This document shows positions 1 through 64,000 of a stretch of DNA of 64,000 nucleotides, piece after piece. The stretch is from Amycolatopsis aidingensis. GTDB taxonomy: Bacteria > Actinomycetota > Actinomycetes > Mycobacteriales > Pseudonocardiaceae. A program made the position numbers and the translations under genes. The DNA lies in contig NZ_CP076538.1 in assembly GCF_018885265.1 (NCBI RefSeq), positions 3,446,001 to 3,510,000 on the forward strand, given 5' to 3'. Positions within the stretch are counted from its first letter, which is position 1. The number at the start of each line of letters is the position of its first letter. The notes under the pieces were generated by a model. It saw nothing but the letters and a program-made list of their open reading frames with translations. It did no database searches and had not been told where the DNA came from.

Positions 1-1
1 G

Positions 2-283
2 GTGCGGGCCCGGGCAGAGCGGATCGCGGCGGCTCTGGCCGCGGACGGCATCGAGGCCGAGGTGACCCCGGCACGCGCCGCGGTCGGCGGTGGTGGGGCT
101 CCGGGGGTGGAGCTGCCGAGTGCGGCGCTGAGCCTCCCGCCTGGCTGTGCCGAGCGGCTGCGTACCGGGCAGCCGCCGGTGGTGGGCAGGGTGGAGCGCG
201 GCCGTTGCCTGCTGGACCTGCGCACGGTCGATCCGGAGGAGGACGAGGCGCTCACCGAGGCGGTACGCCGATGTACGTGGTAG
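2..283 (+). CDS. selA: SelA C-terminus (L-seryl-tRNA(Sec) selenium transferase), partial
   Basis: Only the last 93 codons are in the window; the gene enters from the left edge, so the apparent GTG at position 2 is internal. SelA is the PLP enzyme that converts seryl-tRNA(Sec) to selenocysteinyl-tRNA(Sec) using selenophosphate. The fragment shows the usual small C-terminal domain, with the run LSLPPGCAERLRTGQPPVVG followed by the RGRCLLDLRTV strand. It ends in TAG at 281-283 and overlaps selB by 13 bp, so the two are translationally coupled. The assignment rests on this C-terminal pattern plus the selB neighbour; the catalytic lysine lies outside the window. Confidence 0.85.
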   Translation: MRARAERIAAALAADGIEAEVTPARAAVGGGGAPGVELPSAALSLPPGCAERLRTGQPPVVGRVERGRCLLDLRTVDPEEDEALTEAVRRCTW

Positions 284-2025
284 CCACGGCGGGACACGTC
301 GATCATGGCAAGTCCACTCTGGTGCACCGGCTCACCGGCACCTGGCCGGACCGGCTGGCCGAGGAGAACCGGCGCGGGCTCACCATCGAGCTGGGGTTCG
401 CCTGGACCGAGGTGCCAGCGGGCAGGCTCGCGTTCGTCGATGTTCCCGGCCACCAGCGATTCGTGCCGAACATGCTGGCCGGGATCGGCCCGGTGGTCGC
501 GGTGCTGTTCGTGGTGGCCGCCGACGAGGGCTGGATGGCGCAGTCGGCGGAGCATCTGGCCGCACTGGACGCGCTCGGTGTGCGGCACGGCCTGCTGGCG
601 GTGACCAAATCGGACCGTGCCGATCCCGGCCCGGTGGCCGAGGCCGCCCGCGAACAGCTGGCGGGCACCAGCCTCGGCGCGGTGACGGCGGTGGCGGTCA
701 GCGGGCGCACCGGCGAGGGACTCCCGCGGCTGCGCGCCGAGCTGGACGCGCTGGCGCGCGGGCTGCCCGAACCGGACCGCACCGCCGATGTCCGCCTGTG
801 GGTGGACCGCGCGTTCACCGTACGGGGCGCGGGCACCGTGGTGACCGGAACGTTGCCGCAGGGCACGATCGAGGTCGGCGACGAACTCCTCGTCGCGGGC
901 GAGGCGCAGCGGGTGCGGGTGCGCGGCCTGCAGTCGCTTGGCACCGAGGTGGGCTCCGCCACGGCCGTGGCGCGGGTGGCGGTCAACCTACGCGGCATCG
1001 ATCCGGCCGCGGTCGGCAGGGGAGCGGCCCTGCTGACGCCCGGCGCCTGGCTGACGACCGACGAGCTGGACGTACGGCTGCGCGGGGACGAGCCGGCCTG
1101 GCTGCCCCGCGAGGTCATGCTGCACGTGGGTTCGGCCGCGATACCGGCCAGGGTCCGCGCACTTGGCAGGACCACCGCGCGGCTGTCCCTGCGCACCGGG
1201 CTGCCGCTGCGGGTTGGCGATGTCGGACTGCTGCGCGACCCGGGGCGGCACCGTATCGCCGCCGGGGCCGAGGTACTGGACATCCGCCCGCCCTCGCTAC
1301 ACCGCCGGGGCGCCGCCAGGGCACGGGCGCAGGAGCTCGCGCATGCCGATGCCACGGATCTGGCCGAGGCGACGCTGCGGCGTCGTGGTTTCGTGCCGGC
1401 CGGACAGCTGCGCGCGATGGGGCTGCCCGCCACCGCCGGGATGGTCCGGCACGACTGGGTCGCCGACCCCTCGCTGTGGTCCGCGCTGCCCGCCAGGGCC
1501 CGTCGGCAGATGGCCGAGTGGCAGCGGGCGAACCCGCTGGCCCCAGGGATGCCCGCCGAGGCGCTGCGCGAGCGGCTCGGGTTGCCCGCGGCGCGGCTGC
1601 TGCCGGAGGCGCTCATCGGCACCGGGCTGACCCTCCGGGACGGCCTGGTGCACGACCCATCGGCCGCGCCGCTGCCCCCCGCGGTGCGGCGCGCGGTGGA
1701 GGTGCTGGAACAGCGGCTAGCCGACCAGCCCTTCCGCGCCCCGGAGGCGGGCGAGCTCGCCGAACTCGGCCTCGGCGCCAGGGAGCTCGCGGCCGCGGTG
1801 CGCGCGGGCAGGCTGACCCGGATCGGAGACGGCATCGTGCTCGGCCCCGGCGTCGTGGCCAAGGCTCTCGGTGTGCTCGCCGGGCTGTCCCAGCCGTTCA
1901 CCGTCAGCCAGGCCCGCAAAGCACTGGACACCACCCGGCGAGTCGCCATCCCCCTGCTGGAACACCTCGACGTCCACGGCCACACCGAGCACCTCCCGGA
2001 CCACACCCGCCGGGTAATGCCCTGA
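271..2025 (+). CDS. selB: SelB, selenocysteine-specific elongation factor
   Basis: This 584-aa GTPase delivers Sec-tRNA to the ribosome and binds the SECIS hairpin of selenoprotein mRNA. The N-terminus MYVVATAGHVDHGKST is the G1 loop; DVPGHQRF (G3) and TKSD (G4) follow, then EF-Tu-like domains 2 and 3, and a C-terminal third that in this family forms the SECIS-binding winged helices. Start 271 was chosen because it places the G1 loop at residue 8, as in the family; an upstream in-frame ATG at 205 would lie inside selA. Its length is close to the roughly 600 aa of the family. The selenoprotein formate dehydrogenase it must serve is immediately downstream in convergent orientation. Confidence 0.95.
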   Translation: MYVVATAGHVDHGKSTLVHRLTGTWPDRLAEENRRGLTIELGFAWTEVPAGRLAFVDVPGHQRFVPNMLAGIGPVVAVLFVVAADEGWMAQSAEHLAALDALGVRHGLLAVTKSDRADPGPVAEAAREQLAGTSLGAVTAVAVSGRTGEGLPRLRAELDALARGLPEPDRTADVRLWVDRAFTVRGAGTVVTGTLPQGTIEVGDELLVAGEAQRVRVRGLQSLGTEVGSATAVARVAVNLRGIDPAAVGRGAALLTPGAWLTTDELDVRLRGDEPAWLPREVMLHVGSAAIPARVRALGRTTARLSLRTGLPLRVGDVGLLRDPGRHRIAAGAEVLDIRPPSLHRRGAARARAQELAHADATDLAEATLRRRGFVPAGQLRAMGLPATAGMVRHDWVADPSLWSALPARARRQMAEWQRANPLAPGMPAEALRERLGLPAARLLPEALIGTGLTLRDGLVHDPSAAPLPPAVRRAVEVLEQRLADQPFRAPEAGELAELGLGARELAAAVRAGRLTRIGDGIVLGPGVVAKALGVLAGLSQPFTVSQARKALDTTRRVAIPLLEHLDVHGHTEHLPDHTRRVMP

Positions 2026-2101
2026 ACGCCACGTTCGAGACGTCAGACGTCTCAAAAGTGCCGTTCGCGACGTCTGATGTCCGGAAAGCCACGTTCAGGG
2101 C
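2019..2101. repeat. Nested inverted repeat between convergent selB and nrfD-like genes
   Basis: Outer arms GCCCTGAACG (2019-2028) and CGTTCAGGGC (2092-2101) are perfect inverted copies, and each carries the TGA stop of its own gene. Between them are about two and a half degenerate 30-bp units starting at 2028, 2058 and 2088 (GCCACGTTC... / GTGCCGTTC... / GCCACGTTC...). The first unit contains the palindrome GAGACGTC-A-GACGTCTC. It probably acts as a bidirectional terminator or is a REP-like dispersed element; the function is inferred. Confidence 0.75.
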
Positions 2102-3021
2102 TCTTCGGCGCGGATGCGCTGACGCTGGGGGATGACGGTGTACTTCGGGTCGGCGGCCGATGCCTGGCCCGCCTTGAACACGCCCCATTTGGTGCAGGCC
2201 GACGCCGCGAGCAGGGCCGCGCCGCCCAGGCCGCGCAGGAGCCGGCTGCGGCGCCCGAGCGCCGCGCAGGCCACGCCGGCGACGGACAGCGCATCGCCCG
2301 CCCGTACCAGCCTGCCCGCGCCGCCACCGCGGTAGGGCTCCGCCACCATGCCGAGGCGCCGTTCCATCCGGCGGAACGCGGCCAGCTCCAGCGCCGTGCC
2401 CGCGACCGCGAGATTGCGGGCCGGGGCCACCGCCCTGGCCGGGGCCGCCAGCAGGCCGAGGCCCGCGGCCGCCACGGCGCCCGAACCCACGAAGAGGTAG
2501 GGCAGCTCGCGGTGACCCTCATGCCATGCGGGGACCGCGGTGTCGCTGAGCAGCGCGGCCGTGTAGGCGGCCAGCGCCGGCCCGGTCAGCGCCGCGCCCG
2601 CGGTGGCCGCGGCACCGATCCTGGGCAGCTTCCCGCTGACCGCGGACAGCGCGGACACTCCGGCCAGCGGCCCGTAGCCGGTGAGGATCCAGGAGCCGAT
2701 GTTCATTGGCGAGCTCGGCTTGAACACGCGCAGCATGTTCAGGAACCGTTCCGGCCGCCCGAGGTCGTGTACCAGCGCGCCGACCGACAGGGTCACCGCG
2801 CCGAGCGCGCCGGTCTTGGCCACGGTGGCCACCCCGTGCCTGCCTGCGCGGTGATAGCCGGCGGCGAGCACCGAGGACGCCCCGGCCAGGCCGCCGAGGA
2901 AGAGGTAGCCCGGGATGTCCGGGGTCTTCCACACCGGTGGGTTCAGCACCGGGGTGCCGTAGTAGGAGGTGAACTCGGTGTCCGGCACCACGGGTTGCTC
3001 CCCGCCCCTGCGGCCCGCCAT
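2095..3021 (-). CDS. NrfD/PsrC-like membrane subunit of formate dehydrogenase
   Basis: This 308-aa polytopic membrane protein resembles the NrfD family and would anchor the formate dehydrogenase and pass electrons to quinone. Recognisable parts are the N-terminal EFTSYYGTPVLNPPVWK segment, GYLFLGGLAGASSVLAAG, and LVHDLGRPERFLNMLRVFKPSSPMNIGSW, which are conserved in this group; several further hydrophobic segments follow. The ATG at 3021 lies 2 bp beyond the stop of the iron-sulfur subunit, so it is the third gene of the fdh operon. It replaces the cytochrome b type gamma subunit (FdnI) of enterobacteria; no haem-ligand pattern was looked for in detail. Confidence 0.88.
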   Translation of the reverse strand: MAGRRGGEQPVVPDTEFTSYYGTPVLNPPVWKTPDIPGYLFLGGLAGASSVLAAGYHRAGRHGVATVAKTGALGAVTLSVGALVHDLGRPERFLNMLRVFKPSSPMNIGSWILTGYGPLAGVSALSAVSGKLPRIGAAATAGAALTGPALAAYTAALLSDTAVPAWHEGHRELPYLFVGSGAVAAAGLGLLAAPARAVAPARNLAVAGTALELAAFRRMERRLGMVAEPYRGGGAGRLVRAGDALSVAGVACAALGRRSRLLRGLGGAALLAASACTKWGVFKAGQASAADPKYTVIPQRQRIRAEEP

Positions 3022-3023
3022 GC

Positions 3024-3929
3024 TCAGCCCCTGCCCGTGCCGAGAAAGGCCGCGGCCGTGCCGGCCAGCAGCGCGGCGGCGGCGCCCGCGACATGCCGCC
3101 ACATCCGGGGCAGGTCCCGGGTGGTGACCACCGGGTCCGGTGGCAGGCCGTACACCTCCGGTTCGTCCAGCAGCAGGAAGAACGCGCCGTCGCCGCCGAC
3201 ACCGTCGTCCGGGTCGGCCCCGTAGAGCCGGGCGTCGGCCACCCCGGCCTCGTGCAGCTCCTCCACCCGCCTGCCCGCGCGCTCGCGCAGTTCCTCCAGG
3301 GGTCCGAACTGGATCGAGTCGGTGGGACAGGCCTTGGCGCAGGCCGGTTCCAGCCCGTCGCCGAGCCGGTCGTAGCACAGGGTGCACTTCCAGGCCCTGC
3401 CGTCCTCCTTGCGCTGGTCGATCACCCCGTACGGACAGGCCGGAATGCAGTAGCCGCAACCATTGCAGATGTCCTCCTGCACCACGACCGCGCCGAACTC
3501 GGTGCGGAACAAGGAACCGGTGGGACAGACGTCCAGGCAGGCGGCATGCGTGCAGTGCTTGCACACGTCCGAGGACATCAGCCAGCGGAAGTCCTCTCCG
3601 GTGGAGGTGCCGCGCTCGGCCATGGTGAACACGTCCTGGTCCTGGTGCAGCCCGGGATCGGGGCGGGTGACCGGCTTGTTCTGCTCGATGAACGCCACAT
3701 GCCGCCAGGTGTTGGCGCCGAGGCCACCGGTGTTGTCGTAGGACATCCCGGTCAGGTCGAGGCCCTCGGCCGGGATGGCGTTCCACTCCTTGCAGGCGAC
3801 CTCGCAGGCCTTGCAGCCGATGCACACCGAGGTGTCGGTGAAGAACCCCATCCGCGGCGGATGGTCGGGGTAGCCGCTGTCCCCGGCCGGATCGGCAGGC
3901 TGTGCCCGGGTGGTCCGCATGCTGGTCAT
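3024..3929 (-). CDS. fdhB: Formate dehydrogenase iron-sulfur (beta) subunit
   Basis: A 301-aa ferredoxin-like electron-transfer subunit. Four cysteine clusters are visible: CIGCKACEVACKEW near residue 36, CKHCTHAACLDVCP near 126, CNGCGYCIPACP near 155 and CTLCYDRL...CAKACP near 185, enough for four [4Fe-4S] centres as in FdnH. A hydrophobic segment near the C-terminus (VAGAAAALLAGTAAAFLG) could be the single membrane anchor. The start lies 1 bp from the stop of the catalytic subunit. It should carry electrons from the Mo/W-Sec subunit to the NrfD-like protein. There is no Tat signal, so the complex probably faces the cytoplasm. Confidence 0.93.
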   Translation of the reverse strand: MTSMRTTRAQPADPAGDSGYPDHPPRMGFFTDTSVCIGCKACEVACKEWNAIPAEGLDLTGMSYDNTGGLGANTWRHVAFIEQNKPVTRPDPGLHQDQDVFTMAERGTSTGEDFRWLMSSDVCKHCTHAACLDVCPTGSLFRTEFGAVVVQEDICNGCGYCIPACPYGVIDQRKEDGRAWKCTLCYDRLGDGLEPACAKACPTDSIQFGPLEELRERAGRRVEELHEAGVADARLYGADPDDGVGGDGAFFLLLDEPEVYGLPPDPVVTTRDLPRMWRHVAGAAAALLAGTAAAFLGTGRG

Positions 3930-3930
3930 C

Positions 3931-6900
3931 TCACACCTCGGTTCCGGTCTCGTCGGTGATGCCGGCCCGGCGCTGGTAATCCCGCACGAACTCCACCCGT
4001 GCGGGGCCCCTCGGGCGCCTGCCCGGCCGGATATCGCAGGTCAGCGCCTTGACCTCCTGGATGTGCGTGTTCGGGTCCAGTGCCAGGGATGCCAGCTCGT
4101 TGGCGGCGTCCCCGGCGCTCAGGCCGTTCGGCCCCCAGTGGTAAGGCACGCCGACCTGGTGCAGGATCCGGCCGCCCACCCGCAACGGCGGCATCCGGTC
4201 GGTGACCAGCACCCTCGCCTCGATGGCGGTGCGGGCCGTCACGATCGTCGCCCAGCCAAGGTGCGCCAGGCCGCGCTCGCCTGCCAGCTCGGGGGAGACC
4301 TCGCAGAACAGCTCGGGCTGCAACTCGGAGAGATAGGGCTGCCACCGCGACATCCCGCCCGCGGTGTGGTGCTCGGTGAGCCGGTAGGTGGTCAGCACGA
4401 ACGGGAAGACCTCGGCACCGGGTTCCCTTCCGCTGGGCTGGAACCGGTTCGCCCGGTGCCGCAGGAGCTGCCGCACCGGGTTGCTCTGCTGCCCGTACAG
4501 CGGGTTCGGGAACGGGGACTCGTGCGGTTCGTAGTGTGTGGGCAGCGGCCCGTCGGTGAGCCCGGCGGGTACGTACAGCCAGGCCTTGCCGTCGGCCTGC
4601 ATGATGAAGGCGTCGGTGCCGCGCAGCGCGTCCGGCCCGGTGGCACCCTGCTCGGGCTGGAAGTCCGGCGGCTTGGTGGCCTTGAAGTCCGGGACGTCGT
4701 GCCCGGTCCACCTGCCCTGCTCGGCGTCCCACCACACGTACGCCTTGCGCGGGCTCCACGGCCTGCCGTCCGGGTCGGCGGAGGCGCGGTTGTACAGGAT
4801 GCGCCGGTTCAGCGGCCAGGCCCAGGCCCATTCGCCCGCGACCCAGTCCTGCTCGCTGCCGGGCTTGCGCCGGGCGGCCTGGTTCACCCCTTCGGCGTAG
4901 ACGCCGCAGTAGATCCAGCAACCGCAGGCGGTGGAACCATCCTTCGCGAGCTGTTCGTAGCTGGACAGCGGTTGCCCGTCCGCGTCCCAGCCGTTGATCT
5001 CGGCGAGCACGGCTTCGGCGTCCGGTTCGGCGGTTTCCCCGGTGGTGGGGTAGTCCCAGGTCAGCTCCAGCACCGGCCGGTCCCGGTCGGCGGCCCGCGC
5101 GGCCAGCTTCTCCCGGATCCGGCGGCCGAGATGGTAGGTGAACCACAGGTCGCTGCGGGCGTCCCCGGCCGGTTCCACGGCCTGGTGGTGCCATTGCAGC
5201 ATCCGCTGGGTGTTGGTGAAGCTGCCCTCCTTCTCGGTGTGCGCGGCCGCGGGCAGGAAGAACACCTCGGTGCCGATGTCCTCGGTGCGCAGCTCGCCGG
5301 TCTCGATCTCCGGCCCGTCCCGCCACCAGGTCGCGCTCTCGATCAGCGAGAAGTCCCTGACCACCAGCCAGTTCAGGTTGGCCATGCCCAGTCGCTGCAG
5401 CTTCGCGTTGGCCGAGCCGACGGCCGGGTTCTCGCCCATCAGGAAGTAGCCGTCGCAGGTGCCCTCCAGCTGCGCCAGCACCGTCTCGTAGGTGCTGTGG
5501 CTGCCGGTCAGCCGGGGCAGATGGTCGAAGCAGAACTCGCTGTCCGCCGTCGCGGCCTGGCCCCACCATGCCTTCAGCAGGCTGACCAGGTAGGACTCCA
5601 TATTGCCCCAGTAGCCCTTGCGCGTGGACTCGGCCTGGATGAAGGTCGCCAGGTCCACATTGGTGTGCGCGTGCGGCATGGGAATGTAGCCAGGCAACAG
5701 GTTGAACAGGGTCGGGATGTCCGTGGACCCCTGGATGGAGGCATGCCCGCGCAGCGCCAGGATGCCGCCGCCCGGCCTGCCGATATTGCCCAGCAGCGCC
5801 TGCAGGATGCCCGCGGTGCGGATGTACTGCACGCCCACCGTGTGCTGGGTCCAGCCGACCGCGTAGGCGAAGGCGCTGGTGCGCTCCCGCCCGGAGTTCT
5901 CAGCCAGCGCCTCGCACACTCGCAGGAACGTCTCCCGCGGTACTCCGCAGGTCTCCTCGACCCGCTCCGGGGTGTACCTGGCGAAGTGCCGTTTGAGGAT
6001 CTGGAACACGCACCGGGGATGCCGCAGGGTCTCGTCGGTCACCGGTTCGGTGCCGATCTCCGCGCCCCCGGAGCCGTGTGCCTCGCCACGCCCGGACTCG
6101 CGCACCCGGCCGCGGGTACGGGACTCCCACAGCAGGTCCCGCTTGCCGGAGGCGGCCTGCACCTCGGCGCCCTCGTACTGCCAGGTCCGCACGTCGTAGC
6201 TACGGCTGTCGCGGTCCAGCCCGGAGAAGACGCCGTCCAGCTCGTCGGTCCCGGCGAACTCCTCGTTCACGATGGTCGCGGCGTTGGTGTAGGCCAGCAT
6301 GTACTCGCGGAAGTACTTCTCGTTCTCCAGCACGTAGTTGACGATGCCGCCGAGGAAGGCGATATCGGAGCCCGCGCGCAGTGGCACGTGCATATCCGCC
6401 AGCGCGCTGGTGCGGGTGAACCGCGGGTCCACGTGGATCACCTTCGCCCCGCGTGCCTTGGCCTCCATCACCCACTGGAACCCGACCGGATGGCATTCGG
6501 CCATATTGGAACCCTGGATGACGATGCAGTCGGCGTTCGCCAGGTCCTGCTGGAAGGTCGTCGCGCCACCGCGACCGAAGGAGGTTCCCAGACTGGGAAC
6601 CGTCGAGGAGTGTCAAACGCGCGCCTGGTTCTCGATCTGCACCGCGCCGAGCGCGGTGAACAGCTTCTTGATCAGGTAGTTCTCCTCGTTGTCCAGGGTC
6701 GCGCCGCCGAGGCTGGCGAAGCCGAGGGTGCGTCGCGTGCGCAGCCCTTCGACCTCCTCCTGCCAGCCGCGGTCCCGGCTGGCGATCACCCGGTCGGCGA
6801 TCATGTCCATCGCGGTGTCCAGGTCGAGGGACTCCCACTCGGTGCCGTACGGGCGCCGGTAACGCACCCGGTGCTCGCGCGCGGAACCGGTGGTCAGCTG

Positions 6901-7179
6901 CAGGCTGGCGGCGCCTTTGGGGCACAGCCGACCCCTGCTCACCGGCGAGTCCGGATCGCCCTCGATCTGGGTGACCTGCCCGTCCTGCACGTAGACGTTC
7001 TGGCCGCAGCCTACGGCGCAGTAGGGGCAGACCGACTTGACAGTGCGCTCGGCGCTACGGGTGCGCGGGGCGAGCCGCTCGCTGCGCTCGCTCTTGGCCG
7101 CGGCGCCGCGGCCGGACGGGTCCCGGCCCGCCAGCTGGCGGTACACCGGCCAGCCCTCGATCCACTGCCGTACGCCCAT
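3931..7179 (-). CDS. fdhA: Selenocysteine-containing formate dehydrogenase catalytic subunit (TGA read as Sec189)
   Basis: This reads as a 1082-aa molybdopterin oxidoreductase if the in-frame TGA at 6613-6615 is decoded as selenocysteine. The codons before it end ...ALGAVQIENQARV and those after start HSSTVPSLGTSFGRGG, which is the FdnG/FdoG active-site context NQARV-Sec-HGPTV. The N-terminal [4Fe-4S] motif CPYCAVGCGQNV and the LCPKG loop are present; the middle and C-terminal Mo-bis-PGD domains follow without another break. A perfect hairpin begins 11 nt after the TGA, and selA-selB lie next door. No twin-arginine signal is visible at MGVRQWIEGW, unlike E. coli FdnG. The operon order is catalytic, Fe-S, NrfD-like. 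An automatic caller would split it into 188 and 857 aa pieces. Confidence 0.95.
6583..6601 (-). promoter_or_regulatory. SECIS-like hairpin downstream of the Sec TGA codon
   Basis: On the coding strand, 11 nt after the TGA, lies GGTTCCCAGTCTGGGAACC. It forms a perfect 8-bp stem (GGTTCCCA/TGGGAACC) with a GTC loop, keeping the apical GU that SelB recognises in bacterial SECIS elements. From memory, the spacing matches that of the E. coli fdhF element, where the apical stem also starts 11 nt after UGA. The hairpin is inside coding sequence. Confidence 0.85.
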
Positions 7180-7246
7180 CGGCCGTCCTCCGCAGGTCGC
7201 TGTGCCGCCGCCAACCGTAACTACCCCTGGGGCGGCTCCGGCAAAC

Positions 7247-7489
7247 TCACGCGCCGATCCGGTCCAGTTCGGCCAGCGCGCCCTCGGCCCCTTCCTCGCC
7301 CTGCTCGGCGCGGGCGGCCAGTTCGTCGCGGAAGCGGGAACGCGCGTGTTCCAGGGTGCTCCACTGCTCCCGGTCGAGGCGGGCCTCCAGGCCGGACTCC
7401 ACCACGGTGTCGTAGCCGCCCTGGTCGTTGGGCTCGATGGCGTAGCGCATGCCGTCCGGCCGGTGCCAGACCCAGATCGCCAGCGACAT
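7247..7489 (-). CDS. Small hypothetical protein (80 aa)
   Basis: I do not recognise this protein. It is acidic (many Glu, Arg and Ala), has no signal or membrane segment, and starts MSLAIWVWHRPDGMRYAIEP. A predicted helical C-terminal half (REQWSTLEHARSRFRDELAARAEQ) follows a short beta-like N-terminus. The ATG at 7489 overlaps the stop of the upstream 60-codon ORF as ATGA, and the gene stands 67 bp before the formate dehydrogenase start on the same strand. It may be the last gene of the ATP-grasp/hydrolase transcript or the first of the fdh transcript. Confidence 0.6.
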   Translation of the reverse strand: MSLAIWVWHRPDGMRYAIEPNDQGGYDTVVESGLEARLDREQWSTLEHARSRFRDELAARAEQGEEGAEGALAELDRIGA

Positions 7490-7671
7490 CAGCGGGTGCT
7501 CCCTTCCTCCGGAAACGCCCGGCCCGTTTCGCCCGGCCACCTCGGCCCGGTGCCGGGTTCCTCCTCGGCCGCGGCATGCGCGTCCTGCGGTCCCGGGTCC
7601 CTGCCGGCCAGCAGCTCCGGGCCTCCCCAGGCCGCGCGGTTTTCCTGTTCCTCCAGCCGGTGCCTGCCCAT
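7489..7671 (-). CDS. Possible small hypothetical protein (60 aa)
   Basis: A short, very hydrophilic ORF (rich in Glu, Gly, Pro and Arg, starting MGRHRLEEQENRAAWGGPE). I do not recognise it. Support comes from position: it starts 42 bp after the hydrolase stop and ends in an ATGA overlap with the following 80-aa ORF, which is the usual sign of translational coupling. Its composition is low-complexity and it could be a chance frame in GC-rich DNA. Confidence 0.4.
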   Translation of the reverse strand: MGRHRLEEQENRAAWGGPELLAGRDPGPQDAHAAAEEEPGTGPRWPGETGRAFPEEGSTR

Positions 7672-7713
7672 GGTCCCTGGTTACCCACCGGCTCCGGCCG
7701 GTAAACAGCGGGT

Positions 7714-9750
7714 TCACACATGGTCGCGGGGTACGGTCGTGTCCCAGTTGCGGGACAGCACCCGTACCTCGCCCTCGTAGGCGTCGAGCTGGGCATGTAT
7801 CCGGAACTCGGTGGTCGTGCAGGTCAGGATCGTGCGGGTGACCGCCCAGGCGTTCCACCCGCCCCTGCGGAACCCGGTGGTCCAGGCCACCTCGCCGCGG
7901 GCCGAGGTGAAGTCCTCGCCGACGCAACCGTAGGTCTCCTCGGCACGCTGGGTCACCTCGAGGCCGATGTCGTCCAGCAGGACGGTTCCGGAGTCCTTGA
8001 TGACGTGCAGCGCGGAGTGGTAGTCGATCAGGTCGCGGACCACGTTCCAGCGTTGCTTACCCGGTTGCAGCACGGTGGTGCGCAGCGGCGGCGCGCCCTC
8101 CGGCTCGTCGAACGGATGCGGGGTGACCTCGTCGGAGTCGGCAACCGCGCGCATCGGCAGGGTCAGCGCGCAGCGGCCGGGGAACACGGTCAGCCGCACC
8201 GGCCGGGGCGGTGGCCAGGCCAGCGGCCAGTATGATGTGGACAGTGAAAGGCGGATGCGGTGGCCGGGCGGGAAAGCCTGGGCCACGCCGTTCAGGGAGA
8301 CCCTGGCGCGGTACCGTCTGCCGGGTTCCAGCTCCGCGGGCTCGGCGTCGCCTGCGCGGTGGGTCAGGTTGAGCAGGCCGTAGGTCACCCGGGTGGCGCG
8401 GCCGTCCGGCGCGACATCGGACAACCGCGCGGCGACCATCGCCACCGGCTGGTCCACGGTGAACTCCAGCTCCACCACCGGCGCGCCGAGGATCTCGTGC
8501 CGTTCGGTGAGCTCCTCGGTCTCGAACACCAGCGAGCCGCCGTCCTCCTCGCGCTGGTCGTAGGGCAGGTCGGGTGGCGCGTTGTAGGAGCACCACTTCC
8601 CGGCGAACTGGCCGACCGAAAGCGGCGACTCCACCGAAAGCTCCCGCTGCTCCCGCTCGGCGTCCGCCGCCGAGGAAGGGTCGAGGATCCGGTACTCGGC
8701 CAGCCCGTAGCTGACCGTCCGGACGTGCGGGGACGGCCAGCGGGGCTCGCCGACCCAGCGGCCGGGGCGTTCCTCGTAGGCCGTTGAGGGCGGCACGCTG
8801 TCCTGCATCCACGTCCGCAGCATCGGTTCGTCCAGCACGCCGTTGTCGATTCCGTTGAGCCAGCGATCCCACCAGCGCAGCAGCTCCTGCAGGAACCCGA
8901 TCGCGGGACCGGGCTCACCGAGGTGCGGGTACTTGTGCGACCACGGCCCGATGAGTCCCTTGCGCGGTACGTCCAGCCGCTCCAGCAGGCGGAACACCGA
9001 GTTGGAGTAGCCGTCGGCCCAGCCGCTCACCGCCAGCACCGGGCACCGGATGGCGGCGTAGTCCTCGCAGACCGAGCCGTGCCGCCAGAACGCGTCCCGC
9101 CGCTGGTGCTCCAGCCAGTCCTGTAACCACAGCCCGCTTTCCCGCAGCCGGTCGTACCACATCTCCCGCCACCGGCTGCCCACCACGGCAGGGTCGGGCG
9201 GGCAGCTGTTGTAGGCGAACATGGTGGATGCCCAGGACAGGTTGTCGCCGAGCAGACATCCGCCCATGTAGTGGACGTCGTCGGCGTACCGGTCGTCGGT
9301 GGAGCACACGGTCGCGATGGCGTCCAGGCCGGGCGGGCGGCGCGCGGCAACCTGCAGCGCGTTGAAGCCGCCCCAGGAGATGCCCATCATCCCGATGGAG
9401 CCGGTGCACCAGGGCTGCCCGGCGATCCAGGCCAGTACCTCCTCGGCGTCGCGCAGCTCCTGTTCCAGGTACTCGCCGGTGAGCACGCCCTCGGACTCAC
9501 CGCTGCCCCGCAGGTCCACCCGGACCGCGGCGTAGCCGTGCCCGGCGAGATAGGGGTGGTGGACGGAGTCCCTGCGCGCGGTCAGGTCACGCTTGCGGTA
9601 GGGGATGAACTCGAGCACGGCGGGAACCGGATCGTCCTGCGCGGAGACCGGGCGCCAGATCCTGGCACCGAGCCGGACACCGTCGGACAGCGGAATCCAC
9701 ACATGCTCGTCCTCCCGGATCGCGTGCGCGAAGGACGTCACCTCACGCAT
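7714..9750 (-). CDS. CocE/NonD family serine hydrolase (Xaa-Pro peptidase/acyl esterase type)
   Basis: A 678-aa alpha/beta hydrolase of the X-Pro dipeptidyl-peptidase S15/cocaine esterase family. The N-terminal hydrolase core has DGVRLGARIWRP, VRVDLRGSGESEG and the nucleophile elbow GISWGG with Ser125. The middle cap contains WADGYSNS and GPWSHKYPH, the usual surroundings of the catalytic Asp and His. The C-terminal third is the jelly-roll domain of this family (SPLSVGQFAGKWC, then PPGHRIRLSLSTSYWP), followed by an extra ~130 residues. No signal peptide is seen, so it is probably cytoplasmic. The start lies 19 bp after the ATP-grasp gene stop, so the two are probably cotranscribed. The substrate is unknown; an amide or ester made by the neighbour is possible. 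Confidence 0.87.
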   Translation of the reverse strand: MREVTSFAHAIREDEHVWIPLSDGVRLGARIWRPVSAQDDPVPAVLEFIPYRKRDLTARRDSVHHPYLAGHGYAAVRVDLRGSGESEGVLTGEYLEQELRDAEEVLAWIAGQPWCTGSIGMMGISWGGFNALQVAARRPPGLDAIATVCSTDDRYADDVHYMGGCLLGDNLSWASTMFAYNSCPPDPAVVGSRWREMWYDRLRESGLWLQDWLEHQRRDAFWRHGSVCEDYAAIRCPVLAVSGWADGYSNSVFRLLERLDVPRKGLIGPWSHKYPHLGEPGPAIGFLQELLRWWDRWLNGIDNGVLDEPMLRTWMQDSVPPSTAYEERPGRWVGEPRWPSPHVRTVSYGLAEYRILDPSSAADAEREQRELSVESPLSVGQFAGKWCSYNAPPDLPYDQREEDGGSLVFETEELTERHEILGAPVVELEFTVDQPVAMVAARLSDVAPDGRATRVTYGLLNLTHRAGDAEPAELEPGRRYRARVSLNGVAQAFPPGHRIRLSLSTSYWPLAWPPPRPVRLTVFPGRCALTLPMRAVADSDEVTPHPFDEPEGAPPLRTTVLQPGKQRWNVVRDLIDYHSALHVIKDSGTVLLDDIGLEVTQRAEETYGCVGEDFTSARGEVAWTTGFRRGGWNAWAVTRTILTCTTTEFRIHAQLDAYEGEVRVLSRNWDTTVPRDHV

Positions 9751-9769
9751 CCGTCGCCTCTCGCTCCCT

Positions 9770-11047
9770 TCACTCCTCGCGGTCCTCGATCTCGAACGGC
9801 AGCTCGGCAACGCACCGCTCGTACTTCCGTACGAGTTCCCGCTCGCTGTCCGCGCCGGTGTACACGGTCGCGAGCACGTAGCTGTAGCTGTCCTGGCCGT
9901 GCTGCGCGGAGAGCCGGTCACCCGTGCGCACCGAGACCTCGGCCGAGCAGCCGGGGATGCGGTCGGTGATCGCGGTGACCTCCTCGGGTGTCGGGCTGCG
10001 CCGCACGACCCCGTCGGCGAAATGCCGCAGGAACCACTTGGCCGCGACCGGATACGCACCCTGCCGGTGCGGCAGGTCGGGCGGCAGGCCCAGCGCCAGC
10101 CGCAGCGAGCACTGGTGGTTCGGCACACCGTCCACCTCGTGGAAGAGGCGCGCGTGCGACTGGGAGTGCCGGGGGTTCACCTCCAGCAGGGTGATCGCGT
10201 CCCGGTCGGCGTCCCAGAAGAACTCGATGTTGAACGCGACGTGGGACAGTCCGATGTGCTCGATCACCCGGCAGGCGATATCGGCCAGCCGGTCCTGCAC
10301 CGCCTGCGGCAGCGCGGATGGGTACTGGTAACGCAGGAAACTGGCGGAATCCGGATAGGTGTGCGAGTCGATCACGCCGTAGGCGCGCACCTGCGAGCCG
10401 GTGCTGTACCCCTCCACGGTCACCTGGGTCCCGCTGGCCGACTCCTCGGCGATGCATGCCTGCCCGCCCGCCTCGGCGACCCGCGACGGAAGGTCCAGGT
10501 GGTCCAGCAGGTGCTGGAAGGGCTTGCCGACCCGGTCGATGCCCCCGCGGATGACGTCGAGCGCGCCGGTGAACTCCTCATGGTCGTGCACCTCGAAGGC
10601 GAGTTCCGAGGAGTACGCCTTGATCGGCTTGATCCACATAGGATAGCCGAGCCCGCGCGGCGGCGCGGTGTCGTCCAGGTTCACCAGGCCGAACCGCGGG
10701 TACTCATTGATGACCTCCTGCTGTGCCAGCCTGCTCCAGTACTTGTGCTCGCAGGTGACCACCGCCTCCAGGGTGGCCGACGGCAGGCCGAACTCCCGGC
10801 ACAACAACGGAACCATGGAGCTGGTGGGGAAGTCCCAGTAACCGAGGATGGCATCCACGTTGCCCTGGAAGCCGGACAGCTGCGCCCGTGCCTTGGCCAG
10901 CAGCTCGGTCAGCCGGAGTTCGTCGCTGTGCACCAGCTCTTCCACGGTCAGCAACGAGTGGAACCGGATGTGCTCGGTTCCCGGTATCCGCTGCAGCTCC
11001 GCGAGGTTGCCCTCGTCGAGGCCGAGTACGAAGACGTTGGTGGACAT
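9770..11047 (-). CDS. ATP-grasp domain ligase
   Basis: A 425-aa protein with an ATP-grasp fold. An N-terminal pre-grasp region (NVFVLGLDEGNLAEL) precedes a central lysine-containing segment (GYPMWIKPIKAYSSEL), the AFNIEFFWD strand, and the metal-binding ITLLEVNPRHSQSH near residue 297. Such enzymes couple a carboxylate to an amine or thiol through an acyl phosphate. ATG 11047 was chosen over an in-frame start 27 bp upstream because GGAAG precedes it at normal distance. It is the first gene of a run leading into the hydrolase. The specific substrate cannot be read from the sequence. Confidence 0.85.
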   Translation of the reverse strand: MSTNVFVLGLDEGNLAELQRIPGTEHIRFHSLLTVEELVHSDELRLTELLAKARAQLSGFQGNVDAILGYWDFPTSSMVPLLCREFGLPSATLEAVVTCEHKYWSRLAQQEVINEYPRFGLVNLDDTAPPRGLGYPMWIKPIKAYSSELAFEVHDHEEFTGALDVIRGGIDRVGKPFQHLLDHLDLPSRVAEAGGQACIAEESASGTQVTVEGYSTGSQVRAYGVIDSHTYPDSASFLRYQYPSALPQAVQDRLADIACRVIEHIGLSHVAFNIEFFWDADRDAITLLEVNPRHSQSHARLFHEVDGVPNHQCSLRLALGLPPDLPHRQGAYPVAAKWFLRHFADGVVRRSPTPEEVTAITDRIPGCSAEVSVRTGDRLSAQHGQDSYSYVLATVYTGADSERELVRKYERCVAELPFEIEDREE

Positions 11048-11070
11048 ACTCTGCTTCCTGTCCGGTGGGG

Positions 11071-11974
11071 TCATCGGGACATCCGGTCATACGCCTGCCG
11101 GGCCGAGGCCGCGTGGTCGGACATGTCCCGCCACGGGCCGGCGGTGCGGGCGATCCGGCGCAGTAGCCCCGCGGCGTCGTACCGGTCCGGCGCGGCCCGC
11201 CCCAGCTCGGCGAAGTCCAGTGGGGTTGCCGCGGTCGCGCCGGGACGGGCGCGCAGGGAGTACGGGGCGATGAAGGTCTGGCCGTAGGCATTGCGACCGG
11301 TGTCCAGGAAGATCCGGCCACCGCGCCGATCCTTGCGGTGTGCGGTGGTCAGCAGGCCGGGCTGGTCCCCGGCGAGCCGGTCGGCCACCGCCCGCCCCCA
11401 GCGCTCGCACGGTGTCGAAGCCGGTGTTGCCGTCCAGCGGGCTGACGACGTGGTAGCCGCTGCCACCGGTCGCCTGCAGGAACGCGGCGAGGCCGAGTTC
11501 GGTGAGCAGGTCGCGGGTGCGGCGGACGGTGTCGCGCAGATCGGCCATGCGCACCCCCTCCGGCGGGTCGATGTCGAGCACCAGCCGGTCCGGCCGTTCC
11601 GGATTGTCCACTGTGGAAGGCCAGACGTGCAGTTCGAGGCTGGCCTGGTCGGCGAGGTAGACCAGGCAGGCCGCGTCCTCGCAGACCACGTGCCGCACGC
11701 TGCTCGACTCGTCCGTGCGCTGCGGCATGGCCCGCACCGGCAGCCAGTCCGGGAAGTGGCCGGAGGCCTCCTTCTGGAACCATCCCTCGCCGTCCACCCC
11801 GTCCGGGAACCGGCGCAGGGTCAGCGGGCGCCCGCGCAGGTGCGGCACCATCACCTCGGCCACCCGGCGGTAGTAGTCCACCACGTCCGCCTTGGTCAGT
11901 CCGGGTTCGGGATAGAAGACCTTGTCCTCGTTGCCGACCCGCAACTCGTGGCCGGCGATCTCGATGGTGCGCAT
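11071..11974 (-). pseudogene. LigD-type DNA polymerase/primase domain protein, frameshifted
   Basis: The upstream frame (11974 leftward) reads as the stand-alone LigD polymerase domain used in bacterial NHEJ and ribonucleotide insertion: GNEDKVFYPEPGLTKADVV, RPLTLRRFPDGVDGEGWFQK, the metal-binding LVLDIDPPEG and GGSGYHVVSPLDGNTGFDTVR. After this the conserved continuation WGRAVADRLAG, HRKDRRGGRIFLDTGRNAYGQT and PLDFAEL lies in another frame ending at 11071. The switch is at about 11395-11404, beside a run of five G on the coding strand. One extra base there would explain it. It is either a genuine disruption or a sequencing error; all the catalytic motifs I can see are kept. A stress-type promoter lies upstream. 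Confidence 0.8.
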
Positions 11975-12004
11975 CAGTCCTCCCGGAGGTTCCGAGCCTC
12001 CGGT

Positions 12005-12031
12005 CTACCCCGGTCCCGCGCGGGACAAACC
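12005..12031 (-). promoter_or_regulatory. SigB/SigF-like promoter upstream of the LigD-type gene
   Basis: On the minus strand, GGTTT (12031-12027) and GGGTAG (12010-12005) are separated by 16 nt. This resembles the GGTTT-N14/15-GGGTAT promoter of actinobacterial stress sigma factors; the spacer is one base long, so this site is weaker than those at 52-55 kb. Confidence 0.45.
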
Positions 12032-12213
12032 TCGGCCCGGCGCCTTGCGATATGCCACTGTGGACAGTGCGGCGGCGCCGCGGCGACCGGCCGGGTGCCC
12101 CGAGACGGCGCCTGTACCTCGGATTTCCGGCGTGGTCAAGATTGGTTCGCCCGGGGTAGGTGCGGTGGGCCGTCTGTCTGATTCATCACGTGCCCCATTG
12201 CGTCCTAGCTCGA

Positions 12214-12232
12214 TTGGGTTAGGCTAACCTAA
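12214..12232 (+). promoter_or_regulatory. Iron box (IdeR/DmdR1-type) before the DHB operon
   Basis: TTGGGTTAGGCTAACCTAA matches the actinobacterial 19-bp consensus TTAGGTTAGSCTAACCTAA at nearly all positions. It should bind the Fe(II)-dependent repressor and switch off the downstream catechol genes when iron is sufficient. Confidence 0.9.
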
Positions 12233-12349
12233 ACCGCCGCCTGGGGGCTGGGCGCCCGTTCCACGGTGTCCTGGCCGCGCGCTGCGCGGGGCCACCTCCA
12301 GCCGCGGGCAAGCCGCCGCCGTGCAAGCAGCCAGCAGAAAGGGTCGACC

Positions 12350-12988
12350 GTGCTCCCCACCATCGCGCCGTACCCCCTTCCGGTCCGGGCCGAGCTGCCG
12401 GACAACAGGGTCGAGTGGCGAGCCGACCCCTCCCGGGCCGTCCTGCTGGTGCACGATATGCAGAACTACTTCCTCGCGGCCTTCGGGGACGGGGACAGCC
12501 CGCTGCCCGCCGTGCTGGACAACATCGCCACGCTACGCAAGTACTGTGCCGGGCTGGACATCCCGGTGATCTTCACCGGGCAGCCGCCGGGGCAGAGCGC
12601 GCAGCAGCGCGGGCTGCTCCAGGAGTTCTGGGGCTCCGGGCTGCCCGACGACCCGCATGCGGCCGCCATCACGGCCGCGCTGGAGCCAGGGCCCGATGAC
12701 CTGCGGCTGACCAAGGCGCGCTACAGCGCCTTCGTCGGCACCGACCTCGCCGACCTGCTCGGCGAGCGGGACCAGCTGATCCTCACCGGGGTGTACGCGC
12801 ATATCGGGGTGCTCGCCACCGCGGTGGACGCCTTCATGCGGGACATCCGGCCGTTCGTGGTGGCGGACGCGGTCGCCGACTTCAGCCCCGAGGAGCACGA
12901 GCGGGCGATGCGCCAGGTCGCGCAGCGATGCGGTTCGGTCACCACCACCGCGGCACTGGCCGACGACCTCGACGCCACCGCGCGATGA
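12350..12988 (+). CDS. dhbB: Isochorismatase (2,3-dihydro-2,3-dihydroxybenzoate synthase)
   Basis: A 212-aa cysteine-hydrolase-fold enzyme that cleaves isochorismate to 2,3-dihydro-DHB and pyruvate. PTIAPYPLP near the start, AVLLVHDMQNYFL, VIFTGQPPGQ, LRLTKARYSAFVGTDL and ILTGVYAHIGVLATAVDAFMRDI are family motifs of EntB/DhbB. Unlike EntB it has no C-terminal aryl carrier domain; the carrier is a separate gene at 17734. The GTG at 12350 was chosen because family proteins begin just before the PxIxPY motif. Its stop overlaps the next gene as ATGA. It is the first gene behind the iron box. Confidence 0.93.
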   Translation: MLPTIAPYPLPVRAELPDNRVEWRADPSRAVLLVHDMQNYFLAAFGDGDSPLPAVLDNIATLRKYCAGLDIPVIFTGQPPGQSAQQRGLLQEFWGSGLPDDPHAAAITAALEPGPDDLRLTKARYSAFVGTDLADLLGERDQLILTGVYAHIGVLATAVDAFMRDIRPFVVADAVADFSPEEHERAMRQVAQRCGSVTTTAALADDLDATAR

Positions 12989-14061
12989 CGGTCCTCGCCG
13001 ACGACACCGCGCGGGTGGTGGCGACCCTGCCCGCGCCAGCCGAGCTGGCCGCACGCAGCCCGCTGGACACCGGGTTGCGCGCGGCCATTGCCGGGCACCG
13101 GCGGGCGGTGCGCGCGATCGTGCAGGGTGCCGACGACCGGTTGCTGGTGGTGGTCGGCCCGTGCTCGGTGCACGACCCGGATGCCGCGCTGCACTACGCC
13201 GGCGAGCTGGCCGCGGTGGCCGCCGAGTACGAGCGGGACCTGCTGCTGGTGCTGCGTGCCTACCTTGAGAAGCCGCGCAGCCTGCTGGGCTGGAAAGGGC
13301 TGCTGCACGACCCGGACCTGGATGGTGGCGAGGACCTGGCCGGGGGGCTGCGCAGGGGGCGCGAGTTCCTGGTCCGGGCCGCCGGCACCGGCCTGCCGCT
13401 GGCGTACGAGTTCGTCGACCCGTTCCTGGCGCCGTTCCTGCTGGACCTGGTGTCCTGGGGCGCGATCGGAGCCCGCACCGTCGCCGCCCAGCCGCACCGC
13501 CAGCTGGCCTCCGCGCTGCCGATGCCGGTCGGGATGAAGAACGCGGTGACCGGCGAGGTGGAGGTCGCGATCGCGGCGGCGCGGGCGGCCGGCGCGCCGC
13601 ATGTCTTCGCAGGGCTCGGGCCTGCGGGCGCGCCCGCGGTGCTGGCCGGGGCAGGCAACCCGGCCTGCCATGTGGTGCTGCGCGGTGGGGTCGTGCCCAA
13701 CCACGACGCTGCCTCGGTCGGCGCGGCGCTGGACCTGCTGCGCACGGCCGGGTTGCCTGCGCACCTGATGGTGGACGCCGCACATGGCAACAGCGGTAAG
13801 GACCACCGCCGCCAGCCCGCGGTCGTCGCCGAGCTGGCCGCGCAGGTGGCGCACGGGCGCCACGGCCTGATGGGGGTGATGGTCGAGTCCTTCCTGGAGC
13901 CGGGGCGCCAGGACATCACCGCACGGCCGCTGCGCTACGGCGTCAGCGTCACCGATGCCTGCCTGGGGTGGGCGGACACCATCGGCTGCCTGGACACCCT
14001 CGCCGCGGCCGTGCGGGCCCGGCGGGAGGGCTCGGCCCTGGCGGAACCGGGAGGGAACTGA
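12985..14061 (+). CDS. 3-deoxy-7-phosphoheptulonate (DAHP) synthase, class I
   Basis: This 358-aa enzyme joins PEP and erythrose 4-phosphate in the first step of the shikimate route. LLVVVGPCSVHDPDAAL, VLRAYLEKPRSLLGWKGLLHDPDLDG, ALPMPVGMKNAVTGE, MVDAAHGNSGKDHRRQ and GVMVESFLEPGRQD are the class I (AroF/G/H) signatures. Actinomycetes usually make bulk DAHP with the unrelated class II enzyme, so a class I copy inside the siderophore operon probably serves as a dedicated, iron-controlled supply of chorismate for DHB. It overlaps the isochorismatase stop and ends 1 bp before dhbA. Confidence 0.93.
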   Translation: MTVLADDTARVVATLPAPAELAARSPLDTGLRAAIAGHRRAVRAIVQGADDRLLVVVGPCSVHDPDAALHYAGELAAVAAEYERDLLLVLRAYLEKPRSLLGWKGLLHDPDLDGGEDLAGGLRRGREFLVRAAGTGLPLAYEFVDPFLAPFLLDLVSWGAIGARTVAAQPHRQLASALPMPVGMKNAVTGEVEVAIAAARAAGAPHVFAGLGPAGAPAVLAGAGNPACHVVLRGGVVPNHDAASVGAALDLLRTAGLPAHLMVDAAHGNSGKDHRRQPAVVAELAAQVAHGRHGLMGVMVESFLEPGRQDITARPLRYGVSVTDACLGWADTIGCLDTLAAAVRARREGSALAEPGGN

Positions 14062-14062
14062 G

Positions 14063-14842
14063 ATGCCGGATGCGGAAGGGACCGCGCTGGTCACCGGGGC
14101 CGCGCGGGGGATCGGCGCCGCGGTCGCCGAGGCCTTCGCCGAGCAGGGCAGGCCGGTGGCGCTGCTGGACAAGGACCCGGAGGTGCGGCAGACGGCGAAG
14201 GAGCTCAGCACTGCCGGGGCGCGCGTCCTCGCGCTGGTTGCCGATGTCGCCGACCCGGCCGAGGTGGAGACGGCCGTGGCCGCGGCCGAGGCCGAGCTCG
14301 GCCCGGTGACCGCCCTGGCCAATGTGGCGGGAGTGCTGTGCACCGGGGGAGTGCTCGACCTCGACGACGACGACCTCGCCCGCAGCCTCGCGGTGAACAC
14401 CACCGGAGTCTGGAACACCGGCCGCGTGGCCGGGCGCCGGATGCGCGAGCGCGGCACGGGCAGCATCGTCACGGTCGCCTCGAACGCGGCGGCCACGCCC
14501 CGCGTCGGAATGGCCGCGTACTCGGCCTCCAAGGCCGCCGCGGTTGCGCTGACCCGCAACCTCGGCCTCGAGCTCGCCCCGCAGGTGCGGTGCAACATCG
14601 TCTGCCCCGGCTCGACGGACACAGCCATGCTGCGGTCGATGTGGCCCGATCCCGCCGACGACCGCGGCGCCGAGGCCGTGGTGGCGGGCAACCAGGGGGA
14701 GTACCGGCTTGGCATCCCGCTGGGACGGATCGCGGCTCCCCGTGAGGTGGCGGCGGCGGTGCTGTTCCTGGCGGGTGAAGCCGCCCGGCACATCACGATG
14801 CAGTCCCTCACGGTCGACGGGGGCGCCACCCTCGGCGGCTGA
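14063..14842 (+). CDS. dhbA: 2,3-dihydro-2,3-dihydroxybenzoate dehydrogenase
   Basis: A 259-aa short-chain dehydrogenase that oxidises 2,3-dihydro-DHB to 2,3-DHB with NAD. TGAARGIGAAVAEAF is the Rossmann glycine loop, NVAG the NNAG variant, and Ser/YSASK the catalytic Ser-Tyr-Lys set (VTVASNAAATPRVGMAAYSASKAA). The C-terminus ITMQSLTVDGGATLGG is typical of EntA/DhbA. The start at 14063 follows the previous stop by 1 bp. Its position between the isochorismatase/DAHP synthase and isochorismate synthase genes fixes the role beyond generic SDR. Confidence 0.92.
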   Translation: MPDAEGTALVTGAARGIGAAVAEAFAEQGRPVALLDKDPEVRQTAKELSTAGARVLALVADVADPAEVETAVAAAEAELGPVTALANVAGVLCTGGVLDLDDDDLARSLAVNTTGVWNTGRVAGRRMRERGTGSIVTVASNAAATPRVGMAAYSASKAAAVALTRNLGLELAPQVRCNIVCPGSTDTAMLRSMWPDPADDRGAEAVVAGNQGEYRLGIPLGRIAAPREVAAAVLFLAGEAARHITMQSLTVDGGATLGG

Positions 14843-14892
14843 CCCGGCGGCCTGGTGACCCAGCCCCGAATCCCGGCGAAAGGAAGTTCGAC

Positions 14893-16101
14893 GTGCCCAC
14901 ACCGGCCCTGGTCCGGCCCCGGCCCGCGCACCGGGCGTCCGACCTGCTCGCCGCCTACCTGCCCGGCTCGTTCTACTACTCCTCGGCGCGCGGGTCGCTG
15001 CTCGCCGACGGGGTGCACAGCAGCGTGCGGGCCAGGCCCGGTTCCCGTGCCCACACGGCCGCCGAGGCGCTGGAGGCGGCCGCGCTGGCCGGGGTGGCCG
15101 ACCCGGTGGTCGTCGGGGCGCTCGGGTTCCGGCCGGACGCCGAGAGCAGCCTGGTCGTGCCCGCCGTGGTGCGCAGGGCGGGCGCCCCGGACCGGGCCGG
15201 GGCGCCTCCGCCGGGTCCGCCCGCGCCGGGGGAGGCGGCCTGGTCGATGACGCCGCGGCCGGAGCCGCAACGCTACGCGGACGGGGTTCGCCGGGCGCTG
15301 GACCTGATCGAGGCAGGCGAGGTGAGCAAGGTGGTGCTCGCCCGCTGCCTCGAGCTCACCGCGGGGGAGCCGGTTGCCGTGCCCGCCCTGCTCGCCCGCC
15401 TGGTGCGGGCGGACCCGGCGGCGCACGCCTTCGCGGTGGACGTGACCGCCCCCGGCGACCCTGCCACCCGCACCCTGCTCGGGGCGAGCCCGGAACTGCT
15501 GCTGGCCCGCCACGGCGCGACCGTGGTGGCCAACCCGCTCGCCGGTTCGCTGCCGCGCTGCGCGGACGAGGCGGAGAACCGCAGGCGGGTGGCCACGCTG
15601 CTGGCCTCGGAGAAGGACCGCAGGGAACACGCCTACGTGGCCGCGCAGGTCGGCGAGGTGCTGGGCCGGTTCTGCACCGAGGTCTCGGTGCCAGCCGAAC
15701 CGGAGGTGATCGGCACGCCGACGATGTGGCACCTGTCCAGCCGGATCACCGGGACGCTCGCCGATCCCGCCGACCCGGCCTCCTCCTCGCTCGCACTGGC
15801 CGAGGCGCTGCACCCCACGCCGGCGGTGTGCGGGGTGCCGGCGGCCAGGGCCAGGGACGCGATCGCGGACCTGGAACCGCAGGACCGCGGCTACTATTCC
15901 GGCCTGGTCGGCTGGACCGGCCCGGACGGCGATGGCGAGTGGGTGGTCACGATCCGCAGCGCCGAGGTGTGTGAGCGCACCGTCCGGCTGTTCGCGGGCG
16001 CCGGGATCGTCGCAGGCTCCGACCCCGCGGCCGAGCTCGCCGAGACCAGCGCGAAGTTCCGCACCCTGCTGCGCGCACTCGGATGGGAGGATGCCGCGTG
16101 A
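14893..16101 (+). CDS. dhbC: Isochorismate synthase
   Basis: This 402-aa chorismate-binding enzyme isomerises chorismate to isochorismate. Visible family blocks are [80 protein letters not shown] and [26 protein letters not shown]. These belong to EntC/DhbC rather than to anthranilate or salicylate synthases. The GTG start is preceded by AAAGGAAG at good spacing. The stop overlaps the next gene (GTGA). Length is normal for the family. Confidence 0.93.
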
Positions 16102-17726
16102 GTCATGTGGCCTGGCCGCCGGAGTTCGCGGCCCGTTACCGCGCGGCAGGACACTGGCGCGGGCAGACCTTCGGTGCGCTGCTCAGTGCGCTGGCCGCCG
16201 CGTACGCCGAGCGCACCGCGGTGGTGGGGGAGACAGCCGGTGCGACCGTGCGCTGGAGTTTCGCCGAGCTGGACGAGCGGGCGCACCGGATCGCCGCCGG
16301 GCTGACCGATCTTGGTATCGCGGCCGGTGCGCGGGTGGTGCTGCAACTGCCGAACGTGCCGGAGTTCCTGCCGGTGGTGTTCGGTCTGTGGCGGGCGGGT
16401 GCCTGGCCGGTGTTCGCGCTGCCCGCGCACCGGCACAGCGAGCTGCGGCATTTCGCCGCCCAGAGCGAGGCAGCCGCGATCCTCACCGTCGGGTCGCACG
16501 AGCGGCACGATCACGCGGCCACCGCCCGCGCCGTCGCGGCTGAGGTGGACTCGGTCCGGCGGGTGCTGGTCGTGGGCTCAGCGGAGTTCGGCGAGCTCGC
16601 GGCCAGTGCGCCGCGCGAGCTACCCGATCCCGATCCCGGGGGCGTGGCCTTCCTGCAGCTGTCCGGCGGGAGCACCGGGCTGCCGAAGCTGATCCCGCGT
16701 ACCCACGACGACTATCTGTACAGCGTGCGGGAGAGCGCGCGGATCTGCGCCCTGCGCCCGGACAGTGTGTACCTGGCCGCGCTGCCGGTAGCGCACAACT
16801 ACCCGCTCAGCTCGCCAGGGGTGCTCGGTGCGCTGCACGCGGGCGCCGCCGCCGTGCTGGCCCCGCGCCCGGACGCGGACACCGCGTTCCGGCTGATCGA
16901 GTCCGAGCGGGTGACGATCACCGGGGTCGTCCCGCCGCTGGCCGCGGCCTGGGTGCAGGCGGCGGCGCGCACCGAGCGGGACCTTTCCAGCCTGGAGGTC
17001 CTGCTGGTCGGCGGGGCGAAATGCGGCCGTGAGCTGGCCGAGCGGATCGGGCCCGCACTGGGGTGCCGGTTGCAGCAGGTCTTCGGCATGGCGGAGGGCC
17101 TGGTCTGCTACACCCGGCTGGACGACCCGCAGGAGCTCGTGCTGGAGACCCAGGGACGTCCCATCTCGCTGGACGACGAGATCCGGGTGGTCGATCCGGA
17201 GGACCCCGCCGCGCCCTCGGACGCCGTGGTGCCACCGGGAGAGGTGGGCGCGCTGCTGACCCGCGGCCCGTACACGATCCGCGGTTACTACCGGGCCGCG
17301 GAGCACAACGCGACCGCGTTCACCGCGGACGGCTTCTACCGCACCGGGGACCTGGTGCGCCGCCGCCCCTCCGGGCACATCGAGGTGGTCGGCAGGGCGA
17401 AGGAACAGATCAACCGGGGTGGGGAGAAGGTGGCGGCCGAGGAGGTCGAGAATCACCTGATGGCCCACCCCGCGGTGCTGGACGCCGCGGTGGTGGCCGT
17501 GCCCGACGAGTATCTGGGCGAGCGGACCTGTGCCTATGTCGTGCCCAGGGCGGGGGCCGAGGTCACCGGCGCCGAGTTGCGGCGGTTCGTGCGGGAACGC
17601 GACGTCGCCTCGTTCAAGGTCCCGGACCTGATCGAGGTGGTCGGGGAGTTCCCGGTGACCGGGGTTGGCAAGACCAGCAAGCGTGAGCTACGGGTGGCGC
17701 TGGCCGCCCTCGTGCAGAAGGAGTGA
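16098..17726 (+). CDS. dhbE: 2,3-dihydroxybenzoate-AMP ligase
   Basis: A 542-aa stand-alone adenylation enzyme that activates DHB as the adenylate and loads it onto the free aryl carrier protein. The P-loop-like A3 motif is [34 protein letters not shown] is typical of aryl-acid ligases, [16 protein letters not shown] is the A5 region, and [38 protein letters not shown] covers A7-A8. GKTSKRELR gives the A10 lysine. It starts at a GTG overlapping the dhbC stop and is followed 7 bp later by the carrier protein. Confidence 0.95.
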
Positions 17727-17733
17727 TGCGCCG

Positions 17734-17979
17734 ATGAACGCACCCGCACTGTCCGCGGACCGGATCCGGGCCGATGTCGCCGGCCTGCTCGGCTGCGAGC
17801 CCGCCGAGATCGACGCGAACGAGAACCTTTTCGACCGGGGCCTCGACTCGGTCCGGGTGATGTCCCTTGTGGAGCGCTGGCGGGCGGAGGGGGCCACCGG
17901 CCTGGAGTTCCCCGACCTGGCCGAGCGGCCGGAACTGGCACACTGGACCGAGATCGTCGCCGGTGGTGCGGGCAGGTGA
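17734..17979 (+). CDS. Free-standing aryl carrier protein (ArCP)
   Basis: An 81-aa acyl/aryl carrier protein. The phosphopantetheine attachment motif is FDRGLDSVRVMSL with Ser39. It corresponds to the C-terminal domain of EntB, split off here as its own gene. It should receive DHB from the ligase and present it to the first condensation domain of the NRPS at 24333. It lies 7 bp after dhbE and overlaps the reductase gene by four bases. Start 17734 has a short upstream gap and GGAG nearby. Confidence 0.93.
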   Translation: MNAPALSADRIRADVAGLLGCEPAEIDANENLFDRGLDSVRVMSLVERWRAEGATGLEFPDLAERPELAHWTEIVAGGAGR

Positions 17980-18860
17980 GCCGCGCCGACCAGCGCGACC
18001 GGCACCTGGAGCGGATCGCCGAGGTGCGGGCGGGCACCAGGGCGGAGAAGGTGCCCTACCCGATCCGGATCCGGCGCACCGAGGTGCTGCGCACCCGGAT
18101 GGTCGGGGCGGGCCTGCTGCGGGTGACCCTTGGCGGACCCGGGGTCGCCGGGTTCGAGGCCCACTCGCCGGACGAGCACGTCAAGCTGATCTTCCCGGAC
18201 GCGGATGGGACGCTGCGCCTGCCCGAGCCGAACGGGTCGATGCTGCGCTGGCCACGGCCCTCGCCCACCACCAGGGAGTACACGGTGCGCCGCTACGATC
18301 CGGCGGCCGGTGAGCTCGATATCGACGTCGCACTGCACCCCGGCGGGCTCGGCTCCGACTGGGCACAGGCGGCCCGGCCGGGCGAGGTGGTGCATGTCGC
18401 GGGTCCGCCCGGCGGGCTGATCGTTCCGCATGGCTACGACCGTTACCTGCTCGCCGGGGACATCACGGCGCTGCCCGCCATCGCCCGCTGGCTGGAGGAA
18501 CTGCCCCGCACGGCCGCGGGCTGGGCGTTCATCGAGGTCGCCGACGCCACCGAGGAGATCGAGCTGTCCGCGCCGGAGGACGTCGAGGTGCGCTGGCTGC
18601 ACCGTGGCGTGGTGCCGCCGGGCGGCGGCGACCTGCTGGAGCGTGCCGTCCGCGCGGTGACCGTGCCCGAAGGGGAGCGGGTGTACGTGTGGCTCGCCGG
18701 GGAGGCGGGCGCACTGAAGCCGTTGCGCCGCTGGATCCGGGATGAGCTGCGGCTCGGCAAGGGCGACTACGACGTCACCGGCTACTGGAAGCGGGGGGTC
18801 GCGGACTTCGACGAGGAGCATGAGGACGGACATGAGGACGGACACAGCCACGGGCACTGA
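17976..18860 (+). CDS. Siderophore-interacting protein (ferric-siderophore reductase)
   Basis: This 294-aa FAD/NAD(P)H-dependent reductase of the SIP/ViuB family is thought to release iron from imported ferric siderophores. An N-terminal FAD-binding barrel contains TREYTVRRYDP, GGLGSDWAQAARPGEVVHVAGPPGG and HGYDRYLLAGDITALPAIARWLEELP. The SIP domain follows with VYVWLAGEAGALKPLRRWIRDE and GYWKRGVADFDEEHED. The tail EHEDGHEDGHSHGH is rich in His and acidic residues and could bind metal; I do not know this tail as a family feature. The GTG start overlaps the ArCP stop. It is the last gene of the DHB transcript. Confidence 0.92.
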   Translation: MSRADQRDRHLERIAEVRAGTRAEKVPYPIRIRRTEVLRTRMVGAGLLRVTLGGPGVAGFEAHSPDEHVKLIFPDADGTLRLPEPNGSMLRWPRPSPTTREYTVRRYDPAAGELDIDVALHPGGLGSDWAQAARPGEVVHVAGPPGGLIVPHGYDRYLLAGDITALPAIARWLEELPRTAAGWAFIEVADATEEIELSAPEDVEVRWLHRGVVPPGGGDLLERAVRAVTVPEGERVYVWLAGEAGALKPLRRWIRDELRLGKGDYDVTGYWKRGVADFDEEHEDGHEDGHSHGH

Positions 18861-18879
18861 CGTGGCGACCTCTCTCGTC

Positions 18880-18898
18880 TAAGGTAAGCCTACCCTAG
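18880..18898 (+). promoter_or_regulatory. Iron box before the siderophore importer operon
   Basis: TAAGGTAAGCCTACCCTAG fits the 19-bp IdeR/DmdR consensus with a few mismatches. It stands about 36 bp before the ATG of the binding protein, the expected position for an operator overlapping the promoter. Confidence 0.85.
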
Positions 18899-18934
18899 CA
18901 ACTGCTCTGGTTTTCTGGATGTCAAGGAGTACGC

Positions 18935-19933
18935 ATGTCTTCAGGTCGATCGCTGCGCATCGCCGGGGCGATGGCGCTCGCGCTCACCCTGGCCGCGGGC
19001 TGCGGGTCGGGCGGCGCGGGCCAGGACGCCGCGGCCCAGGGCGAGACCCGGGTCTTCACCGCGGACAATGGTGAGATCACCATCCCGGCCGATCCGCAGC
19101 GCGTGGTCGCCACCGGGTACGCGGTGCCGGTGCTGATCCAGGCCGACGCGCCCCTGGTCGGGATCTCCACCTGGAAGCGCGGCGTGCCGATGATGACCGA
19201 GGAGGACAAGGCCGCCTACGACGAGCTGCCGAAGGTCGCGGGGGAGCAGGCGGCCGAGACCAACTACGAGGCGATCGCCAAGGCCGACCCCGACCTGATC
19301 GTCATCGGGGTGCCCGCGCCGGTGCTGGGCGATATCGACGTCCCGCGGCTGGAGGACATCGCGCCGGTGGTGGCGATCGGTCCCACCGTGCCCTCGGCCT
19401 GGCGCGAGCTGTCGCGGCGCCAGGCGGACGCGGCAGGCGCGCTGGAGCGGTTCGACGCCATCAAGGCCGAGTACGAGGCCAAGGCGGAGAAGCTGGCCGA
19501 GAAGTACCAGGACGTCCTGCCGCAGCTGAAGCTCGGCCACGTCGGCGAGTACGGCAAGGTCGCCAAGGGCACCTTCCAGCGCGAGTTCGACGGCTCCTGG
19601 GGTACCAACGTGGCCAACGACATCGGCGCGAGCTACTACGGCGAGGTCAAGGAGAAGGGCAAGGGCTCGCGCTCGGTCAGCGAGTACCCGTCCATCGAGG
19701 AACTGCCGACCGCCTTCGCCGAGGCCGACGCGATCACCTACTCGGTCGAGGCCGACGGCTCGGTCCCGGAGTCGGTCCAGTACGTGCTGGACTCCGAGCT
19801 ATGGAAGAACCTTCCCGCGGTCAAGGCCGGGCAGACGTACCCGATCCGCTACACCCAGGCAGCGACCTACCGGGAGGCCATGCTGACCCTGGACGCGATT
19901 GACGAGTCGTTCGCGCCGATGCTGAAGCAGTGA
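18935..19933 (+). CDS. Ferric-siderophore ABC transporter, substrate-binding lipoprotein
   Basis: A 332-aa periplasmic-binding-protein-like lipoprotein of the Fe(III)-siderophore class. A signal peptide MSSGRSLRIAGAMALALTL is followed by the lipobox LAAGC with Cys23. The core shows PQRVVATGYAVPVLIQADAPLVG, YEAIAKADPDLIVIG and the two-lobe FepB/FatB-like layout. It should capture the catecholate siderophore outside the membrane. It heads a four-gene operon with overlapping permease genes and lies directly behind an iron box. Confidence 0.93.
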   Translation: MSSGRSLRIAGAMALALTLAAGCGSGGAGQDAAAQGETRVFTADNGEITIPADPQRVVATGYAVPVLIQADAPLVGISTWKRGVPMMTEEDKAAYDELPKVAGEQAAETNYEAIAKADPDLIVIGVPAPVLGDIDVPRLEDIAPVVAIGPTVPSAWRELSRRQADAAGALERFDAIKAEYEAKAEKLAEKYQDVLPQLKLGHVGEYGKVAKGTFQREFDGSWGTNVANDIGASYYGEVKEKGKGSRSVSEYPSIEELPTAFAEADAITYSVEADGSVPESVQYVLDSELWKNLPAVKAGQTYPIRYTQAATYREAMLTLDAIDESFAPMLKQ

Positions 19934-20949
19934 CGGTCGAGCGCAGGCTACCCGGGGCGACCGGCGAGTCGCGGACGCGGATCGCGGTGCTGGTCGCCGC
20001 GCTGGTGCTGCTGCTGGTGGCGGCGGTGGCCAGCATCGGCATCGGTGCGCACACCGTCGCCCCGGCCGAGGTCCTGCGGGCCCTGTTCGCCTATGACGGG
20101 TCCGACGACCACGTCATCGTCTGGGACATCCGTGCACCCCGCGCGCTGCTGGCGATCGGGGTGGGAGCGGCGCTGGCCACCGCGGGCACGTTGATCCAGA
20201 CGTTGTCCCGCAACCCGCTCGCCGAGCCCGGCATCCTCGGGGTCACCGCGGGTGCCGGGTTCGCGATCACCGTGGGCTCCGCGCTCGGCCTGGTCGCCAG
20301 CCAGGCCGGGCAGCTGGTGGCGGCCGTGCTGGGCTCGGCACTGGCCGCGCTGCTGGTCTACTCGGTCGGCAGGCAGTCGCCGCTGCGCCTTGTGCTCACC
20401 GGGGTGGCGCTGACCGCGATCCTGACCACCGGGGTCTCCCTCGGGCTGCGGCTGATGCTGCCGGAGGTGTTCGACCAGTACCGGTTCTGGGCGGTCGGTT
20501 CGCTGGCGGGCCGGGAGCAGGCGCCGCTGACCGTGCCGCTGGTGGCGATCGGGCTCGCGCTGGTCGGCGCGCTGCTGGTGACCAGGGCGCTGAACGCGAT
20601 CGCACTCGGCGAGACGGTGGCGCACACCCTGGGTGCCAACGTGGCCAGGGTTCGCCTGATCACCCTGGTGCTGGTCACCGTGCTGGCCGGGGCGGCGACC
20701 GCGGTGGCGGGCCCGATCCTGTTTGTCGGCCTGATCGTGCCGCATCTTGCCCGGCGGCTTGCCATGGGCTCGATCCCCTGGCTGATGGTCTACACCATGA
20801 TCCTCGGCCCGATCCTGATGCTGGTGTCCGATATCGGGTCCCGGATTCTGCTGCCCACCGGTGAGGTCCCGGTCGCGATCGTGACCGCCTTCCTCGGCGG
20901 GCCGGTGCTCATCTGGGTGGTTCGGAGGTACGGGACGGTGGCGCTGTGA
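19930..20949 (+). CDS. Siderophore ABC transporter permease (FecCD family), first subunit
   Basis: A 339-aa polytopic permease of the BtuC/FecCD family. After a short basic N-terminus comes a first membrane helix (VLVAALVLLLVAAVASIGIG), then WDIRAPRALLAIGVGAALATAGTLIQTLSRNPLAEPGILGVTAGA, the region that contacts the ATPase and defines the family. GPILFVGLIVPHLARRL is the conserved loop before the last helices. The GTG start overlaps the binding-protein stop by four bases. It probably forms a heterodimeric channel with the next gene product. Confidence 0.93.
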   Translation: MTVERRLPGATGESRTRIAVLVAALVLLLVAAVASIGIGAHTVAPAEVLRALFAYDGSDDHVIVWDIRAPRALLAIGVGAALATAGTLIQTLSRNPLAEPGILGVTAGAGFAITVGSALGLVASQAGQLVAAVLGSALAALLVYSVGRQSPLRLVLTGVALTAILTTGVSLGLRLMLPEVFDQYRFWAVGSLAGREQAPLTVPLVAIGLALVGALLVTRALNAIALGETVAHTLGANVARVRLITLVLVTVLAGAATAVAGPILFVGLIVPHLARRLAMGSIPWLMVYTMILGPILMLVSDIGSRILLPTGEVPVAIVTAFLGGPVLIWVVRRYGTVAL

Positions 20950-21965
20950 CGGTCCTCGCGGTGCCCGGCACGGGCAGGTCGGTCCACCTCGAACGCCGGA
21001 CGCTGGTGCTGGTGGTGGTGCTGCTCGCCGTGATCCTGGGCCTGGGTCTGCTGGGCCTGTGCTTCGGCGCGGACTGGGCGAGCCCGGGGGAGGCGTTCGC
21101 GGCCCTTGCCGGGTACGGCGACTCGGTGGTGGTGATCAGGGACTGGCGGCTGCCGCGGGTGCTGGCCGGTGCGGTGTTCGGCGCCGCGCTGGGGGTGGCC
21201 GGGGCGATCTTCCAGAACCTCACCCGCAACCCGATGGGCAGCCCGGACGTGATCGGCCTGGACGCGGGCGCCTACACCGGAGCCCTGATCGCGCTCACCG
21301 TGCTGTCCGGCACCTCGGCACAGCTCACGCTGAGCTCCGTACTGGGCGGGCTGGTGGTCGCGGCCGTGATCTACCTGCTCTCGATGGACGGCGGACTGTC
21401 CGGGCTGCGGCTGGTCGTGATCGGGATCGCGGTGAACGCCATCCTGACCGCGTTCAACTCCTGGATCGTGCTGCGGGCCGAACTGGAGATCGCGATCGCG
21501 GCCGTGGGATGGAGCGCGGGCTCGCTGAACGGGATCGACTGGGCGAACCTCTACCTGCCGTTCACGATCATCGCCTGCCTGCTGGTGCTGATGGCGACGC
21601 AGGCGCATGCCATGCACCAGACCGGGCTGGGGGACGCCGTCGCGGCCACCACCGGGGTGCGGCTGCACCGGCTGCGCCTGCTGATGGTGGTGGTCGGTGT
21701 TGGCTGCACCGCCACGGTGACCGCGGTGGCCGGCCCGATCGTGTTCATCGCGCTGGCCGCCCCACAGATCGGCCGCAGGCTGGCCAAGGCCCCCGGCGTC
21801 CCGCTGCTGCCCGCCGCGCTGACCGGTGCGGTGTTGTTGCAGGGCGCCGACCTGACTGCCCAGATGCTGCTGGCGCCGGTCGCCCTTCCGGTCGGCGTGG
21901 TGACCACCGTGATCGGCGGGTGTTACCTGATCTGGCTGCTGACCAAGGAAGTGAGGCGGGTATGA
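20946..21965 (+). CDS. Siderophore ABC transporter permease (FecCD family), second subunit
   Basis: A second FecCD permease of identical length (339 aa). VIRDWRLPRVLAGAVFGAALGVAGAIFQNLTRNPMGSPDVIGLDAGA is the family hallmark; VAGPIVFIALAAPQIGRRLAKAPG is the C-terminal loop. The GTG start overlaps the preceding stop. Two permease genes plus one ATPase gene is the FepD/FepG/FepC arrangement. Confidence 0.93.
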   Translation: MTVLAVPGTGRSVHLERRTLVLVVVLLAVILGLGLLGLCFGADWASPGEAFAALAGYGDSVVVIRDWRLPRVLAGAVFGAALGVAGAIFQNLTRNPMGSPDVIGLDAGAYTGALIALTVLSGTSAQLTLSSVLGGLVVAAVIYLLSMDGGLSGLRLVVIGIAVNAILTAFNSWIVLRAELEIAIAAVGWSAGSLNGIDWANLYLPFTIIACLLVLMATQAHAMHQTGLGDAVAATTGVRLHRLRLLMVVVGVGCTATVTAVAGPIVFIALAAPQIGRRLAKAPGVPLLPAALTGAVLLQGADLTAQMLLAPVALPVGVVTTVIGGCYLIWLLTKEVRRV

Positions 21966-22738
21966 GCACACGCCTGACCGCACGGGAGCTCACCCTCGGC
22001 TACGGCGACCGGGTGGTCTCGACCCGGCTGAGCCTGGACATCCCGGACGGTGCCTTCACCGCCATCGTCGGCCCGAACGCCTGCGGGAAGTCGACCCTGC
22101 TGCGCGCCTTCGTCCGGCTGCTGCGGCCGGACGAGGGGCAGGTACGGCTCGACGAGCGTGCGGTTGGCGCGTACCCGCCGAAGTCGCTGGCAAGGATGCT
22201 GGGTTTCCTGCCGCAGGATCCGCTGGCCCCGGAGAACATCAGGGTGCGGCAACTGGTCGGCCGTGGCCGCTTCCCGCATCAGGCGTTGCTGTCCACCTGG
22301 TCGCCGGCGGACGAGCGGGCCGTCACCAAGGCGATGTCCGACGCTGGCGTGGCAGACCTGGCCGACCGGCCGGTGCACGAACTGTCCGGGGGCCAGCGGC
22401 AGCGTGCCTGGGTGGCGATGGTGCTGGCCCAGCAGACCCCCTACCTGCTGCTCGACGAGCCGACGTCCTTTTTGGACATCACGCACCAGTACCAGCTGCT
22501 CCGTCTGCTCGCCCGGCTGCGCGACGAGGGTCGCACGGTCATCACGGTGCTGCACGACATAAACCAGGCCTGCCGCTTCGCCGATCATGTGGTGGCGATG
22601 CGGGACGGCCGGATCGTCGCCGAGGGAACGGCTGCGGACATCGTGGACGCGGAACTGCTGAAGGAGGTCTTCGACCTGCCAAGCATCGTCGTCCCGGACC
22701 CGGTGACCGGCACCCCGATGGTCGTACCGACACTGTAG
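21962..22738 (+). CDS. Siderophore ABC transporter ATP-binding protein
   Basis: A 258-aa ATPase of the FepC type. Walker A is GPNACGKST, the Q-loop region reads LGFLPQDPLAPENIRVRQLVGRGRFPHQ, the signature is LSGGQRQR, Walker B is YLLLDEPTSFLD, and the switch histidine lies in VLHDINQACRFADHVVAMRDGRI. It overlaps the second permease gene by ATGA and completes the importer. A possible hairpin terminator follows. Confidence 0.95.
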   Translation: MSTRLTARELTLGYGDRVVSTRLSLDIPDGAFTAIVGPNACGKSTLLRAFVRLLRPDEGQVRLDERAVGAYPPKSLARMLGFLPQDPLAPENIRVRQLVGRGRFPHQALLSTWSPADERAVTKAMSDAGVADLADRPVHELSGGQRQRAWVAMVLAQQTPYLLLDEPTSFLDITHQYQLLRLLARLRDEGRTVITVLHDINQACRFADHVVAMRDGRIVAEGTAADIVDAELLKEVFDLPSIVVPDPVTGTPMVVPTL

Positions 22739-22753
22739 TGGTTCGGTTCGGCG

Positions 22754-22773
22754 CGGACACGGTCTGCTGTCCG
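22754..22773 (+). terminator. Weak hairpin after the importer operon
   Basis: CGGACA-CGGTCTGC-TGTCCG gives a 6-bp stem with an 8-nt loop, 16 bp after the ATPase stop. There is no T tract, as is common in actinomycetes. This is weak evidence. Confidence 0.35.
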
Positions 22774-22838
22774 GATCCCGTCGCGGAATGGCGAAACACC
22801 CGCTGTCGTCTGGTGCTGCCTGGTTCTATCTTCACCTC

Positions 22839-23264
22839 ATGACCGTCGTCGCGCCGATTCTGATCGGGATCCTGTACGTAGTGCTCAATTCCCTCATCCG
22901 CGTGCCGCATCGCCGCCGGTTCAACGCGATCATGGTGGCTGGTGCGGGTGCCGCGTATCTCAGTGGCGGGGGTTTCGGTGCATGGGAGTTCGTGTTCACC
23001 GCGGCGGTGACCTATTGTGCCTATCGTGGTCTGGAGTCCTGGACGTTCGTCGGTATCGCGTGGTTGCTGCACACCGGGTGGGATTTGTTACAACATCTGG
23101 ATGGGAATCCGATTATCCCGTTCGCGGAGCATTCCTCGCTCGGTTGCGCGATCTGCGATCCGGTGATCGCCGCGTGGTGCCTCACCGGCGGCCGGTCCAT
23201 CCGCGAACTCGTCCGCGGCCCGAGGTGCGCGCCCGCAGGTTCCGTCCGCAACCCGTCCGCATAG
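22839..23264 (+). CDS. DUF6010-like small membrane protein
   Basis: A 141-aa protein with several hydrophobic segments (VVAPILIGILYVVLNSLI, AIMVAGAGAAYLSGGGFGAWEFVFTAAVTYCAY). NAIMVAGAGAAYLSGGGFG, WLLHTGWDLLQHLDGNPIIPFAEHSSLGCAICDPVIAAW is a pattern I associate with the DUF6010 family, whose function is unknown. ATG 22839 was chosen over one 51 bp upstream because family members start directly at the first membrane helix. It has lower GC and different codon use (CGT, GGT, TTG) from the flanking siderophore genes, which suggests it is a later insert together with the next two genes. Confidence 0.75.
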   Translation: MTVVAPILIGILYVVLNSLIRVPHRRRFNAIMVAGAGAAYLSGGGFGAWEFVFTAAVTYCAYRGLESWTFVGIAWLLHTGWDLLQHLDGNPIIPFAEHSSLGCAICDPVIAAWCLTGGRSIRELVRGPRCAPAGSVRNPSA

Positions 23265-23303
23265 CCCGGTCGGACGTACCGGAGTCGATGGCCTGATCGT
23301 GCG

Positions 23304-23720
23304 CTACCGGCTGGTTCGGCGGATCGCCACGGACGAGGTGAGTGCGGCGACGACCCAGACGAGCGGACCGGAGAGTCCGCCGATGGGATCGACGTGGCCG
23401 GGCAGCACCATGACGATCACGAAGGCGGCGTCGATCAGGCCGAGGACGACGAGATTGAGCCAGTAGCCGAACCAGTCGTTACGCCGATTGAGGAACCAGG
23501 CGACGGCGATCGCCTGGGCGCCGAACACGGTGGCACAGACGAAAAACATCATGCTTTCCGCCTCGAGTTCACTGGCAGACAACCCGTCTGCTCCCGCGGA
23601 GCCCACCATCGAGATCCCGAGGCCGAGATGGAGCAGTCCCCACAGCAGGTAAGCGGCAGCACCGGCCAGGGCCCAGCGGGAGCGCTGCGGACCGGGGCGG
23701 ATGACAACGGTATCGTTCAC
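23304..23720 (-). CDS. Hypothetical four-helix membrane protein
   Basis: A 138-aa membrane protein with about four hydrophobic helices (WALAGAAAYLLWGLLHLGLGISMV, MMFFVCATVFGAQAIAVAWFL, YWLNLVVLGLIDAAFVIVMVL, PLVWVVAALTSSVAI). I do not recognise the family with confidence. The GTG start (MNDTVVIRP) is inside a perfect palindrome shared with the divergent MarR gene, so it is very probably repressed by that regulator. It converges with the DUF6010-like gene. Confidence 0.75.
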   Translation of the reverse strand: MNDTVVIRPGPQRSRWALAGAAAYLLWGLLHLGLGISMVGSAGADGLSASELEAESMMFFVCATVFGAQAIAVAWFLNRRNDWFGYWLNLVVLGLIDAAFVIVMVLPGHVDPIGGLSGPLVWVVAALTSSVAIRRTSR

Positions 23721-23744
23721 GACGTGAAAGATACACGTCGTGAA
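23716..23744. promoter_or_regulatory. Palindromic operator for the MarR regulator
   Basis: TTCACGACGTG (23716-23726) and CACGTCGTGAA (23734-23744) are perfect 11-bp inverted repeats around a 7-nt spacer. The size fits a MarR dimer site. Both divergent GTG codons (23720 minus and 23724 plus) lie in its left arm. Confidence 0.8.
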
Positions 23745-24212
23745 CTAACTGGCCCCGCCGGTCCTGACCAGGTAGTGGCCGAAGCGCTGACGGCAACCCG
23801 TCAGCTGCACTCGGCGACCGAGGAACTCCTCGACGCCGCGGCCGAACGCTATGGCATCAACCGCAACGACCTGCGCTGCCTGGAGATCCTCGAGCGAGAG
23901 GGACCGATGCAGCCAGGTCGGCTGGCCCAGGTCAGCGGGTTGAGTCCGGCCGCGGTCACCAAGGTCCTCGATCGTCTCGAACGGGCCGGGTACGTCATCA
24001 GGCCCGGCGCGGGTGCCGACCGGCGTGCCCGCCCGGCGCAGGTCTCGGAGCGCCACCCGCAGCGGCGCCGCGAGATATGGCAGCCGGTGATCGACGCCGC
24101 TCACACCGCCTTGGCCGGCCAGAGCCCCGAACAGGTCCGGGCGCTCACCGCTGTTCTCACCGGCCTCGCCGAAGCCAACCATCGAAGCGCCCGGTACCTG
24201 CGGCGGTGCTGA
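23724..24212 (+). CDS. MarR family transcriptional regulator
   Basis: A 162-aa winged-helix repressor. Helix 1 is QVVAEALTATRQLHSATEELLDAAAERYG, followed by LRCLEILEREGPMQPGRLAQVSGLSPAAVTKVLDRLERAGYVIRPGAGADRRARPAQVS, which is the MarR recognition helix and wing. The start is uncertain: GTG 23724 gives full length but lies in the operator, while GTG 23775 would still keep helix 1 and leave the palindrome outside the gene. It is divergent from the small membrane protein, its likely target, and its own gene is probably autoregulated. Confidence 0.88.
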   Translation: MKDTRRELTGPAGPDQVVAEALTATRQLHSATEELLDAAAERYGINRNDLRCLEILEREGPMQPGRLAQVSGLSPAAVTKVLDRLERAGYVIRPGAGADRRARPAQVSERHPQRRREIWQPVIDAAHTALAGQSPEQVRALTAVLTGLAEANHRSARYLRRC

Positions 24213-24264
24213 TCGGCAACGGCGGATCGGGGAGTAACTCACATCCGCACGTCCACCGCTCGTG

Positions 24265-24283
24265 TTAGGTTAGCCTACGTTTC
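24265..24283 (+). promoter_or_regulatory. Iron box (right half degenerate) before the NRPS
   Basis: TTAGGTTAGCCTACGTTTC keeps the left half and centre of the 19-bp iron box, but the right half departs from CTAACCTAA. It lies about 50 bp before the NRPS start. Regulation by the same repressor is likely but perhaps weaker. Confidence 0.7.
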
Positions 24284-24332
24284 CTCTCTGGGGATCGAAG
24301 GCCGAGTACTCCGATGAGTCGAGGAGCGTGAG

Positions 24333-27300
24333 TTGAGCACTGCCCACGTCCAGTCCCGCAGGCCCGCCGAGGCACCGGCCGAGGAACTGCTCGAACTGAC
24401 CAGTGCCCAGCTCGGCATCTGGAACGCGCAGCGGCTGGAACCGGACTCGCGGGACTACCTGGTCGGGGACGTGCTGGAGATATCGGGGGAGCAGCCGGTC
24501 GACGTCGAGCTGCTGGCCGAGGCGATCCGGGCTACCACGCAGGAGGCGGAGAGCCTGCGGCTGCGGGTGTTCGAGACCCCGGACGGGCCGCGCCAGGTCG
24601 TCTCCGCCGAGCCCGTGGCGTTGCCCGAGGTGGTCGACCTGCGGGCCGAGGCCGACCCGGCGGCGGCCGCGCAGGAACTGGTGGAGGCCGAGCGGTACCG
24701 CGCCGCGGAGGCCTGCCGCGGGATGGTGGACCGCAGGCTGTACTCGCAGACGATTCTCCGCCTTTCCGAGGGCACGGTCTGGTACACCCAGCTCGGGCAC
24801 CATCTGATCTTCGACGGCTACACAGCCGCGATGCTGGCCCGCCGCACCGCCGCCCACTACACCGCGCTGGTGCGGGGCACCGAGGCGCCGCGCTCGACCT
24901 TCGGCAGGTTCGCCGACCTGGTCGAGGCCGACCGGGCCTATCTGGCCAGCGAGCAGTTCGAGGCCGACCGCGCGTACTGGCGCGACCGGCTCACCCCGCT
25001 GCCCGAGCTGGGGGACCGCCAGGCCCCGATGACCGGCCCACCGCAGCACACCCTGACCGCCCGCGCCGAGCTCCCGCCGGAGGAGGTCGCCCGGCTGCGC
25101 GCGGCGGCCGAGGACGCCGGCACCACCTGGGGCGAGGCGCTGATCGCCTGCTACGCCGCCTTCCTGCACCGGCTGCAGGGCGAGACCGACATCGTCTTCG
25201 CCCTCCCGCTGATGTGCCGCACCGGCTCGACCGAGCTGCGCACCCCGGCCATGGCGGTGAACGTGCTGCCGCTACGGGTCACCGTCCGCGGCGGAGACCG
25301 GCTGGACGAGTTGAGCAGGCGGGTCGCGGACGCCATCCGGGAAATGCGCGCCCACCAGCGCTACCGCGGCGAGAACCTGCCGCAGGACCTGGCCGTACCC
25401 GGCGCGGGTGCGCTGCTGCACGGGCGGGGCGTCAACCTCAAGGCCTTCGACCTCTCGATCGACTTCGCAGGCGCAACCGGCGTGATGCGCAACGTCGCGG
25501 GCGGCCCGCCGGAGGACATGGGGCTGAGCGTGCTGCCGACCCCGGACGGCGGCCTGCTGCTCGGCTTCGAGGTCGACGCCAGGGGCAACGACCAGGCCGG
25601 GGTGGACCGCAGGCTGGCCGTGCTGCGCACCCTGCTCACCGGCCTGACCGCCCCCGAGGCCCCGGCGGTCGGTCAGGTCGAGCTGCTGGAGCCCGCCGAG
25701 CGTGCCGGGCTGCTGGCCGACTGGACCGTGCCCGCGCTGCCCGGCTCGCCAAGGGACGTGCCGACGGTGCTCGCCGAGCTGGCCGCGACCGCACCGGAGC
25801 GGACCGCGCTGGTGCACGGTGAGCTGCGACTGGCCACCGGTGAGCTCGCCGAACGGGTGCACCGCCTTGCCAGGGCGCTGCGCGCACGCGGGATCGGCCC
25901 CGAGGACGTGGTGGCGCTCGCCCTGCCCCGCTCGGCCGAGCTGGTCGTCGCGCTGCTCGCCGTACTGGACGCGGGCGCGGCCTACCTGCCGCTGGACACC
26001 GAGCACCCGGCCGAGCGGCTGCGCGAGCTGGTCGCCGACGCCCGCCCCGCGCTCCTGCTGGCTACCGCGGAATCCCCGGAGATCGATCCCGGCGAGGCGA
26101 AGGTGCTCCGCCTGGACGCCAAGGACACCGTGGCGGAACTGGCCGTGCTGCCCGGCGGGCCGCTCTCGCCAGCGGAGCTCGCCGCGCCGCGGCACCCCGA
26201 GCACCCGGCCTACCTGATCTACACCTCCGGTTCCACCGGGCGGCCCAAGGGTGTGCTCGGCCGGTCCGGCGGGCTGGCCGGGCTGCTGCACCACCAGCGG
26301 GCCACCGTGGTGGCGCAGGCGCAGCGGGAGGCGGGGCGGCGGCTGCGCGCCGCGCACACCTACTCCTTCGCCTTCGACTCCTCCCTCGACCAGCTGGTCT
26401 GGTTGCTGTGCGGGCACGAACTCCACCTCTACGACACCGAAACCACCCGGGACGCCGAGGCCCTGCTCGCCGCGTACCGGCGGGACCGGATCGACGTCGT
26501 GGACACCACCCCCTCGATGGCCGCCCCGCTGCTCGATGCGGGCCTGCTCACCGCCGAGCACGGGCACCGGCCCGCGCTGCTGCTCCTCGGCGGCGAGGCC
26601 ACCCCGGAAACCCTGTGGCGCCGGGTCACCGAAACGGGCATCCCGGCCCGCAACATGTACGGCCCCACCGAGGCCACGGTGGACAGCGCCACCGCCAGGA
26701 TCGAAGGCGGCGAGCCGGCCATCGGGCACCCGCTGGCGGGAACCCGGATCTACCTGCTGGACAACGCCCTGCGGCCGGTGCCGCACGGCAGCCGCGGCGA
26801 GTTGTACCTTGCCGGGCCGCATCTGGCCCGCGGCTACGCGAACCAGCCGGGGATCACCGCGGACCGGTTCGTCGCGGACCCGTGGGGGAGCCCCGAGGAT
26901 ACCGCGGCGCGAAGCGCCTCGATGGGGGGCGGTGGCCGGGCGACGGGTGGGCGGGCGTACCGGACCGGCGACCTGGCCCGCTGGGTGCCCGGCCGCGGCC
27001 TGGAGTACCTGGGGCGCGCCGACGGGCAGGTCAAGATCCGCGGCCACCGGGTGGAGACCGGGGAGGTCGAGGCCGCGCTGGGCGCGGTGCCCTGCGTGAG
27101 CGCGGCCGCCGCCGTGGTCCGCACCGACGGCGACCGCACCCGGCTGGTCGGCTACGTGGTGCCCACGAGCTCCGGGACCGAGCTGACCGCCGACTCGGTG
27201 CGTGCCACGCTCGCCGAGCGGGTACCGGACCATCTGGTACCCGCGGCCGTGGTGTTGCTGGACGAACTGCCGGTCACCAGCAACGGCAAGCTGGATCGCG

Positions 27301-30300
27301 CCGCCCTGCCCGCACCACCCGCCACCGGCGGCGGCCGGGCCGCGAGCACCGAACGGGAGCGGCTGCTGTGTGCCGCCGTCGCCGAGGTGTTCGGCCTGGA
27401 GCAGGTCGGCGTGGACGAGGACTTCTTCGCCCTTGGCGGGGACAGCATCACCGCCATCACGGTGAGCAGCAGGCTGCGCGCGAGCGGGCTGGAACTGCGC
27501 CCGCGGGATCTGCTGGCCCGCCGCAGCCTCGCCGCGCTGGCCACGGCGAGCAGACAGCTTGCGGCGGAGCCCGCCGCACCGCCGGACGAGCCGACCGGGC
27601 CCGTTCCCGCCCCACCGATCGTGCGCGCCCTGCTCGACCCGCATCCGGACCCGGCGGCCGTGGCCGGGTACGCGCAGTGGACCGCACTCCGGATCGAGGA
27701 ACCCCTCGGCCTTCCCGACCTGGTCGAGGGGGTGCGTGTGGTGCTGGACCGGCACGACGCGCTGCGGCTGCGGGCCACCGGCACCGAGCTGGTCGTCCGC
27801 CCGCCCGGCGCGGTGTCCGCCGCCGCGGTGGTGCGGGAGGTGCACACCGGCGAGGAGGCGGAACTGGCCGGACAGCTGGCCGCCTCCCTCGATCCCGGCG
27901 CGGGTGAGCTGCTCCGGGTGGCCCTGCTGCGCACCCCGCAGGGCGAGCCGGACCGGCTGGTGGTGGTCGCGCACCACCTGGTGATCGACGGGGTCTCCTG
28001 GCGCATCCTGCTGCCCGACCTGCACACCGCCTGCACCGCGGGGGCCGGGGACCTCGCCCCGCCGACGGCCTCCTGGCGACGGCATGCGCTGCTGCTCGCC
28101 GAGCAGGGCGAGACCGGTGCCCGCAGGCCGGAGCTGGACCACTGGCTCGGCGCGCTGGACGGCACCCGCCTCGGCGCGCGGCCACTGGACCAGAGCCGGG
28201 ACACCGTGGCCACCGCACACCGCTCCACCACGATCGCCTCCCCCGCGGCCACCGAGGCGGTGCTCGGCACGCTGCCATCGGCCTACCGCGCCGGGGTGGA
28301 CGAGGTGCTGCTGGCCGCGCTGGTGCTGGCGCTGCGGAAATGGGGCGTACCCCACGAGGAACCGGTGAGCGTCACCATGGAGGGCCACGGGCGGGAGCAC
28401 CTCGACCTTTCCCGCACCATCGGCTGGTTCACCGCCGAGTACCCGGTGCGGGTGCCCGCGACCGGCTCCGGGCAGGGCGACTTCCCCGACCTGCTGCTGC
28501 GCGCGGCCAAGGAGGCCAAGCGGGGCGTCCCGGACGGCGGCACCGGTTATGGCGTGCTGCGCCATCTCGACCCGGAGACCCGGCCACGCCTGGCCGGCAT
28601 CCCGCCACCCGACGTGCTGCTGAACTACCTCGGCCGGTTCGCCCCGCTGCCAGGAACCGGCTGGCGGCTGCCGGAACGCGACGCCTTCGCCGTGCTCGAA
28701 CCGGACGGCAAGGCACTGGAGCAGGTGCTGGCGCTGAACTGCTTCGTGCATGAGGAAGAAGCACCCCGGCTCGCGGTGGAGTGGACCGCGGCGGGTGAGG
28801 TGCTGGACCGCGACGCCGTGGCCTGCCTGCAGCGGGCCTGGCAGCAGGCGCTGGACCTGCTGGCGACCCATGCCGAGCGGATCGGGCCGGACGGCGGCGG
28901 CCTGACCCCCTCCGACCTACCGCTGGTCGAGATCGACCAGGACACCATCACCACCCTGGAGCGGCGGCACCGCCTCGCCGAGGTGCTGCCGGCCACCGCG
29001 CTGCAGGCCGGGCTGTCCTTCCACACCCTGGTACGCGACACCGAGGACACCGATGTCTACGTGGTGCAGGCGGTCACCGAGCTGGCCGGGGAACTGGACC
29101 CCGCGCGGCTGGCCGCCGCGGCGGCGGAACTGCTGCGGCGGCATCCTTCGCTGCGGATGTACCTCGCCACCACGGCCGGCGGCGAGATCGTCCAGGTCAT
29201 TCCCGCCGAGGTCGAGCTGGACTGGCGGCGGCTGGACCTTTCCGGCCGGGCCGGGGAGTTCGCCGAGCATGCCCGTGCCGAACTGGAGCGTCCCTTCGAC
29301 CCTGGTGAGCCGCCGCTGATCCGCTTCCTGCTGTGCACCCTCGGCCCGGCCGAGCACCGGCTGGCCATCACCAACCACCATGCCCTGCTGGACGGGTGGT
29401 CGATGCCCCTGGTCGGCCGCAGGCTGCTGGCGATCTACGCCGAACTCGGCGGCGGCCCCGCGGTGCCGCCCGTGGCCGAGCTGCCGGAGTACTTCCGGTG
29501 GCTGGCCACCCGCGACCGGGAGGCATCGCTGCGGGCCTGGCGGGACGCACTGTCCGGAGTGGACGAGGGCACCCGGCTGGCTCCGGCCGCCGCCGGTAGC
29601 ACGGTGGAGCGGCCCGGCCGGGTCTCGATCCCGCTGGGCGCGAAGTTCAGCGAGCGACTGCGTGCCTTCGCCCGCGAGCAGGGCGTCACCCTCACCGCCG
29701 TGTTGCAGACCGCATGGGGCCTGCTGCTCGGCAGGCTCACCGGGCGCCGGGACGTGATCTTCGGCTGCCCGGTCTCCGGCAGGCCCGCAGAGGTGCACGG
29801 CGTGGAGTCGATGATCGGCCAGCTCGGCAACACCATCCCGGTGCGCATCCGGCACGATCCCGCGGGCAGCGCCGAGGCCCTGCTCGCCAGGGTGCACGCG
29901 GACAACGTCGCGCTGGCCGAGCACCACCACATCGGACTGCCGGACATCCAGCGCCTCGCCGGAGCAGGCGAGTTGTTCGACACCATGCTGGTGATGGAGA
30001 ACTTCCCGCTGTCCAGCAGGCAGCGGACCCCGCTCGCCCCTGGCCTGGAGCTGGCCGGGGTGCACATCACCGACGCCACCCACTACCCGCTCACTGTCAT
30101 CGTGATCCCCGAGGACGAGATCGTGATCGGCCTCGGCTACCAGCCGCGGGCCTTCGACGAGGCCACCATCCGCGGCTACGGCCGCTGGCTGCACAACCTG
30201 CTGCGGGAGATCGTCGCCGACCCAGGGCGGCCGGTGGCACGGCTGCCGATGCTGGAGCCAGCCGAACAGCACCGGCTGCTGCGCGCCGGCACCGAGGTCC

Positions 30301-33300
30301 TTCCGGCCCGGCCCCGGCAGGGCTGCCTGGACACCTTCGCCGGCTGGGTGCGCCGCAAGCCGGCCGCGGAGGCCGTGGTGTGCCGTGACCGCAGCCTCAG
30401 CTACGCCGAGCTGGACCGGCTGTCCAACCGGCTCGCGCACGCGCTGCTGGAACGCGGCGTGCGGGCCCAGGACCCGGTGGCCGTCCTGCTCGGGCGCGAT
30501 ATCGAGATGGTGGTCGCCCTGTTCGGCGTGCTCAAGGCCGGGGCGGTGTACGTGCCGATGGACGCGAGCTACCCGGCCGACCGGCTCGCTTACATGCTGG
30601 CGGACATCGCCCCGGCCGCGGCGGTCACCACCGGCGAGCGGCCGCCCGCCGCACCGGAAACCCCGGTGCTGCGGCTGGACCTTCCGGACACCCTCGGCGC
30701 GCCCGACCAGCCGTCCACATGGGACACCGACCCCGCATGGGCGCGGCAGGGCCTCACCGCGGACGCGCTCGCCTACGTCATCTACACCTCCGGCACCACC
30801 GGGCGGCCGAAGGGCGTGGCGGTACCGCACCGCGGGGTGCCCGACCTGATCTCGCTGCAGGAGGAGGTCGTCGGGGTCACCGAGCACGTCCGGTACCTGC
30901 ACTTCGCCTCCACCAGCTTCGACGTGGCCTTCTGGCAGTTCATGCTGCCCCTGCTGTCCGGAGGTACCTCCGTGATCGCCCCGGAGGAGGTGCGGGTACC
31001 CGGCGAGGAACTGCTCGACTACATCACCGAGCACCGGGTGACCGGGGTCAACCTGCTGCCGTCCTTCCTCGCGGCCATGCCGGACGACGCGGTCGTGGAC
31101 CCGGAGATCTTCTTCGTGGTCGGCGCCGAACGGCTCGACCCGGAGCTGGCCCGGCGCTGGGGCGATGGCCGGGTGGCGCTGTTCAACGCCTACGGCCCCA
31201 CCGAGGTCACGATCAACTCGGTGACCTGGCGTTACGACCCGGCGGACCCCGGCCCGCTGCCCATCGGAAGGCCCGACCCGAACATCCGGGCCTACGTGCT
31301 GGACGGCGGGCTGCTGCCGGTCGGTGTCGGTGTGCCGGGGGAGCTGTACCTGGCAGGGCCGGGCCTGGCCCGCGGCTACGTCGGCCGCCCGGGCCTGACC
31401 GCGACGGCCTTTCCCGCCGACCCGTACGGCGAACCCGGCGACCGGATGTACCGCACCGGGGACCTGGTGCACTGGCGGCCCGACGGGCAGCTGGTCTTCC
31501 TCGGCCGGGCCGACCATCAGGTGAAGATCCGGGGTTTCCGGATCGAGCTCGCCGAGATCGAGACCGTGCTGACCCAGCACCCGCAGGTGCGGGCCTGCGC
31601 CGTGATCGTGCGCGAGGACCAGCCAGGGGACCGCCGCCTCGTCGGGTACCTCATCCCCACCGACGATGCCGATCCGGACCCCGCGGAGATCCGCGGGTAC
31701 CTCGCCGCGGAACTGCCCGACCACATGGTGCCCACCGCGCTGGTCACCCTGGACCGGCTGCCGCTCAGCCCGAGCGGCAAGCTGGACCGGGCCGCGCTGC
31801 CGGTGCCGGAGTCCGGGCCGGCGACCCCGGCCCGGCCGCCGGCCAACCCGGCCGAGGCCGCGCTGCTGGAGGTGTTCCGTGCGGTGCTTGGCAGTGAGCA
31901 GGTCCAGCTCGACGACGCATTCTTCGAGCTCGGCGGGGACAGTATCGTCTCACTGCAGGTGGTTTCCAGGGCCCGGCGCAAGGGGCTCACGCTGACCGCG
32001 CGGGACGTGTTCGAGGGGCGCACCGTGGCCGGGATCGCGGCCCGCGCGGAGACCCCCGAGCAGGAGGTGCCGACCTTCGCGGCGCCCGCGGTCGGGGACG
32101 CGCCGCTGACCCCGGTCATGCGGGACCTGCTGCGCCGGTGCGCGGCGGGCGGGTCCTCGGCCACCGGGTTCTGCCAGTGGCTCGAGGTCTGCGTGCCCGC
32201 GGGCGGCGACCCGTTGCTGTGGCGGGCCACATTGGACGCGCTGCTGCGGCAACATCCGGTGCTGCGGGCACATCTGATCCGGACCGGAACCGGAACCGAA
32301 CCGGTGCTGCGCATCCCGCCGGAAGGCACGGTCACCGGGGCGGACCTGCTGATCCAGGTGCGGGCAGGGGAGTCCGATGACCTGCGTGCCGTGGTGGACG
32401 CCAAGATCGCCGAGGTGCGGGAACGGATGGACCCGTGGGCCGGTCCGTTGCTGCGTGCCGTCTGGGTGGATGCCGGGCGGGGCAGGCTCGGCAGGCTGGT
32501 GCTGATCGCCCACCACCTCGTGGTGGACGGGGTGTCCTGGCGCATCCTGCAGGAGAACCTGGCGTACTTCGAACGGATGGGCCCCGCCCTCGGTGAGTCC
32601 TTCCTCGGCTGGGCACGGCAGCTGCGCGCGGCAGGCGACACCCGGCGCCCCGAACTGCCGTACTGGCAACGGATGACGGCCACCCCGCCGGTCGCCGGGC
32701 GCGCACTGGATCCGGCCAGGGACACGGTGGCCACCGCCCGGCAGCACGAGATCCGGCTCGACGCCGAGCAGACCCGGACCCTGCTCACCACGTTGCCGCA
32801 GGCCTACCGCACCTCTCCGGACCCGGTGCTGCTCACCGCCCTGGTCCAGGCCATGCACAGCTGGCGGGGGACGACCGAACTGCTGGTGGCCCTGGAGAGC
32901 CACGGCCGCCCGATGGGCACGGCCGACCACAGCGGACCGGTCAACCTGAGCGAGACCGTCGGCTGGTTCACCGCGATCCACCCCGCCCGGCTCGAACTGG
33001 CCCGCGGCCTGCCGGAGACGGTGAAGGCGATCAAGGAACACCTGCACGCCGCTGGCGACAGCCTCGGCTACGGCATTCTCACCACCGCGGGGCTGCTGCC
33101 AGAGGTACACCCGGAGGTCAGCTGGAACTACCTTGGCCGGTTCCCGGAGCGGGCGAGCGAGGAGATCGTATGGCGGCGCCCGCCGGATGCGGAACCACTC
33201 GGCTCCGGGGCCAACCCGGACCTGCCGCTGCCGCACAGCCTGATGATCAATGCGCTGGCCGACGACGAGTCGCTTGGCATCCGGTTCACCTGGCCCTCCG

Positions 33301-34775
33301 CGTTGTTCACCGCGGAGGAGGTCGGCGAGTTCGCCGAGCATTTCCGACAGGCACTGGCGCGGCTGGCCGGTGAGCCCGAACTGCTCGACCGCGCCGGGCT
33401 CACCCCATCGGACGTCCGGCTGTGCACAGTGGACCAGGACACCATCGAGCTGTTCGAGCTGGACCAGCCGGTCGACGACATCCTGTCGCTGGGCCCGCTG
33501 CAGCGGCTGATGCTGCGGCATTCCAGGGCGGAGTCCCCCGACCCGTACACGGTGCAGTCGACCTTCTCGATCTCCGGTCCGCTGGAGGTGGAGGCACTGC
33601 ACGCCGCCGGGGCGGACCTGCTGGGGCGGCACCCGAACCTGGGCGCGGTGTTCCCTGCCGGGCAGGAGGTCCAGGTGATCCCGCGGCGGCTGCGCCCGGA
33701 CTGCCGGGTGCTGGACGTGTCCGATCTGGACACCGCCGAGGCCGACCTGCGGGTGGACCGGATCCTGACCGAGGACAGGGCCGAGTCGTTCGACCTCGCG
33801 GCAGGGCCGCTGCTGCGGCTGACCGTGATCCGTCGCGCCGCCGAGCGGTTCGAGCTCGTGCTCACCAGCCATCATGCGCTCTCCGACGGCTGGTCCGCGC
33901 CGCGCATGCTGACCGAGCTGTTCGGGTTGTACACCTGGCGAACACAGGGCATCCCGCACCGGCTGCCTACGCCGAGGTCGTACTCGGCGTACCTGCGGTG
34001 GCTGGCGGAACGCGACCACGAGGCCGACCTGGCAGCTTGGCGCACCGAACTGGACGGCCTGCCCGAAGGCGACTACCTGACCGGGGACCGCGCGGGCGGT
34101 GGTTCGGCCGTGCATCCCGCACCGGTGCTGCTGGAGTTCGACCGCGCGCTGGTCGCCGGGCTGACCAGGGTCGCGGCCGAGCGACAGCTGACCCCCAACA
34201 CCCTGGTGCAGGGGGCGTGGGCGGCGGTGCTCGCCGCGCGGTCCGGGCGGTGGGACGTCTGCTTCGGCGCCATGGTCGCCTGCCGCCCGCCCGAGATCAA
34301 CGGGGTGGAGGAGATGATCGGCCTGCTGGCCAACACCGTGCCGGTACGGGCCCGGTTCGGCGGCACGATCGCGGGCACCCTGGCCGAGTTGCAGGCCCGG
34401 CAGCAGGCGATGGCCGAGCATCACCATGTCGGGCTGGTCGAGCTGGAACGGCTGACCGGGCACACCAGGCTGTTCGACAGCCTGGTGGTGTTCGAGAACT
34501 ACCCGGTGGACCCCGAGCGGATCCGGGAGCCCGCACCGGGCCTGCGGATCACGGCGACCCGGTTCCGGGAGGCCACCCACCACCCGCTGACCCTGACGGT
34601 GATGCCGGAGGGCGAGGGCTGGATCGGCGTCCTCGGGTACCGCGCGGGCATGTTCGACGCGGAGGAGGTCCGCGGGCTGGGCGCGGACCTGCTGGCGGTG
34701 CTGCGGGAGTTCCGGCAGCAGGGAGCCCTCGAGCGGGATCCGGCCGATGTGCTCGCCCGGCTCGCCGATGAGTAG
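24333..34775 (+). CDS. Dimodular NRPS, C-A-T-E-C-A-T-E-C, catecholate siderophore synthetase
   Basis: A 3480-aa synthetase. Domains by approximate residues: C1 18-440 (HHLIFDG near 155; EntF-like throughout, so it probably accepts DHB from the free ArCP), A1 470-960 ([22 protein letters not shown]), T1 1005-1075 (GGDSITA), E1 1090-1530 ([10 protein letters not shown]), C2 1545-1980 (HHALLDG), A2 1990-2480 ([22 protein letters not shown]), T2 2500-2570 (GGDSIVS), E2 2590-3030 ([10 protein letters not shown]), C3 3040-3465 (HHALSDG). By eye the binding-pocket residues are D-S-D-D-L-G-M-V-D-K for A1, where the acidic residues suggest a basic amino acid, and D-V-W-N-V-G-A-I-N-K for A2, which I cannot assign. 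Both residues should become D. There is no thioesterase; the last domain is a C, so release or extension needs another partner. Confidence 0.95.
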
Positions 34776-36207
34776 CGGGGGAGGGGTGGCCGCCGGCGGG
34801 GCCGAGCGGATCGACGCGCCGCTGCTGCGGGCCGCGTTCATCCTGGTGCTCGGCACGTTCATGGCGACCCTGGACGCCACCATCGTCACGGTCGGCATCG
34901 ACACCCTGGTCACCGAGTTCGACGCCTCGGTCACCGAGATCCAGTGGGTCAGTACGGCCTACCTGCTGGCGGTGGTCACCACGGTGCCCACCTCGGGGTG
35001 GCTCGCCGACCGCTTCGGCAGCCGCCGTACCTGGATCGGTGCCGTGCTGGTGTTCCTCGCCGGCTCGGTGCTCTGCGCGCTCGCCTGGTCGGTGCTCAGC
35101 CTGGTGGTGTTCCGGGTGCTGCAGGGCCTCGGCGGCGGGGTGCTCCCGCCGACGGGGCAGGCCCTGCTCGCCCGCACCGCGGGCCCCCGGCGGATCGGCA
35201 GGCTGATCAGCGTGGTCGCGGTGGTCCCGATGCTCTCCCCGGTACTCGGGCCGCTGATCGGCGGCTCGATCCTCGGGGTGGCGGACTGGCCGTGGCTGTT
35301 CTACGTCAACCTGCCGATCGGGCTGGTCGCGGTGCTGCTCGCCCGCCGGTTCGTACCCGCGCACCCGCCCTCGGCGGCAGGCGCCCCCTTCGACGTCCGC
35401 GGGGCCGCGCTGCTGTCGCCCGGGCTCGCCGTGCTGGTGTTCGGCCTCACCGAACTCGGGCAGGGGCAGGCGGCGCCGCGGGTGGTGGCCTGGGTTGCGG
35501 TGGGCGCGGGCCTGGGCATGCTGTTCGGCTTCGTGCTGCACGGCCTGCGCACCAGCCGCAGGCCGTTGATCGACCCGCGGTTGTTCACCCGGCCACCGTT
35601 CGGTGCTGCCGCACTGGCACTGGCCGTGCTGGGCGCCTCGGTCTTCGGCGCCACCTTTCTGCTGCCGCTGTACCTGCAGGCGGGCCGTGGCCTGTCCGCA
35701 TGGGAGGCGGGCCTGCTGCTCGCCCCGCAGGGGGTGGGCGCCGCGCTCGGGTCGTTGCTGGTGAACCGGACCATCGACCGCGTTGCCGCGCGCACCCTGG
35801 TGGTGCTCGGCATCGGGCTCATCGCGTTCGGCACCTTCCCGTTCACCCAGCTGGCGAGCACCCCCGCGGACGGCCTGATCGCAGGCTCGCTGCTGGTGCG
35901 CGGCCTCGGCATCGCGATGGTCAGCGCGCCGGTGATGAACATCGTCTACAGCAGGATGGAGCAGGAGCACCTCCCGCGCGCATCCAGCGCGCTGAACCTG
36001 CTGAACACCGTCGGCGGCTCGGTCGGCACCGCGACGCTCGCGGTGATCCTGCAGGCGAGGCTCACCGCCAGGGGCACCGAGGCGGCACCGGCCGCGCAGG
36101 CCTTCGCCGACACCTTCTGGTGGGTGCTGGGTTTCTGCCTGGTCGCCGCCATCGGCGCGACCAGGCTGCCCGGCCGGGACCGGGCCGCGGTGACGCCACG
36201 CTCCTGA
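34768..36207 (+). CDS. MFS drug:H+ antiporter-2 type exporter
   Basis: A 479-aa transporter with about 14 hydrophobic segments, of the DHA2/EmrB class. [20 protein letters not shown] (motif C-like start of helix 1), [26 protein letters not shown] (motif A), and [28 protein letters not shown] are family hallmarks. ATG 34768 overlaps the NRPS stop by 8 bp, so it is translationally coupled; an upstream in-frame ATG at 34747 would lie deeper in the NRPS. Its likely job is export of the finished siderophore. Confidence 0.92.
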
Positions 36208-36264
36208 TCGCGGCGCGCCGCTGCCGAGGCCCGCCGTTCGTCGTATAACGACCTATACGGATCC

Positions 36265-36283
36265 GCTCCGGGCTTTCCGGAGC
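36265..36283 (+). terminator. Hairpin after the NRPS/MFS transcript
   Basis: GCTCCGG-GCTTT-CCGGAGC gives a 7-bp GC-rich stem with a 5-nt loop, 57 bp past the exporter stop, and lacks a T tract. The 187-bp gap it lies in also probably holds the promoter of the next gene. It suggests that the PKS cassette downstream is a separate transcription unit. Confidence 0.5.
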
Positions 36284-36394
36284 CAGGCCACTGTGGTTAC
36301 CACATTCGTTGATTTCCGCCAGCCAACTCCGGTACGCAAAACCCACCGCTACGGAAGTTGGGGCGGCCGCCGCGGCCTCGGCGAGGCTGGTCCT

Positions 36395-37243
36395 ATGACG
36401 AGCACAAGCGAGCGCGGGGACAGGCGGCCTGCGGGCCAGTTCTCGCTCGATGGCAAAGGCAGCCTGGTGACGGGCGCCTCCCGCGGGATCGGGCGGGCGA
36501 TCGCGATCGGCTACGCCCAAGCCGGCGCGGATGTCGCTCTTCTCGCCCGGAGTACCACCGCGCTGGAGGAGGTCGCCGACGAGATCGAGGGGTACGGGCG
36601 ACGCGCCCTCGTCCTGACCTGCGATGTCGGTGACGGCGGGCAGGTCGACGACGCGATCGCCACGGCGATATCCGAGTTCGGCCAGCTCGACGTGGTGGTG
36701 AACAACGCGGGCGGGTTCGACTGGGCGGGTCCGGTGCTGGACCTGGAGCAGCAGGACTGGAGCGCCGTGCTGCGGATCAACCTCGAATCCGTCGTCCGGG
36801 TCTGCCGCGCGGTCGGCAGGCATCTCGTCAAGCGCGGCAGCGGCTCGGTGGTCAACCTGTCCTCGATAGCAGGTCTCGGCGGGGTGCCGATGCTGGCGCC
36901 CTATGCCGTCGCCAAGGCGGGCATCCTGTCGCTCACCCAGACCCTCGCGGCGGAGTGGGCGCAGTCGGGGGTACGGGTGAACGCCCTGACGCCCGGCTGG
37001 GTCCGTACCGAGCTGACCGAGGCATTTCTCGGCAATCCTGAGGCAGCGGCCGGCCTGCTCAGTGCCGTTCCGGCCAGCCGGTTTGGAGAGCCCGATGACG
37101 TCGTCGGCCCGGCGATCTTCCTGGCCAGCGACGCATCGCGGTTGGTGACCGGCGCCTGCCTGACCGCCGACGGCGGCACCACCTGCTACGTGGGCGGTCC
37201 GGCCATGCTCCAGCTGACGGCGCTGGGCCGGGTCGCCGTCTGA
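36395..37243 (+). CDS. FabG-like short-chain dehydrogenase of the PKS cassette
   Basis: A 282-aa SDR with TGASRGIGRAIAIGYAQAGADVALLAR, NNAGG, and the catalytic LSSIAGLGGVPMLAPYAVAKAGI (Ser, Tyr-x3-Lys). VRVNALTPGWVRTELTEAF and TGACLTADGGTTCYVG close the classical fold. The YxxxK spacing is of the 3-ketoacyl reductase/alcohol dehydrogenase type, in contrast to the FabL-type reductase in the big PKS. ATG 36395 was preferred because the upstream extension is not SDR-like. It leads a run of same-strand genes with short gaps, ending at the acyl-CoA oxidase; it may reduce a ketone on the chain or tailor the product. Confidence 0.88.
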   Translation: MTSTSERGDRRPAGQFSLDGKGSLVTGASRGIGRAIAIGYAQAGADVALLARSTTALEEVADEIEGYGRRALVLTCDVGDGGQVDDAIATAISEFGQLDVVVNNAGGFDWAGPVLDLEQQDWSAVLRINLESVVRVCRAVGRHLVKRGSGSVVNLSSIAGLGGVPMLAPYAVAKAGILSLTQTLAAEWAQSGVRVNALTPGWVRTELTEAFLGNPEAAAGLLSAVPASRFGEPDDVVGPAIFLASDASRLVTGACLTADGGTTCYVGGPAMLQLTALGRVAV

Positions 37244-37291
37244 CCTCCTTGTCCGGAACACCGCAGATCGGTACGGAAGGACGAACCACAT

Positions 37292-38677
37292 ATGCCTGCG
37301 CGAACCGTCCACCTCTTCCCGGGACTCGGGGCCTACTCCACCGGTGCGCTGCGGCAAGCGCGCGCCGACCATCCCGAGGTGACCGCCACCTTCCGCGTGC
37401 TCGACGATGTGGCCGTGGCCCGCGGCCTGCCCGAGGTGTCCGGTGCACTCTTCGGTGCCCACGCGCCCTCCCTCGGCGAGCTGCTGGAGCAGCCGGCGGA
37501 AGTCCTCCAGCTCGCCATCTTCGGGGTGTCGGTGGCGACCCACGAGGTTCTCCTTCGGCTCGGCGGCGAGCCCGATCTGCTGCTGGGGCACAGCTTCGGT
37601 GAGATGGCCGCGCTGGTCGCCGCGGGTGCCTTCGACCTCGCGGACGGCGCCCAGCTGGTCTGCGCCCGCTGCGCTGCCCTGCGGGACTGGGAGGGCAGGG
37701 GCATGATGGCGGCCATCGGCACGCACGAGGCCGCCGCACGGCACCTGGCCGGGCTGCTGGACGAACCCGGGCTGGTGGTCGGCTGCCACAACGCCCCCCG
37801 GCAGAGCGTGCTCAGCGGTCCGGTGCCCGCGATCGACCGGGCCGAGCGGGTGGCCGGGGCGCTGGAGCTTCCCTACGCACGCCTGCAGCTGCCCTATGCC
37901 TCGCACCATCCCGCGATGCGGCCCGCCGTGCCGGTGTTCCGCGAGCTGATGGACGGCGTGCGCCAGCGGCAGCTGCGGCTCCCGGTGTACTCGCCGATTC
38001 ACCACCGGCACTACACCGACGAGGACGACCTCAAGCAGGAGCTCGCCGAATGCCTCGTGCTGCCGGTGGACTTCGTGCGAGCCGCGCGTGACCTGCACGC
38101 CCGGGGCTACACGCGGTTCGTCGAGGCCGGGGCACTGAACGCACTCACCCGGTGCGTCGAGCTGACCGTACCCGGGGTCGAGGTGGCGGCACCGCTGGTC
38201 GACCCCGACCGGGAGCTGGCCGGGTTGCACGCGGCGGCAGGAGTGGCCCCGGAGCGTTCCCCGCAGGTGCCAAGGCCCCGCGACCCCCGGCCTGCCGACG
38301 GCGCGGCCACCGTGGTCGCACCCGCCGCCGGACCCGAGCCGGCCGAACCGGTCAGGCAGGCCGACACGGTCTCGCCCGAGCCGCCCGAGCAGGCCCGGGC
38401 CAACGGCCACCCGCCGAGAGAGACGGTGCTCGCCGAACTGCGCCAGATGTACGCGGAGGCACTGGAGTACCCGACCGACGTACTCACCGCGGACGCGATG
38501 CTGGAGGCCGAGCTCGGGGTCGACTCGCTGAAACAGACCTCCCTGCTGTCCCGGGTGGTCGACCGGTTCGGGATGACCGGTGAGCGGGACCGGGTGCGGG
38601 TATGGGAGCTGCCCACCCTCGGCCACATCGCCGACTACGTAGCCGAAAGGTCCGGAAGGCGGGAGGCCGTATCGTGA
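37292..38677 (+). CDS. Acyltransferase-ACP didomain protein
   Basis: A 461-aa protein. The N-terminal malonyl/acyl-transferase has the nucleophile elbow GHSFGEM with Ser101 and the histidine motif YASHHPAM; VEAGALNALTRCV closes the domain near residue 290. A Pro/Ala-rich linker of about 80 residues follows. The C-terminal acyl carrier protein has ELGVDSLKQTSLLSRVV with Ser412 as the phosphopantetheine site. It overlaps the following PKS by GTGA. It appears to supply, in trans, the AT and the only ACP for that PKS, as in split PUFA-synthase-like systems. Extender specificity cannot be read. Confidence 0.92.
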   Translation: MPARTVHLFPGLGAYSTGALRQARADHPEVTATFRVLDDVAVARGLPEVSGALFGAHAPSLGELLEQPAEVLQLAIFGVSVATHEVLLRLGGEPDLLLGHSFGEMAALVAAGAFDLADGAQLVCARCAALRDWEGRGMMAAIGTHEAAARHLAGLLDEPGLVVGCHNAPRQSVLSGPVPAIDRAERVAGALELPYARLQLPYASHHPAMRPAVPVFRELMDGVRQRQLRLPVYSPIHHRHYTDEDDLKQELAECLVLPVDFVRAARDLHARGYTRFVEAGALNALTRCVELTVPGVEVAAPLVDPDRELAGLHAAAGVAPERSPQVPRPRDPRPADGAATVVAPAAGPEPAEPVRQADTVSPEPPEQARANGHPPRETVLAELRQMYAEALEYPTDVLTADAMLEAELGVDSLKQTSLLSRVVDRFGMTGERDRVRVWELPTLGHIADYVAERSGRREAVS

Positions 38678-41600
38678 GTCACCAAGACGGTATCTTCGCG
38701 GGTCAGGTAGTCGTGGTCACCGGCGGCGCCCGCGGCCTCGGCCGGGTGATCAGCAGGGCGTTCGCCGAACGCGGCGCCCATGTCGTCATCAACTACTTCC
38801 ACGCCACCGAGGATGCCCCTGCGTTGCTGGCCGAGCTCACCGAAGCGGGTCACTCCGCGGAGCTGATCCGCGCGTCCGTGGCGAACAAGTCCCAGGTGGA
38901 CACCATGTTCGACACGGTGACCGAGCGCCATGCCGGGGTGGACGTACTGGTCAACAACGCCGCTTCCGGCGCCCTGCTGCCACTGGACGAGCTGGACGAG
39001 TCGCACTGGCAGCGTGCGCTGGACACCAACCTCCGGGGCAGCCTGTGGTGCGCCCGGCGGGCCGCGGCGCTGATGGCCGGCCGTGGTGGCGGCGCGATCG
39101 TGAACCTGTCCTCGATCGGCAGCACACTGGTGATCAGCGACTATGCCACGATCGGCACGGCGAAGGCGGCGGTGGAGTCGCTGACCCGCTACCTCGCCGT
39201 GGAGTTCGCCGCGGACGGCATCCGGGTCAACACCGCCTCCGGCGGCCTCATCGACGGCGCCGTGGCCGGGATGTTCCCGGACGCGGGCCTGCTGGCCGAC
39301 CAGGTCCGCGCCGCGACCCCGCTGGGCAACCGCCTGGGGCGGGAGGAGGAACTGGCCGAGGTGGTGACCTTCCTGGCCTCCCCACGTGCTTCCTGGATCA
39401 CCGGCCAGACCGTCGTGGCGGACGGCGGGTTGTCCCTCGGCTCCATGGCGCTGTCCCCGCGGCGGCCCGCCAGGACCGGCGAGGCGGGCCCGGAGGGTTC
39501 CGGCGACGAGATCGCGGTCGTCGGCGCGGGCGTGCTCGCCCCTGGCGCCAGCACGCCCGAGGAGCTGTGGCAGGTGCTCTCCGGATCCGAGCACCGGTTC
39601 GTCGAGCCCACCCGGTTCGACATCGACGCCTTCCACTCCACCGATCCGGATGCCGAGGACCGGACCTACACCCGGCGGTCCGGATTCATCACGGATTTCG
39701 TTCCGCACCCCGCCCTGCGCGCGGAACTGGAGCGCGGCGCGCTGCCCAGCACCGAGTCGACCACCGTGTGGTTGCGGCACTGCCTGCATACCGCACGGGA
39801 AGGGGTGAGCCTGCGCGCTGCGGACCGATGTATCGCGACCTTCGGCTACACCGCAGACGGCAGCCAGGAGCTGGAGGAGTACCTCGTGTTCTCCGGCTTC
39901 TCCCGGTTGCTGGGCCAGGACCCCGGAAACCGGCTGGCTCGCAGGTACGCCAGGCTGCCCGCCCCGCCAGGGGAGTTCCTGCCGCACCGGGTGGGGCGCA
40001 ACGCCATCGCGGGCCTGCTGCCGGACCGCACCGAACTGGTCATGGTGGACACCGCGTGCTCGTCCTCGCTGTACGCGATCGACCTCGGCATGAAGGCGCT
40101 GCGGGAGGGGACCTGCGAGGTGGCGGTCTGCGGTGGCGCCTTCGCCTACAGCGCCCGCAACCTTGTTCTGTTCTCGAAGCTGCACGGCCTTTCCAAGACC
40201 GGTGAGGTGCGCCCGTTCGACCGGGAAGCGGCCGGGGTGCTGTTCTCGGACGGAGCGGGCGTGGTGCTGCTGAAACGGCTCGACCGGGCCCGCGCGGACG
40301 GCGATCGCGTCCTCGGTGTCATCGACGGTGTGGGTCTGTCCTGCGATGGCAGGGGAAAGGCCATCTACGCGCCGAACGAGCGTGGGCAGCAGCTGGCGGT
40401 GCGGCGAGCCTACGCGGCGGAAGGGCTCGATCCCTCCTCCGTGCGGTGGGTGGTGGCGCATGCGACCGGCACCCAGGCCGGGGACAGCACGGAGGTGGCG
40501 AGCCTGGACAAGGCCGCGGGCAGCGGTCCGCCCGCGTTGCTCTCCTCCAACAAGGCGATCGTCGGGCACACCGGGTGGACCGCGGGCATGGTGTCGGTGG
40601 TGCAGGCCCTGCAGGGACTCGCCCGCGGCGAAGTACCGGCCCAGCGCTACCTGAAGCGGCCGATCCCGGCACTGGACGGCACCCGGTTCACCGCTCCGAC
40701 CGAGGCCGCCCGGCTGCCCGCGGCTCGCACCCGGCGCGCAGCCGTGTCCTCCTTCGGCTTCGGCGGGACCAACGCGCATCTGGTGCTCGGTTCCGGGCCG
40801 GCCGACGACCTGCGACCCGCTCCGGAGTGCCTGCCCGACGACATCGTCGTCGTCGGCTGGTCGGCGGACACGCCGGGACGGCCGGACCTGGTGAGCTGGC
40901 TACGCGGGACCGGTCCGGCACCGGAGCGGTCGTTCGGGGAGGACTACCCGATTCCGGACTTCACCGAGGTCCGGTTGCCCCCGGCGACACTGCGCAATAT
41001 GGACCGCGCGCAGATCATGCTGCTCAGGGCCGCGGCCGCGCTGCCGGAGGAGGTACGTGCCGTTGCCTGCCGGATGCGGGAGGCGACCGGCGTGATCACC
41101 GGGCATATGGGTCCGACCAGGCGCGCCGTGCACTACGCCCTGCGCTGCTACCTCGGCGATGTGGAAAGCGTGCTGGATGGCGGGCTGGACCCGCAGCTCA
41201 CGGAGCGGGTCCGCGCGCTGGTGCCGCCGAGCACCGAGGACGCGTTTCCCGGCATCATGCCGAACATCATCCCGGCGCGCCTGGCCTCCCTGTGGGACTT
41301 CCGTGGCCTCAACCTCACCGTCGACACCGGACCCGACGCCAGCCTGGATGCCGTCCGGACGGCGGAACGCTACCTGCGCCACGGTGATCTGGACCTGGCC
41401 GTGGTCGCCGGGGTCAACGGGAACAGCACCGCGGAGCTCACCGAGGTGCTGGCCGGCTCGGGCGAGCAGGACCAGCTCGCCGAGGGCGCCTTCGTCGTCA
41501 TCCTGGCCAGGGAGTCCACCGCACGGGCCGAGGGGCTGCCGGTGCTGGCGCGGGTGCGGACCTCGCTGACCGACATCGAGCCCGGTACCCGGCCGCGCGC

Positions 41601-44130
41601 GATGGCGCCGCTGCGCGGGTCGGGCCGCACCTACCTGGCCGCCGACGGCATGGTGGCGCTGCTGGCCCGGCTCACCGGTGCCCAGGGGCCGGGCCGCCTC
41701 GGCAGCGTGCGGGAGTGGGGGCCGTCGCTCGAGGTCGATGTGCCCGCGGGCGGGGAGACCACGCCCGCGGCCACCGGGCGTCCCGTCCTGCGTAGCGTGC
41801 CCCGGCTGGCCCCCGCGCGGCCGCGGCTGGTGCGGGCACCCCGCCCGGCACTGCCGCCGAACACCGTGCTGCTGGTGCCGGATGCGTCCCTGCTGGATGG
41901 CTGGGAACTGCCGCCGGAGGTGGTGCCGGTCATCGCGCCCGCGGATGCCGCGCGGGAGGAAGCCGTGCTGGCGCGCTCGCTGCCGTCGGAGCCGTTCCGG
42001 ATCGAGCACATCCGGTTGCTGGCCGATCTCGGCGCGCGCGGCGGGCCGGCCGATGCGCTGGGCATGGTCGGCCGGTTGCGTGGCCTGCACGACCTGCTTC
42101 ACCTCGCGGCGCAACGGTGGATCGCTGGCACCGGCGACTCGCTCGGCGTGGTGCTGCTGGACGCGGTACGCGATGGCGTGCCGCATCCCGCAGCGGGTCC
42201 GTTCACCGGCATGGTCAAGAGCCTGGCCAGGGAGTTGCCGGAGGCGCTGAGCCTGGCCCTGCTGACCGATACCGGCGACCCGCGGAGCGGACTCGACCAG
42301 TGGGCCGTCGAGTCGGGCCGGGACCACGAGCCTGCGGTGGTGGTCCGGGATGGCGAACACCGGCTCGCCTACACCCTGGACACCGCGGAATGCCCGTCCG
42401 GGCCCGCCGCGGAGCCGCTGCCTCCCGGTGCGGTGGTGGTAGCGGCAGGCGGCACCCGGGGGCTGACCGCGGAACTGCTGGTCGGGCTCGCGGCCCGCTG
42501 CAGGCCGACGGTGTACCTGCTCGGCAGGTCCGCACCCGCCGCTCAGGATCTGCCGGACCGCGCCACCTTCCTCGCCCGCCAGCGGTCGGCCCGCCCGGAG
42601 CATGGTGTGGCGGAGCTGAACGCCGAGTACGACCGCCTGCGCGCCGCCGCGGAGAGCGCGCGCACGATCCGCAGGATCGCCGAGCACACCGGCGAGGGAT
42701 GGGTGCACCATGTGACCTGCGACCTGACCGATCCGGAGTCCGTGCGGGCGGCCATCGACCGGGTACATGCCGCGCACCCACGGGTCGACCTGCTGCTCAA
42801 CGCCGCCGGTGTGCACCGCGGTGGCAGCGTCCGGGCCACCTCGCTGGAGCAGGCGCGTACGGTGCGGGACACGAAGCTGCTCGGCTACCTGAACCTTGTC
42901 GGCGCCTTCGCCGGACGACGACCGCACCGCTGGGTCAACTTCGGTTCCCTGCTCGCCGTTCTCGGCTGGCCGGGCGAGGCCGACTACTGCTCGGGCAACG
43001 ATCTGCTTGGGCTCGCCGCACCGTGGCAGTCGCGCTTCGGTGCAGGGCACGAGACGACGCTGGCATGGGCGCTGTGGGACGAGGCCGGTTTCGCCAGCGA
43101 GCCGGTTACCCGGGACCTGTTGCGCGGCCAGAACATCCTGACCGGACTGTCTGATCAGGACGGTGTAGGACTCTTCCTGGAAGAGCTGGCTGCGGGGCTG
43201 CCGGACCCGTTGGTCACCCAGCTCGGCAGAACCGAGCGGAACTGGCTGTCGAGCCTGCGCCGCGGCCCGTTCCCGTTCCGTGGCGGGCCGGACACCGGGA
43301 TGCTGTGGCAGCCGGACGGCACCATCGACGGCTATCTGCGGCAGCACCTCCTGCGCGGGGTGCCCACCCTTCCCGGTGCCTTCGTGCTCGAGCTCGCCGC
43401 CGCGGTGGCGGCGGCGAGCGGGCCGGGCGCCGTTCTCCGGTTCCGGGACCTGACCTTGCACGCTCCGGTGACCGCACTGCCAGGGCGCACCCCGACCTAC
43501 CGGGTGACGGCCGAGCGCGCGGGCGAATCGGTGGAGGTACGGGTGCTCAGTGACACCCTCGCACCGGACGGGCGGGTGCTGCGCAAGGACCGCATGCACG
43601 CCCGGCTCGTGGTGGAGCCCGGGCCGCTGCCCGCGACCGGCGAAGCCGGGGAGACCGTGTTCGTGTCACTGGGCGGGTCCGGTCGGCGGCCGCGGCACTA
43701 CGGGACCGGGGACTCCCTGATGCTGTCCGGGCCCTTCCGCTCGCTCACCGATGTGGACGACCGGTCGGCCACGGCCACCGCCAGATTCGCCCCGGAACTG
43801 GGACAGTGGGCGGAGCGGTTCGCCGCGTTCCGGCTTCCGGTGCTGCTGGTGGACGCGATGGTCCAGCTGGGCGCCCTGATCGAGCAACGGGCCGAAGGGC
43901 AGGAACCGGCGGTTCCGGTGGGGTTGGATTCGGTGGAACTGGGCACCACGCACAACGACGTGGCCCTGCTGGATGTGCATGGTCCGGAGATCCTGCTGCG
44001 GGCGCGGCAGGGCGATATCGCGGCGGTGGCGCCGGACGGCAGGGTGCTGGCGCGGCTGCGGGGGCTGCGCTGGTCCGGCCGTCCGGACCTGTCCCTCGCC
44101 GCCACCGAGCCCGGGAGGTCGGTGCGATGA
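38674..44130 (+). CDS. Iterative PKS fusion: FabL-type ER, KS, inactive KS (CLF-like), KR, DH
   Basis: An 1818-aa protein. Residues 1-265 are an SDR whose active site YATIGTAK has Tyr-x6-Lys and whose C-terminal half (SGGLIDGAVAGMFPDAGLL, ITGQTVVADGGLSL) follows FabL, an enoyl-ACP reductase. Residues about 285-690 are an active KS: DTACSSSL (Cys about 462), HATGTQAGD, NKAIVGHTGW. Residues about 700-1060 resemble a second KS in which the cysteine site reads DTGPDASL, so it is inactive like a chain length factor. A KR follows (AAGGTRGLTAELL near 1253, NAAG near 1376, NFGSLLAVLGWPGEADYCSGND), then a hot-dog DH (HLLRGVPTLPGAF near 1556). No AT or ACP is in cis; the preceding gene supplies them. 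The GTG start overlaps that gene's stop. Confidence 0.9.
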   Translation: MSHQDGIFAGQVVVVTGGARGLGRVISRAFAERGAHVVINYFHATEDAPALLAELTEAGHSAELIRASVANKSQVDTMFDTVTERHAGVDVLVNNAASGALLPLDELDESHWQRALDTNLRGSLWCARRAAALMAGRGGGAIVNLSSIGSTLVISDYATIGTAKAAVESLTRYLAVEFAADGIRVNTASGGLIDGAVAGMFPDAGLLADQVRAATPLGNRLGREEELAEVVTFLASPRASWITGQTVVADGGLSLGSMALSPRRPARTGEAGPEGSGDEIAVVGAGVLAPGASTPEELWQVLSGSEHRFVEPTRFDIDAFHSTDPDAEDRTYTRRSGFITDFVPHPALRAELERGALPSTESTTVWLRHCLHTAREGVSLRAADRCIATFGYTADGSQELEEYLVFSGFSRLLGQDPGNRLARRYARLPAPPGEFLPHRVGRNAIAGLLPDRTELVMVDTACSSSLYAIDLGMKALREGTCEVAVCGGAFAYSARNLVLFSKLHGLSKTGEVRPFDREAAGVLFSDGAGVVLLKRLDRARADGDRVLGVIDGVGLSCDGRGKAIYAPNERGQQLAVRRAYAAEGLDPSSVRWVVAHATGTQAGDSTEVASLDKAAGSGPPALLSSNKAIVGHTGWTAGMVSVVQALQGLARGEVPAQRYLKRPIPALDGTRFTAPTEAARLPAARTRRAAVSSFGFGGTNAHLVLGSGPADDLRPAPECLPDDIVVVGWSADTPGRPDLVSWLRGTGPAPERSFGEDYPIPDFTEVRLPPATLRNMDRAQIMLLRAAAALPEEVRAVACRMREATGVITGHMGPTRRAVHYALRCYLGDVESVLDGGLDPQLTERVRALVPPSTEDAFPGIMPNIIPARLASLWDFRGLNLTVDTGPDASLDAVRTAERYLRHGDLDLAVVAGVNGNSTAELTEVLAGSGEQDQLAEGAFVVILARESTARAEGLPVLARVRTSLTDIEPGTRPRAMAPLRGSGRTYLAADGMVALLARLTGAQGPGRLGSVREWGPSLEVDVPAGGETTPAATGRPVLRSVPRLAPARPRLVRAPRPALPPNTVLLVPDASLLDGWELPPEVVPVIAPADAAREEAVLARSLPSEPFRIEHIRLLADLGARGGPADALGMVGRLRGLHDLLHLAAQRWIAGTGDSLGVVLLDAVRDGVPHPAAGPFTGMVKSLARELPEALSLALLTDTGDPRSGLDQWAVESGRDHEPAVVVRDGEHRLAYTLDTAECPSGPAAEPLPPGAVVVAAGGTRGLTAELLVGLAARCRPTVYLLGRSAPAAQDLPDRATFLARQRSARPEHGVAELNAEYDRLRAAAESARTIRRIAEHTGEGWVHHVTCDLTDPESVRAAIDRVHAAHPRVDLLLNAAGVHRGGSVRATSLEQARTVRDTKLLGYLNLVGAFAGRRPHRWVNFGSLLAVLGWPGEADYCSGNDLLGLAAPWQSRFGAGHETTLAWALWDEAGFASEPVTRDLLRGQNILTGLSDQDGVGLFLEELAAGLPDPLVTQLGRTERNWLSSLRRGPFPFRGGPDTGMLWQPDGTIDGYLRQHLLRGVPTLPGAFVLELAAAVAAASGPGAVLRFRDLTLHAPVTALPGRTPTYRVTAERAGESVEVRVLSDTLAPDGRVLRKDRMHARLVVEPGPLPATGEAGETVFVSLGGSGRRPRHYGTGDSLMLSGPFRSLTDVDDRSATATARFAPELGQWAERFAAFRLPVLLVDAMVQLGALIEQRAEGQEPAVPVGLDSVELGTTHNDVALLDVHGPEILLRARQGDIAAVAPDGRVLARLRGLRWSGRPDLSLAATEPGRSVR

Positions 44131-45938
44131 ACGACGACCTGCGTACCGCGCTCGGCGCGCTGGTCCATGGCGATCCCGCTGAGGCGCTGCCCGCCGACCT
44201 GGGCGAGGCGTGCGCTGGCGGGCCGTTCGCCCCGGCCGAAGGGCTGACCTACGAGCAGCAGTGCCTGCTGACCTACCGGCGGATGCGCTGGCTCGGGGAC
44301 CGGCTTCCACCGGCCAGCACCTTGCTGGCCAGGCCGGCTCAGCTGTTCACCGTCCTCGAATGGTGCGCGGTCACCAGCCCGCCGGTGTTTCTCGGGATGA
44401 CCTTGCACACGTGTCTGAGCCTCGGCGCCATCCAGGAGTTCGGTTCCGGCCGGGACGATCTCGGGGACCATATCGGCAGGCTCGACTCGATGGACTCTTT
44501 CGGTTCGCTCCTCGTCACCGAAGCAGGCCGGGGCAACAGCCACATCGGTATCCGCACCGAGGCCCGGTACGACCCGGCGACCGGCGGGTTCGTGCTGACC
44601 ACGCCGACCAGGGACGATGCCAAGTTCATGCCGAACGTCGGGCTTGCCGGGGTGCCGAAGCTGGGCGTGGTGTACGCCCGGTTGCGGGCCGGGGGAGCCG
44701 ATCACGGGGTGTTTCCGTTCGTACTGCCGATCCGGGACGCCGACGGTCCACGTCCCGGCATCGAGATCACGCCGTTGCCGGAGGCACCGTACCTGCCGCT
44801 GGACTACGCGACCATCACCTTCGATGGGGTGCGGGTGCCGGCCCGGGGCCTGCTGCACGACTCCGCGCGGCTGTCGGCGGATGGGACGTTCCGGGATCCG
44901 CTCGGCCACGGGGACGAGCGGCTGGCACGTTCGCTGGACGTACGGCACCGGGCCTGGGTGGCCTCCGCGGCCGCACTGGGTGCGGCGATCCGCGCCAGTG
45001 CCGCGCTCGCCATCCGGTTCTCGGCCGGACGGAACACGTTGTCGCGCGCCGCGCCCGAGGGCCCGGTCCTGCGTTATCGGAGCCAGCAGCGGCCGCTGTA
45101 CGGCTGCCTCGCGACCGCGTACGCGATGACCAGCCTGATCAACCAGGTCAAGCGCACGCTGGTGGCTTCGGCGCAGGTACCGGATCCGGCCTGGACCCGA
45201 GGGCCAGGGTTCAACCGGACGATCGGGCTGGTCAAGGCGATGGCCGGCTGGGAGGCCGAACGGGTAGCGGCCGAATGCGGGCAACGCTGCGGCGCACACG
45301 GGATGTTCGGCAGCAGCGGGTTCGCCGCGTACCAGGGTCTCGGCCATATGCTCGGGCCGGCAGCGGGGGACAGCTACCTGATCGTGCTGGAAGCGGCACG
45401 GGCGATGGCGGCCGGAACCGCCTACCGGCCGCCATCGCCAGGGATGGTGCAGCTGAACCGGCGAGCGGTGGGGGAGCCGCAGGTGGTGCGGGAGCTGGTG
45501 GCGGCACGGGAACGCTCGCTGCACGCCATGCTGTCCGGCGAGCTGGACACGGCCGCGCGCCGCGCGCAGGGGCCGTTCCAGGCCTGGGACAACCGCAGCT
45601 GGCTGGCCCGCGAGCTGGTCGAGGCGCACGGAACCCGGCTGGCTGTCGAGTGCCTGCTGGCGGACGCACGGACGCTGGCCGAGCCGGGGCGTACGGCGCT
45701 GGAACTGCTGTGCGCGTTTTTCGGTCTCCGCGAGGCGTGGCGCCATTCCGGCTGGTATCTGAGCACGGAGGCGCTTACTGTCCGGCAGGTGCGGGCGATC
45801 CCCGCCCGCCTCAACGGGATCTGCGAACGCCTCACCGCACACGCGGAACCCCTCGCCGGGGCCCTGCTGCCTGCGGGTCTCGACCCGTGGCCGGGTCCTG
45901 CGGGCGTGCTCGGCCCGGCCGTGGCCGGGCACCGGTGA
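44127..45938 (+). CDS. Acyl-CoA oxidase/dehydrogenase-like flavoenzyme
   Basis: A 603-aa protein of peroxisomal-type acyl-CoA oxidase length. The N-terminal flavin-binding part shows SPPVFLGMTLHTCLSLGAIQEFGSG, TEAGRGNSHIGIRTEARYD, and the oxidase-like VLTTPTRDDAKFMPNVG where dehydrogenases have a shorter loop. PGFNRTIGLVKAMAGWEAERVAAECGQRCGAHGMFGSSGFAAYQG matches the second alpha domain; the C-terminal ACOX domain follows. It should insert a trans-2 double bond, passing electrons to oxygen. ATG 44127 overlaps the PKS stop as ATGA, so it is made with the PKS and probably acts on its acyl product. Confidence 0.88.
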   Translation: MNDDLRTALGALVHGDPAEALPADLGEACAGGPFAPAEGLTYEQQCLLTYRRMRWLGDRLPPASTLLARPAQLFTVLEWCAVTSPPVFLGMTLHTCLSLGAIQEFGSGRDDLGDHIGRLDSMDSFGSLLVTEAGRGNSHIGIRTEARYDPATGGFVLTTPTRDDAKFMPNVGLAGVPKLGVVYARLRAGGADHGVFPFVLPIRDADGPRPGIEITPLPEAPYLPLDYATITFDGVRVPARGLLHDSARLSADGTFRDPLGHGDERLARSLDVRHRAWVASAAALGAAIRASAALAIRFSAGRNTLSRAAPEGPVLRYRSQQRPLYGCLATAYAMTSLINQVKRTLVASAQVPDPAWTRGPGFNRTIGLVKAMAGWEAERVAAECGQRCGAHGMFGSSGFAAYQGLGHMLGPAAGDSYLIVLEAARAMAAGTAYRPPSPGMVQLNRRAVGEPQVVRELVAARERSLHAMLSGELDTAARRAQGPFQAWDNRSWLARELVEAHGTRLAVECLLADARTLAEPGRTALELLCAFFGLREAWRHSGWYLSTEALTVRQVRAIPARLNGICERLTAHAEPLAGALLPAGLDPWPGPAGVLGPAVAGHR

Positions 45939-45952
45939 TGCGGTGCCCGGCC
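45923..45952 (+). terminator. Strong hairpin terminator ending the PKS cassette
   Basis: GGCCGGGCACCG and CGGTGCCCGGCC form a perfect 12-bp stem with loop GTGATG; the TGA stop of the acyl-CoA oxidase gene is in the loop. The next gene is convergent, so it can stop transcription from both sides. Confidence 0.85.
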
Positions 45953-45959
45953 GGTGTGG

Positions 45960-47171
45960 TCACACCAGTCTGGCGCGCTCGGCGAGGCGCCACATCTCGT
46001 GCCGGACCGTCGCGTCGTCCTGGCGTAGCACGAGCTGGATGAGGTCGCGTGCCTCGCTGTTGAAAACCACTTCCTCGGGCGAAACCCGCTCCGTCCGCAG
46101 CAGTGCGAACGTGGCGGCTGCCGCGTCCCGCTGCCGGGCGTGCGCGCGAGCGAGCGTCAGGTAATACCGGGAGCGCGTGGACCGGAACTCCGCCTCGGCG
46201 AGGTCGACCCTGGCGGCCGTCCGGAGCGCGCGCCGGGTATGCCCCAGGATGACCTCGAGACAGATGCCCTGCACGTCCACGGCGGCTCGGCCGAAGTCGC
46301 CGCAGGAGCAGCCGGGCACGGTGTCCTCGCTCGGTAGCCTGGCCGCCGCGGCGCGGGCGCGATCGAGTAACTCATAGGCCGTGAGCTGCTCGCCAGCGGC
46401 GGCTGACACGGTGGCGGCGGTCAGGTGGACCGCGCCCCAGGTGGCGACGGCCGACCGCGGTCCGGAAGGCGTGTCGGTACCGAGCCGGCCGGCGGCGGTG
46501 CGGCACAGATCGGCTGATTCCTGGATGCGGCCGAGCCGGAGCAGGACGGCTGCCAGGCCGCCTTCGCAGGCGGCGTGCACGGCCGGGTCACCGGTCTGCG
46601 CGGCACTCGCCACCGCACGCTCCGCGGTGAGCAACGCGAGCGGGAGGTCGTTCACCTGGCTCAGGAACGCCGCCGCGAGCCGGTGCACCTCGGCCACGGC
46701 GCGGTGCTGCGCTACCGCATCGCGCCCGGTGGCCGGGCCGGCCAGCGCGCTCGCCGCGGTGAGCAGCCACGGTAGCCGGTGCTGGAGCACGCTGTAACGC
46801 CACCGGGCGTCCCGCCAGTCCGACCACGCCGTGCGCAGCTGATCGGTCACCGTGGCCTGCTCCGTGCCACCGTCCCCGGGGCCGGTCATGCCGAACAGGG
46901 CTTTCCGGATGGCGGCCGACGCCGTGCGCGGGTCCGGCCCGGCCGTAGGCGTAGCGGTGGTCACGCCGAGGAAGGACGCGACATCGTCGACGCGCAGGAC
47001 GTCCGCGACTCGCAACAGCGCGGACAACTTGTCCGGTCTGCGCTGGTCCTTCTCCACCTGCCGTAGCCATTCGGCGCTGTACCCGACGAGCGCGGCCAGC
47101 GCCTGCCGGGACAGCCCCCTCCGGCGGCGCATCAGCTCGATCTTCCGGCCGAGGGTAAGTTCCGAAATCAT
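45960..47171 (-). CDS. XRE-family regulator with TPR-like C-terminal region
   Basis: A 403-aa protein. Residues 5-65 are an HTH of the XRE type (LGRKIELMRRRRGLSRQALAALVGYSAEWLRQVEKDQRRPDKLSALLRVADVL). The remainder is all-helical with Ala/Leu-rich pairs that look like degenerate TPR units, as in many actinomycete pathway regulators. It converges on the PKS cassette across a hairpin and follows the DUF5988-like gene by 24 bp, probably in one transcript. A role in controlling the adjacent biosynthesis is inferred from position. No ligand-binding domain of known type is visible. Confidence 0.85.
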   Translation of the reverse strand: MISELTLGRKIELMRRRRGLSRQALAALVGYSAEWLRQVEKDQRRPDKLSALLRVADVLRVDDVASFLGVTTATPTAGPDPRTASAAIRKALFGMTGPGDGGTEQATVTDQLRTAWSDWRDARWRYSVLQHRLPWLLTAASALAGPATGRDAVAQHRAVAEVHRLAAAFLSQVNDLPLALLTAERAVASAAQTGDPAVHAACEGGLAAVLLRLGRIQESADLCRTAAGRLGTDTPSGPRSAVATWGAVHLTAATVSAAAGEQLTAYELLDRARAAAARLPSEDTVPGCSCGDFGRAAVDVQGICLEVILGHTRRALRTAARVDLAEAEFRSTRSRYYLTLARAHARQRDAAAATFALLRTERVSPEEVVFNSEARDLIQLVLRQDDATVRHEMWRLAERARLV

Positions 47172-47195
47172 CTACTTCCCTTCTGTGTGCAGAAT

Positions 47196-47417
47196 CTACT
47201 CTGCCGCGTACGTGCGGCAGATCCAGGTGAAAACCTGCACCGTCCACTCGCCGGATGTAGTTATTTCTGACGTCGGGACGAAATGTTCGTAGCGGTTTCC
47301 AAGCTCGATTTTCACCGGATCGTCGTTGTTGGGAACGCAACGCAGCCGTTCGGTGTCCGGGAGGGTCGAAGGGCCCCCGACCAGCAGTGCGTTGGGCTCG
47401 TGTCGAGTGGGTACCAT
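47196..47417 (-). CDS. DUF5988-like small protein
   Basis: A 73-aa peptide beginning MVPTRHEPNALLVGGPSTLP, then RLRCVPNNDDPVKIELGNRYEHF and a C-terminal VFTWICRTYAAE. I associate this pattern with the DUF5988 family, small proteins of unknown role found near actinomycete secondary-metabolism regulators. ATG 47417 was chosen because GGAGGAG lies 11 nt upstream; an in-frame ATG 27 bp earlier would place that ribosome-binding site inside the gene. It precedes the XRE regulator on the same strand. Confidence 0.75.
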   Translation of the reverse strand: MVPTRHEPNALLVGGPSTLPDTERLRCVPNNDDPVKIELGNRYEHFVPTSEITTSGEWTVQVFTWICRTYAAE

Positions 47418-47548
47418 GCGTCTCGTTGCTCCTCCTGTGGTCACGGCCAGTGATCGGTTTTCTGCGCCAGAAGTGTCATGCCATAAATGATCACCATGGT
47501 TTGCTTTGGCGGTCGCGAATGTGGGTCGCGTCGATCACGCGTACTCTT

Positions 47549-47562
47549 ACACAAGCAGGAAG
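47549..47562 (+). repeat. Motif ACACAAGCAGGAAG, copy 1
   Basis: A 14-bp motif in the AT-richer gap between the DUF5988-like gene and the TPR regulator. It recurs with one mismatch at 50066, upstream of the IspH-like gene. It is a candidate binding site for a cluster regulator. Confidence 0.4.
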
Positions 47563-47672
47563 CATTCGTTGCCGCCAATACTCGGGCGTCGATGGGGCTG
47601 TCCAGTTTGCGTGGATTATTGACGAACAGGCCCTTGCCATCGGTCGTCGCATGTGGAAGCGAGGGATAGGTA

Positions 47673-49019
47673 GTGGGTCGGGCACCCAATGTTCGGTTGC
47701 GCTCCTTGCTGGACGAGGCGCGGTGGAACGGTGCGGAACTCGCGCGCGCGGTCAACGCGACGGCGGTCGAAGCGGGTGTGCGGACCGGCTACGGGCGCGC
47801 CTCGGTGGCCAACTGGCTGGCAGGCAGCCGCCCGCGGGGGAAGGTGCCGGAGCTGATCGCGGAGGCGCTGTCGCGGCGGCTCGGCCGGACCGTGACTGCG
47901 AGCGACACCGGTTTCGGCCACAACGGTGAACCTGTGCGTCGGCGGACACACCACGGCCAGGACGAACTCGGCCGCGGCGCCGACCGGGTACCCGCGGGCT
48001 CAGCGGTTTCACGTGCACCGGGCGTGTACAGCGTGGCTGGACTGGATGTGCCGCGATGGGCGCAGGTGCTGCCAGCCGACCGGGAGCGGCCCCGTGCACC
48101 GCGTGGCCCGTGGCGGCTGAGCGGCACCGAGCTGGACGCGGCGACGACGATGCTCACCGCGTTCTCGCGCGCCGAACGCGCCTGCGGGGCGGGGCCGGTT
48201 CGTGCCGCGCTCACCGAATACCTCGAGACCACGATCCACCCGTTGCTGGGAGCCGTCGGTGCGACCTCTGCGGTCCGCCGGAGTTTCCTTTCCGTCGCGG
48301 CCCGGCTGCGTTACCTATGTGGCTTCCTGTACTTCGACGACGAGTTGCATGGTGCGGGTCAGTGGCATTACCGAAGCGCACTCCAGCTCGCCGTCGAGGC
48401 GGGTGATCCGACCACCTATGCGATCGCGCTGAGGGCGTTGAGTGTGCAGGCACGCGCACTCGGCCACCATCGGGAGTCCGTACGGCTGGCCGAGGGCGCG
48501 GTGGAGGCCGGCACCGTGCGGGCCGTACCGGAGGTGCGGGCGTTCCTCGTCGGGCAGCTCGCGGTCGCGCGGGCCACGCTCGGCGAGCGCAGGGCCGCCG
48601 TGGCGCACCTGTGCGAGGCCGAGCGCATCGTCGAGCGGATGAGCGGCGGGATGGCCGCGGTCGGCGCGTACCACCGGGCGGCGCTCGCCCACCAGCGCGC
48701 GGCCGTGGCCGCCGGCCTGGGTGATCGGGCGGGCGCGATGACCGCGCTGGAGGATTCGATTCGGCATCGCCCTTCGACCGAGCTGCGTTCGCGGGCCGTA
48801 CTGCTGGCGAAGCTGGCCGAGCTGAGGCTCGACGCCGGGCAGGTGGAGCAGGCCGGCGAGATCTGGCATCGGTTTCTTGACGACTACCCGGTCGTCCGCA
48901 GCGGCCGGGTGGACACGGCGTTGCGGACGTTACGGTCGCGGCTACTGCCGCACCGGAAGCTGCCGGGAGTCGAGGAACTGCTGGGCCGCGCTTCCGCTGT
49001 CCGCGCAGGCGGTGGCTGA
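47673..49019 (+). CDS. TPR-type cluster regulator with N-terminal HTH-like region
   Basis: A 448-aa protein. The N-terminus (NVRLRSLLDEARWNGAELARAVNATAVEAG...YGRASVANWLAGSRPRGKVPELIAEAL) looks like an XRE-like HTH variant common in streptomycete TPR regulators. From about residue 150 it is helical with repeats (AIALRALSVQARALGHHRESVRLAEGAVEAG, ALEDSIRHRP..., LAELRLDAGQVEQAGEIW). The GTG start follows an AT-rich 228-bp gap, which is the likely promoter region. It overlaps the convergent IspH-like gene by 78 bp at the 3' end. The target is unknown; it probably acts on this locus. Confidence 0.82.
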   Translation: MGRAPNVRLRSLLDEARWNGAELARAVNATAVEAGVRTGYGRASVANWLAGSRPRGKVPELIAEALSRRLGRTVTASDTGFGHNGEPVRRRTHHGQDELGRGADRVPAGSAVSRAPGVYSVAGLDVPRWAQVLPADRERPRAPRGPWRLSGTELDAATTMLTAFSRAERACGAGPVRAALTEYLETTIHPLLGAVGATSAVRRSFLSVAARLRYLCGFLYFDDELHGAGQWHYRSALQLAVEAGDPTTYAIALRALSVQARALGHHRESVRLAEGAVEAGTVRAVPEVRAFLVGQLAVARATLGERRAAVAHLCEAERIVERMSGGMAAVGAYHRAALAHQRAAVAAGLGDRAGAMTALEDSIRHRPSTELRSRAVLLAKLAELRLDAGQVEQAGEIWHRFLDDYPVVRSGRVDTALRTLRSRLLPHRKLPGVEELLGRASAVRAGGG

Positions 49020-50042
49020 GCGCTCGGCCGTCGTTCCGGCAGGGAAGGTGGCCGGGTCGACGGTCTCGGACATCATCCGGCGCCGTACGACCGAGGCCGG
49101 CCCCAGGCCGGTGAGGACCCCGATGACGTTCGGCAGCAGGTCGGGCGGGGCGGTGTCGGTGACGGCGAGGCCGATGCTCTCGGCCCCATCGAGCCAGTCC
49201 GGCCGGATGCGTTCCGGACCGGCGACCAGCTCGGCGGAGACCCCCGCCTCGGCGGCGAACCGGAGCGCGTCCCTGACGTCCATCGTGTCCGGGCTACCGA
49301 GGACGAGCATGGTGTCGCAAGTGGACGCAACGGTGCGGATCGTCTCCTTCCAGTCCGATGCCGCGTAGCAGTATCCGTGCGGGTGCGCACCCCGGATGCC
49401 GGGGTAGCGGTCCCGCAGCAGCTCGGCGATCCGGACGGCCTCCTCGATCACCGCGCCGGGCTGGATGACATAGGCCAGACGGGTGGGGCGATCGCCGAGG
49501 CCGGCGACGTCCTCGGCAGAGGTGACGACCGTTCGCCCGGCCACGGGTGTGGGCGGCCCGGTGCTGGCCGCCCGGCTGTCCACGAGGATGACCTCCTCGT
49601 CCTGGTCCTCGAAGTACCGGGCCTCGGCCCGGCTCAGCGCGCCGTGCAGGCAGCCCTGTGCATGGGTCGCGTCCGAGCCGATGGCGAGGACGATGCGCCG
49701 GGTCCGCCACAGCGCGGACCAGGTGGTGATGGCGTACCGTGCCGCCGATATCGCGTCCCGGTCTGCCTGGTGTGCCGCCACCGCGAAGCCGATGACCTGG
49801 CCGGTGCGGTCGACGTAGGAGGCGGTCAGGAGTATTCCTTCCGCGGAGCCGGTTCGGGCGACGAACGGTCGGCCCGGTTGCTGTACCGGGTAGCCGAGGT
49901 CTCGGAGTGTGGCCGCGATCAGCGGGGTGGCGGGTGAGCGAACCAGACCTCGCGTGGGATGCAGGAAGCAGCCGACGCCCACCGTGCCCCGCATGGTCCA
50001 ACGGGTGCCGAACTCCCGGCGTTGCACAGATCGGTTCATCAT
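48942..50042 (-). CDS. Divergent IspH/LytB-like protein
   Basis: A 366-aa protein. From about residue 165 it follows 4-hydroxy-3-methylbut-2-enyl diphosphate reductase: TSAEDVAGLGDRPTRLAYV, then YCYAASDWKETIRTVASTCD where IspH has ICYATQNRQ, VLVLGSPDTMDVRDALRFAAEAG where IspH has VVGSxNSSNSxRL, and IRPDWLDGAESIGLAVTDTAPPDLL where IspH has the WL-G-x-x-x-G-V-T-x-G-A-S-x-P block. The N-terminal third is not clearly IspH; the GFCAGV and DATCP cysteine motifs are not found, though DATHAQGCLHG may be a relic of one. So it may lack the normal [4Fe-4S] site. ATG 50042 or 50039 is the likely start, after GAGGT. A housekeeping role is unlikely. Confidence 0.7.
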   Translation of the reverse strand: MMNRSVQRREFGTRWTMRGTVGVGCFLHPTRGLVRSPATPLIAATLRDLGYPVQQPGRPFVARTGSAEGILLTASYVDRTGQVIGFAVAAHQADRDAISAARYAITTWSALWRTRRIVLAIGSDATHAQGCLHGALSRAEARYFEDQDEEVILVDSRAASTGPPTPVAGRTVVTSAEDVAGLGDRPTRLAYVIQPGAVIEEAVRIAELLRDRYPGIRGAHPHGYCYAASDWKETIRTVASTCDTMLVLGSPDTMDVRDALRFAAEAGVSAELVAGPERIRPDWLDGAESIGLAVTDTAPPDLLPNVIGVLTGLGPASVVRRRMMSETVDPATFPAGTTAERSATACADSGSAAQQFLDSRQLPVRQ

Positions 50043-50048
50043 GCACCT

Positions 50049-50081
50049 CACTTCGTAGAGTAATCACACAAGCACGAAGTG
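50049..50081. promoter_or_regulatory. Inverted repeat upstream of the IspH-like gene
   Basis: CACTTCGT (50049-50056) and ACGAAGTG (50074-50081) are perfect 8-bp inverted copies 17 nt apart, just ahead of the IspH-like start. The right arm overlaps motif copy 2 (ACACAAGCACGAAG, 50066-50079). It could be an operator. Confidence 0.5.
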
Positions 50082-50188
50082 TATTCCGGCGATGGGTGGT
50101 CGATCACCAGCCGCCGGCACATTCGCCCTGCTCGGGTGAACGTGCCGGCGATACTGCCGCAGCCCCACCGGGAAGTGGGCATACGCAC

Positions 50189-50213
50189 GTTCCCCGCGCG
50201 GTCGGGCGGGTAC
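50189..50213 (+). promoter_or_regulatory. Stress-type promoter before the SDR gene
   Basis: GTTC (50189-50192), a 15-nt spacer and GGGTAC (50208-50213) resemble the SigB/SigF promoter; the -35 element is imperfect. The SDR start follows 35 bp later with its own ribosome-binding site. Confidence 0.5.
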
Positions 50214-50248
50214 CCGGGCTGGAGAAGATCGTCAGGGAAGGAGCTGCG

Positions 50249-51286
50249 ATGGGAAACGCCGACGGAGCCAGGACGGTGGTGGTGACCGGCGCCAGCGCCG
50301 GGATCGGCAGGGCCACGGCCAGGCTGCTCGGCGCCCGTGGCGACCGCGTGGCCCTGCTGGCCCGCGGTGAGCGGGGCCTGCGCGAGGTCACGGCGGAGAT
50401 CCGGGCCGCGGGCGGGGTGCCGCTGCCCATCCCGGTGGACGTGGCCGACTACGACGCCGTGCGTTCCGTCGCGGCCAGGGTGGCCGAGGAGTTCGGCCCC
50501 ATCGACGTCTGGATCAACGGCGCGTTCGCCACCGCCTTCGGACCGTTCACCGAGATCGAGCCCGCGGAATTCCATCGGGTGACCGCCACGACCTACCACG
50601 GATTCGTGCACGGTACCCGGGCCGCGCTGGAGCAGATGCGGCCCCGCGGCCGGGGCGCGATCGTGCAGATCGGCTCCGCGCTGGCGCACCGGGGCGTCCC
50701 ACTGCAGTCGGCGTACTGCGGTGCCAAGCACGCCATTCAGGGGTTCACCGAGTCGCTGCGCTGTGAGTTGCTGCACGAACGCAGCGGGGTGGCGGTGACC
50801 ATGGTGCACCTGCCCGCGGTGAACACTCCGCAGTTCGAATGGGCGCTGTCCAGGATGCCGCGCAGGCCGCAGCCCATCCCGCCGATCTACCAGCCGGAGG
50901 TGGCGGCCCGCGCCGTGCTGCATGCGGCCGACCATCCGCGTCGCCGCGGGTACTGGGTCGGCTTCAGCACCGTGGGCACCATGCTCGGCAACCGGGTGGC
51001 AGGCGGGCTGCTGGACCGCTACCTGGCCCGCACCGCATACCGCGCACAGCAGGACCAGGCCGCGGAGGATCCGGACCGGCCGGCGAACCTGTGGCACCCG
51101 GCGGATGCCGGCGGCGCCGCGGATTTCGGTGCCCGTGGCCGGTTCTCCGCGCGGTCACGGGACCGCAGCCCGCAGCTGTGGCTGTCCCAGCATCACGGCA
51201 TCCTCACCGCGGGGCTGCTGGGCGCGGCTGCGGGTCTGGCCGCGACGGCGCGCCGGTTACGCCCGGCCAGAAAGGAACGGAGCTGA
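50249..51286 (+). CDS. Short-chain dehydrogenase with C-terminal extension
   Basis: A 345-aa SDR: TGASAGIGRATARLLGARGDRVALLARG, the NNAG position reads NGAF, IGSALAHRGVPLQSAYCGAKHAI carries Ser and Tyr-x3-Lys. After the usual fold (about 250 aa) a tail of some 90 residues ends in a hydrophobic stretch (GILTAGLLGAAAGLAATA) and basic residues, which could tether it to the membrane. Similar SDRs are common in actinobacterial stress regulons. ATG 50249 follows GGAAGGAG. The DUF2267 gene follows 48 bp later. The substrate is unknown. Confidence 0.85.
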   Translation: MGNADGARTVVVTGASAGIGRATARLLGARGDRVALLARGERGLREVTAEIRAAGGVPLPIPVDVADYDAVRSVAARVAEEFGPIDVWINGAFATAFGPFTEIEPAEFHRVTATTYHGFVHGTRAALEQMRPRGRGAIVQIGSALAHRGVPLQSAYCGAKHAIQGFTESLRCELLHERSGVAVTMVHLPAVNTPQFEWALSRMPRRPQPIPPIYQPEVAARAVLHAADHPRRRGYWVGFSTVGTMLGNRVAGGLLDRYLARTAYRAQQDQAAEDPDRPANLWHPADAGGAADFGARGRFSARSRDRSPQLWLSQHHGILTAGLLGAAAGLAATARRLRPARKERS

Positions 51287-51334
51287 CCGGCCCGCGGTCT
51301 CGGTGGCAGCCAGCGCGATCGAAGGGAGAAACCC

Positions 51335-51850
51335 ATGCTGAGGTACCAGGATTTCGTCGAGTCGGTTCGCCAGCGCGGCGGGCTGGACAGCGTGGACCGC
51401 GCACGGGAATCCGCCACGGCCGTGATCGGTGCACTGGCCCAGCACCTGCCGGCGACGGAGCGGGACCGGCTGACCGAGGCGTTGCCCGGCACCCTGCGTG
51501 CGGCCGCGCGGGTTTCCGGGAGCACCCGGACCCCGGACGGGATCGAGCTGATCGCCGAGGTGGCGCGGCGGCTGGCCACCACCCAGGAACGGGCCCGTTA
51601 CCTGGCGCAGCCGGTGCGCCGCCTGCCCACCCGGCGTACCAGCCGTGACGGAGTCGCGGCCCGTGGCCGGGTTCGGCGACCGCGTGCCCTTCTTGAACAC
51701 GCTAGCTGGCCGGTGAGTGAGGCTCCCGGACCCCGCCGCGTACCGGTGCGGTCCGCTCAGCCCGGACGGTGCACCAGTCGATGGTGCGCCGCAGGCCCTC
51801 GGGTGCGGAGACGTACGGCCGCCAGCCGAGCCTGCTGCGGGCGACGGTGA
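51335..51850 (+). CDS. DUF2267 family protein, 3' end overlapping the convergent epimerase
   Basis: A 171-aa frame. Residues 1-90 follow the DUF2267 pattern ([48 protein letters not shown], a small helical stress-linked domain of unknown role). After residue 90 the sequence becomes Arg-rich with no domain character, and the last 149 bp run antisense into the epimerase gene. The true end may therefore be earlier, with a small frameshift near 51640-51700, or this protein may simply have a disordered tail. The start is preceded by AAGGGAGAAACCC. Confidence 0.65.
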
Positions 51851-52706
51851 TGTCCGGGCACCGGCGTTGCGGATCGTCGGTGGGGGCGTCCACGGCCCGG
51901 ATCGGCGAGTCACTGCCGGCCAGCTCCCGGATCTCCTCGGCGATCTCCCGCACCGTGAGCTCCTGCGGGTTGCCCAGGTTGACCGGGCCCGCGAGGGTGC
52001 TGTCCGCGAGGGTGAGCAGGCCGCGCACGGTGTCCTCGACATAGCAGATCGACCGGGTCTGCTCACCCCGCCCGGTCACCGTGATCGGCTCGGTGGCCAG
52101 TGCCTGCTGGATGAAGGTCGGCACCATGCGCCCGTCGTCGGGGCGCATACGGGGGCCGTAGGTGTTGAAGATACGCGCGATCGCCGTATCGCAGCGGCCC
52201 GCCCGGTGATATGCGGCGACCGTCGCCTCGGCGAAGCGCTTGGCCTCGTCGTAGACGCTGCGTGGGCCGATCGGATTGACGTTGCCCCAGTAGCTTTCCG
52301 GCTGCGGGTGCACCAGCGGGTCGCCGTAGACTTCGCTGGTGGAGGCGAGCACCAGCCGTGCCCCCTTGGCCGCGGCCAGATCCAGTGCACGCATGGTCCC
52401 CTGCGAGCCGGCGCGCAGGGTCTCCACCGGCAACCGCAGATAGTCCAGCGGAGAGGCCGCGGAGGCCAGGTGCAGCACCAGATCGACCGGACCGCGGATG
52501 CCGAGCGGTTTGGTCACATCATGCTCGATCAGCCGGAATCCCCTCCGGTGTCGCAGATGCGCGACATTCTGCGGTAATCCGGTGACGAAATTGTCCACGC
52601 ACAGCACGTTGGTTCCCAGCCACAGCAGCCGTTCGCACAGGTGCGAACCGAGAAAGCCCGCGCCGCCGGTCACCACGGCGTTCCTGAATCCGGTCTCGGG
52701 CAACAC
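51702..52706 (-). CDS. NAD-dependent nucleotide-sugar epimerase/decarboxylase (UXS-like)
   Basis: A 334-aa extended [24 protein letters not shown] is the NAD-binding loop, [39 protein letters not shown] carries Thr/Ser and Tyr-x3-Lys, and [26 protein letters not shown] and [15 protein letters not shown] are characteristic of UDP-glucuronate decarboxylase-type enzymes. It would act on a UDP- or GDP-sugar, perhaps for a stress polysaccharide. GTG 52706 is supported by a promoter whose -10 element ends 9 nt before it, which implies a leaderless mRNA. Confidence 0.88.
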
Positions 52707-52715
52707 CGCTACTGG

Positions 52716-52741
52716 CTACCCGGTCCGGGCCGGGCCAAACC
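52716..52741 (-). promoter_or_regulatory. SigB/SigF-type promoter of the epimerase gene
   Basis: On the minus strand GGTTT (52741-52737), 15 nt, GGGTAG (52721-52716). Nine nt separate it from the GTG. It sits back to back with the promoter on the plus strand, only 4 bp between the -35 elements. Confidence 0.75.
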
Positions 52742-52745
52742 TGCG

Positions 52746-52771
52746 GGTTAGCCGGAGGCCACCGTGGGTAT
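52746..52771 (+). promoter_or_regulatory. SigB/SigF-type promoter of the pyruvyltransferase-like gene
   Basis: GGTTA (52746-52750), 15 nt, GGGTAT (52766-52771), then 9 nt to ATG 52781. It forms a bidirectional pair with the epimerase promoter. Confidence 0.75.
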
Positions 52772-52780
52772 CCCCGCGCC

Positions 52781-53668
52781 ATGCGCGTACTCGTCACGGG
52801 CTGGCCGAGTTTCGACCACGGCGAGGCGGCCGCTGGCGACGTGCTCGGAATGCGGCGCGTCCACTCGGCCCTCACCGCCGCGGGTATCGAATGCGACCTG
52901 TCCTGGAGTCCAGGATTGCGGGCGGGTGAGCCGGGCCTGCGCGGCGCCGACCCGGACCGCTACACCCATCTGGTGTTCGCCTGCGGCCCGCTGCGCGGCA
53001 GGCAGCTGCGGGAACTGCATTCCCGCTACGCCCGCTGTCACCGGATCGCCATCGGGGTGTCCGTACTGGACCCTGCTGACCCCGCGGCCTCCGGTTTCCA
53101 TCGGGTACTCCCGCGGGAGGCTGAGCAGACCGGCCATCCGGACCTGGCCATCGCCGCGGACGGCCTGCCCGTCCCGGTGGCCGGGGTCACCGGGACCCAC
53201 CCGCGACCGGAATACGGCGAGGGGCGCACCCATCCAGGGGTGTACGAGGCGCTGACCGGCTGGCTGTCCGGATTGGACTGTGCCCGCGTTCCGCTGGAAA
53301 CCCGGCTGGATCCTGGTGACTGGCGCCGATGCGCCACCCCCGACCAGGTTCTCGCGGTGCTCCGCAGGCTCGACGTGCTGGTGACCACCCAGGCACAGGA
53401 CCTGGTCCTTGCGCTCGGCCAGGGCGTTCCGGTGCTGGCGGTGGATCCGGTCAACGGCGGCGGCAGGCTCAGTGCACAGGCCTGCGTGCTGGGCTGGCCG
53501 GCGCTGGTCAGCGCCGAGGACACACCCGTGCCAGGGGCGTTCGAGGACCGGTGGCGGTGGTGTCTCTCGGCCGAGGGCAGGCAGCGCGCCGCCCGGCACC
53601 GGGGACCGCGTACCGATTCCCTCCTCGGCGAGCTGATGCGGCAGCTGGAAACCAGCGTGGCCGCCTGA
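52781..53668 (+). CDS. Polysaccharide pyruvyltransferase-like protein
   Basis: A 295-aa GT-B-like protein. MRVLVTGWPSFDHGEAAAGDVLGMRRVHSAL resembles the N-terminal glycine-rich start of CsaB/WcaK-type pyruvyltransferases, and LDVLVTTQAQDLVLALGQGVPVLAVDPVNGGGRLSAQACVLGWP closely follows their C-terminal block, with TQAQD where many have TRLHG. That change removes the usual Arg/His, so activity may differ. The divergent sugar epimerase suggests a shared role in modifying a surface polysaccharide under stress. It has no signal peptide. Confidence 0.72.
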   Translation: MRVLVTGWPSFDHGEAAAGDVLGMRRVHSALTAAGIECDLSWSPGLRAGEPGLRGADPDRYTHLVFACGPLRGRQLRELHSRYARCHRIAIGVSVLDPADPAASGFHRVLPREAEQTGHPDLAIAADGLPVPVAGVTGTHPRPEYGEGRTHPGVYEALTGWLSGLDCARVPLETRLDPGDWRRCATPDQVLAVLRRLDVLVTTQAQDLVLALGQGVPVLAVDPVNGGGRLSAQACVLGWPALVSAEDTPVPGAFEDRWRWCLSAEGRQRAARHRGPRTDSLLGELMRQLETSVAA

Positions 53669-53672
53669 GGTG

Positions 53673-54752
53673 TCAGTCTTCCCGCGCGCGGTGCCTGCCT
53701 GCCGCGACCAGCACGGCGCGCAGGCTGCTCAGCACCGGCACGGCCAGCAGTGCACCGGCGATGCCGGCCTCGGCCCCGCCGACCACGATCGCCAGCAGTA
53801 CGGCCAGCGGATGCAGCCGCACCAGGTTCCCGGTGAGCAGAGGCTGCAGCAACTGGCCTTCCAGCTGCTGCACGGCCACCACGATGCCCAGCACGATGAG
53901 CGCGGTGACGGGGCCGTTGGTGACCAGCGCGATCCCCACCGCGATCGCTCCGGAGACGAACGCACCCACATACGGCACGAAGGCGCCGAGGAAGACGAGC
54001 GCGGCCAGCGGTACGGCGAGCGGAACGCCCAGCGGCACCAGACCGAGGCCGATGCCCAGCGCGTCGATCAGGGCGACCAGCGCGGTACTGCCGACGTACC
54101 TGGTCAGGTCGTGGAAGGCGGTGCGCCCGGCGTCGTCGACGAACTCCCGGGTGGCTGGCCGCCACGGCCGCAGCAGGAAGTCCCAGATCTTCGGCCCGTC
54201 GTAGAGCAGCAGTACCAGGATGACCAGGGTGAGCAGCCCGCCTGCCAGCACCTGCCCGAGCGTGCTGAACACGCCCATCGTGCCGGAAACCAGGGACTGC
54301 TGGTGCTGGGTCAGCCATTCCCGCAGCCGCCCGAACATATCGCGCAGCTGCTGGTCGTCCAGCCGCAGCGGCCCCTCGGCCAGCCAGGTCCGCACCGCGT
54401 CCAGGGTGGCGGTCAGCTGCCTGCCGAGCTCGGGAAGGTTGTTCACCACACTCAGCACAGCGAAGGCGACCAGGCCACCCACCACGACGGCGCCGCCGAG
54501 CATCGCGGCGAAGGCGGCCAGCCCGCGCGGGGTCCCCCGCCGCGCCAGCCGCCGCACCAGTGGTTCGCAGGCCGCGGCCAGCAGCAACGCGACCGCGACC
54601 GGCACCACCACGAACGCGAGGTGCGAGACGAGCGTGCGCAGCGCCCACAGTGCCAGGAACAGGACCAGCAACCGCGCGGCCATGGTCGTGGCGCGGCGCA
54701 GACCTGCGCTGGTGAGCCGGATTCCGGATGACTCGGGGGCGGACTTTCGCAC
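53673..54752 (-). CDS. AI-2E family transporter (PF01594-type permease)
   Basis: A 359-aa membrane protein of the AI-2E/TqsA superfamily, which exports small molecules or acts as an antiporter. Hydrophobic pairs at the N-terminus (LLVLFLALWALRTLVSHLAFVVVPVAVALLLAAA) are followed by an amphipathic soluble segment (NLPELGRQLTATLDAVRTWL) and the family's C-terminal block (ALVFLGAFVPYVGAFVSGAIAVGIALV, QQLEGQLLQPLLTGNLVRLHPLAVLLAIVVGG). GTG 54752 is supported by the stress promoter ending 9 nt upstream; an internal ATG about 80 bp downstream also exists. It converges with the pyruvyltransferase-like gene, 4 bp apart. Confidence 0.88.
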   Translation of the reverse strand: MRKSAPESSGIRLTSAGLRRATTMAARLLVLFLALWALRTLVSHLAFVVVPVAVALLLAAACEPLVRRLARRGTPRGLAAFAAMLGGAVVVGGLVAFAVLSVVNNLPELGRQLTATLDAVRTWLAEGPLRLDDQQLRDMFGRLREWLTQHQQSLVSGTMGVFSTLGQVLAGGLLTLVILVLLLYDGPKIWDFLLRPWRPATREFVDDAGRTAFHDLTRYVGSTALVALIDALGIGLGLVPLGVPLAVPLAALVFLGAFVPYVGAFVSGAIAVGIALVTNGPVTALIVLGIVVAVQQLEGQLLQPLLTGNLVRLHPLAVLLAIVVGGAEAGIAGALLAVPVLSSLRAVLVAAGRHRARED

Positions 54753-54761
54753 GGCACCCGG

Positions 54762-54787
54762 GTATCCGGTGCCGGATACGGCAAACC
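54762..54787 (-). promoter_or_regulatory. SigB/SigF-type promoter of the AI-2E gene
   Basis: On the minus strand GGTTT (54787-54783), 15 nt, GGATAC (54767-54762), then 9 nt to GTG 54752. It is paired back to back with the alcohol dehydrogenase promoter. Confidence 0.7.
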
Positions 54788-54795
54788 TCGCGCGG

Positions 54796-54820
54796 GGTTT
54801 GCCCGCACCCGCGCGGGTAC
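54796..54820 (+). promoter_or_regulatory. SigB/SigF-type promoter of the alcohol dehydrogenase gene
   Basis: GGTTT (54796-54800), 14 nt, GGGTAC (54815-54820). The ATG follows at 54847 with GAAAGGAG in between, so this mRNA has a normal leader. Confidence 0.75.
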
Positions 54821-54846
54821 CCGGATCGGGACGAAAGGAGCTCTCG

Positions 54847-56031
54847 ATGAAGGCGGTTACCTGGCACGGCAAACGGGACGTCCGGGTGGAGACGGTGCGC
54901 GATCCCGAACTGGTGGAACCGACCGACGCGATCGTGCGGGTCACCTCCAGCGGTATCTGCGGTTCCGACCTGCATTTGTACGAGGTACTCGGCCCGTTCC
55001 TCGAGCGGGGCGACATCCTGGGTCACGAGCCGATGGGCATCGTGGTGGAGACCGGGTCCGCGGTGAGCGGCCTGCGCCAGGGGGACCGGGTGGTGGTTCC
55101 GTTCAACATCTCCTGCGGGCACTGCTTCATGTGCGAGCGCGGCCTGCAGACGCAGTGCGAGACGACGCAGAACAAGCAGACCGGCAAGGGCGCATCCCTG
55201 TTCGGCTACACCCGGCTGTACGGGCAGGTTCCCGGCGGGCAGGCGGAGTACCTACGGGTCCCGCAGGCGCACTACGGTCCGGTGAAGGTGCCGGAAGGGC
55301 CGCCGGACGAGCGGTTCCTCTACCTTTCGGACGTGATTCCCACGGCGTGGCAGGCCGTGGAGTACGCGGAGATCCCGGAAGGCGGCAGTGTCGCGGTGCT
55401 CGGGCTCGGGCCGATCGGCCAGATGTGCTGCCGGATCGCCGCGCACCGGGGTGCGGGTACGGTGCTGGGCGTGGACTTGGTGCCCGAGCGACTGACCCTG
55501 GCGCAGCGCCACGGAGCGACCACCCTCGACCTGCGGGAGCACCGGGACCTGCCGTCCGCGCTGCGGGGCCTCACCGGGGGCAGGGGCCCCGACTCGGTGA
55601 TCGACGCGGTGGGTATGGAGGCGCACGGCGCGCCCGCGGGCAAGCTGGCGCAGGACCTGGTGGGGCTGCTGCCGGGTGTGATCGCCGCCAAGCTCACCGA
55701 GAAGGCCGGGATCGACCGGCTCGCCGCCCTGTACACCGCCATCGACTCGGTACGCAGGGGTGGCACGGTCTCGCTCAGCGGGGTCTACGGCGGGATGCTC
55801 GACCCGATGCCGATGATGACCCTCTTCGACAAGCAGATCCGGCTGCGGATGGGGCAGGCGAACGTGCGCCACTGGATCGATGACATCCTGCCGCTGCTCA
55901 CCGGCACCGAGGACCCGCTGGGCGCGGAGAACCTGGCGACGCACCGGCTGTCGCTGTCCGAGGCGCCGCGCGGATACGAGCTCTTCCAGCACAAGCGTGA
56001 GGGCGCGATCAAGGTGCTGTTGCAGCCCTGA
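54847..56031 (+). CDS. Zinc-dependent alcohol dehydrogenase (formaldehyde-dehydrogenase-like MDR)
   Basis: A 394-aa medium-chain dehydrogenase. The catalytic zinc site shows GICGSDLHLY and GHEPMG; the structural zinc lobe is CGHCFMCERGLQTQC; the NAD loop is VAVLGLGPIGQMCCRIAAHRG. Overall it resembles the group annotated as glutathione-independent formaldehyde or threonine-like dehydrogenases, with a long insertion around residues 260-300. The substrate is probably an alcohol or aldehyde, not defined here. The start has a good ribosome-binding site, and a stress promoter lies upstream. Confidence 0.9.
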   Translation: MKAVTWHGKRDVRVETVRDPELVEPTDAIVRVTSSGICGSDLHLYEVLGPFLERGDILGHEPMGIVVETGSAVSGLRQGDRVVVPFNISCGHCFMCERGLQTQCETTQNKQTGKGASLFGYTRLYGQVPGGQAEYLRVPQAHYGPVKVPEGPPDERFLYLSDVIPTAWQAVEYAEIPEGGSVAVLGLGPIGQMCCRIAAHRGAGTVLGVDLVPERLTLAQRHGATTLDLREHRDLPSALRGLTGGRGPDSVIDAVGMEAHGAPAGKLAQDLVGLLPGVIAAKLTEKAGIDRLAALYTAIDSVRRGGTVSLSGVYGGMLDPMPMMTLFDKQIRLRMGQANVRHWIDDILPLLTGTEDPLGAENLATHRLSLSEAPRGYELFQHKREGAIKVLLQP

Positions 56032-56091
56032 GCCGGGAGGTACGCACCTGGCGAGGCGGGTTGCCCGGCCTGCCCGGCCCGCCCGAGGAGG

Positions 56092-56277
56092 TCAGCCCGC
56101 AGGTTCGCGGCGCAGCAGCCACGCGTCGCCGGTGCAGTCCTCGGGCAGCTCCGGCAGGATCTCGTTCGGTTCCGAGGTGTGCCAATGGTGCCCGCAGCCC
56201 GCGTCGCAGTCGTAGCCGCCGCTGAGCAGCGCGGGCTGCCCGGCCTTGAAGGTCGCCTTGTCCGCGATGGTTGCCAT
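56092..56277 (-). CDS. Small Cys/His-rich hypothetical protein (61 aa)
   Basis: A 61-aa protein starting MATIADKATFKAGQPALLSGGYDCDAGCGHHWHTSEPNEI. The FKAGQ...SGGYDC...TSEPNEILPELPEDC layout recalls the small YjzC-type stress proteins, and Cys-x3-Cys with two following His could bind zinc. The family is not certain. A SigB/SigF-type promoter ends 9 nt before the ATG, giving good support for both the gene and its start. Confidence 0.68.
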   Translation of the reverse strand: MATIADKATFKAGQPALLSGGYDCDAGCGHHWHTSEPNEILPELPEDCTGDAWLLRREPAG

Positions 56278-56286
56278 GCCGGGGGT

Positions 56287-56312
56287 GTACCCCCTCCGGC
56301 GCCGTTCACACC
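56287..56312 (-). promoter_or_regulatory. SigB/SigF-type promoter of the 61-aa gene
   Basis: On the minus strand GGTGT (56312-56308), 15 nt, GGGTAC (56292-56287), then 9 nt to ATG 56277. Confidence 0.65.
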
Positions 56313-56466
56313 CGGTTCGGCGCCGGGGCGAGGCGCGTGTCGCTACCCGGTTTCCGTGCCCGAGCAAGATCTAATCGGTGCTCGTGGCGAGGTCCGAGCA
56401 GCAGCGGCCGGGTCGGTTCCGGGCACCCGGCGCCGGCAAGCGCTACTACTACGTCCGGAGGCGCTG

Positions 56467-56946
56467 ATGGGCTCGTTCGATGTGCCGCTGGAGGATGAGC
56501 GCACCCAGCTCGATGCGTTCATCGAGGAGTATCGCGATGCGATCGAGGCGACTCTCGTCCGTCTCACCGAGGAACAGGCCCGCCGACGGCTCGTCTCGTC
56601 GGCGACGACGCTGCTCGGGCTGCTCAAGCACGTCACGTGGATGCAGCGGGTGTGGTTCGAGGAGTGCGTCGGCGGTACGTCCCGCCGGGAGCTCGGCCTG
56701 GTGCAGGGTCCGGACGAATCCTTCCGGCTCTCCGCGGACGACACCGTCGGCTCGGTCACGGCAGCCCATCGGGAAGCCTGCGCCACGGCCAGGACGGTGG
56801 TCGCGGACCTGCCCCTGGACACCGTCGTGACCGGTCACTGGGCCGGACCGCGCACCCTGCACTGGGTGTACCTGCAGGTTCTCCGGGAACTGGCCCACCA
56901 TTGCGGCCACGCCGACATCCTGCGCGAACAGGTACTCGCCGACTGA
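56467..56946 (+). CDS. DinB family protein (DUF664-like)
   Basis: A 159-aa four-helix-bundle protein: LDAFIEEYRDAIEATLVRLTEEQARRRLVSSATTLLGLLKHVTWMQRVWFEECVGG has the first metal histidine, and LRELAHHCGHADILREQ gives the conserved HxxxHADIxRE-type end of the DinB/mycothiol-dependent maleylpyruvate isomerase superfamily. Many actinobacterial members are thiol-dependent S-transferases; the exact role is open. ATG 56467 was chosen as it starts the family fold. It converges on the lipoprotein gene over a hairpin. Confidence 0.85.
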   Translation: MGSFDVPLEDERTQLDAFIEEYRDAIEATLVRLTEEQARRRLVSSATTLLGLLKHVTWMQRVWFEECVGGTSRRELGLVQGPDESFRLSADDTVGSVTAAHREACATARTVVADLPLDTVVTGHWAGPRTLHWVYLQVLRELAHHCGHADILREQVLAD

Positions 56947-56960
56947 GTTCCGGTAGCAGG

Positions 56961-56985
56961 TGCGGCGCGCGGTCGCCGCGCCGCA
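56961..56985. terminator. Bidirectional hairpin between convergent DinB and lipoprotein genes
   Basis: TGCGGCGCG and CGCGCCGCA form a 9-bp stem with a 7-nt loop, centred in the 57-bp gap between two convergent stops. Confidence 0.65.
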
Positions 56986-57003
56986 GGCGGGTGTCCTCCC
57001 GGC

Positions 57004-57450
57004 TCAGCCCCGCGGCGGGGCGCTCACCTCGACCCGCTCCGCCACCAGGAACTCCTCGTCCCGGAAGGCATCGTAACGCCCCTCGTCCACCAGACCGTAG
57101 GGCTCGAGATAGTCGGCGTAGCGGAACTGGCGGACCGTGCCAGTGGCCTGTACCAGCTCGCGTTTGTGCACATCCGCACCCTCGGCGTACAGCACCAGCA
57201 GCGACTCGTCGCCGTACTCGTGCCCGCCCAGTTCGAAGGCCCGCGGGTTGATCACATCGCTCACCTCGGCGCTGATGGTGACCTGCTCGTCGAGGTACTT
57301 CGTGCCGTCGAAGTAGTCCTCCTCCGCCACGTCCTCCAGGTCGGCACCGTGCTCCGGGCCTGCCGAATCGCAGCCGGTGAGGCCGAGTGCCAGCAGGGCG
57401 GCCGAGGCGGCGGCCACCGCGCGACGTCGGAACGAGATCATCGCGCCCAC
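57004..57450 (-). CDS. Hypothetical secreted lipoprotein
   Basis: A 148-aa protein with a signal peptide (MISFRRRAVAAASAALLALGLTGC) and a lipobox LGLTGC. The mature part is acidic: EEDYFDGTKYLDEQVTISAEVSDVINPRAFELGGHEYGDESLLVLYAEG resembles an OB-like fold as in small predicted nucleic-acid- or ligand-binding lipoproteins, but I cannot name the family. The start is GTG 57450 or ATG 57441. A possible stress-type -10 (GGGTAA, 57490-57485 on the minus strand) lies upstream. Confidence 0.8.
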   Translation of the reverse strand: MGAMISFRRRAVAAASAALLALGLTGCDSAGPEHGADLEDVAEEDYFDGTKYLDEQVTISAEVSDVINPRAFELGGHEYGDESLLVLYAEGADVHKRELVQATGTVRQFRYADYLEPYGLVDEGRYDAFRDEEFLVAERVEVSAPPRG

Positions 57451-57563
57451 CTTTCCGTCATCGTGGACAGAGACCGGCCCTCGATTACCCGTTCAGCGCG
57501 CGGGGACACGGTGCCGGCCCGAGGAGATTCGGCAGATGACGGATGAATTGTCCTCCGGTCTAT

Positions 57564-57569
57564 GGGTAT
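57564..57569 (+). promoter_or_regulatory. Possible stress-type -10 element before the acetate transporter
   Basis: GGGTAT stands 45 bp before the ATG; the -35 side (GAATT at 57545-57549) is poor, so this site is tentative. Confidence 0.35.
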
Positions 57570-57614
57570 TCCCTGCAAAGCAGCGACAACGACAACCGAG
57601 TAGGAGGTCATCCG

Positions 57615-58370
57615 ATGACGCACAGTGCCCCAGCGGCCCGTGGTAACGGGCACGAGGGGGATTCCGAGTTCGGTTTCTGGCGTGAGCACACGCATATCAA
57701 CCTGAGCCCGGTGGCGGCCCCTTCGATCCTGGGCCTGTACGGGTTCGCGGCCTCGACCTTCATGGTCGCCGCCCACCTTGCCGGGTGGTACGGCAACGAG
57801 ACCACGACACCGCTGGTTCTGGCGCCGTTCGTCTTCGCCTTCGGTGGGATCGCGCAGTTCCTCGCGGGGATGTGGTCCTATCGGGCGCGGGACGCGCTGG
57901 CCACCGCGATCCACGGCGCCTGGGGCTCGTTCTGGATCGCCTACGGTATCTACCACCTGTTCGTCGCGACCGGCCTGGTGCCCGGCACCGGCACCAGCGC
58001 GGTGGCGGCGACGGCGTTCGGCTTCTGGTTCATCGGGCTGGCCGCCATCACCTGGGTCGGCGCGGTGGCCGCGGCCGCGGAGAACGCCGCGATCTCGCTG
58101 GTGCTGTTCACCCTGGCGGCGGGCGCGACCCTGCTGGCGATCGGGCTGATCGGAGGCGTGGCCCTGATCGAGACCATCGCGGGCTGGGTGCTCCTGGTGT
58201 CGGCCGTGCTGGCCTGGTACGCCGGTAGCGCGATGATGCTGGAGGCGACCTTCAAGCGGGTGGTGCTGCCGATGGGCAAGCGCGGAGTGGAACCCAACGC
58301 GCCCGGAAGGAAACCCAAGGAAACCATCCAGTTCCAGCTGGGCGAGCCCGGCGTCAAGGTCGGGCAGTGA
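57615..58370 (+). CDS. GPR1/FUN34/YaaH family acetate transporter
   Basis: A 251-aa protein with six hydrophobic helices. The family signature near the first helix reads NLSPVAAPSILGLYGFAASTFM (usually N-P-[AS]-P-x-G-L-x-G-F), then FAFGGIAQFLAGMWSYRARDALATAIHGAWGSFWIAYGIY. It should move acetate or succinate with protons. The start at 57615 follows GTAGGAGG and removes a non-conserved extension. A very strong hairpin follows the gene. Confidence 0.9.
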   Translation: MTHSAPAARGNGHEGDSEFGFWREHTHINLSPVAAPSILGLYGFAASTFMVAAHLAGWYGNETTTPLVLAPFVFAFGGIAQFLAGMWSYRARDALATAIHGAWGSFWIAYGIYHLFVATGLVPGTGTSAVAATAFGFWFIGLAAITWVGAVAAAAENAAISLVLFTLAAGATLLAIGLIGGVALIETIAGWVLLVSAVLAWYAGSAMMLEATFKRVVLPMGKRGVEPNAPGRKPKETIQFQLGEPGVKVGQ

Positions 58371-58410
58371 GCCTGCCGTACTGACCCGGTGGCGGCGGGG
58401 ACACCGCCGC

Positions 58411-58442
58411 CGAGCGCACCCCGAGCCTTCGGGGTGCGCTCG
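58411..58442 (+). terminator. Strong hairpin terminator after the acetate transporter
   Basis: CGAGCGCACCCCGA and TCGGGGTGCGCTCG form a perfect 14-bp stem with loop GCCT, 41 bp past the stop. Confidence 0.85.
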
Positions 58443-58469
58443 ACTGCGTTCGAGCGATGGCTCACCCCC

Positions 58470-59123
58470 GGGAGGGGTCTGGCCGACCAGCGGCGCCAGC
58501 ACCTCGCCGGTGTAATACGAGGAGAGCTGGCCTGCGGCGAGGAACACGTAGGAGGGGGCGAGTTCGTCCGGGTGCGCGGGCCGGTCGTAGGGGGACATGG
58601 CCGCCGAAACCGCTCACCTTCTCCGGCGGGAGCGTGGCCGGGCGCAAGCCGTTGACCGAGCCGGTGTTGATGATGCAGTCACCTTCGTCCAGATGCGGCA
58701 GTGCCGCCGCGGCGACGCGGACGTAACTGTGGACGTTGACGTCGAAGGTACGCATCCACTGCTGCTCGGTCAGGTCCTCGGGGGACTCCAGTGCCCACTG
58801 CGTCGCCACGTTGTTCACCAGGATGTCCAGGCCACCGAGCGCCTCGACGGTGCGCTCCACCACGGCCCGGCACTGCTGGGCCGCGGCGAGGTCACCGGGG
58901 ACGAGTTCGCAGTAACGGCCCTCCGCGCGGACGAGTTTCGCGGTGTGCTCGGCGTCCTCGTGCTCATCGAGGTAGGCATCGTGACGTCCGCGCCCTCCTT
59001 GGCGAACGCGATGGCCACGGCCCTGCCGATCCCGGAGTCCCCACCGGTGACGAGCGCACGTTTACCCGACAGCAGTTCCCGGCCGGGATAGCCCGCCATC
59101 GAATCACGCGGTTCCGGGCGCAT
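58470..59123 (-). pseudogene. Decayed short-chain dehydrogenase gene
   Basis: Pieces of one SDR, of the glucose-dehydrogenase-like stress type, lie in successive frames. It begins MRPEPRDSMAGYPGRELLSGKRALVTGGDSGIGRAVAIAFAKEGADV (from 59123), shifts frame near 58975, then reads YLDEHEDAEHTAKLV and MVERTVEALGGLDILVNNVATQWALESPEDLTEQQWMRTFDVNVHSYVRVAAAALPHLDEGDCIINTGSVNGL. After that, PATLPPEKVSGFGGH follows directly, so roughly 45-60 residues including the Tyr-x3-Lys site are missing. A second shift near 58598 leads to YDRPAHPDELAPSYVFLAAGQLSSYYTGEVLAPL with no clear stop. Two frameshifts plus a deletion make a sequencing artefact unlikely. Confidence 0.85.
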
Positions 59124-59273
59124 CGCCGCCGTCTTGCCGGGCGGCCGCTGTTCCTGCGGGGGCTGGCGGGAATCCGACACGATGCCCCTTGGATTGGTGA
59201 GTGCTCGGTAACGGGTGTGTACCCGGCGCCGCCGGGGAGTACTCGGAAACCGCCGGTACGTGCGGCCGCCGCC

Positions 59274-59299
59274 GGTTTGAGCCGGAGGGCATCGGGCTA
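59274..59299 (+). promoter_or_regulatory. SigB/SigF-like promoter before the ChaB gene
   Basis: GGTTT (59274-59278), 15 nt, GGGCTA (59294-59299). The -10 differs from GGGTAT by an inserted C. The ATG follows at 59343 after TAGGAG. Confidence 0.5.
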
Positions 59300-59342
59300 T
59301 CCAGGGCATGCATCGAAGGCCTATACGATAGGAGCACGACCG

Positions 59343-59750
59343 ATGCCTGGACGAGAAGACCTTCCCAGCACACTCCGCCGCTCGCCGGAGAAAGCGCAGC
59401 GCACCTGGATCGAGGCGCACGATTCGGCGGTGGAAACCTATGGCGAGGGACGGCGGGCACACCAGACGGCCTTCTCCGCGCTCAAGCACTCCTTCGAGAA
59501 GGTCGGCGATCACTGGGAACCCAAGAAACGTCGCGGGCCCTCGGACAAGCAGGCCACCAGGGGTGCGGGACAGCGGCCGGTCAAGACCGCCGGTGGTGTC
59601 GACGCCTCCGCCAGCAAGCAGCACCTCTACGAGCAGGCAAGGCGGCTCGACATTTCCGGCCGGTCCTCGATGACCAAAGACGAGCTGGTGGACGCACTCC
59701 AGCGAGCCAACCAGCGCAAGACGGCCAAGGCCCGCGCGCGTCAGAAGTAG
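59343..59750 (+). CDS. ChaB domain protein with C-terminal Rho-N-like motif
   Basis: A 135-aa basic protein. Residues 1-60 follow ChaB (MPGREDLPSTLRRSPEKAQRTWIEAHDSAVETYGEGRRAHQTAFSALKHSFEKVGDHWEPK). The tail SKQHLYEQARRLDISGRSSMTKDELVDALQRAN is the short helix-turn-helix (SAP/Rho-N-like) unit often joined to ChaB in actinobacteria, which may bind nucleic acid. The role is uncertain; members are frequent in stress regulons. A ribosome-binding site and a possible stress promoter precede it, and the sigma factor gene follows. Confidence 0.87.
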   Translation: MPGREDLPSTLRRSPEKAQRTWIEAHDSAVETYGEGRRAHQTAFSALKHSFEKVGDHWEPKKRRGPSDKQATRGAGQRPVKTAGGVDASASKQHLYEQARRLDISGRSSMTKDELVDALQRANQRKTAKARARQK

Positions 59751-59870
59751 GAATTCCCGGCCCGCCTGCGGTTTCCGGCCGACCACTGGGGACTCATGAT
59801 GTCGATATAGATGGGCGAATGTCGTGATTCTACGATTCCGGTGCGGAAGTCCACTGGATGGACGTGCAGC

Positions 59871-60653
59871 GTGACGGCCGGCCGGAAGGAGGACCGATCG
59901 TCCGCGGACTATTCCGATGTGCTGCCCTTGCTGGTCCGCATGTCGGGGCTGGATGGCGACGATCCGGAACGGGCCCGGTTGCGTTCGGCCGTGGTGACCC
60001 GGTGCCTGCCACTGGCCGAGCATATCGCGCACCGGTTCAGTGGCCGGGGAGAGCCGCGGGAAGACCTGGTGCAGGTGGCGCGGCTGGGATTGGTGCATGC
60101 GGTGGACCGGTTCGAGCCCGACCGGGGCAAGGAGTTCATTTCCTTTGCGGTACCGACGATCATGGGAGAGATCCGCCGGTACTTCCGGGATACGGCGTGG
60201 TCGGTGCGCGTTCCCCGGCGGCTGAAGGAGTTGCATCTCGCGCTGAACCAGGCGAGCGCCGAGCTCGCGCAGCGGTGCGGCCGTGCGCCGACGCCGAGCG
60301 AGCTGGCGGCCGAACTGGGGGTGGAGCTCGAGGAGGTGGTGGACGGGTTGCTGGCGGGGAACGCGTACCAGTCCGTTTCGGTGGACGGGAACGTGGACGA
60401 GGTGGGCGTGGCGTCCCTGGTGGACACCCTGGGTGGTTACGACGCGCAGCTGGAGGAGGTGGAGAACCACGAGGCCCTGCAACCGTTGCTCCAGGAACTT
60501 CCCGCGCGGGAGCGCTCGGTGTTGATGTTGCGGTTCTTCGGCAACCTTACGCAGACCCAGATTGCGCGGCAGATGGGTATCTCGCAGATGCATGTCTCGC
60601 GGCTGCTGGCGAAGACCCTGCGGCAACTGCGCGAGGAGCTCACCCAGTCCTGA
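59871..60653 (+). CDS. SigB/SigF/SigG-family alternative sigma factor
   Basis: A 260-aa group 3 sigma factor. Region 2 reads EDLVQVARLGLVHAVDRFEPDRGKEFISFAVPTIMGEIRRYFRDTAWSVRVPRRLKEL, region 3 LNQASAELAQRCGRAPTPSELAAELGVELEEVVDGL, region 4 LPARERSVLMLRFFGNLTQTQIARQMGISQMHVSRLLAKTLRQL. GTG 59871 gives the usual length; an in-frame ATG at 59811 is possible. It should direct transcription from GGTTT-N15-GGGTAT promoters, which occur repeatedly in the preceding 10 kb. No anti-sigma or anti-anti-sigma gene is beside it. A weak GGTTT...GGGACT site at 59770-59794 could allow autoregulation. Confidence 0.93.
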   Translation: MTAGRKEDRSSADYSDVLPLLVRMSGLDGDDPERARLRSAVVTRCLPLAEHIAHRFSGRGEPREDLVQVARLGLVHAVDRFEPDRGKEFISFAVPTIMGEIRRYFRDTAWSVRVPRRLKELHLALNQASAELAQRCGRAPTPSELAAELGVELEEVVDGLLAGNAYQSVSVDGNVDEVGVASLVDTLGGYDAQLEEVENHEALQPLLQELPARERSVLMLRFFGNLTQTQIARQMGISQMHVSRLLAKTLRQLREELTQS

Positions 60654-60657
60654 CCGC

Positions 60658-60683
60658 GGATTAGCCCGCCCGGTCGTGGGTAC
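60658..60683 (+). promoter_or_regulatory. SigB/SigF-like promoter before the nuo operon
   Basis: GGATT (60658-60662), 15 nt, GGGTAC (60678-60683), 4 bp after the sigma factor stop. The -35 element has one mismatch from GGTTT. Confidence 0.55.
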
Positions 60684-60731
60684 CCCTGGCGCTGTGACGT
60701 GGCCGCAGGAACGCCGGGGAGGTGCTCACCG

Positions 60732-61073
60732 TTGTTCGCGCCGGTGCTGGCCGTGCTCGGGCTGGCCGTGGTGCTACTCGGCCTGGTCTACGGGCTGAAC
60801 CTGCTGCTGGCAGGCCGTTCCCGGCAGGTGACCGCCCCGTTCCTGGCAGGCGGGCTGCCCGCGGAACACGCGGTGTCCCGTTTCCACGTCCGCTGGTATC
60901 CGGCCACCCTGCTGTTCCTGGCTTTCGACATGGAGATGGTGTTCATGTACCCGTGGGCTGTCGTGGTGGCCGAGCACGGCACGCCCGCCGTGGTCGAGAT
61001 GTTCGGCTTCCTTGCCGTCCTGTTCCTCGGTGTGCTGTACGTGTGGCGCGAGGGCGGCCTGCGATGGGCCTGA
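60732..61073 (+). CDS. nuoA: NADH-quinone oxidoreductase subunit A
   Basis: A 113-aa membrane subunit with three hydrophobic helices. The loop between helices 1 and 2 reads AEHAVSRFHVRWYPATLLFLAFDMEMVFMYPWAVVV, containing the conserved FDxExxFxxPW of NuoA. TTG 60732 was chosen because GGGGAGG lies 9 nt upstream; an in-frame GTG at 60699 has no ribosome-binding site and adds an odd N-terminus. It opens a compact nuo operon whose members overlap or abut. Confidence 0.88.
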   Translation: MFAPVLAVLGLAVVLLGLVYGLNLLLAGRSRQVTAPFLAGGLPAEHAVSRFHVRWYPATLLFLAFDMEMVFMYPWAVVVAEHGTPAVVEMFGFLAVLFLGVLYVWREGGLRWA

Positions 61074-62050
61074 GTACCGTCCTGCGCCGTGCCGCCGTGG
61101 CGCGGCCCCGCCTGTTGCTCGCGGAGGCCCCCGGGGCGACCGGCGTCCGCCTTGCCGTGGAGGAACGCGCCCGCCGGGCCGGCTGGCCGATGGCCTGCTC
61201 GGCCGCGGACGCCGACGTGCTGCTCGAGGCGGGTGTGCTGCACGGCGGCCTGCGTGCGGCCACCGACCTGGCCGCACGACAGCTACCGGAACCCTCGATC
61301 CTGGCGCGGATCCCTGATATGTCCACTGTGGATACGGCGCTGGCCGGGTTACCCGGCAGGCTCGCCATGCGGCGCCAGGGGCGCGCGGGCGCCGGCGCGG
61401 GGGAGTGGTCCGAACCGCCCATGGCGGGCCGCGCGGACGACCGGGACGGACTGACCCTCGACCAGCTGCGGGTACCACTGGGCCCGGCGCTGCCGTACTG
61501 GCCCGCGGGACTGCGGCTGAACCTCGGGCTGCAGGGGGACCTCGTCCAGTGGGCCGAGGTGGAGCCGCTGGGGCTCGCCGTGGGTACCCGCCCGTTCTGG
61601 ACCGATGCCGCCCCGCTGCCGGCGCGGCGCCTGGACTCGATCGCCCGGCTGCTCGGAGTGGCAGGCTGGGGTGGCCCGAGCCTGCGGTGCCAGGTCCTGC
61701 GGGACCGCATCCTGGCCGGGGACACCGGCGCCGAGGTCACCCTGGCCGTGGATGCGGTGCTGCACAGGGTCCGCCGCAGCAGGTTACTCCGGTGCGCGCT
61801 CACCGGCCTGGGCCGGACCGCCGGGTTCGGCGACGCCGCCGACCGGCTCAGCCGCTGGGCGACCGAGGCCGTATCCGGGATGGCGCGGCCGCGGCGCCTG
61901 GCCGCGGAGCCGATGCCCGGCCCGTCCTCGGCCGAGGTCCTCGAGCTCCTGCCCGGGTTACTGGCGGGCACCGAGCTGGCGGCCGCCCGGCTGATCGTCG
62001 CCAGCCTGGATCCCGATCTCGCCGAGGAACCGGGAGCGAGCCGTGCTTGA
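61064..62050 (+). CDS. Unknown protein in nuo operon, NuoD-reminiscent
   Basis: A 328-aa soluble protein that I cannot assign to a defined family. The stretch DGLTLDQLRVPLGPALPYWPAGLRLNLGLQGDLVQWAEVE resembles the N-terminal part of the 49-kDa subunit (NuoD), where DxLxVxxGPxHP is followed by a beta strand. The start (RLLLAEAPGATGVRLAVEERARRAGWPMACSAADADVLLEAGVL) is reminiscent of a NuoB/hydrogenase small-subunit-like Rossmann strand without its Cys ligands. The C-terminal half is helical. It overlaps nuoA by 10 bp and nuoH by 8 bp, so it is an integral operon member. It may be a degenerate stand-in for NuoB/C/D. Confidence 0.75.
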   Translation: MGLSTVLRRAAVARPRLLLAEAPGATGVRLAVEERARRAGWPMACSAADADVLLEAGVLHGGLRAATDLAARQLPEPSILARIPDMSTVDTALAGLPGRLAMRRQGRAGAGAGEWSEPPMAGRADDRDGLTLDQLRVPLGPALPYWPAGLRLNLGLQGDLVQWAEVEPLGLAVGTRPFWTDAAPLPARRLDSIARLLGVAGWGGPSLRCQVLRDRILAGDTGAEVTLAVDAVLHRVRRSRLLRCALTGLGRTAGFGDAADRLSRWATEAVSGMARPRRLAAEPMPGPSSAEVLELLPGLLAGTELAAARLIVASLDPDLAEEPGASRA

Positions 62051-62975
62051 GCAGGCACCACTGTGGAGCGTGCTGGTGCTGCCACCGGCCCTCGGCGCGG
62101 TGGCGCTGGTCGCCGCGTCTCTCGAGTCGGCACTCGCGGTGGGTGCGGCCGGGCGCCGGGTACGGGCCGCGGAACTGGCCCGGCCGGTACGCGAAGGGCT
62201 GCGCCTGTTGCTGCAAGAACGGCATTCGACGTTGCGTGCGGACATCCTGCTGTGGCGTGCAGGCGCCTGCGGGATCGCGGTCGCCGCCCTGCTCGCGGCC
62301 GCGGTCGTTCCGGCCGGTGGCCGGGTCGTGGCCGATCTCCCGGTCGGCGTGGTGTGGTTCAACGCCATGGGCGTGCTGCCGTGGATGCTGGTGTGGCTGG
62401 TCGGCTGGGGCGGCAACTCGGCCTATTCCCTGGTGGGCGGGTACCGCTTCCTGGCCCAGGCCCTGGCCTATGAACTGCCGTTGATGTTCGCGCTCACCAC
62501 GCCCCCGGTCGCCGCCGCCTCCCTGCGGGTCGGCGCCGTGGTGCAGGCCCAGCAGGAACTCTGGTTCGTGGTGTGGATGCCTGCGGCCTTCGCGGTCTAT
62601 CTCGTCGGTGTCGCCGGGATGGCCTTCTGGGGACCGCTGTCCACTCCGGTCGGCGCCGATATCGCGGGCGGGGTCCGCAGCGAACTGTCCGGGGCGGACG
62701 CGCTGGTGTTGCACGCCGGGCGGTACCTGATGCTGGCGGCGGGCGCGGCCTTCGGTGCCGCCCTGTTCCTCGGCGGCGGGCACGGACCGGTGCTGCCGCC
62801 ATGGGCGTGGTCGGGCATCAAGACGGTTGCCGTGGTGGCCCTGCTGGTGTGGCTGGGGCGGCGGTTGCCGCTTGTGCGCCCGGAAAGGTTGCTGACCTGG
62901 GGCTGGCTGGGCCTGCTTCCGCTGGCGCTGCTGCAGTTGCTCGTGGTGAGTGTCGTCGTCGTGGTTCGCGGGTAA
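62043..62975 (+). CDS. nuoH: NADH-quinone oxidoreductase subunit H
   Basis: A 310-aa polytopic protein, NuoH-like. Segments LARPVREGLRLLLQER, FNAMGVLPWMLVWLVGWGGNSAYSLVGGYRFLAQALAYELPLMFALTTPP and ELSGADALVLHAGRYLMLAAGAAFGAALFLGGG match the quinone-chamber helices of complex I/hydrogenase subunit families (usually ...RaaAQxxSYE...). The GTG start overlaps the preceding gene. It diverges from typical respiratory NuoH, being shorter and less charged, in line with a second, atypical complex. Confidence 0.88.
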   Translation: MLEQAPLWSVLVLPPALGAVALVAASLESALAVGAAGRRVRAAELARPVREGLRLLLQERHSTLRADILLWRAGACGIAVAALLAAAVVPAGGRVVADLPVGVVWFNAMGVLPWMLVWLVGWGGNSAYSLVGGYRFLAQALAYELPLMFALTTPPVAAASLRVGAVVQAQQELWFVVWMPAAFAVYLVGVAGMAFWGPLSTPVGADIAGGVRSELSGADALVLHAGRYLMLAAGAAFGAALFLGGGHGPVLPPWAWSGIKTVAVVALLVWLGRRLPLVRPERLLTWGWLGLLPLALLQLLVVSVVVVVRG

Positions 62976-62984
62976 GGCGGCGGC

Positions 62985-63506
62985 ATGTGGGACCTCGTCG
63001 CGTTCTGGACGCTGGCCGTGCTGGCCGTCGCCTCGGCCGCGCTGGTGTTCCGGGTGGACTCCATGGCGCGGGCTACCGTGCTGCTGCTCGCCTCGTTCCT
63101 GTGTGTTGCGGGCGAGATGCTGCTGCTGGACCTGCATTACCTCGGCGCGCTGGTGGTGCTGATGATGACCGCGGAAATGGCCATCATGGCGGTGTTCATG
63201 ATCATGCTGATGATGAACCCGGCCGGGCTGGAACCGATGTCCATGGTGCACAACCGGCGCGGGGCGCTGGTCATCTCGGTCACCGTGTTCCTCGCGCTGG
63301 CCGCAGCCATCCTGCTGGCCCCGCTCCCGGAGCGGGCCCCGTCCCGGCCCGCCGACCCCACGCACCAGCTCGGTACGGCGATCATGGGCGGGAAGATGCT
63401 GGTGATGATGATCATCGGGGCGGGTCTGTTCGCCACCATGATCGCGGCGACCGTGCTCGCCACCGCCCGTGGTAGGTACGGCGCGGCGGGGGAGGTGCGC
63501 CGGTGA
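62985..63506 (+). CDS. nuoJ: NADH-quinone oxidoreductase subunit J
   Basis: A 173-aa membrane subunit. FWTLAVLAVASAALVFRVDSMARATVLLLASFLCVAGEMLLLDLHYLGALVVLMMTAEMAIMAVFMIMLM follows the NuoJ layout (helix 1, then the broken helix 3 region), with MM-TAEMAIM in place of YVGAVxVLFLF. The gap to nuoH is only 9 bp, so no nuoI lies between them. It overlaps nuoK by GTGA. Confidence 0.88.
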   Translation: MWDLVAFWTLAVLAVASAALVFRVDSMARATVLLLASFLCVAGEMLLLDLHYLGALVVLMMTAEMAIMAVFMIMLMMNPAGLEPMSMVHNRRGALVISVTVFLALAAAILLAPLPERAPSRPADPTHQLGTAIMGGKMLVMMIIGAGLFATMIAATVLATARGRYGAAGEVRR

Positions 63507-63808
63507 CCCTGCAGGCGGTGTTGCTGCTGGCCGCGGCGCTGTTCGCGGTCGGCCTTTACGGCGCCCTTTCCCAGCAGTCGATCGTCATGCTGATGATGGG
63601 CCTGGAGGTCATGCTGAACGCGGTGCTCGTCGCCGCGGCCGGTATCTGGTACTACGCCTGGCCCGGCGGCGCGGACGGGCAGGTGCTCGTGCTCGTGGCC
63701 ATGGCGCTGATGGCGATCGAGATGGCGATGGGTTTCGGCGCGGCGCTCGCGTTGTTCCGGGCACGGGATGTGGATGTCACCGATGCGGCCGCGGACCTCT
63801 CCGGATGA
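63503..63808 (+). CDS. nuoK: NADH-quinone oxidoreductase subunit K
   Basis: A 101-aa subunit with three helices. LYGALSQQSIVMLMMGLEVMLNAVLVAAAGIWYY carries the conserved GLExMLNAxNL-like membrane glutamate; VLVAMALMAIEMAMGFGAALALF carries the second membrane glutamate. Both are used in proton translocation. It overlaps both neighbours by four bases. Confidence 0.93.
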   Translation: MTLQAVLLLAAALFAVGLYGALSQQSIVMLMMGLEVMLNAVLVAAAGIWYYAWPGGADGQVLVLVAMALMAIEMAMGFGAALALFRARDVDVTDAAADLSG

Positions 63809-64000
63809 GCGCGTTGCTGACGCTGCCCGGGCTGCCGCTCGCCGCCGGGGCCGCGCTGCTGTGCGCGGGCCGCCGGGCCGACCGGTGGGCTCCCGCCGGT
63901 GCGCTCGCGGTGGCGGCCGGGGTGCTGGCCCTGGCCGTGGCCGTCGCGCTCACCCGGCCCGGGCTCAGGTTGCCACTGCTGGCGGGCCTGCCTGCCGGTC
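63805..64000 (+). CDS. nuoL: NADH-quinone oxidoreductase subunit L, N-terminus (partial)
   Basis: The first 65 codons (MSALLTLPGLPLAAGAALLCAG...) of a membrane protein run off the right edge. Start overlaps the nuoK stop as ATGA. The assignment to NuoL (antiporter-like subunit) comes mainly from the A-H-J-K order; the hydrophobic N-terminus agrees but is not diagnostic. Confidence 0.7.
   Translation, partial: MSALLTLPGLPLAAGAALLCAGRRADRWAPAGALAVAAGVLALAVAVALTRPGLRLPLLAGLPAG

Follow-up and report, generated by a model that had tools for sequence, protein, structure and literature searches.

On balance, we favour the view that four genes of the soil actinomycete Amycolatopsis aidingensis constitute an autonomous cassette encoding a reducing type I lipid synthase that works iteratively, is split over two proteins and would make a largely saturated, methyl-branched product. 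The cassette lies in a window of 64,000 nt (GCF_018885265.1, NZ_CP076538.1 3,446,001-3,510,000), and all positions given here are window positions. Its domains, residues, order and conservation are seen in sequence or model, while we infer the iteration, the extender, the direction of the SDR chemistry and the flavoprotein reaction. A bolder and more tentative proposal is that the cassette represents a class of its own among bacterial lipid synthases, in which a PfaC-like KS-CLF core, a FabL-type SDR serving in cis as enoyl reductase and a methylmalonyl-type AT would build methyl-branched saturated chains, together with an acyl-CoA-oxidase (ACOX)-fold flavoenzyme that lacks the catalytic base and may carry out a new, perhaps oxygenating, reaction. 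If so, the SDR would take the place of both usual PKS/PUFA enoyl reductases, chain length in a branched product would be under CLF control, and there would be testable chemistry for a widely spread gene family. The initial annotation of this DNA knew of no characterised system with this domain order, and among the matches listed from the open-access literature we likewise found no paper on it; to our knowledge, the chemistry of no family member has been described.

The cassette consists of four same-strand genes, encoding in order a stand-alone SDR, an AT-ACP protein, an SDR-KS-CLF-KR-DH protein and an ACOX-fold flavoprotein:

36293..37243, + strand, stand-alone SDR (FabG-like, YxxxK), cassette gene 1; Pfam adh_short_C2
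37292..38677, + strand, AT-ACP protein, 461 aa; Pfam Acyl_transf_1 and PP-binding, GHSFG, GVDSL
37298..38209, + strand, AT domain with YASH specificity motif; Pfam
38435..38641, + strand, single ACP domain (Ser412); Pfam, GVDSL
38674..44130, + strand, SDR-KS-CLF-KR-DH megasynthase, 1,818 aa, GTG start
38674..39459, + strand, N-terminal SDR, predicted FabL-type enoyl reductase (Tyr157-x6-Lys164); PDB 3oic match
39505..40866, + strand, active KS (Cys462, His596, His632); Pfam, residues
40867..41745, + strand, CLF, a KS fold without the active-site Cys; VDTGPD instead of VDTAC
42433..43083, + strand, KR (Lys1401, Ser1425, Tyr1438, Asn1442); Pfam, residues
43330..44073, + strand, DH of the PKS double-hot-dog type (HxxxGxxxxP His1558; Asp1727); Pfam, residues
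44127..45938, + strand, acyl-CoA-oxidase-fold flavoprotein without the catalytic Glu, 603 aa; Pfam, structure, alignment

The ORFs and Pfam domains thus agree with the initial annotation in placing AT-ACP on one protein and SDR-KS-CLF-KR-DH on another. The megasynthase most likely starts at GTG 38674, not at ATG 38602; this GTG overlaps the AT-ACP stop codon (GTGA), and the 1,818-aa form is also present in the protein database (P0005). The flavoprotein gene, previously described as translationally coupled, indeed starts at an ATG (44127) that overlaps the megasynthase stop (ATGA). An alternative start at ATG 36395 is possible for the stand-alone SDR, a fourth gene that the annotation omitted along with the neighbouring siderophore genes. 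We saw no thioesterase, no ligase and no release gene that is conserved.

The four-gene order is intact in all five close readable loci, namely the window, S. algeriensis and the genomes G087, G131 and G158, the last three being all the other-genome matches from one locus search. In each of the four loci outside the window, a stand-alone SDR of 58-70% identity lies directly upstream of AT-ACP. As the four genes share their order in all five loci, the stand-alone SDR belongs to the unit. In G087, the AT-ACP match contains one TGA and the ACOX match is partial.

We propose that the AT would load an extender onto the one ACP that its own protein carries, and that the partner megasynthase would act in trans on this ACP. 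The KS-CLF would condense and determine chain length, the KR would reduce, the DH would then dehydrate, and enoyl reduction would fall to the FabL-type SDR at the N-terminus of the megasynthase. Such enoyl reduction would leave a largely saturated, methyl-branched acyl-ACP, which the stand-alone SDR and the ACOX-fold flavoprotein may tailor. The only ACP in the cassette is carried by the AT protein, in keeping with the single ACP claimed in the initial annotation. Among 18 other-genome loci with AT-ACP matches, AT-ACP directly precedes the PKS in 10, which fits ACP use in trans; in the other 8 the AT lies within other PKSs.

The nature of the extender is read from the AT motifs. Among the 64 rows of at least 50% identity (own row included), 62 have YASH at the specificity site and the other two YAAH; YASH occurs in none of the 51 sister rows below 50%, where 49 motifs end in FH, as does HAFH, the malonyl motif. 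The presence of YASH in close rows and its absence from the sisters therefore suggest methyl branching rather than a polyene product. The second AT signature reads GHSFG in 63 of the 64 close rows; GHSQG is the methylmalonyl-type signature. The pairing of GHSFG with YASH occurs in only 2 of 99 AT stretches from the loci examined, and that of GHSQG with YASH in 1. The assignment is thus mixed, since the second signature disagrees with YASH and the pairing is rare. DEBS ATs carry YASH as their methylmalonyl motif (PMC6164871), and on this basis the extender is probably methylmalonyl-CoA.

Of 28 aligned rows, own row among them, 27 or 28 conserve each catalytic column of the megasynthase. The closest PDB structure to its N-terminal SDR is B. 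subtilis FabL (3oic, E 4e-54), a free-standing enzyme, in contrast to the PKS-fused SDR here, that has the same Tyr-x6-Lys spacing. The Tyr is present in 27 of 28 rows, with Phe in the remaining one, and the Lys in all 28; the spacing itself recurs in 116 of 120 family proteins among the matches listed (own included). FabI shares this spacing, whereas the stand-alone SDR has YxxxK instead. The NCBIfam FabL model NF005975 scores best among the SDR models, with 252.7 bits against a cut-off of 328. With FabL its nearest relative, we predict that the SDR is a FabL-type enoyl reductase, and the annotation's placement of such an enzyme in cis at the front of the protein appears sound.

The likeness of the KS-CLF pair to PfaC, also claimed previously, is upheld by the folded model, whose top Foldseek match is the PfaC KS-CLF (6riw, E 3.2e-49, TMq 0.73 over 899 columns; runner-up E 5.2e-37, TMq 0.46); the VIA-align structural list covers the KS half of this model. 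The CLF has no Cys at the active-site position in any of 28 rows. The broader likeness to PUFA synthases holds for the KS-CLF but not for the DH, which scores 33.8 bits with PF21089 (cut-off 27) and 29.3 bits with PF14765 (cut-off 23.7), with no FabA-type Pfam match at E 0.001. PUFA synthases have a FabA-type dehydratase/isomerase. The PfaA model TIGR02813 scores 234 bits, under its cut-off of 1010.1, and the NCBIfam PKS_plus_SDR model NF045894 scores 337.6 against 1740. The best PfaD match in the organism's own genome reaches 24.1 bits against a cut-off of 449.25, so the annotated lack of a PfaD flavoprotein stands.

Comparison with known systems places the cassette beside the PUFA synthases PfaA-PfaD (Types A/B; Shulse and Allen 2011, PMC3098273) rather than among them. 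Both have a KS-CLF didomain, KR, AT, ACP and iterative lipid logic, whereas the cassette has one KS rather than two, one ACP rather than 4-6 and a separate AT-ACP, along with a PKS-type DH and an SDR where the PfaD flavoprotein would be. In section 7 of that paper, the Type R secondary lipid synthase (KS-MAT-CLF-ACP(3-6)-KR) likewise joins KS, CLF and KR in one chain, but carries MAT and several ACPs within it, and neither DH nor ER is named; the paper's broad 'secondary lipid synthase' criterion, by which a KS must group phylogenetically with validated FAS/PKS lipid pathways, does not exclude single-ACP clusters. Tandem ACPs in a KS-MAT-ACPn-KR arrangement are not found in the cassette, whose ACP is only on the AT protein. 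We reject the strict PUFA-synthase label because of the PKS-type DH, the one ACP and the lack of PfaD; it also failed on the TIGR02813 score. In the accessible part of PMC13291983, hybrid clusters set pfa-like genes beside NRPS, and pfaD-pfaA fusions put the ER on the KS protein, but that ER is PfaD, and an SDR-KS-CLF-KR-DH protein with an AT-ACP partner is not named. The expected class of product, a methyl-branched reduced chain, resembles that of mycocerosic acid synthase. The latter is iterative, reducing and methylmalonyl-using, and is a single KS-AT-DH-ER-KR-ACP chain with an MDR-type ER and no CLF.

The initial annotation left the choice between a polyene and a branched lipid, of which the branched chain is now favoured by YASH. 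A PUFA-like polyene maker, in which the SDR would be active in only some cycles or be a second ketoreductase so that double bonds stay, is an unlikely alternative. The PfaC-like KS-CLF, the FabL score under its cut-off and sisters without a full SDR are consistent with it; the FabL-type spacing in nearly all listed family proteins, the intact KR and a DH that is not of the dehydratase/isomerase type argue against it. A polyene is less likely because the full reductive set, together with one of the two AT motifs, suggests a chain that is reduced and methyl-branched.

It is also doubtful that the cassette supplies the lipid moiety of an amphiphilic siderophore, its acyl chain being joined to the DHB-peptide of the catechol-siderophore NRPS that lies just upstream. 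The layout is suggestive: DHB genes, iron-siderophore uptake genes, an NRPS and an MFS gene precede the cassette on the same strand with short gaps, and in the NRPS (3,480 aa) no carrier follows the terminal C domain. PMC13291983 describes pfa-like genes in metallophore clusters of Streptomyces. The S. algeriensis counterparts of these siderophore genes (NRPS 66%, EntE-like 85%, MFS 69%) lie 27.6 kb from its cassette, the chance of siderophore genes within that distance in the 6.88-Mb contig being about 0.8% for one case judged after the fact. However, the first NRPS module resembles EntF/MxcG, which take DHB, not a fatty acid. Moreover, the siderophore NRPS occurs in 17 same-genus genomes (59-63% identity in the terminal C domain; an NRPS match at E 1e-60 in 33 of 60), yet all 60 lack any close copy of AT-ACP or of ACOX (best 42% each). 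Cassettes in G131 and G158 show no NRPS or DHB-ligase match in the 46.2 and 55.9 kb examined, and the flanks of G087 hold only unlike NRPSs (up to 41%), leaving the siderophore NRPS missing from the examined flanks of 3 of 5 cassette loci. As NRPS and cassette occur separately across loci and genomes, we set this link aside as the main reading and retain that of an autonomous cassette.

The flavoprotein has the acyl-CoA oxidase fold (Foldseek E 4.8e-25), sharing the whole fold and several conserved stretches with peroxisomal acyl-CoA oxidases (1is2, 1w07), but with Ala or Gly in place of their Glu. Across 46 aligned rows, this position holds Ala in 27, Gly in 7 (loci G131 and G158 have Gly) and Glu in 12; every one of the 28 rows that reach 47% identity, own row among them, has Ala or Gly, and the 12 that retain Glu are distant (under 47%). 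Loss of the catalytic Glu makes the usual double-bond formation unlikely, and the earlier idea that the oxidase adds a double bond after release is not sustained. The stretches TExGxG, QQ and CGAHG, which we take to be flavin-site parts, are largely retained. With the Glu gone, an oxygen-activating hydroxylase or similar is more likely than a dehydrogenating oxidase. It is improbable that the protein is a conventional acyl-CoA/ACP oxidase introducing a 2,3 double bond with another acidic residue as base: the fold and flavin-site stretches fit, and Asp415, two residues after the lost Glu and acidic in 28 of 28 close rows, could replace it, but rows with Glu have that Asp too, and no column is acidic in at least 27 of 28 close rows between residues 258 and 414, presumably the region of the alternative base in IVD-type dehydrogenases. 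We found no paper on acyl-CoA oxidases without the catalytic glutamate in the open-access literature, and no ACOX copy at 60% identity or more in plasmid records (best 37.5%, among the best 10 of 45 records). Without its base, the protein is a promising candidate for novel flavoenzyme chemistry.

The SDR-KS-CLF-KR-DH architecture is not unique but common in databases, with 2,371 matching proteins at E 0.001 or better in actinomycetes and Burkholderia, well beyond what chance would give. In the Burkholderia cepacia complex, the afc cluster was considered as a possible home of the Burkholderia relatives, but it seems an unlikely one, the word 'ketosynthase' being absent from the passages of PMC12186527 examined. 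Sister PKSs lack a full SDR in G001, G030 and G024, and the KS tree requires at least two changes, which makes the SDR a removable option; sister types with and without it offer a natural test of its role. On this tree, the cassette family stands apart from 14 other KSs, no named Pfa reference being among them. The family-alignment scan of contigs relied on two generic KS patterns and gave 80 loci, from which L009, L010 and L011 were taken as family members and some others served as tree outgroups. The L011 contig, of 6.9 kb, holds little besides the PKS.

The cassette is a rare four-gene unit, situated as follows in the window, which is part of a 7.66 Mb, single-contig genome:

36293-37243, + strand, stand-alone SDR
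37292-38677, + strand, AT-ACP
38674-44130, + strand, SDR-KS-CLF-KR-DH megasynthase of 1,818 aa, with a GTG start
44127-45938, + strand, acyl-CoA-oxidase (ACOX)-like flavoprotein

Among the last three genes, both junctions are four-base overlaps, which supports the translational coupling of the oxidase described in the initial annotation. Order and strand of all four genes are kept in five of five readable close loci, namely the window, Saccharothrix algeriensis (L009), and the genomes G131, G158 and G087, the last of which has a partial ACOX match (405 aa) and one TGA inside its AT-ACP match. AT-ACP matches at E 1e-90 or better were found in 4 of 120 family genomes, our own included, and the best ACOX among 60 relatives was 42% identical. 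When contigs of equal length are treated as identical, a listed AT-ACP lies on the contig of 22 of 36 related PKSs and a listed ACOX on that of 11 of 36, counts that may be too low as both lists were collapsed at 90% identity. In S. algeriensis, a wax-ester-synthase/DGAT gene (L131:9255-10715) that stops 34 bases before the stand-alone SDR encodes a possible release enzyme; no such gene was found among the window's neighbours scanned.

The megasynthase itself belongs to a larger family. A database search with this protein as query scored 7,976 candidates, of which 2,371 were kept and the best 120 listed. These 120 include proteins of Pseudonocardiaceae-type actinomycetes, which align along most of the query at ~53-63% identity, and of Burkholderia, Kribbella and Kitasatospora at ~36-50%, often over partial length; by regular expression, 116 contain the SDR motif and 118 the KS motif. 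The domain string is therefore not unique. In a KS tree of 60 sequences, built by a quick method and carrying the program's long-branch warning, 46 family members split from 14 other KSs (SH-aLRT 99), and the window falls within a subclade of 19 with support of 89, or 99 when one further sequence is added. Three sister proteins without the full SDR do not form one group in this tree, and one of them, G024, may retain an SDR remnant, because its match to the query begins at residue 226. Some sisters (G014, G015b, G018a) have the PKS split in two genes after the CLF; the split forms come from same-genus regions and a Streptomyces plasmid (L110-L113, L122-L123, L134). Kitasatospora entries carry a P450 domain within the PKS chain, and on a Paraburkholderia ginsengisoli plasmid (L133) one gene run encodes an acyltransferase, an SDR-KS megasynthase, a P450-named protein, an ABC/FtsX transporter and a phosphopantetheinyl transferase.

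The N-terminal SDR is nearest to FabL (3oic, E 4e-54) with Tyr-x6-Lys aligned, and FabL was its top-scoring SDR model, at a score below the model cut-off; its earlier description as FabL-type is thus upheld by closest match and motif, and weakened by the model score. In an alignment of 28 sequences that includes our own, all 28 retain KS Cys/His/His, KR Lys/Ser/Tyr/Asn and the SDR Lys, 27 retain the SDR Tyr, and 27 the DH His and Asp, with one gap; the CLF lacks the active-site Cys in all 28. Judged by its sequence, the DH is of PKS type, not FabA type. The predicted KS-CLF structure (811 aa, pLDDT 90.0) matches the PfaC KS-CLF first, as the suggested likeness to PfaC would predict, and no PfaD above cut-off was found in the source genome, in agreement with the claim that the enoyl reductase is not PfaD.

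Shulse and Allen (2011) described 20 pfa-like types (PMC3098273), whose named enoyl reductase, in the text consulted, is PfaD or a Type E counterpart, Type R being listed with none; neither 'Burkholderia' nor 'FabL' occurs in its main text. PMC13291983 charts hybrid clusters, and its section 7 names no SDR-KS-CLF-KR-DH protein among them. No paper on this architecture appeared among the titles listed by searches of a mainly open-access library, and the view that no characterised system has this order accordingly stands within that scope.

We aligned the AT from 115 of the 120 listed AT-ACP matches. The specificity site reads YASH in 62 and YAAH in 2 of the 64 sequences of at least 50% identity, and YASH in none of the 51 below 50%. 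Work on DEBS, in the portion of PMC6164871 used here, distinguishes YASH of methylmalonyl ATs from HAFH of malonyl ATs. The other AT signature, GHSFG, does not fit the methylmalonyl reading, and in a small control of 99 AT stretches YASH occurred with GHSFG in 2 and with GHSQG in 1. On this mixed evidence we place methyl branching of the product, as predicted from these motifs, at about even odds or slightly better. The branched half of the proposed 'polyene or branched lipid' is thus favoured by one motif and opposed by the other.

The flavoprotein has a predicted acyl-CoA oxidase fold (pLDDT 91.9). In alignments with plant oxidases, however, Ala stands opposite the Glu of the YEGDN motif, which we take to be the catalytic base of oxidases. 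Across 46 of the 47 sequences found (the shorter P0153 was left out), this column holds Ala in 27, Gly in 7 and Glu in 12, and is Ala or Gly in 28 of 28 sequences of at least 47% identity, which argues against an oxidase that adds a double bond. As the loss is maintained across the subfamily, it fits an altered reaction rather than decay; acyl-CoA-dehydrogenase-fold enzymes without this Glu can be monooxygenases. The nearby Asp415, kept in 28 of 28 close sequences, could stand in for it; no other column between residues 258 and 414 is acidic in at least 27 of these 28. In G030 (L116-L117), an ACOX-like protein accompanies an AT-ACP and an SDR-less KS-CLF-KR-DH protein, and there the catalytic Glu is kept.

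Upstream of the cassette lie DHB genes (isochorismatase, DAHP synthase, SDR, isochorismate-synthase type and AMP ligase) and iron-siderophore uptake genes, together at 12266-24212, with an MFS exporter and a catechol siderophore NRPS of five C/E and two A-PCP units. A carrier-site motif scan of 8-48 kb gave two matches in the NRPS, one in the AT-ACP and a fourth in the DH; with carrier sites confined to the NRPS and AT-ACP, the scan revealed no aryl carrier protein next to the DHB genes. In S. algeriensis, the counterparts of these siderophore genes lie 27.6 kb from the cassette, separated (L130-L131) by genes for a C-A-PCP NRPS, an acyl-CoA dehydrogenase, a P450, and FAD and pyridine-nucleotide-disulphide oxidoreductases, a group resembling a dithiolopyrrolone cluster. 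A link between cassette and siderophore is possible and is not our main reading, because each occurs without the other: 17 same-genus genomes have the NRPS without a close cassette, and three genomes of two other genera have the cassette without this NRPS in the flanks read. A gene for a LytB/IspH-like protein (48942-50051, - strand) adjoins the cluster.
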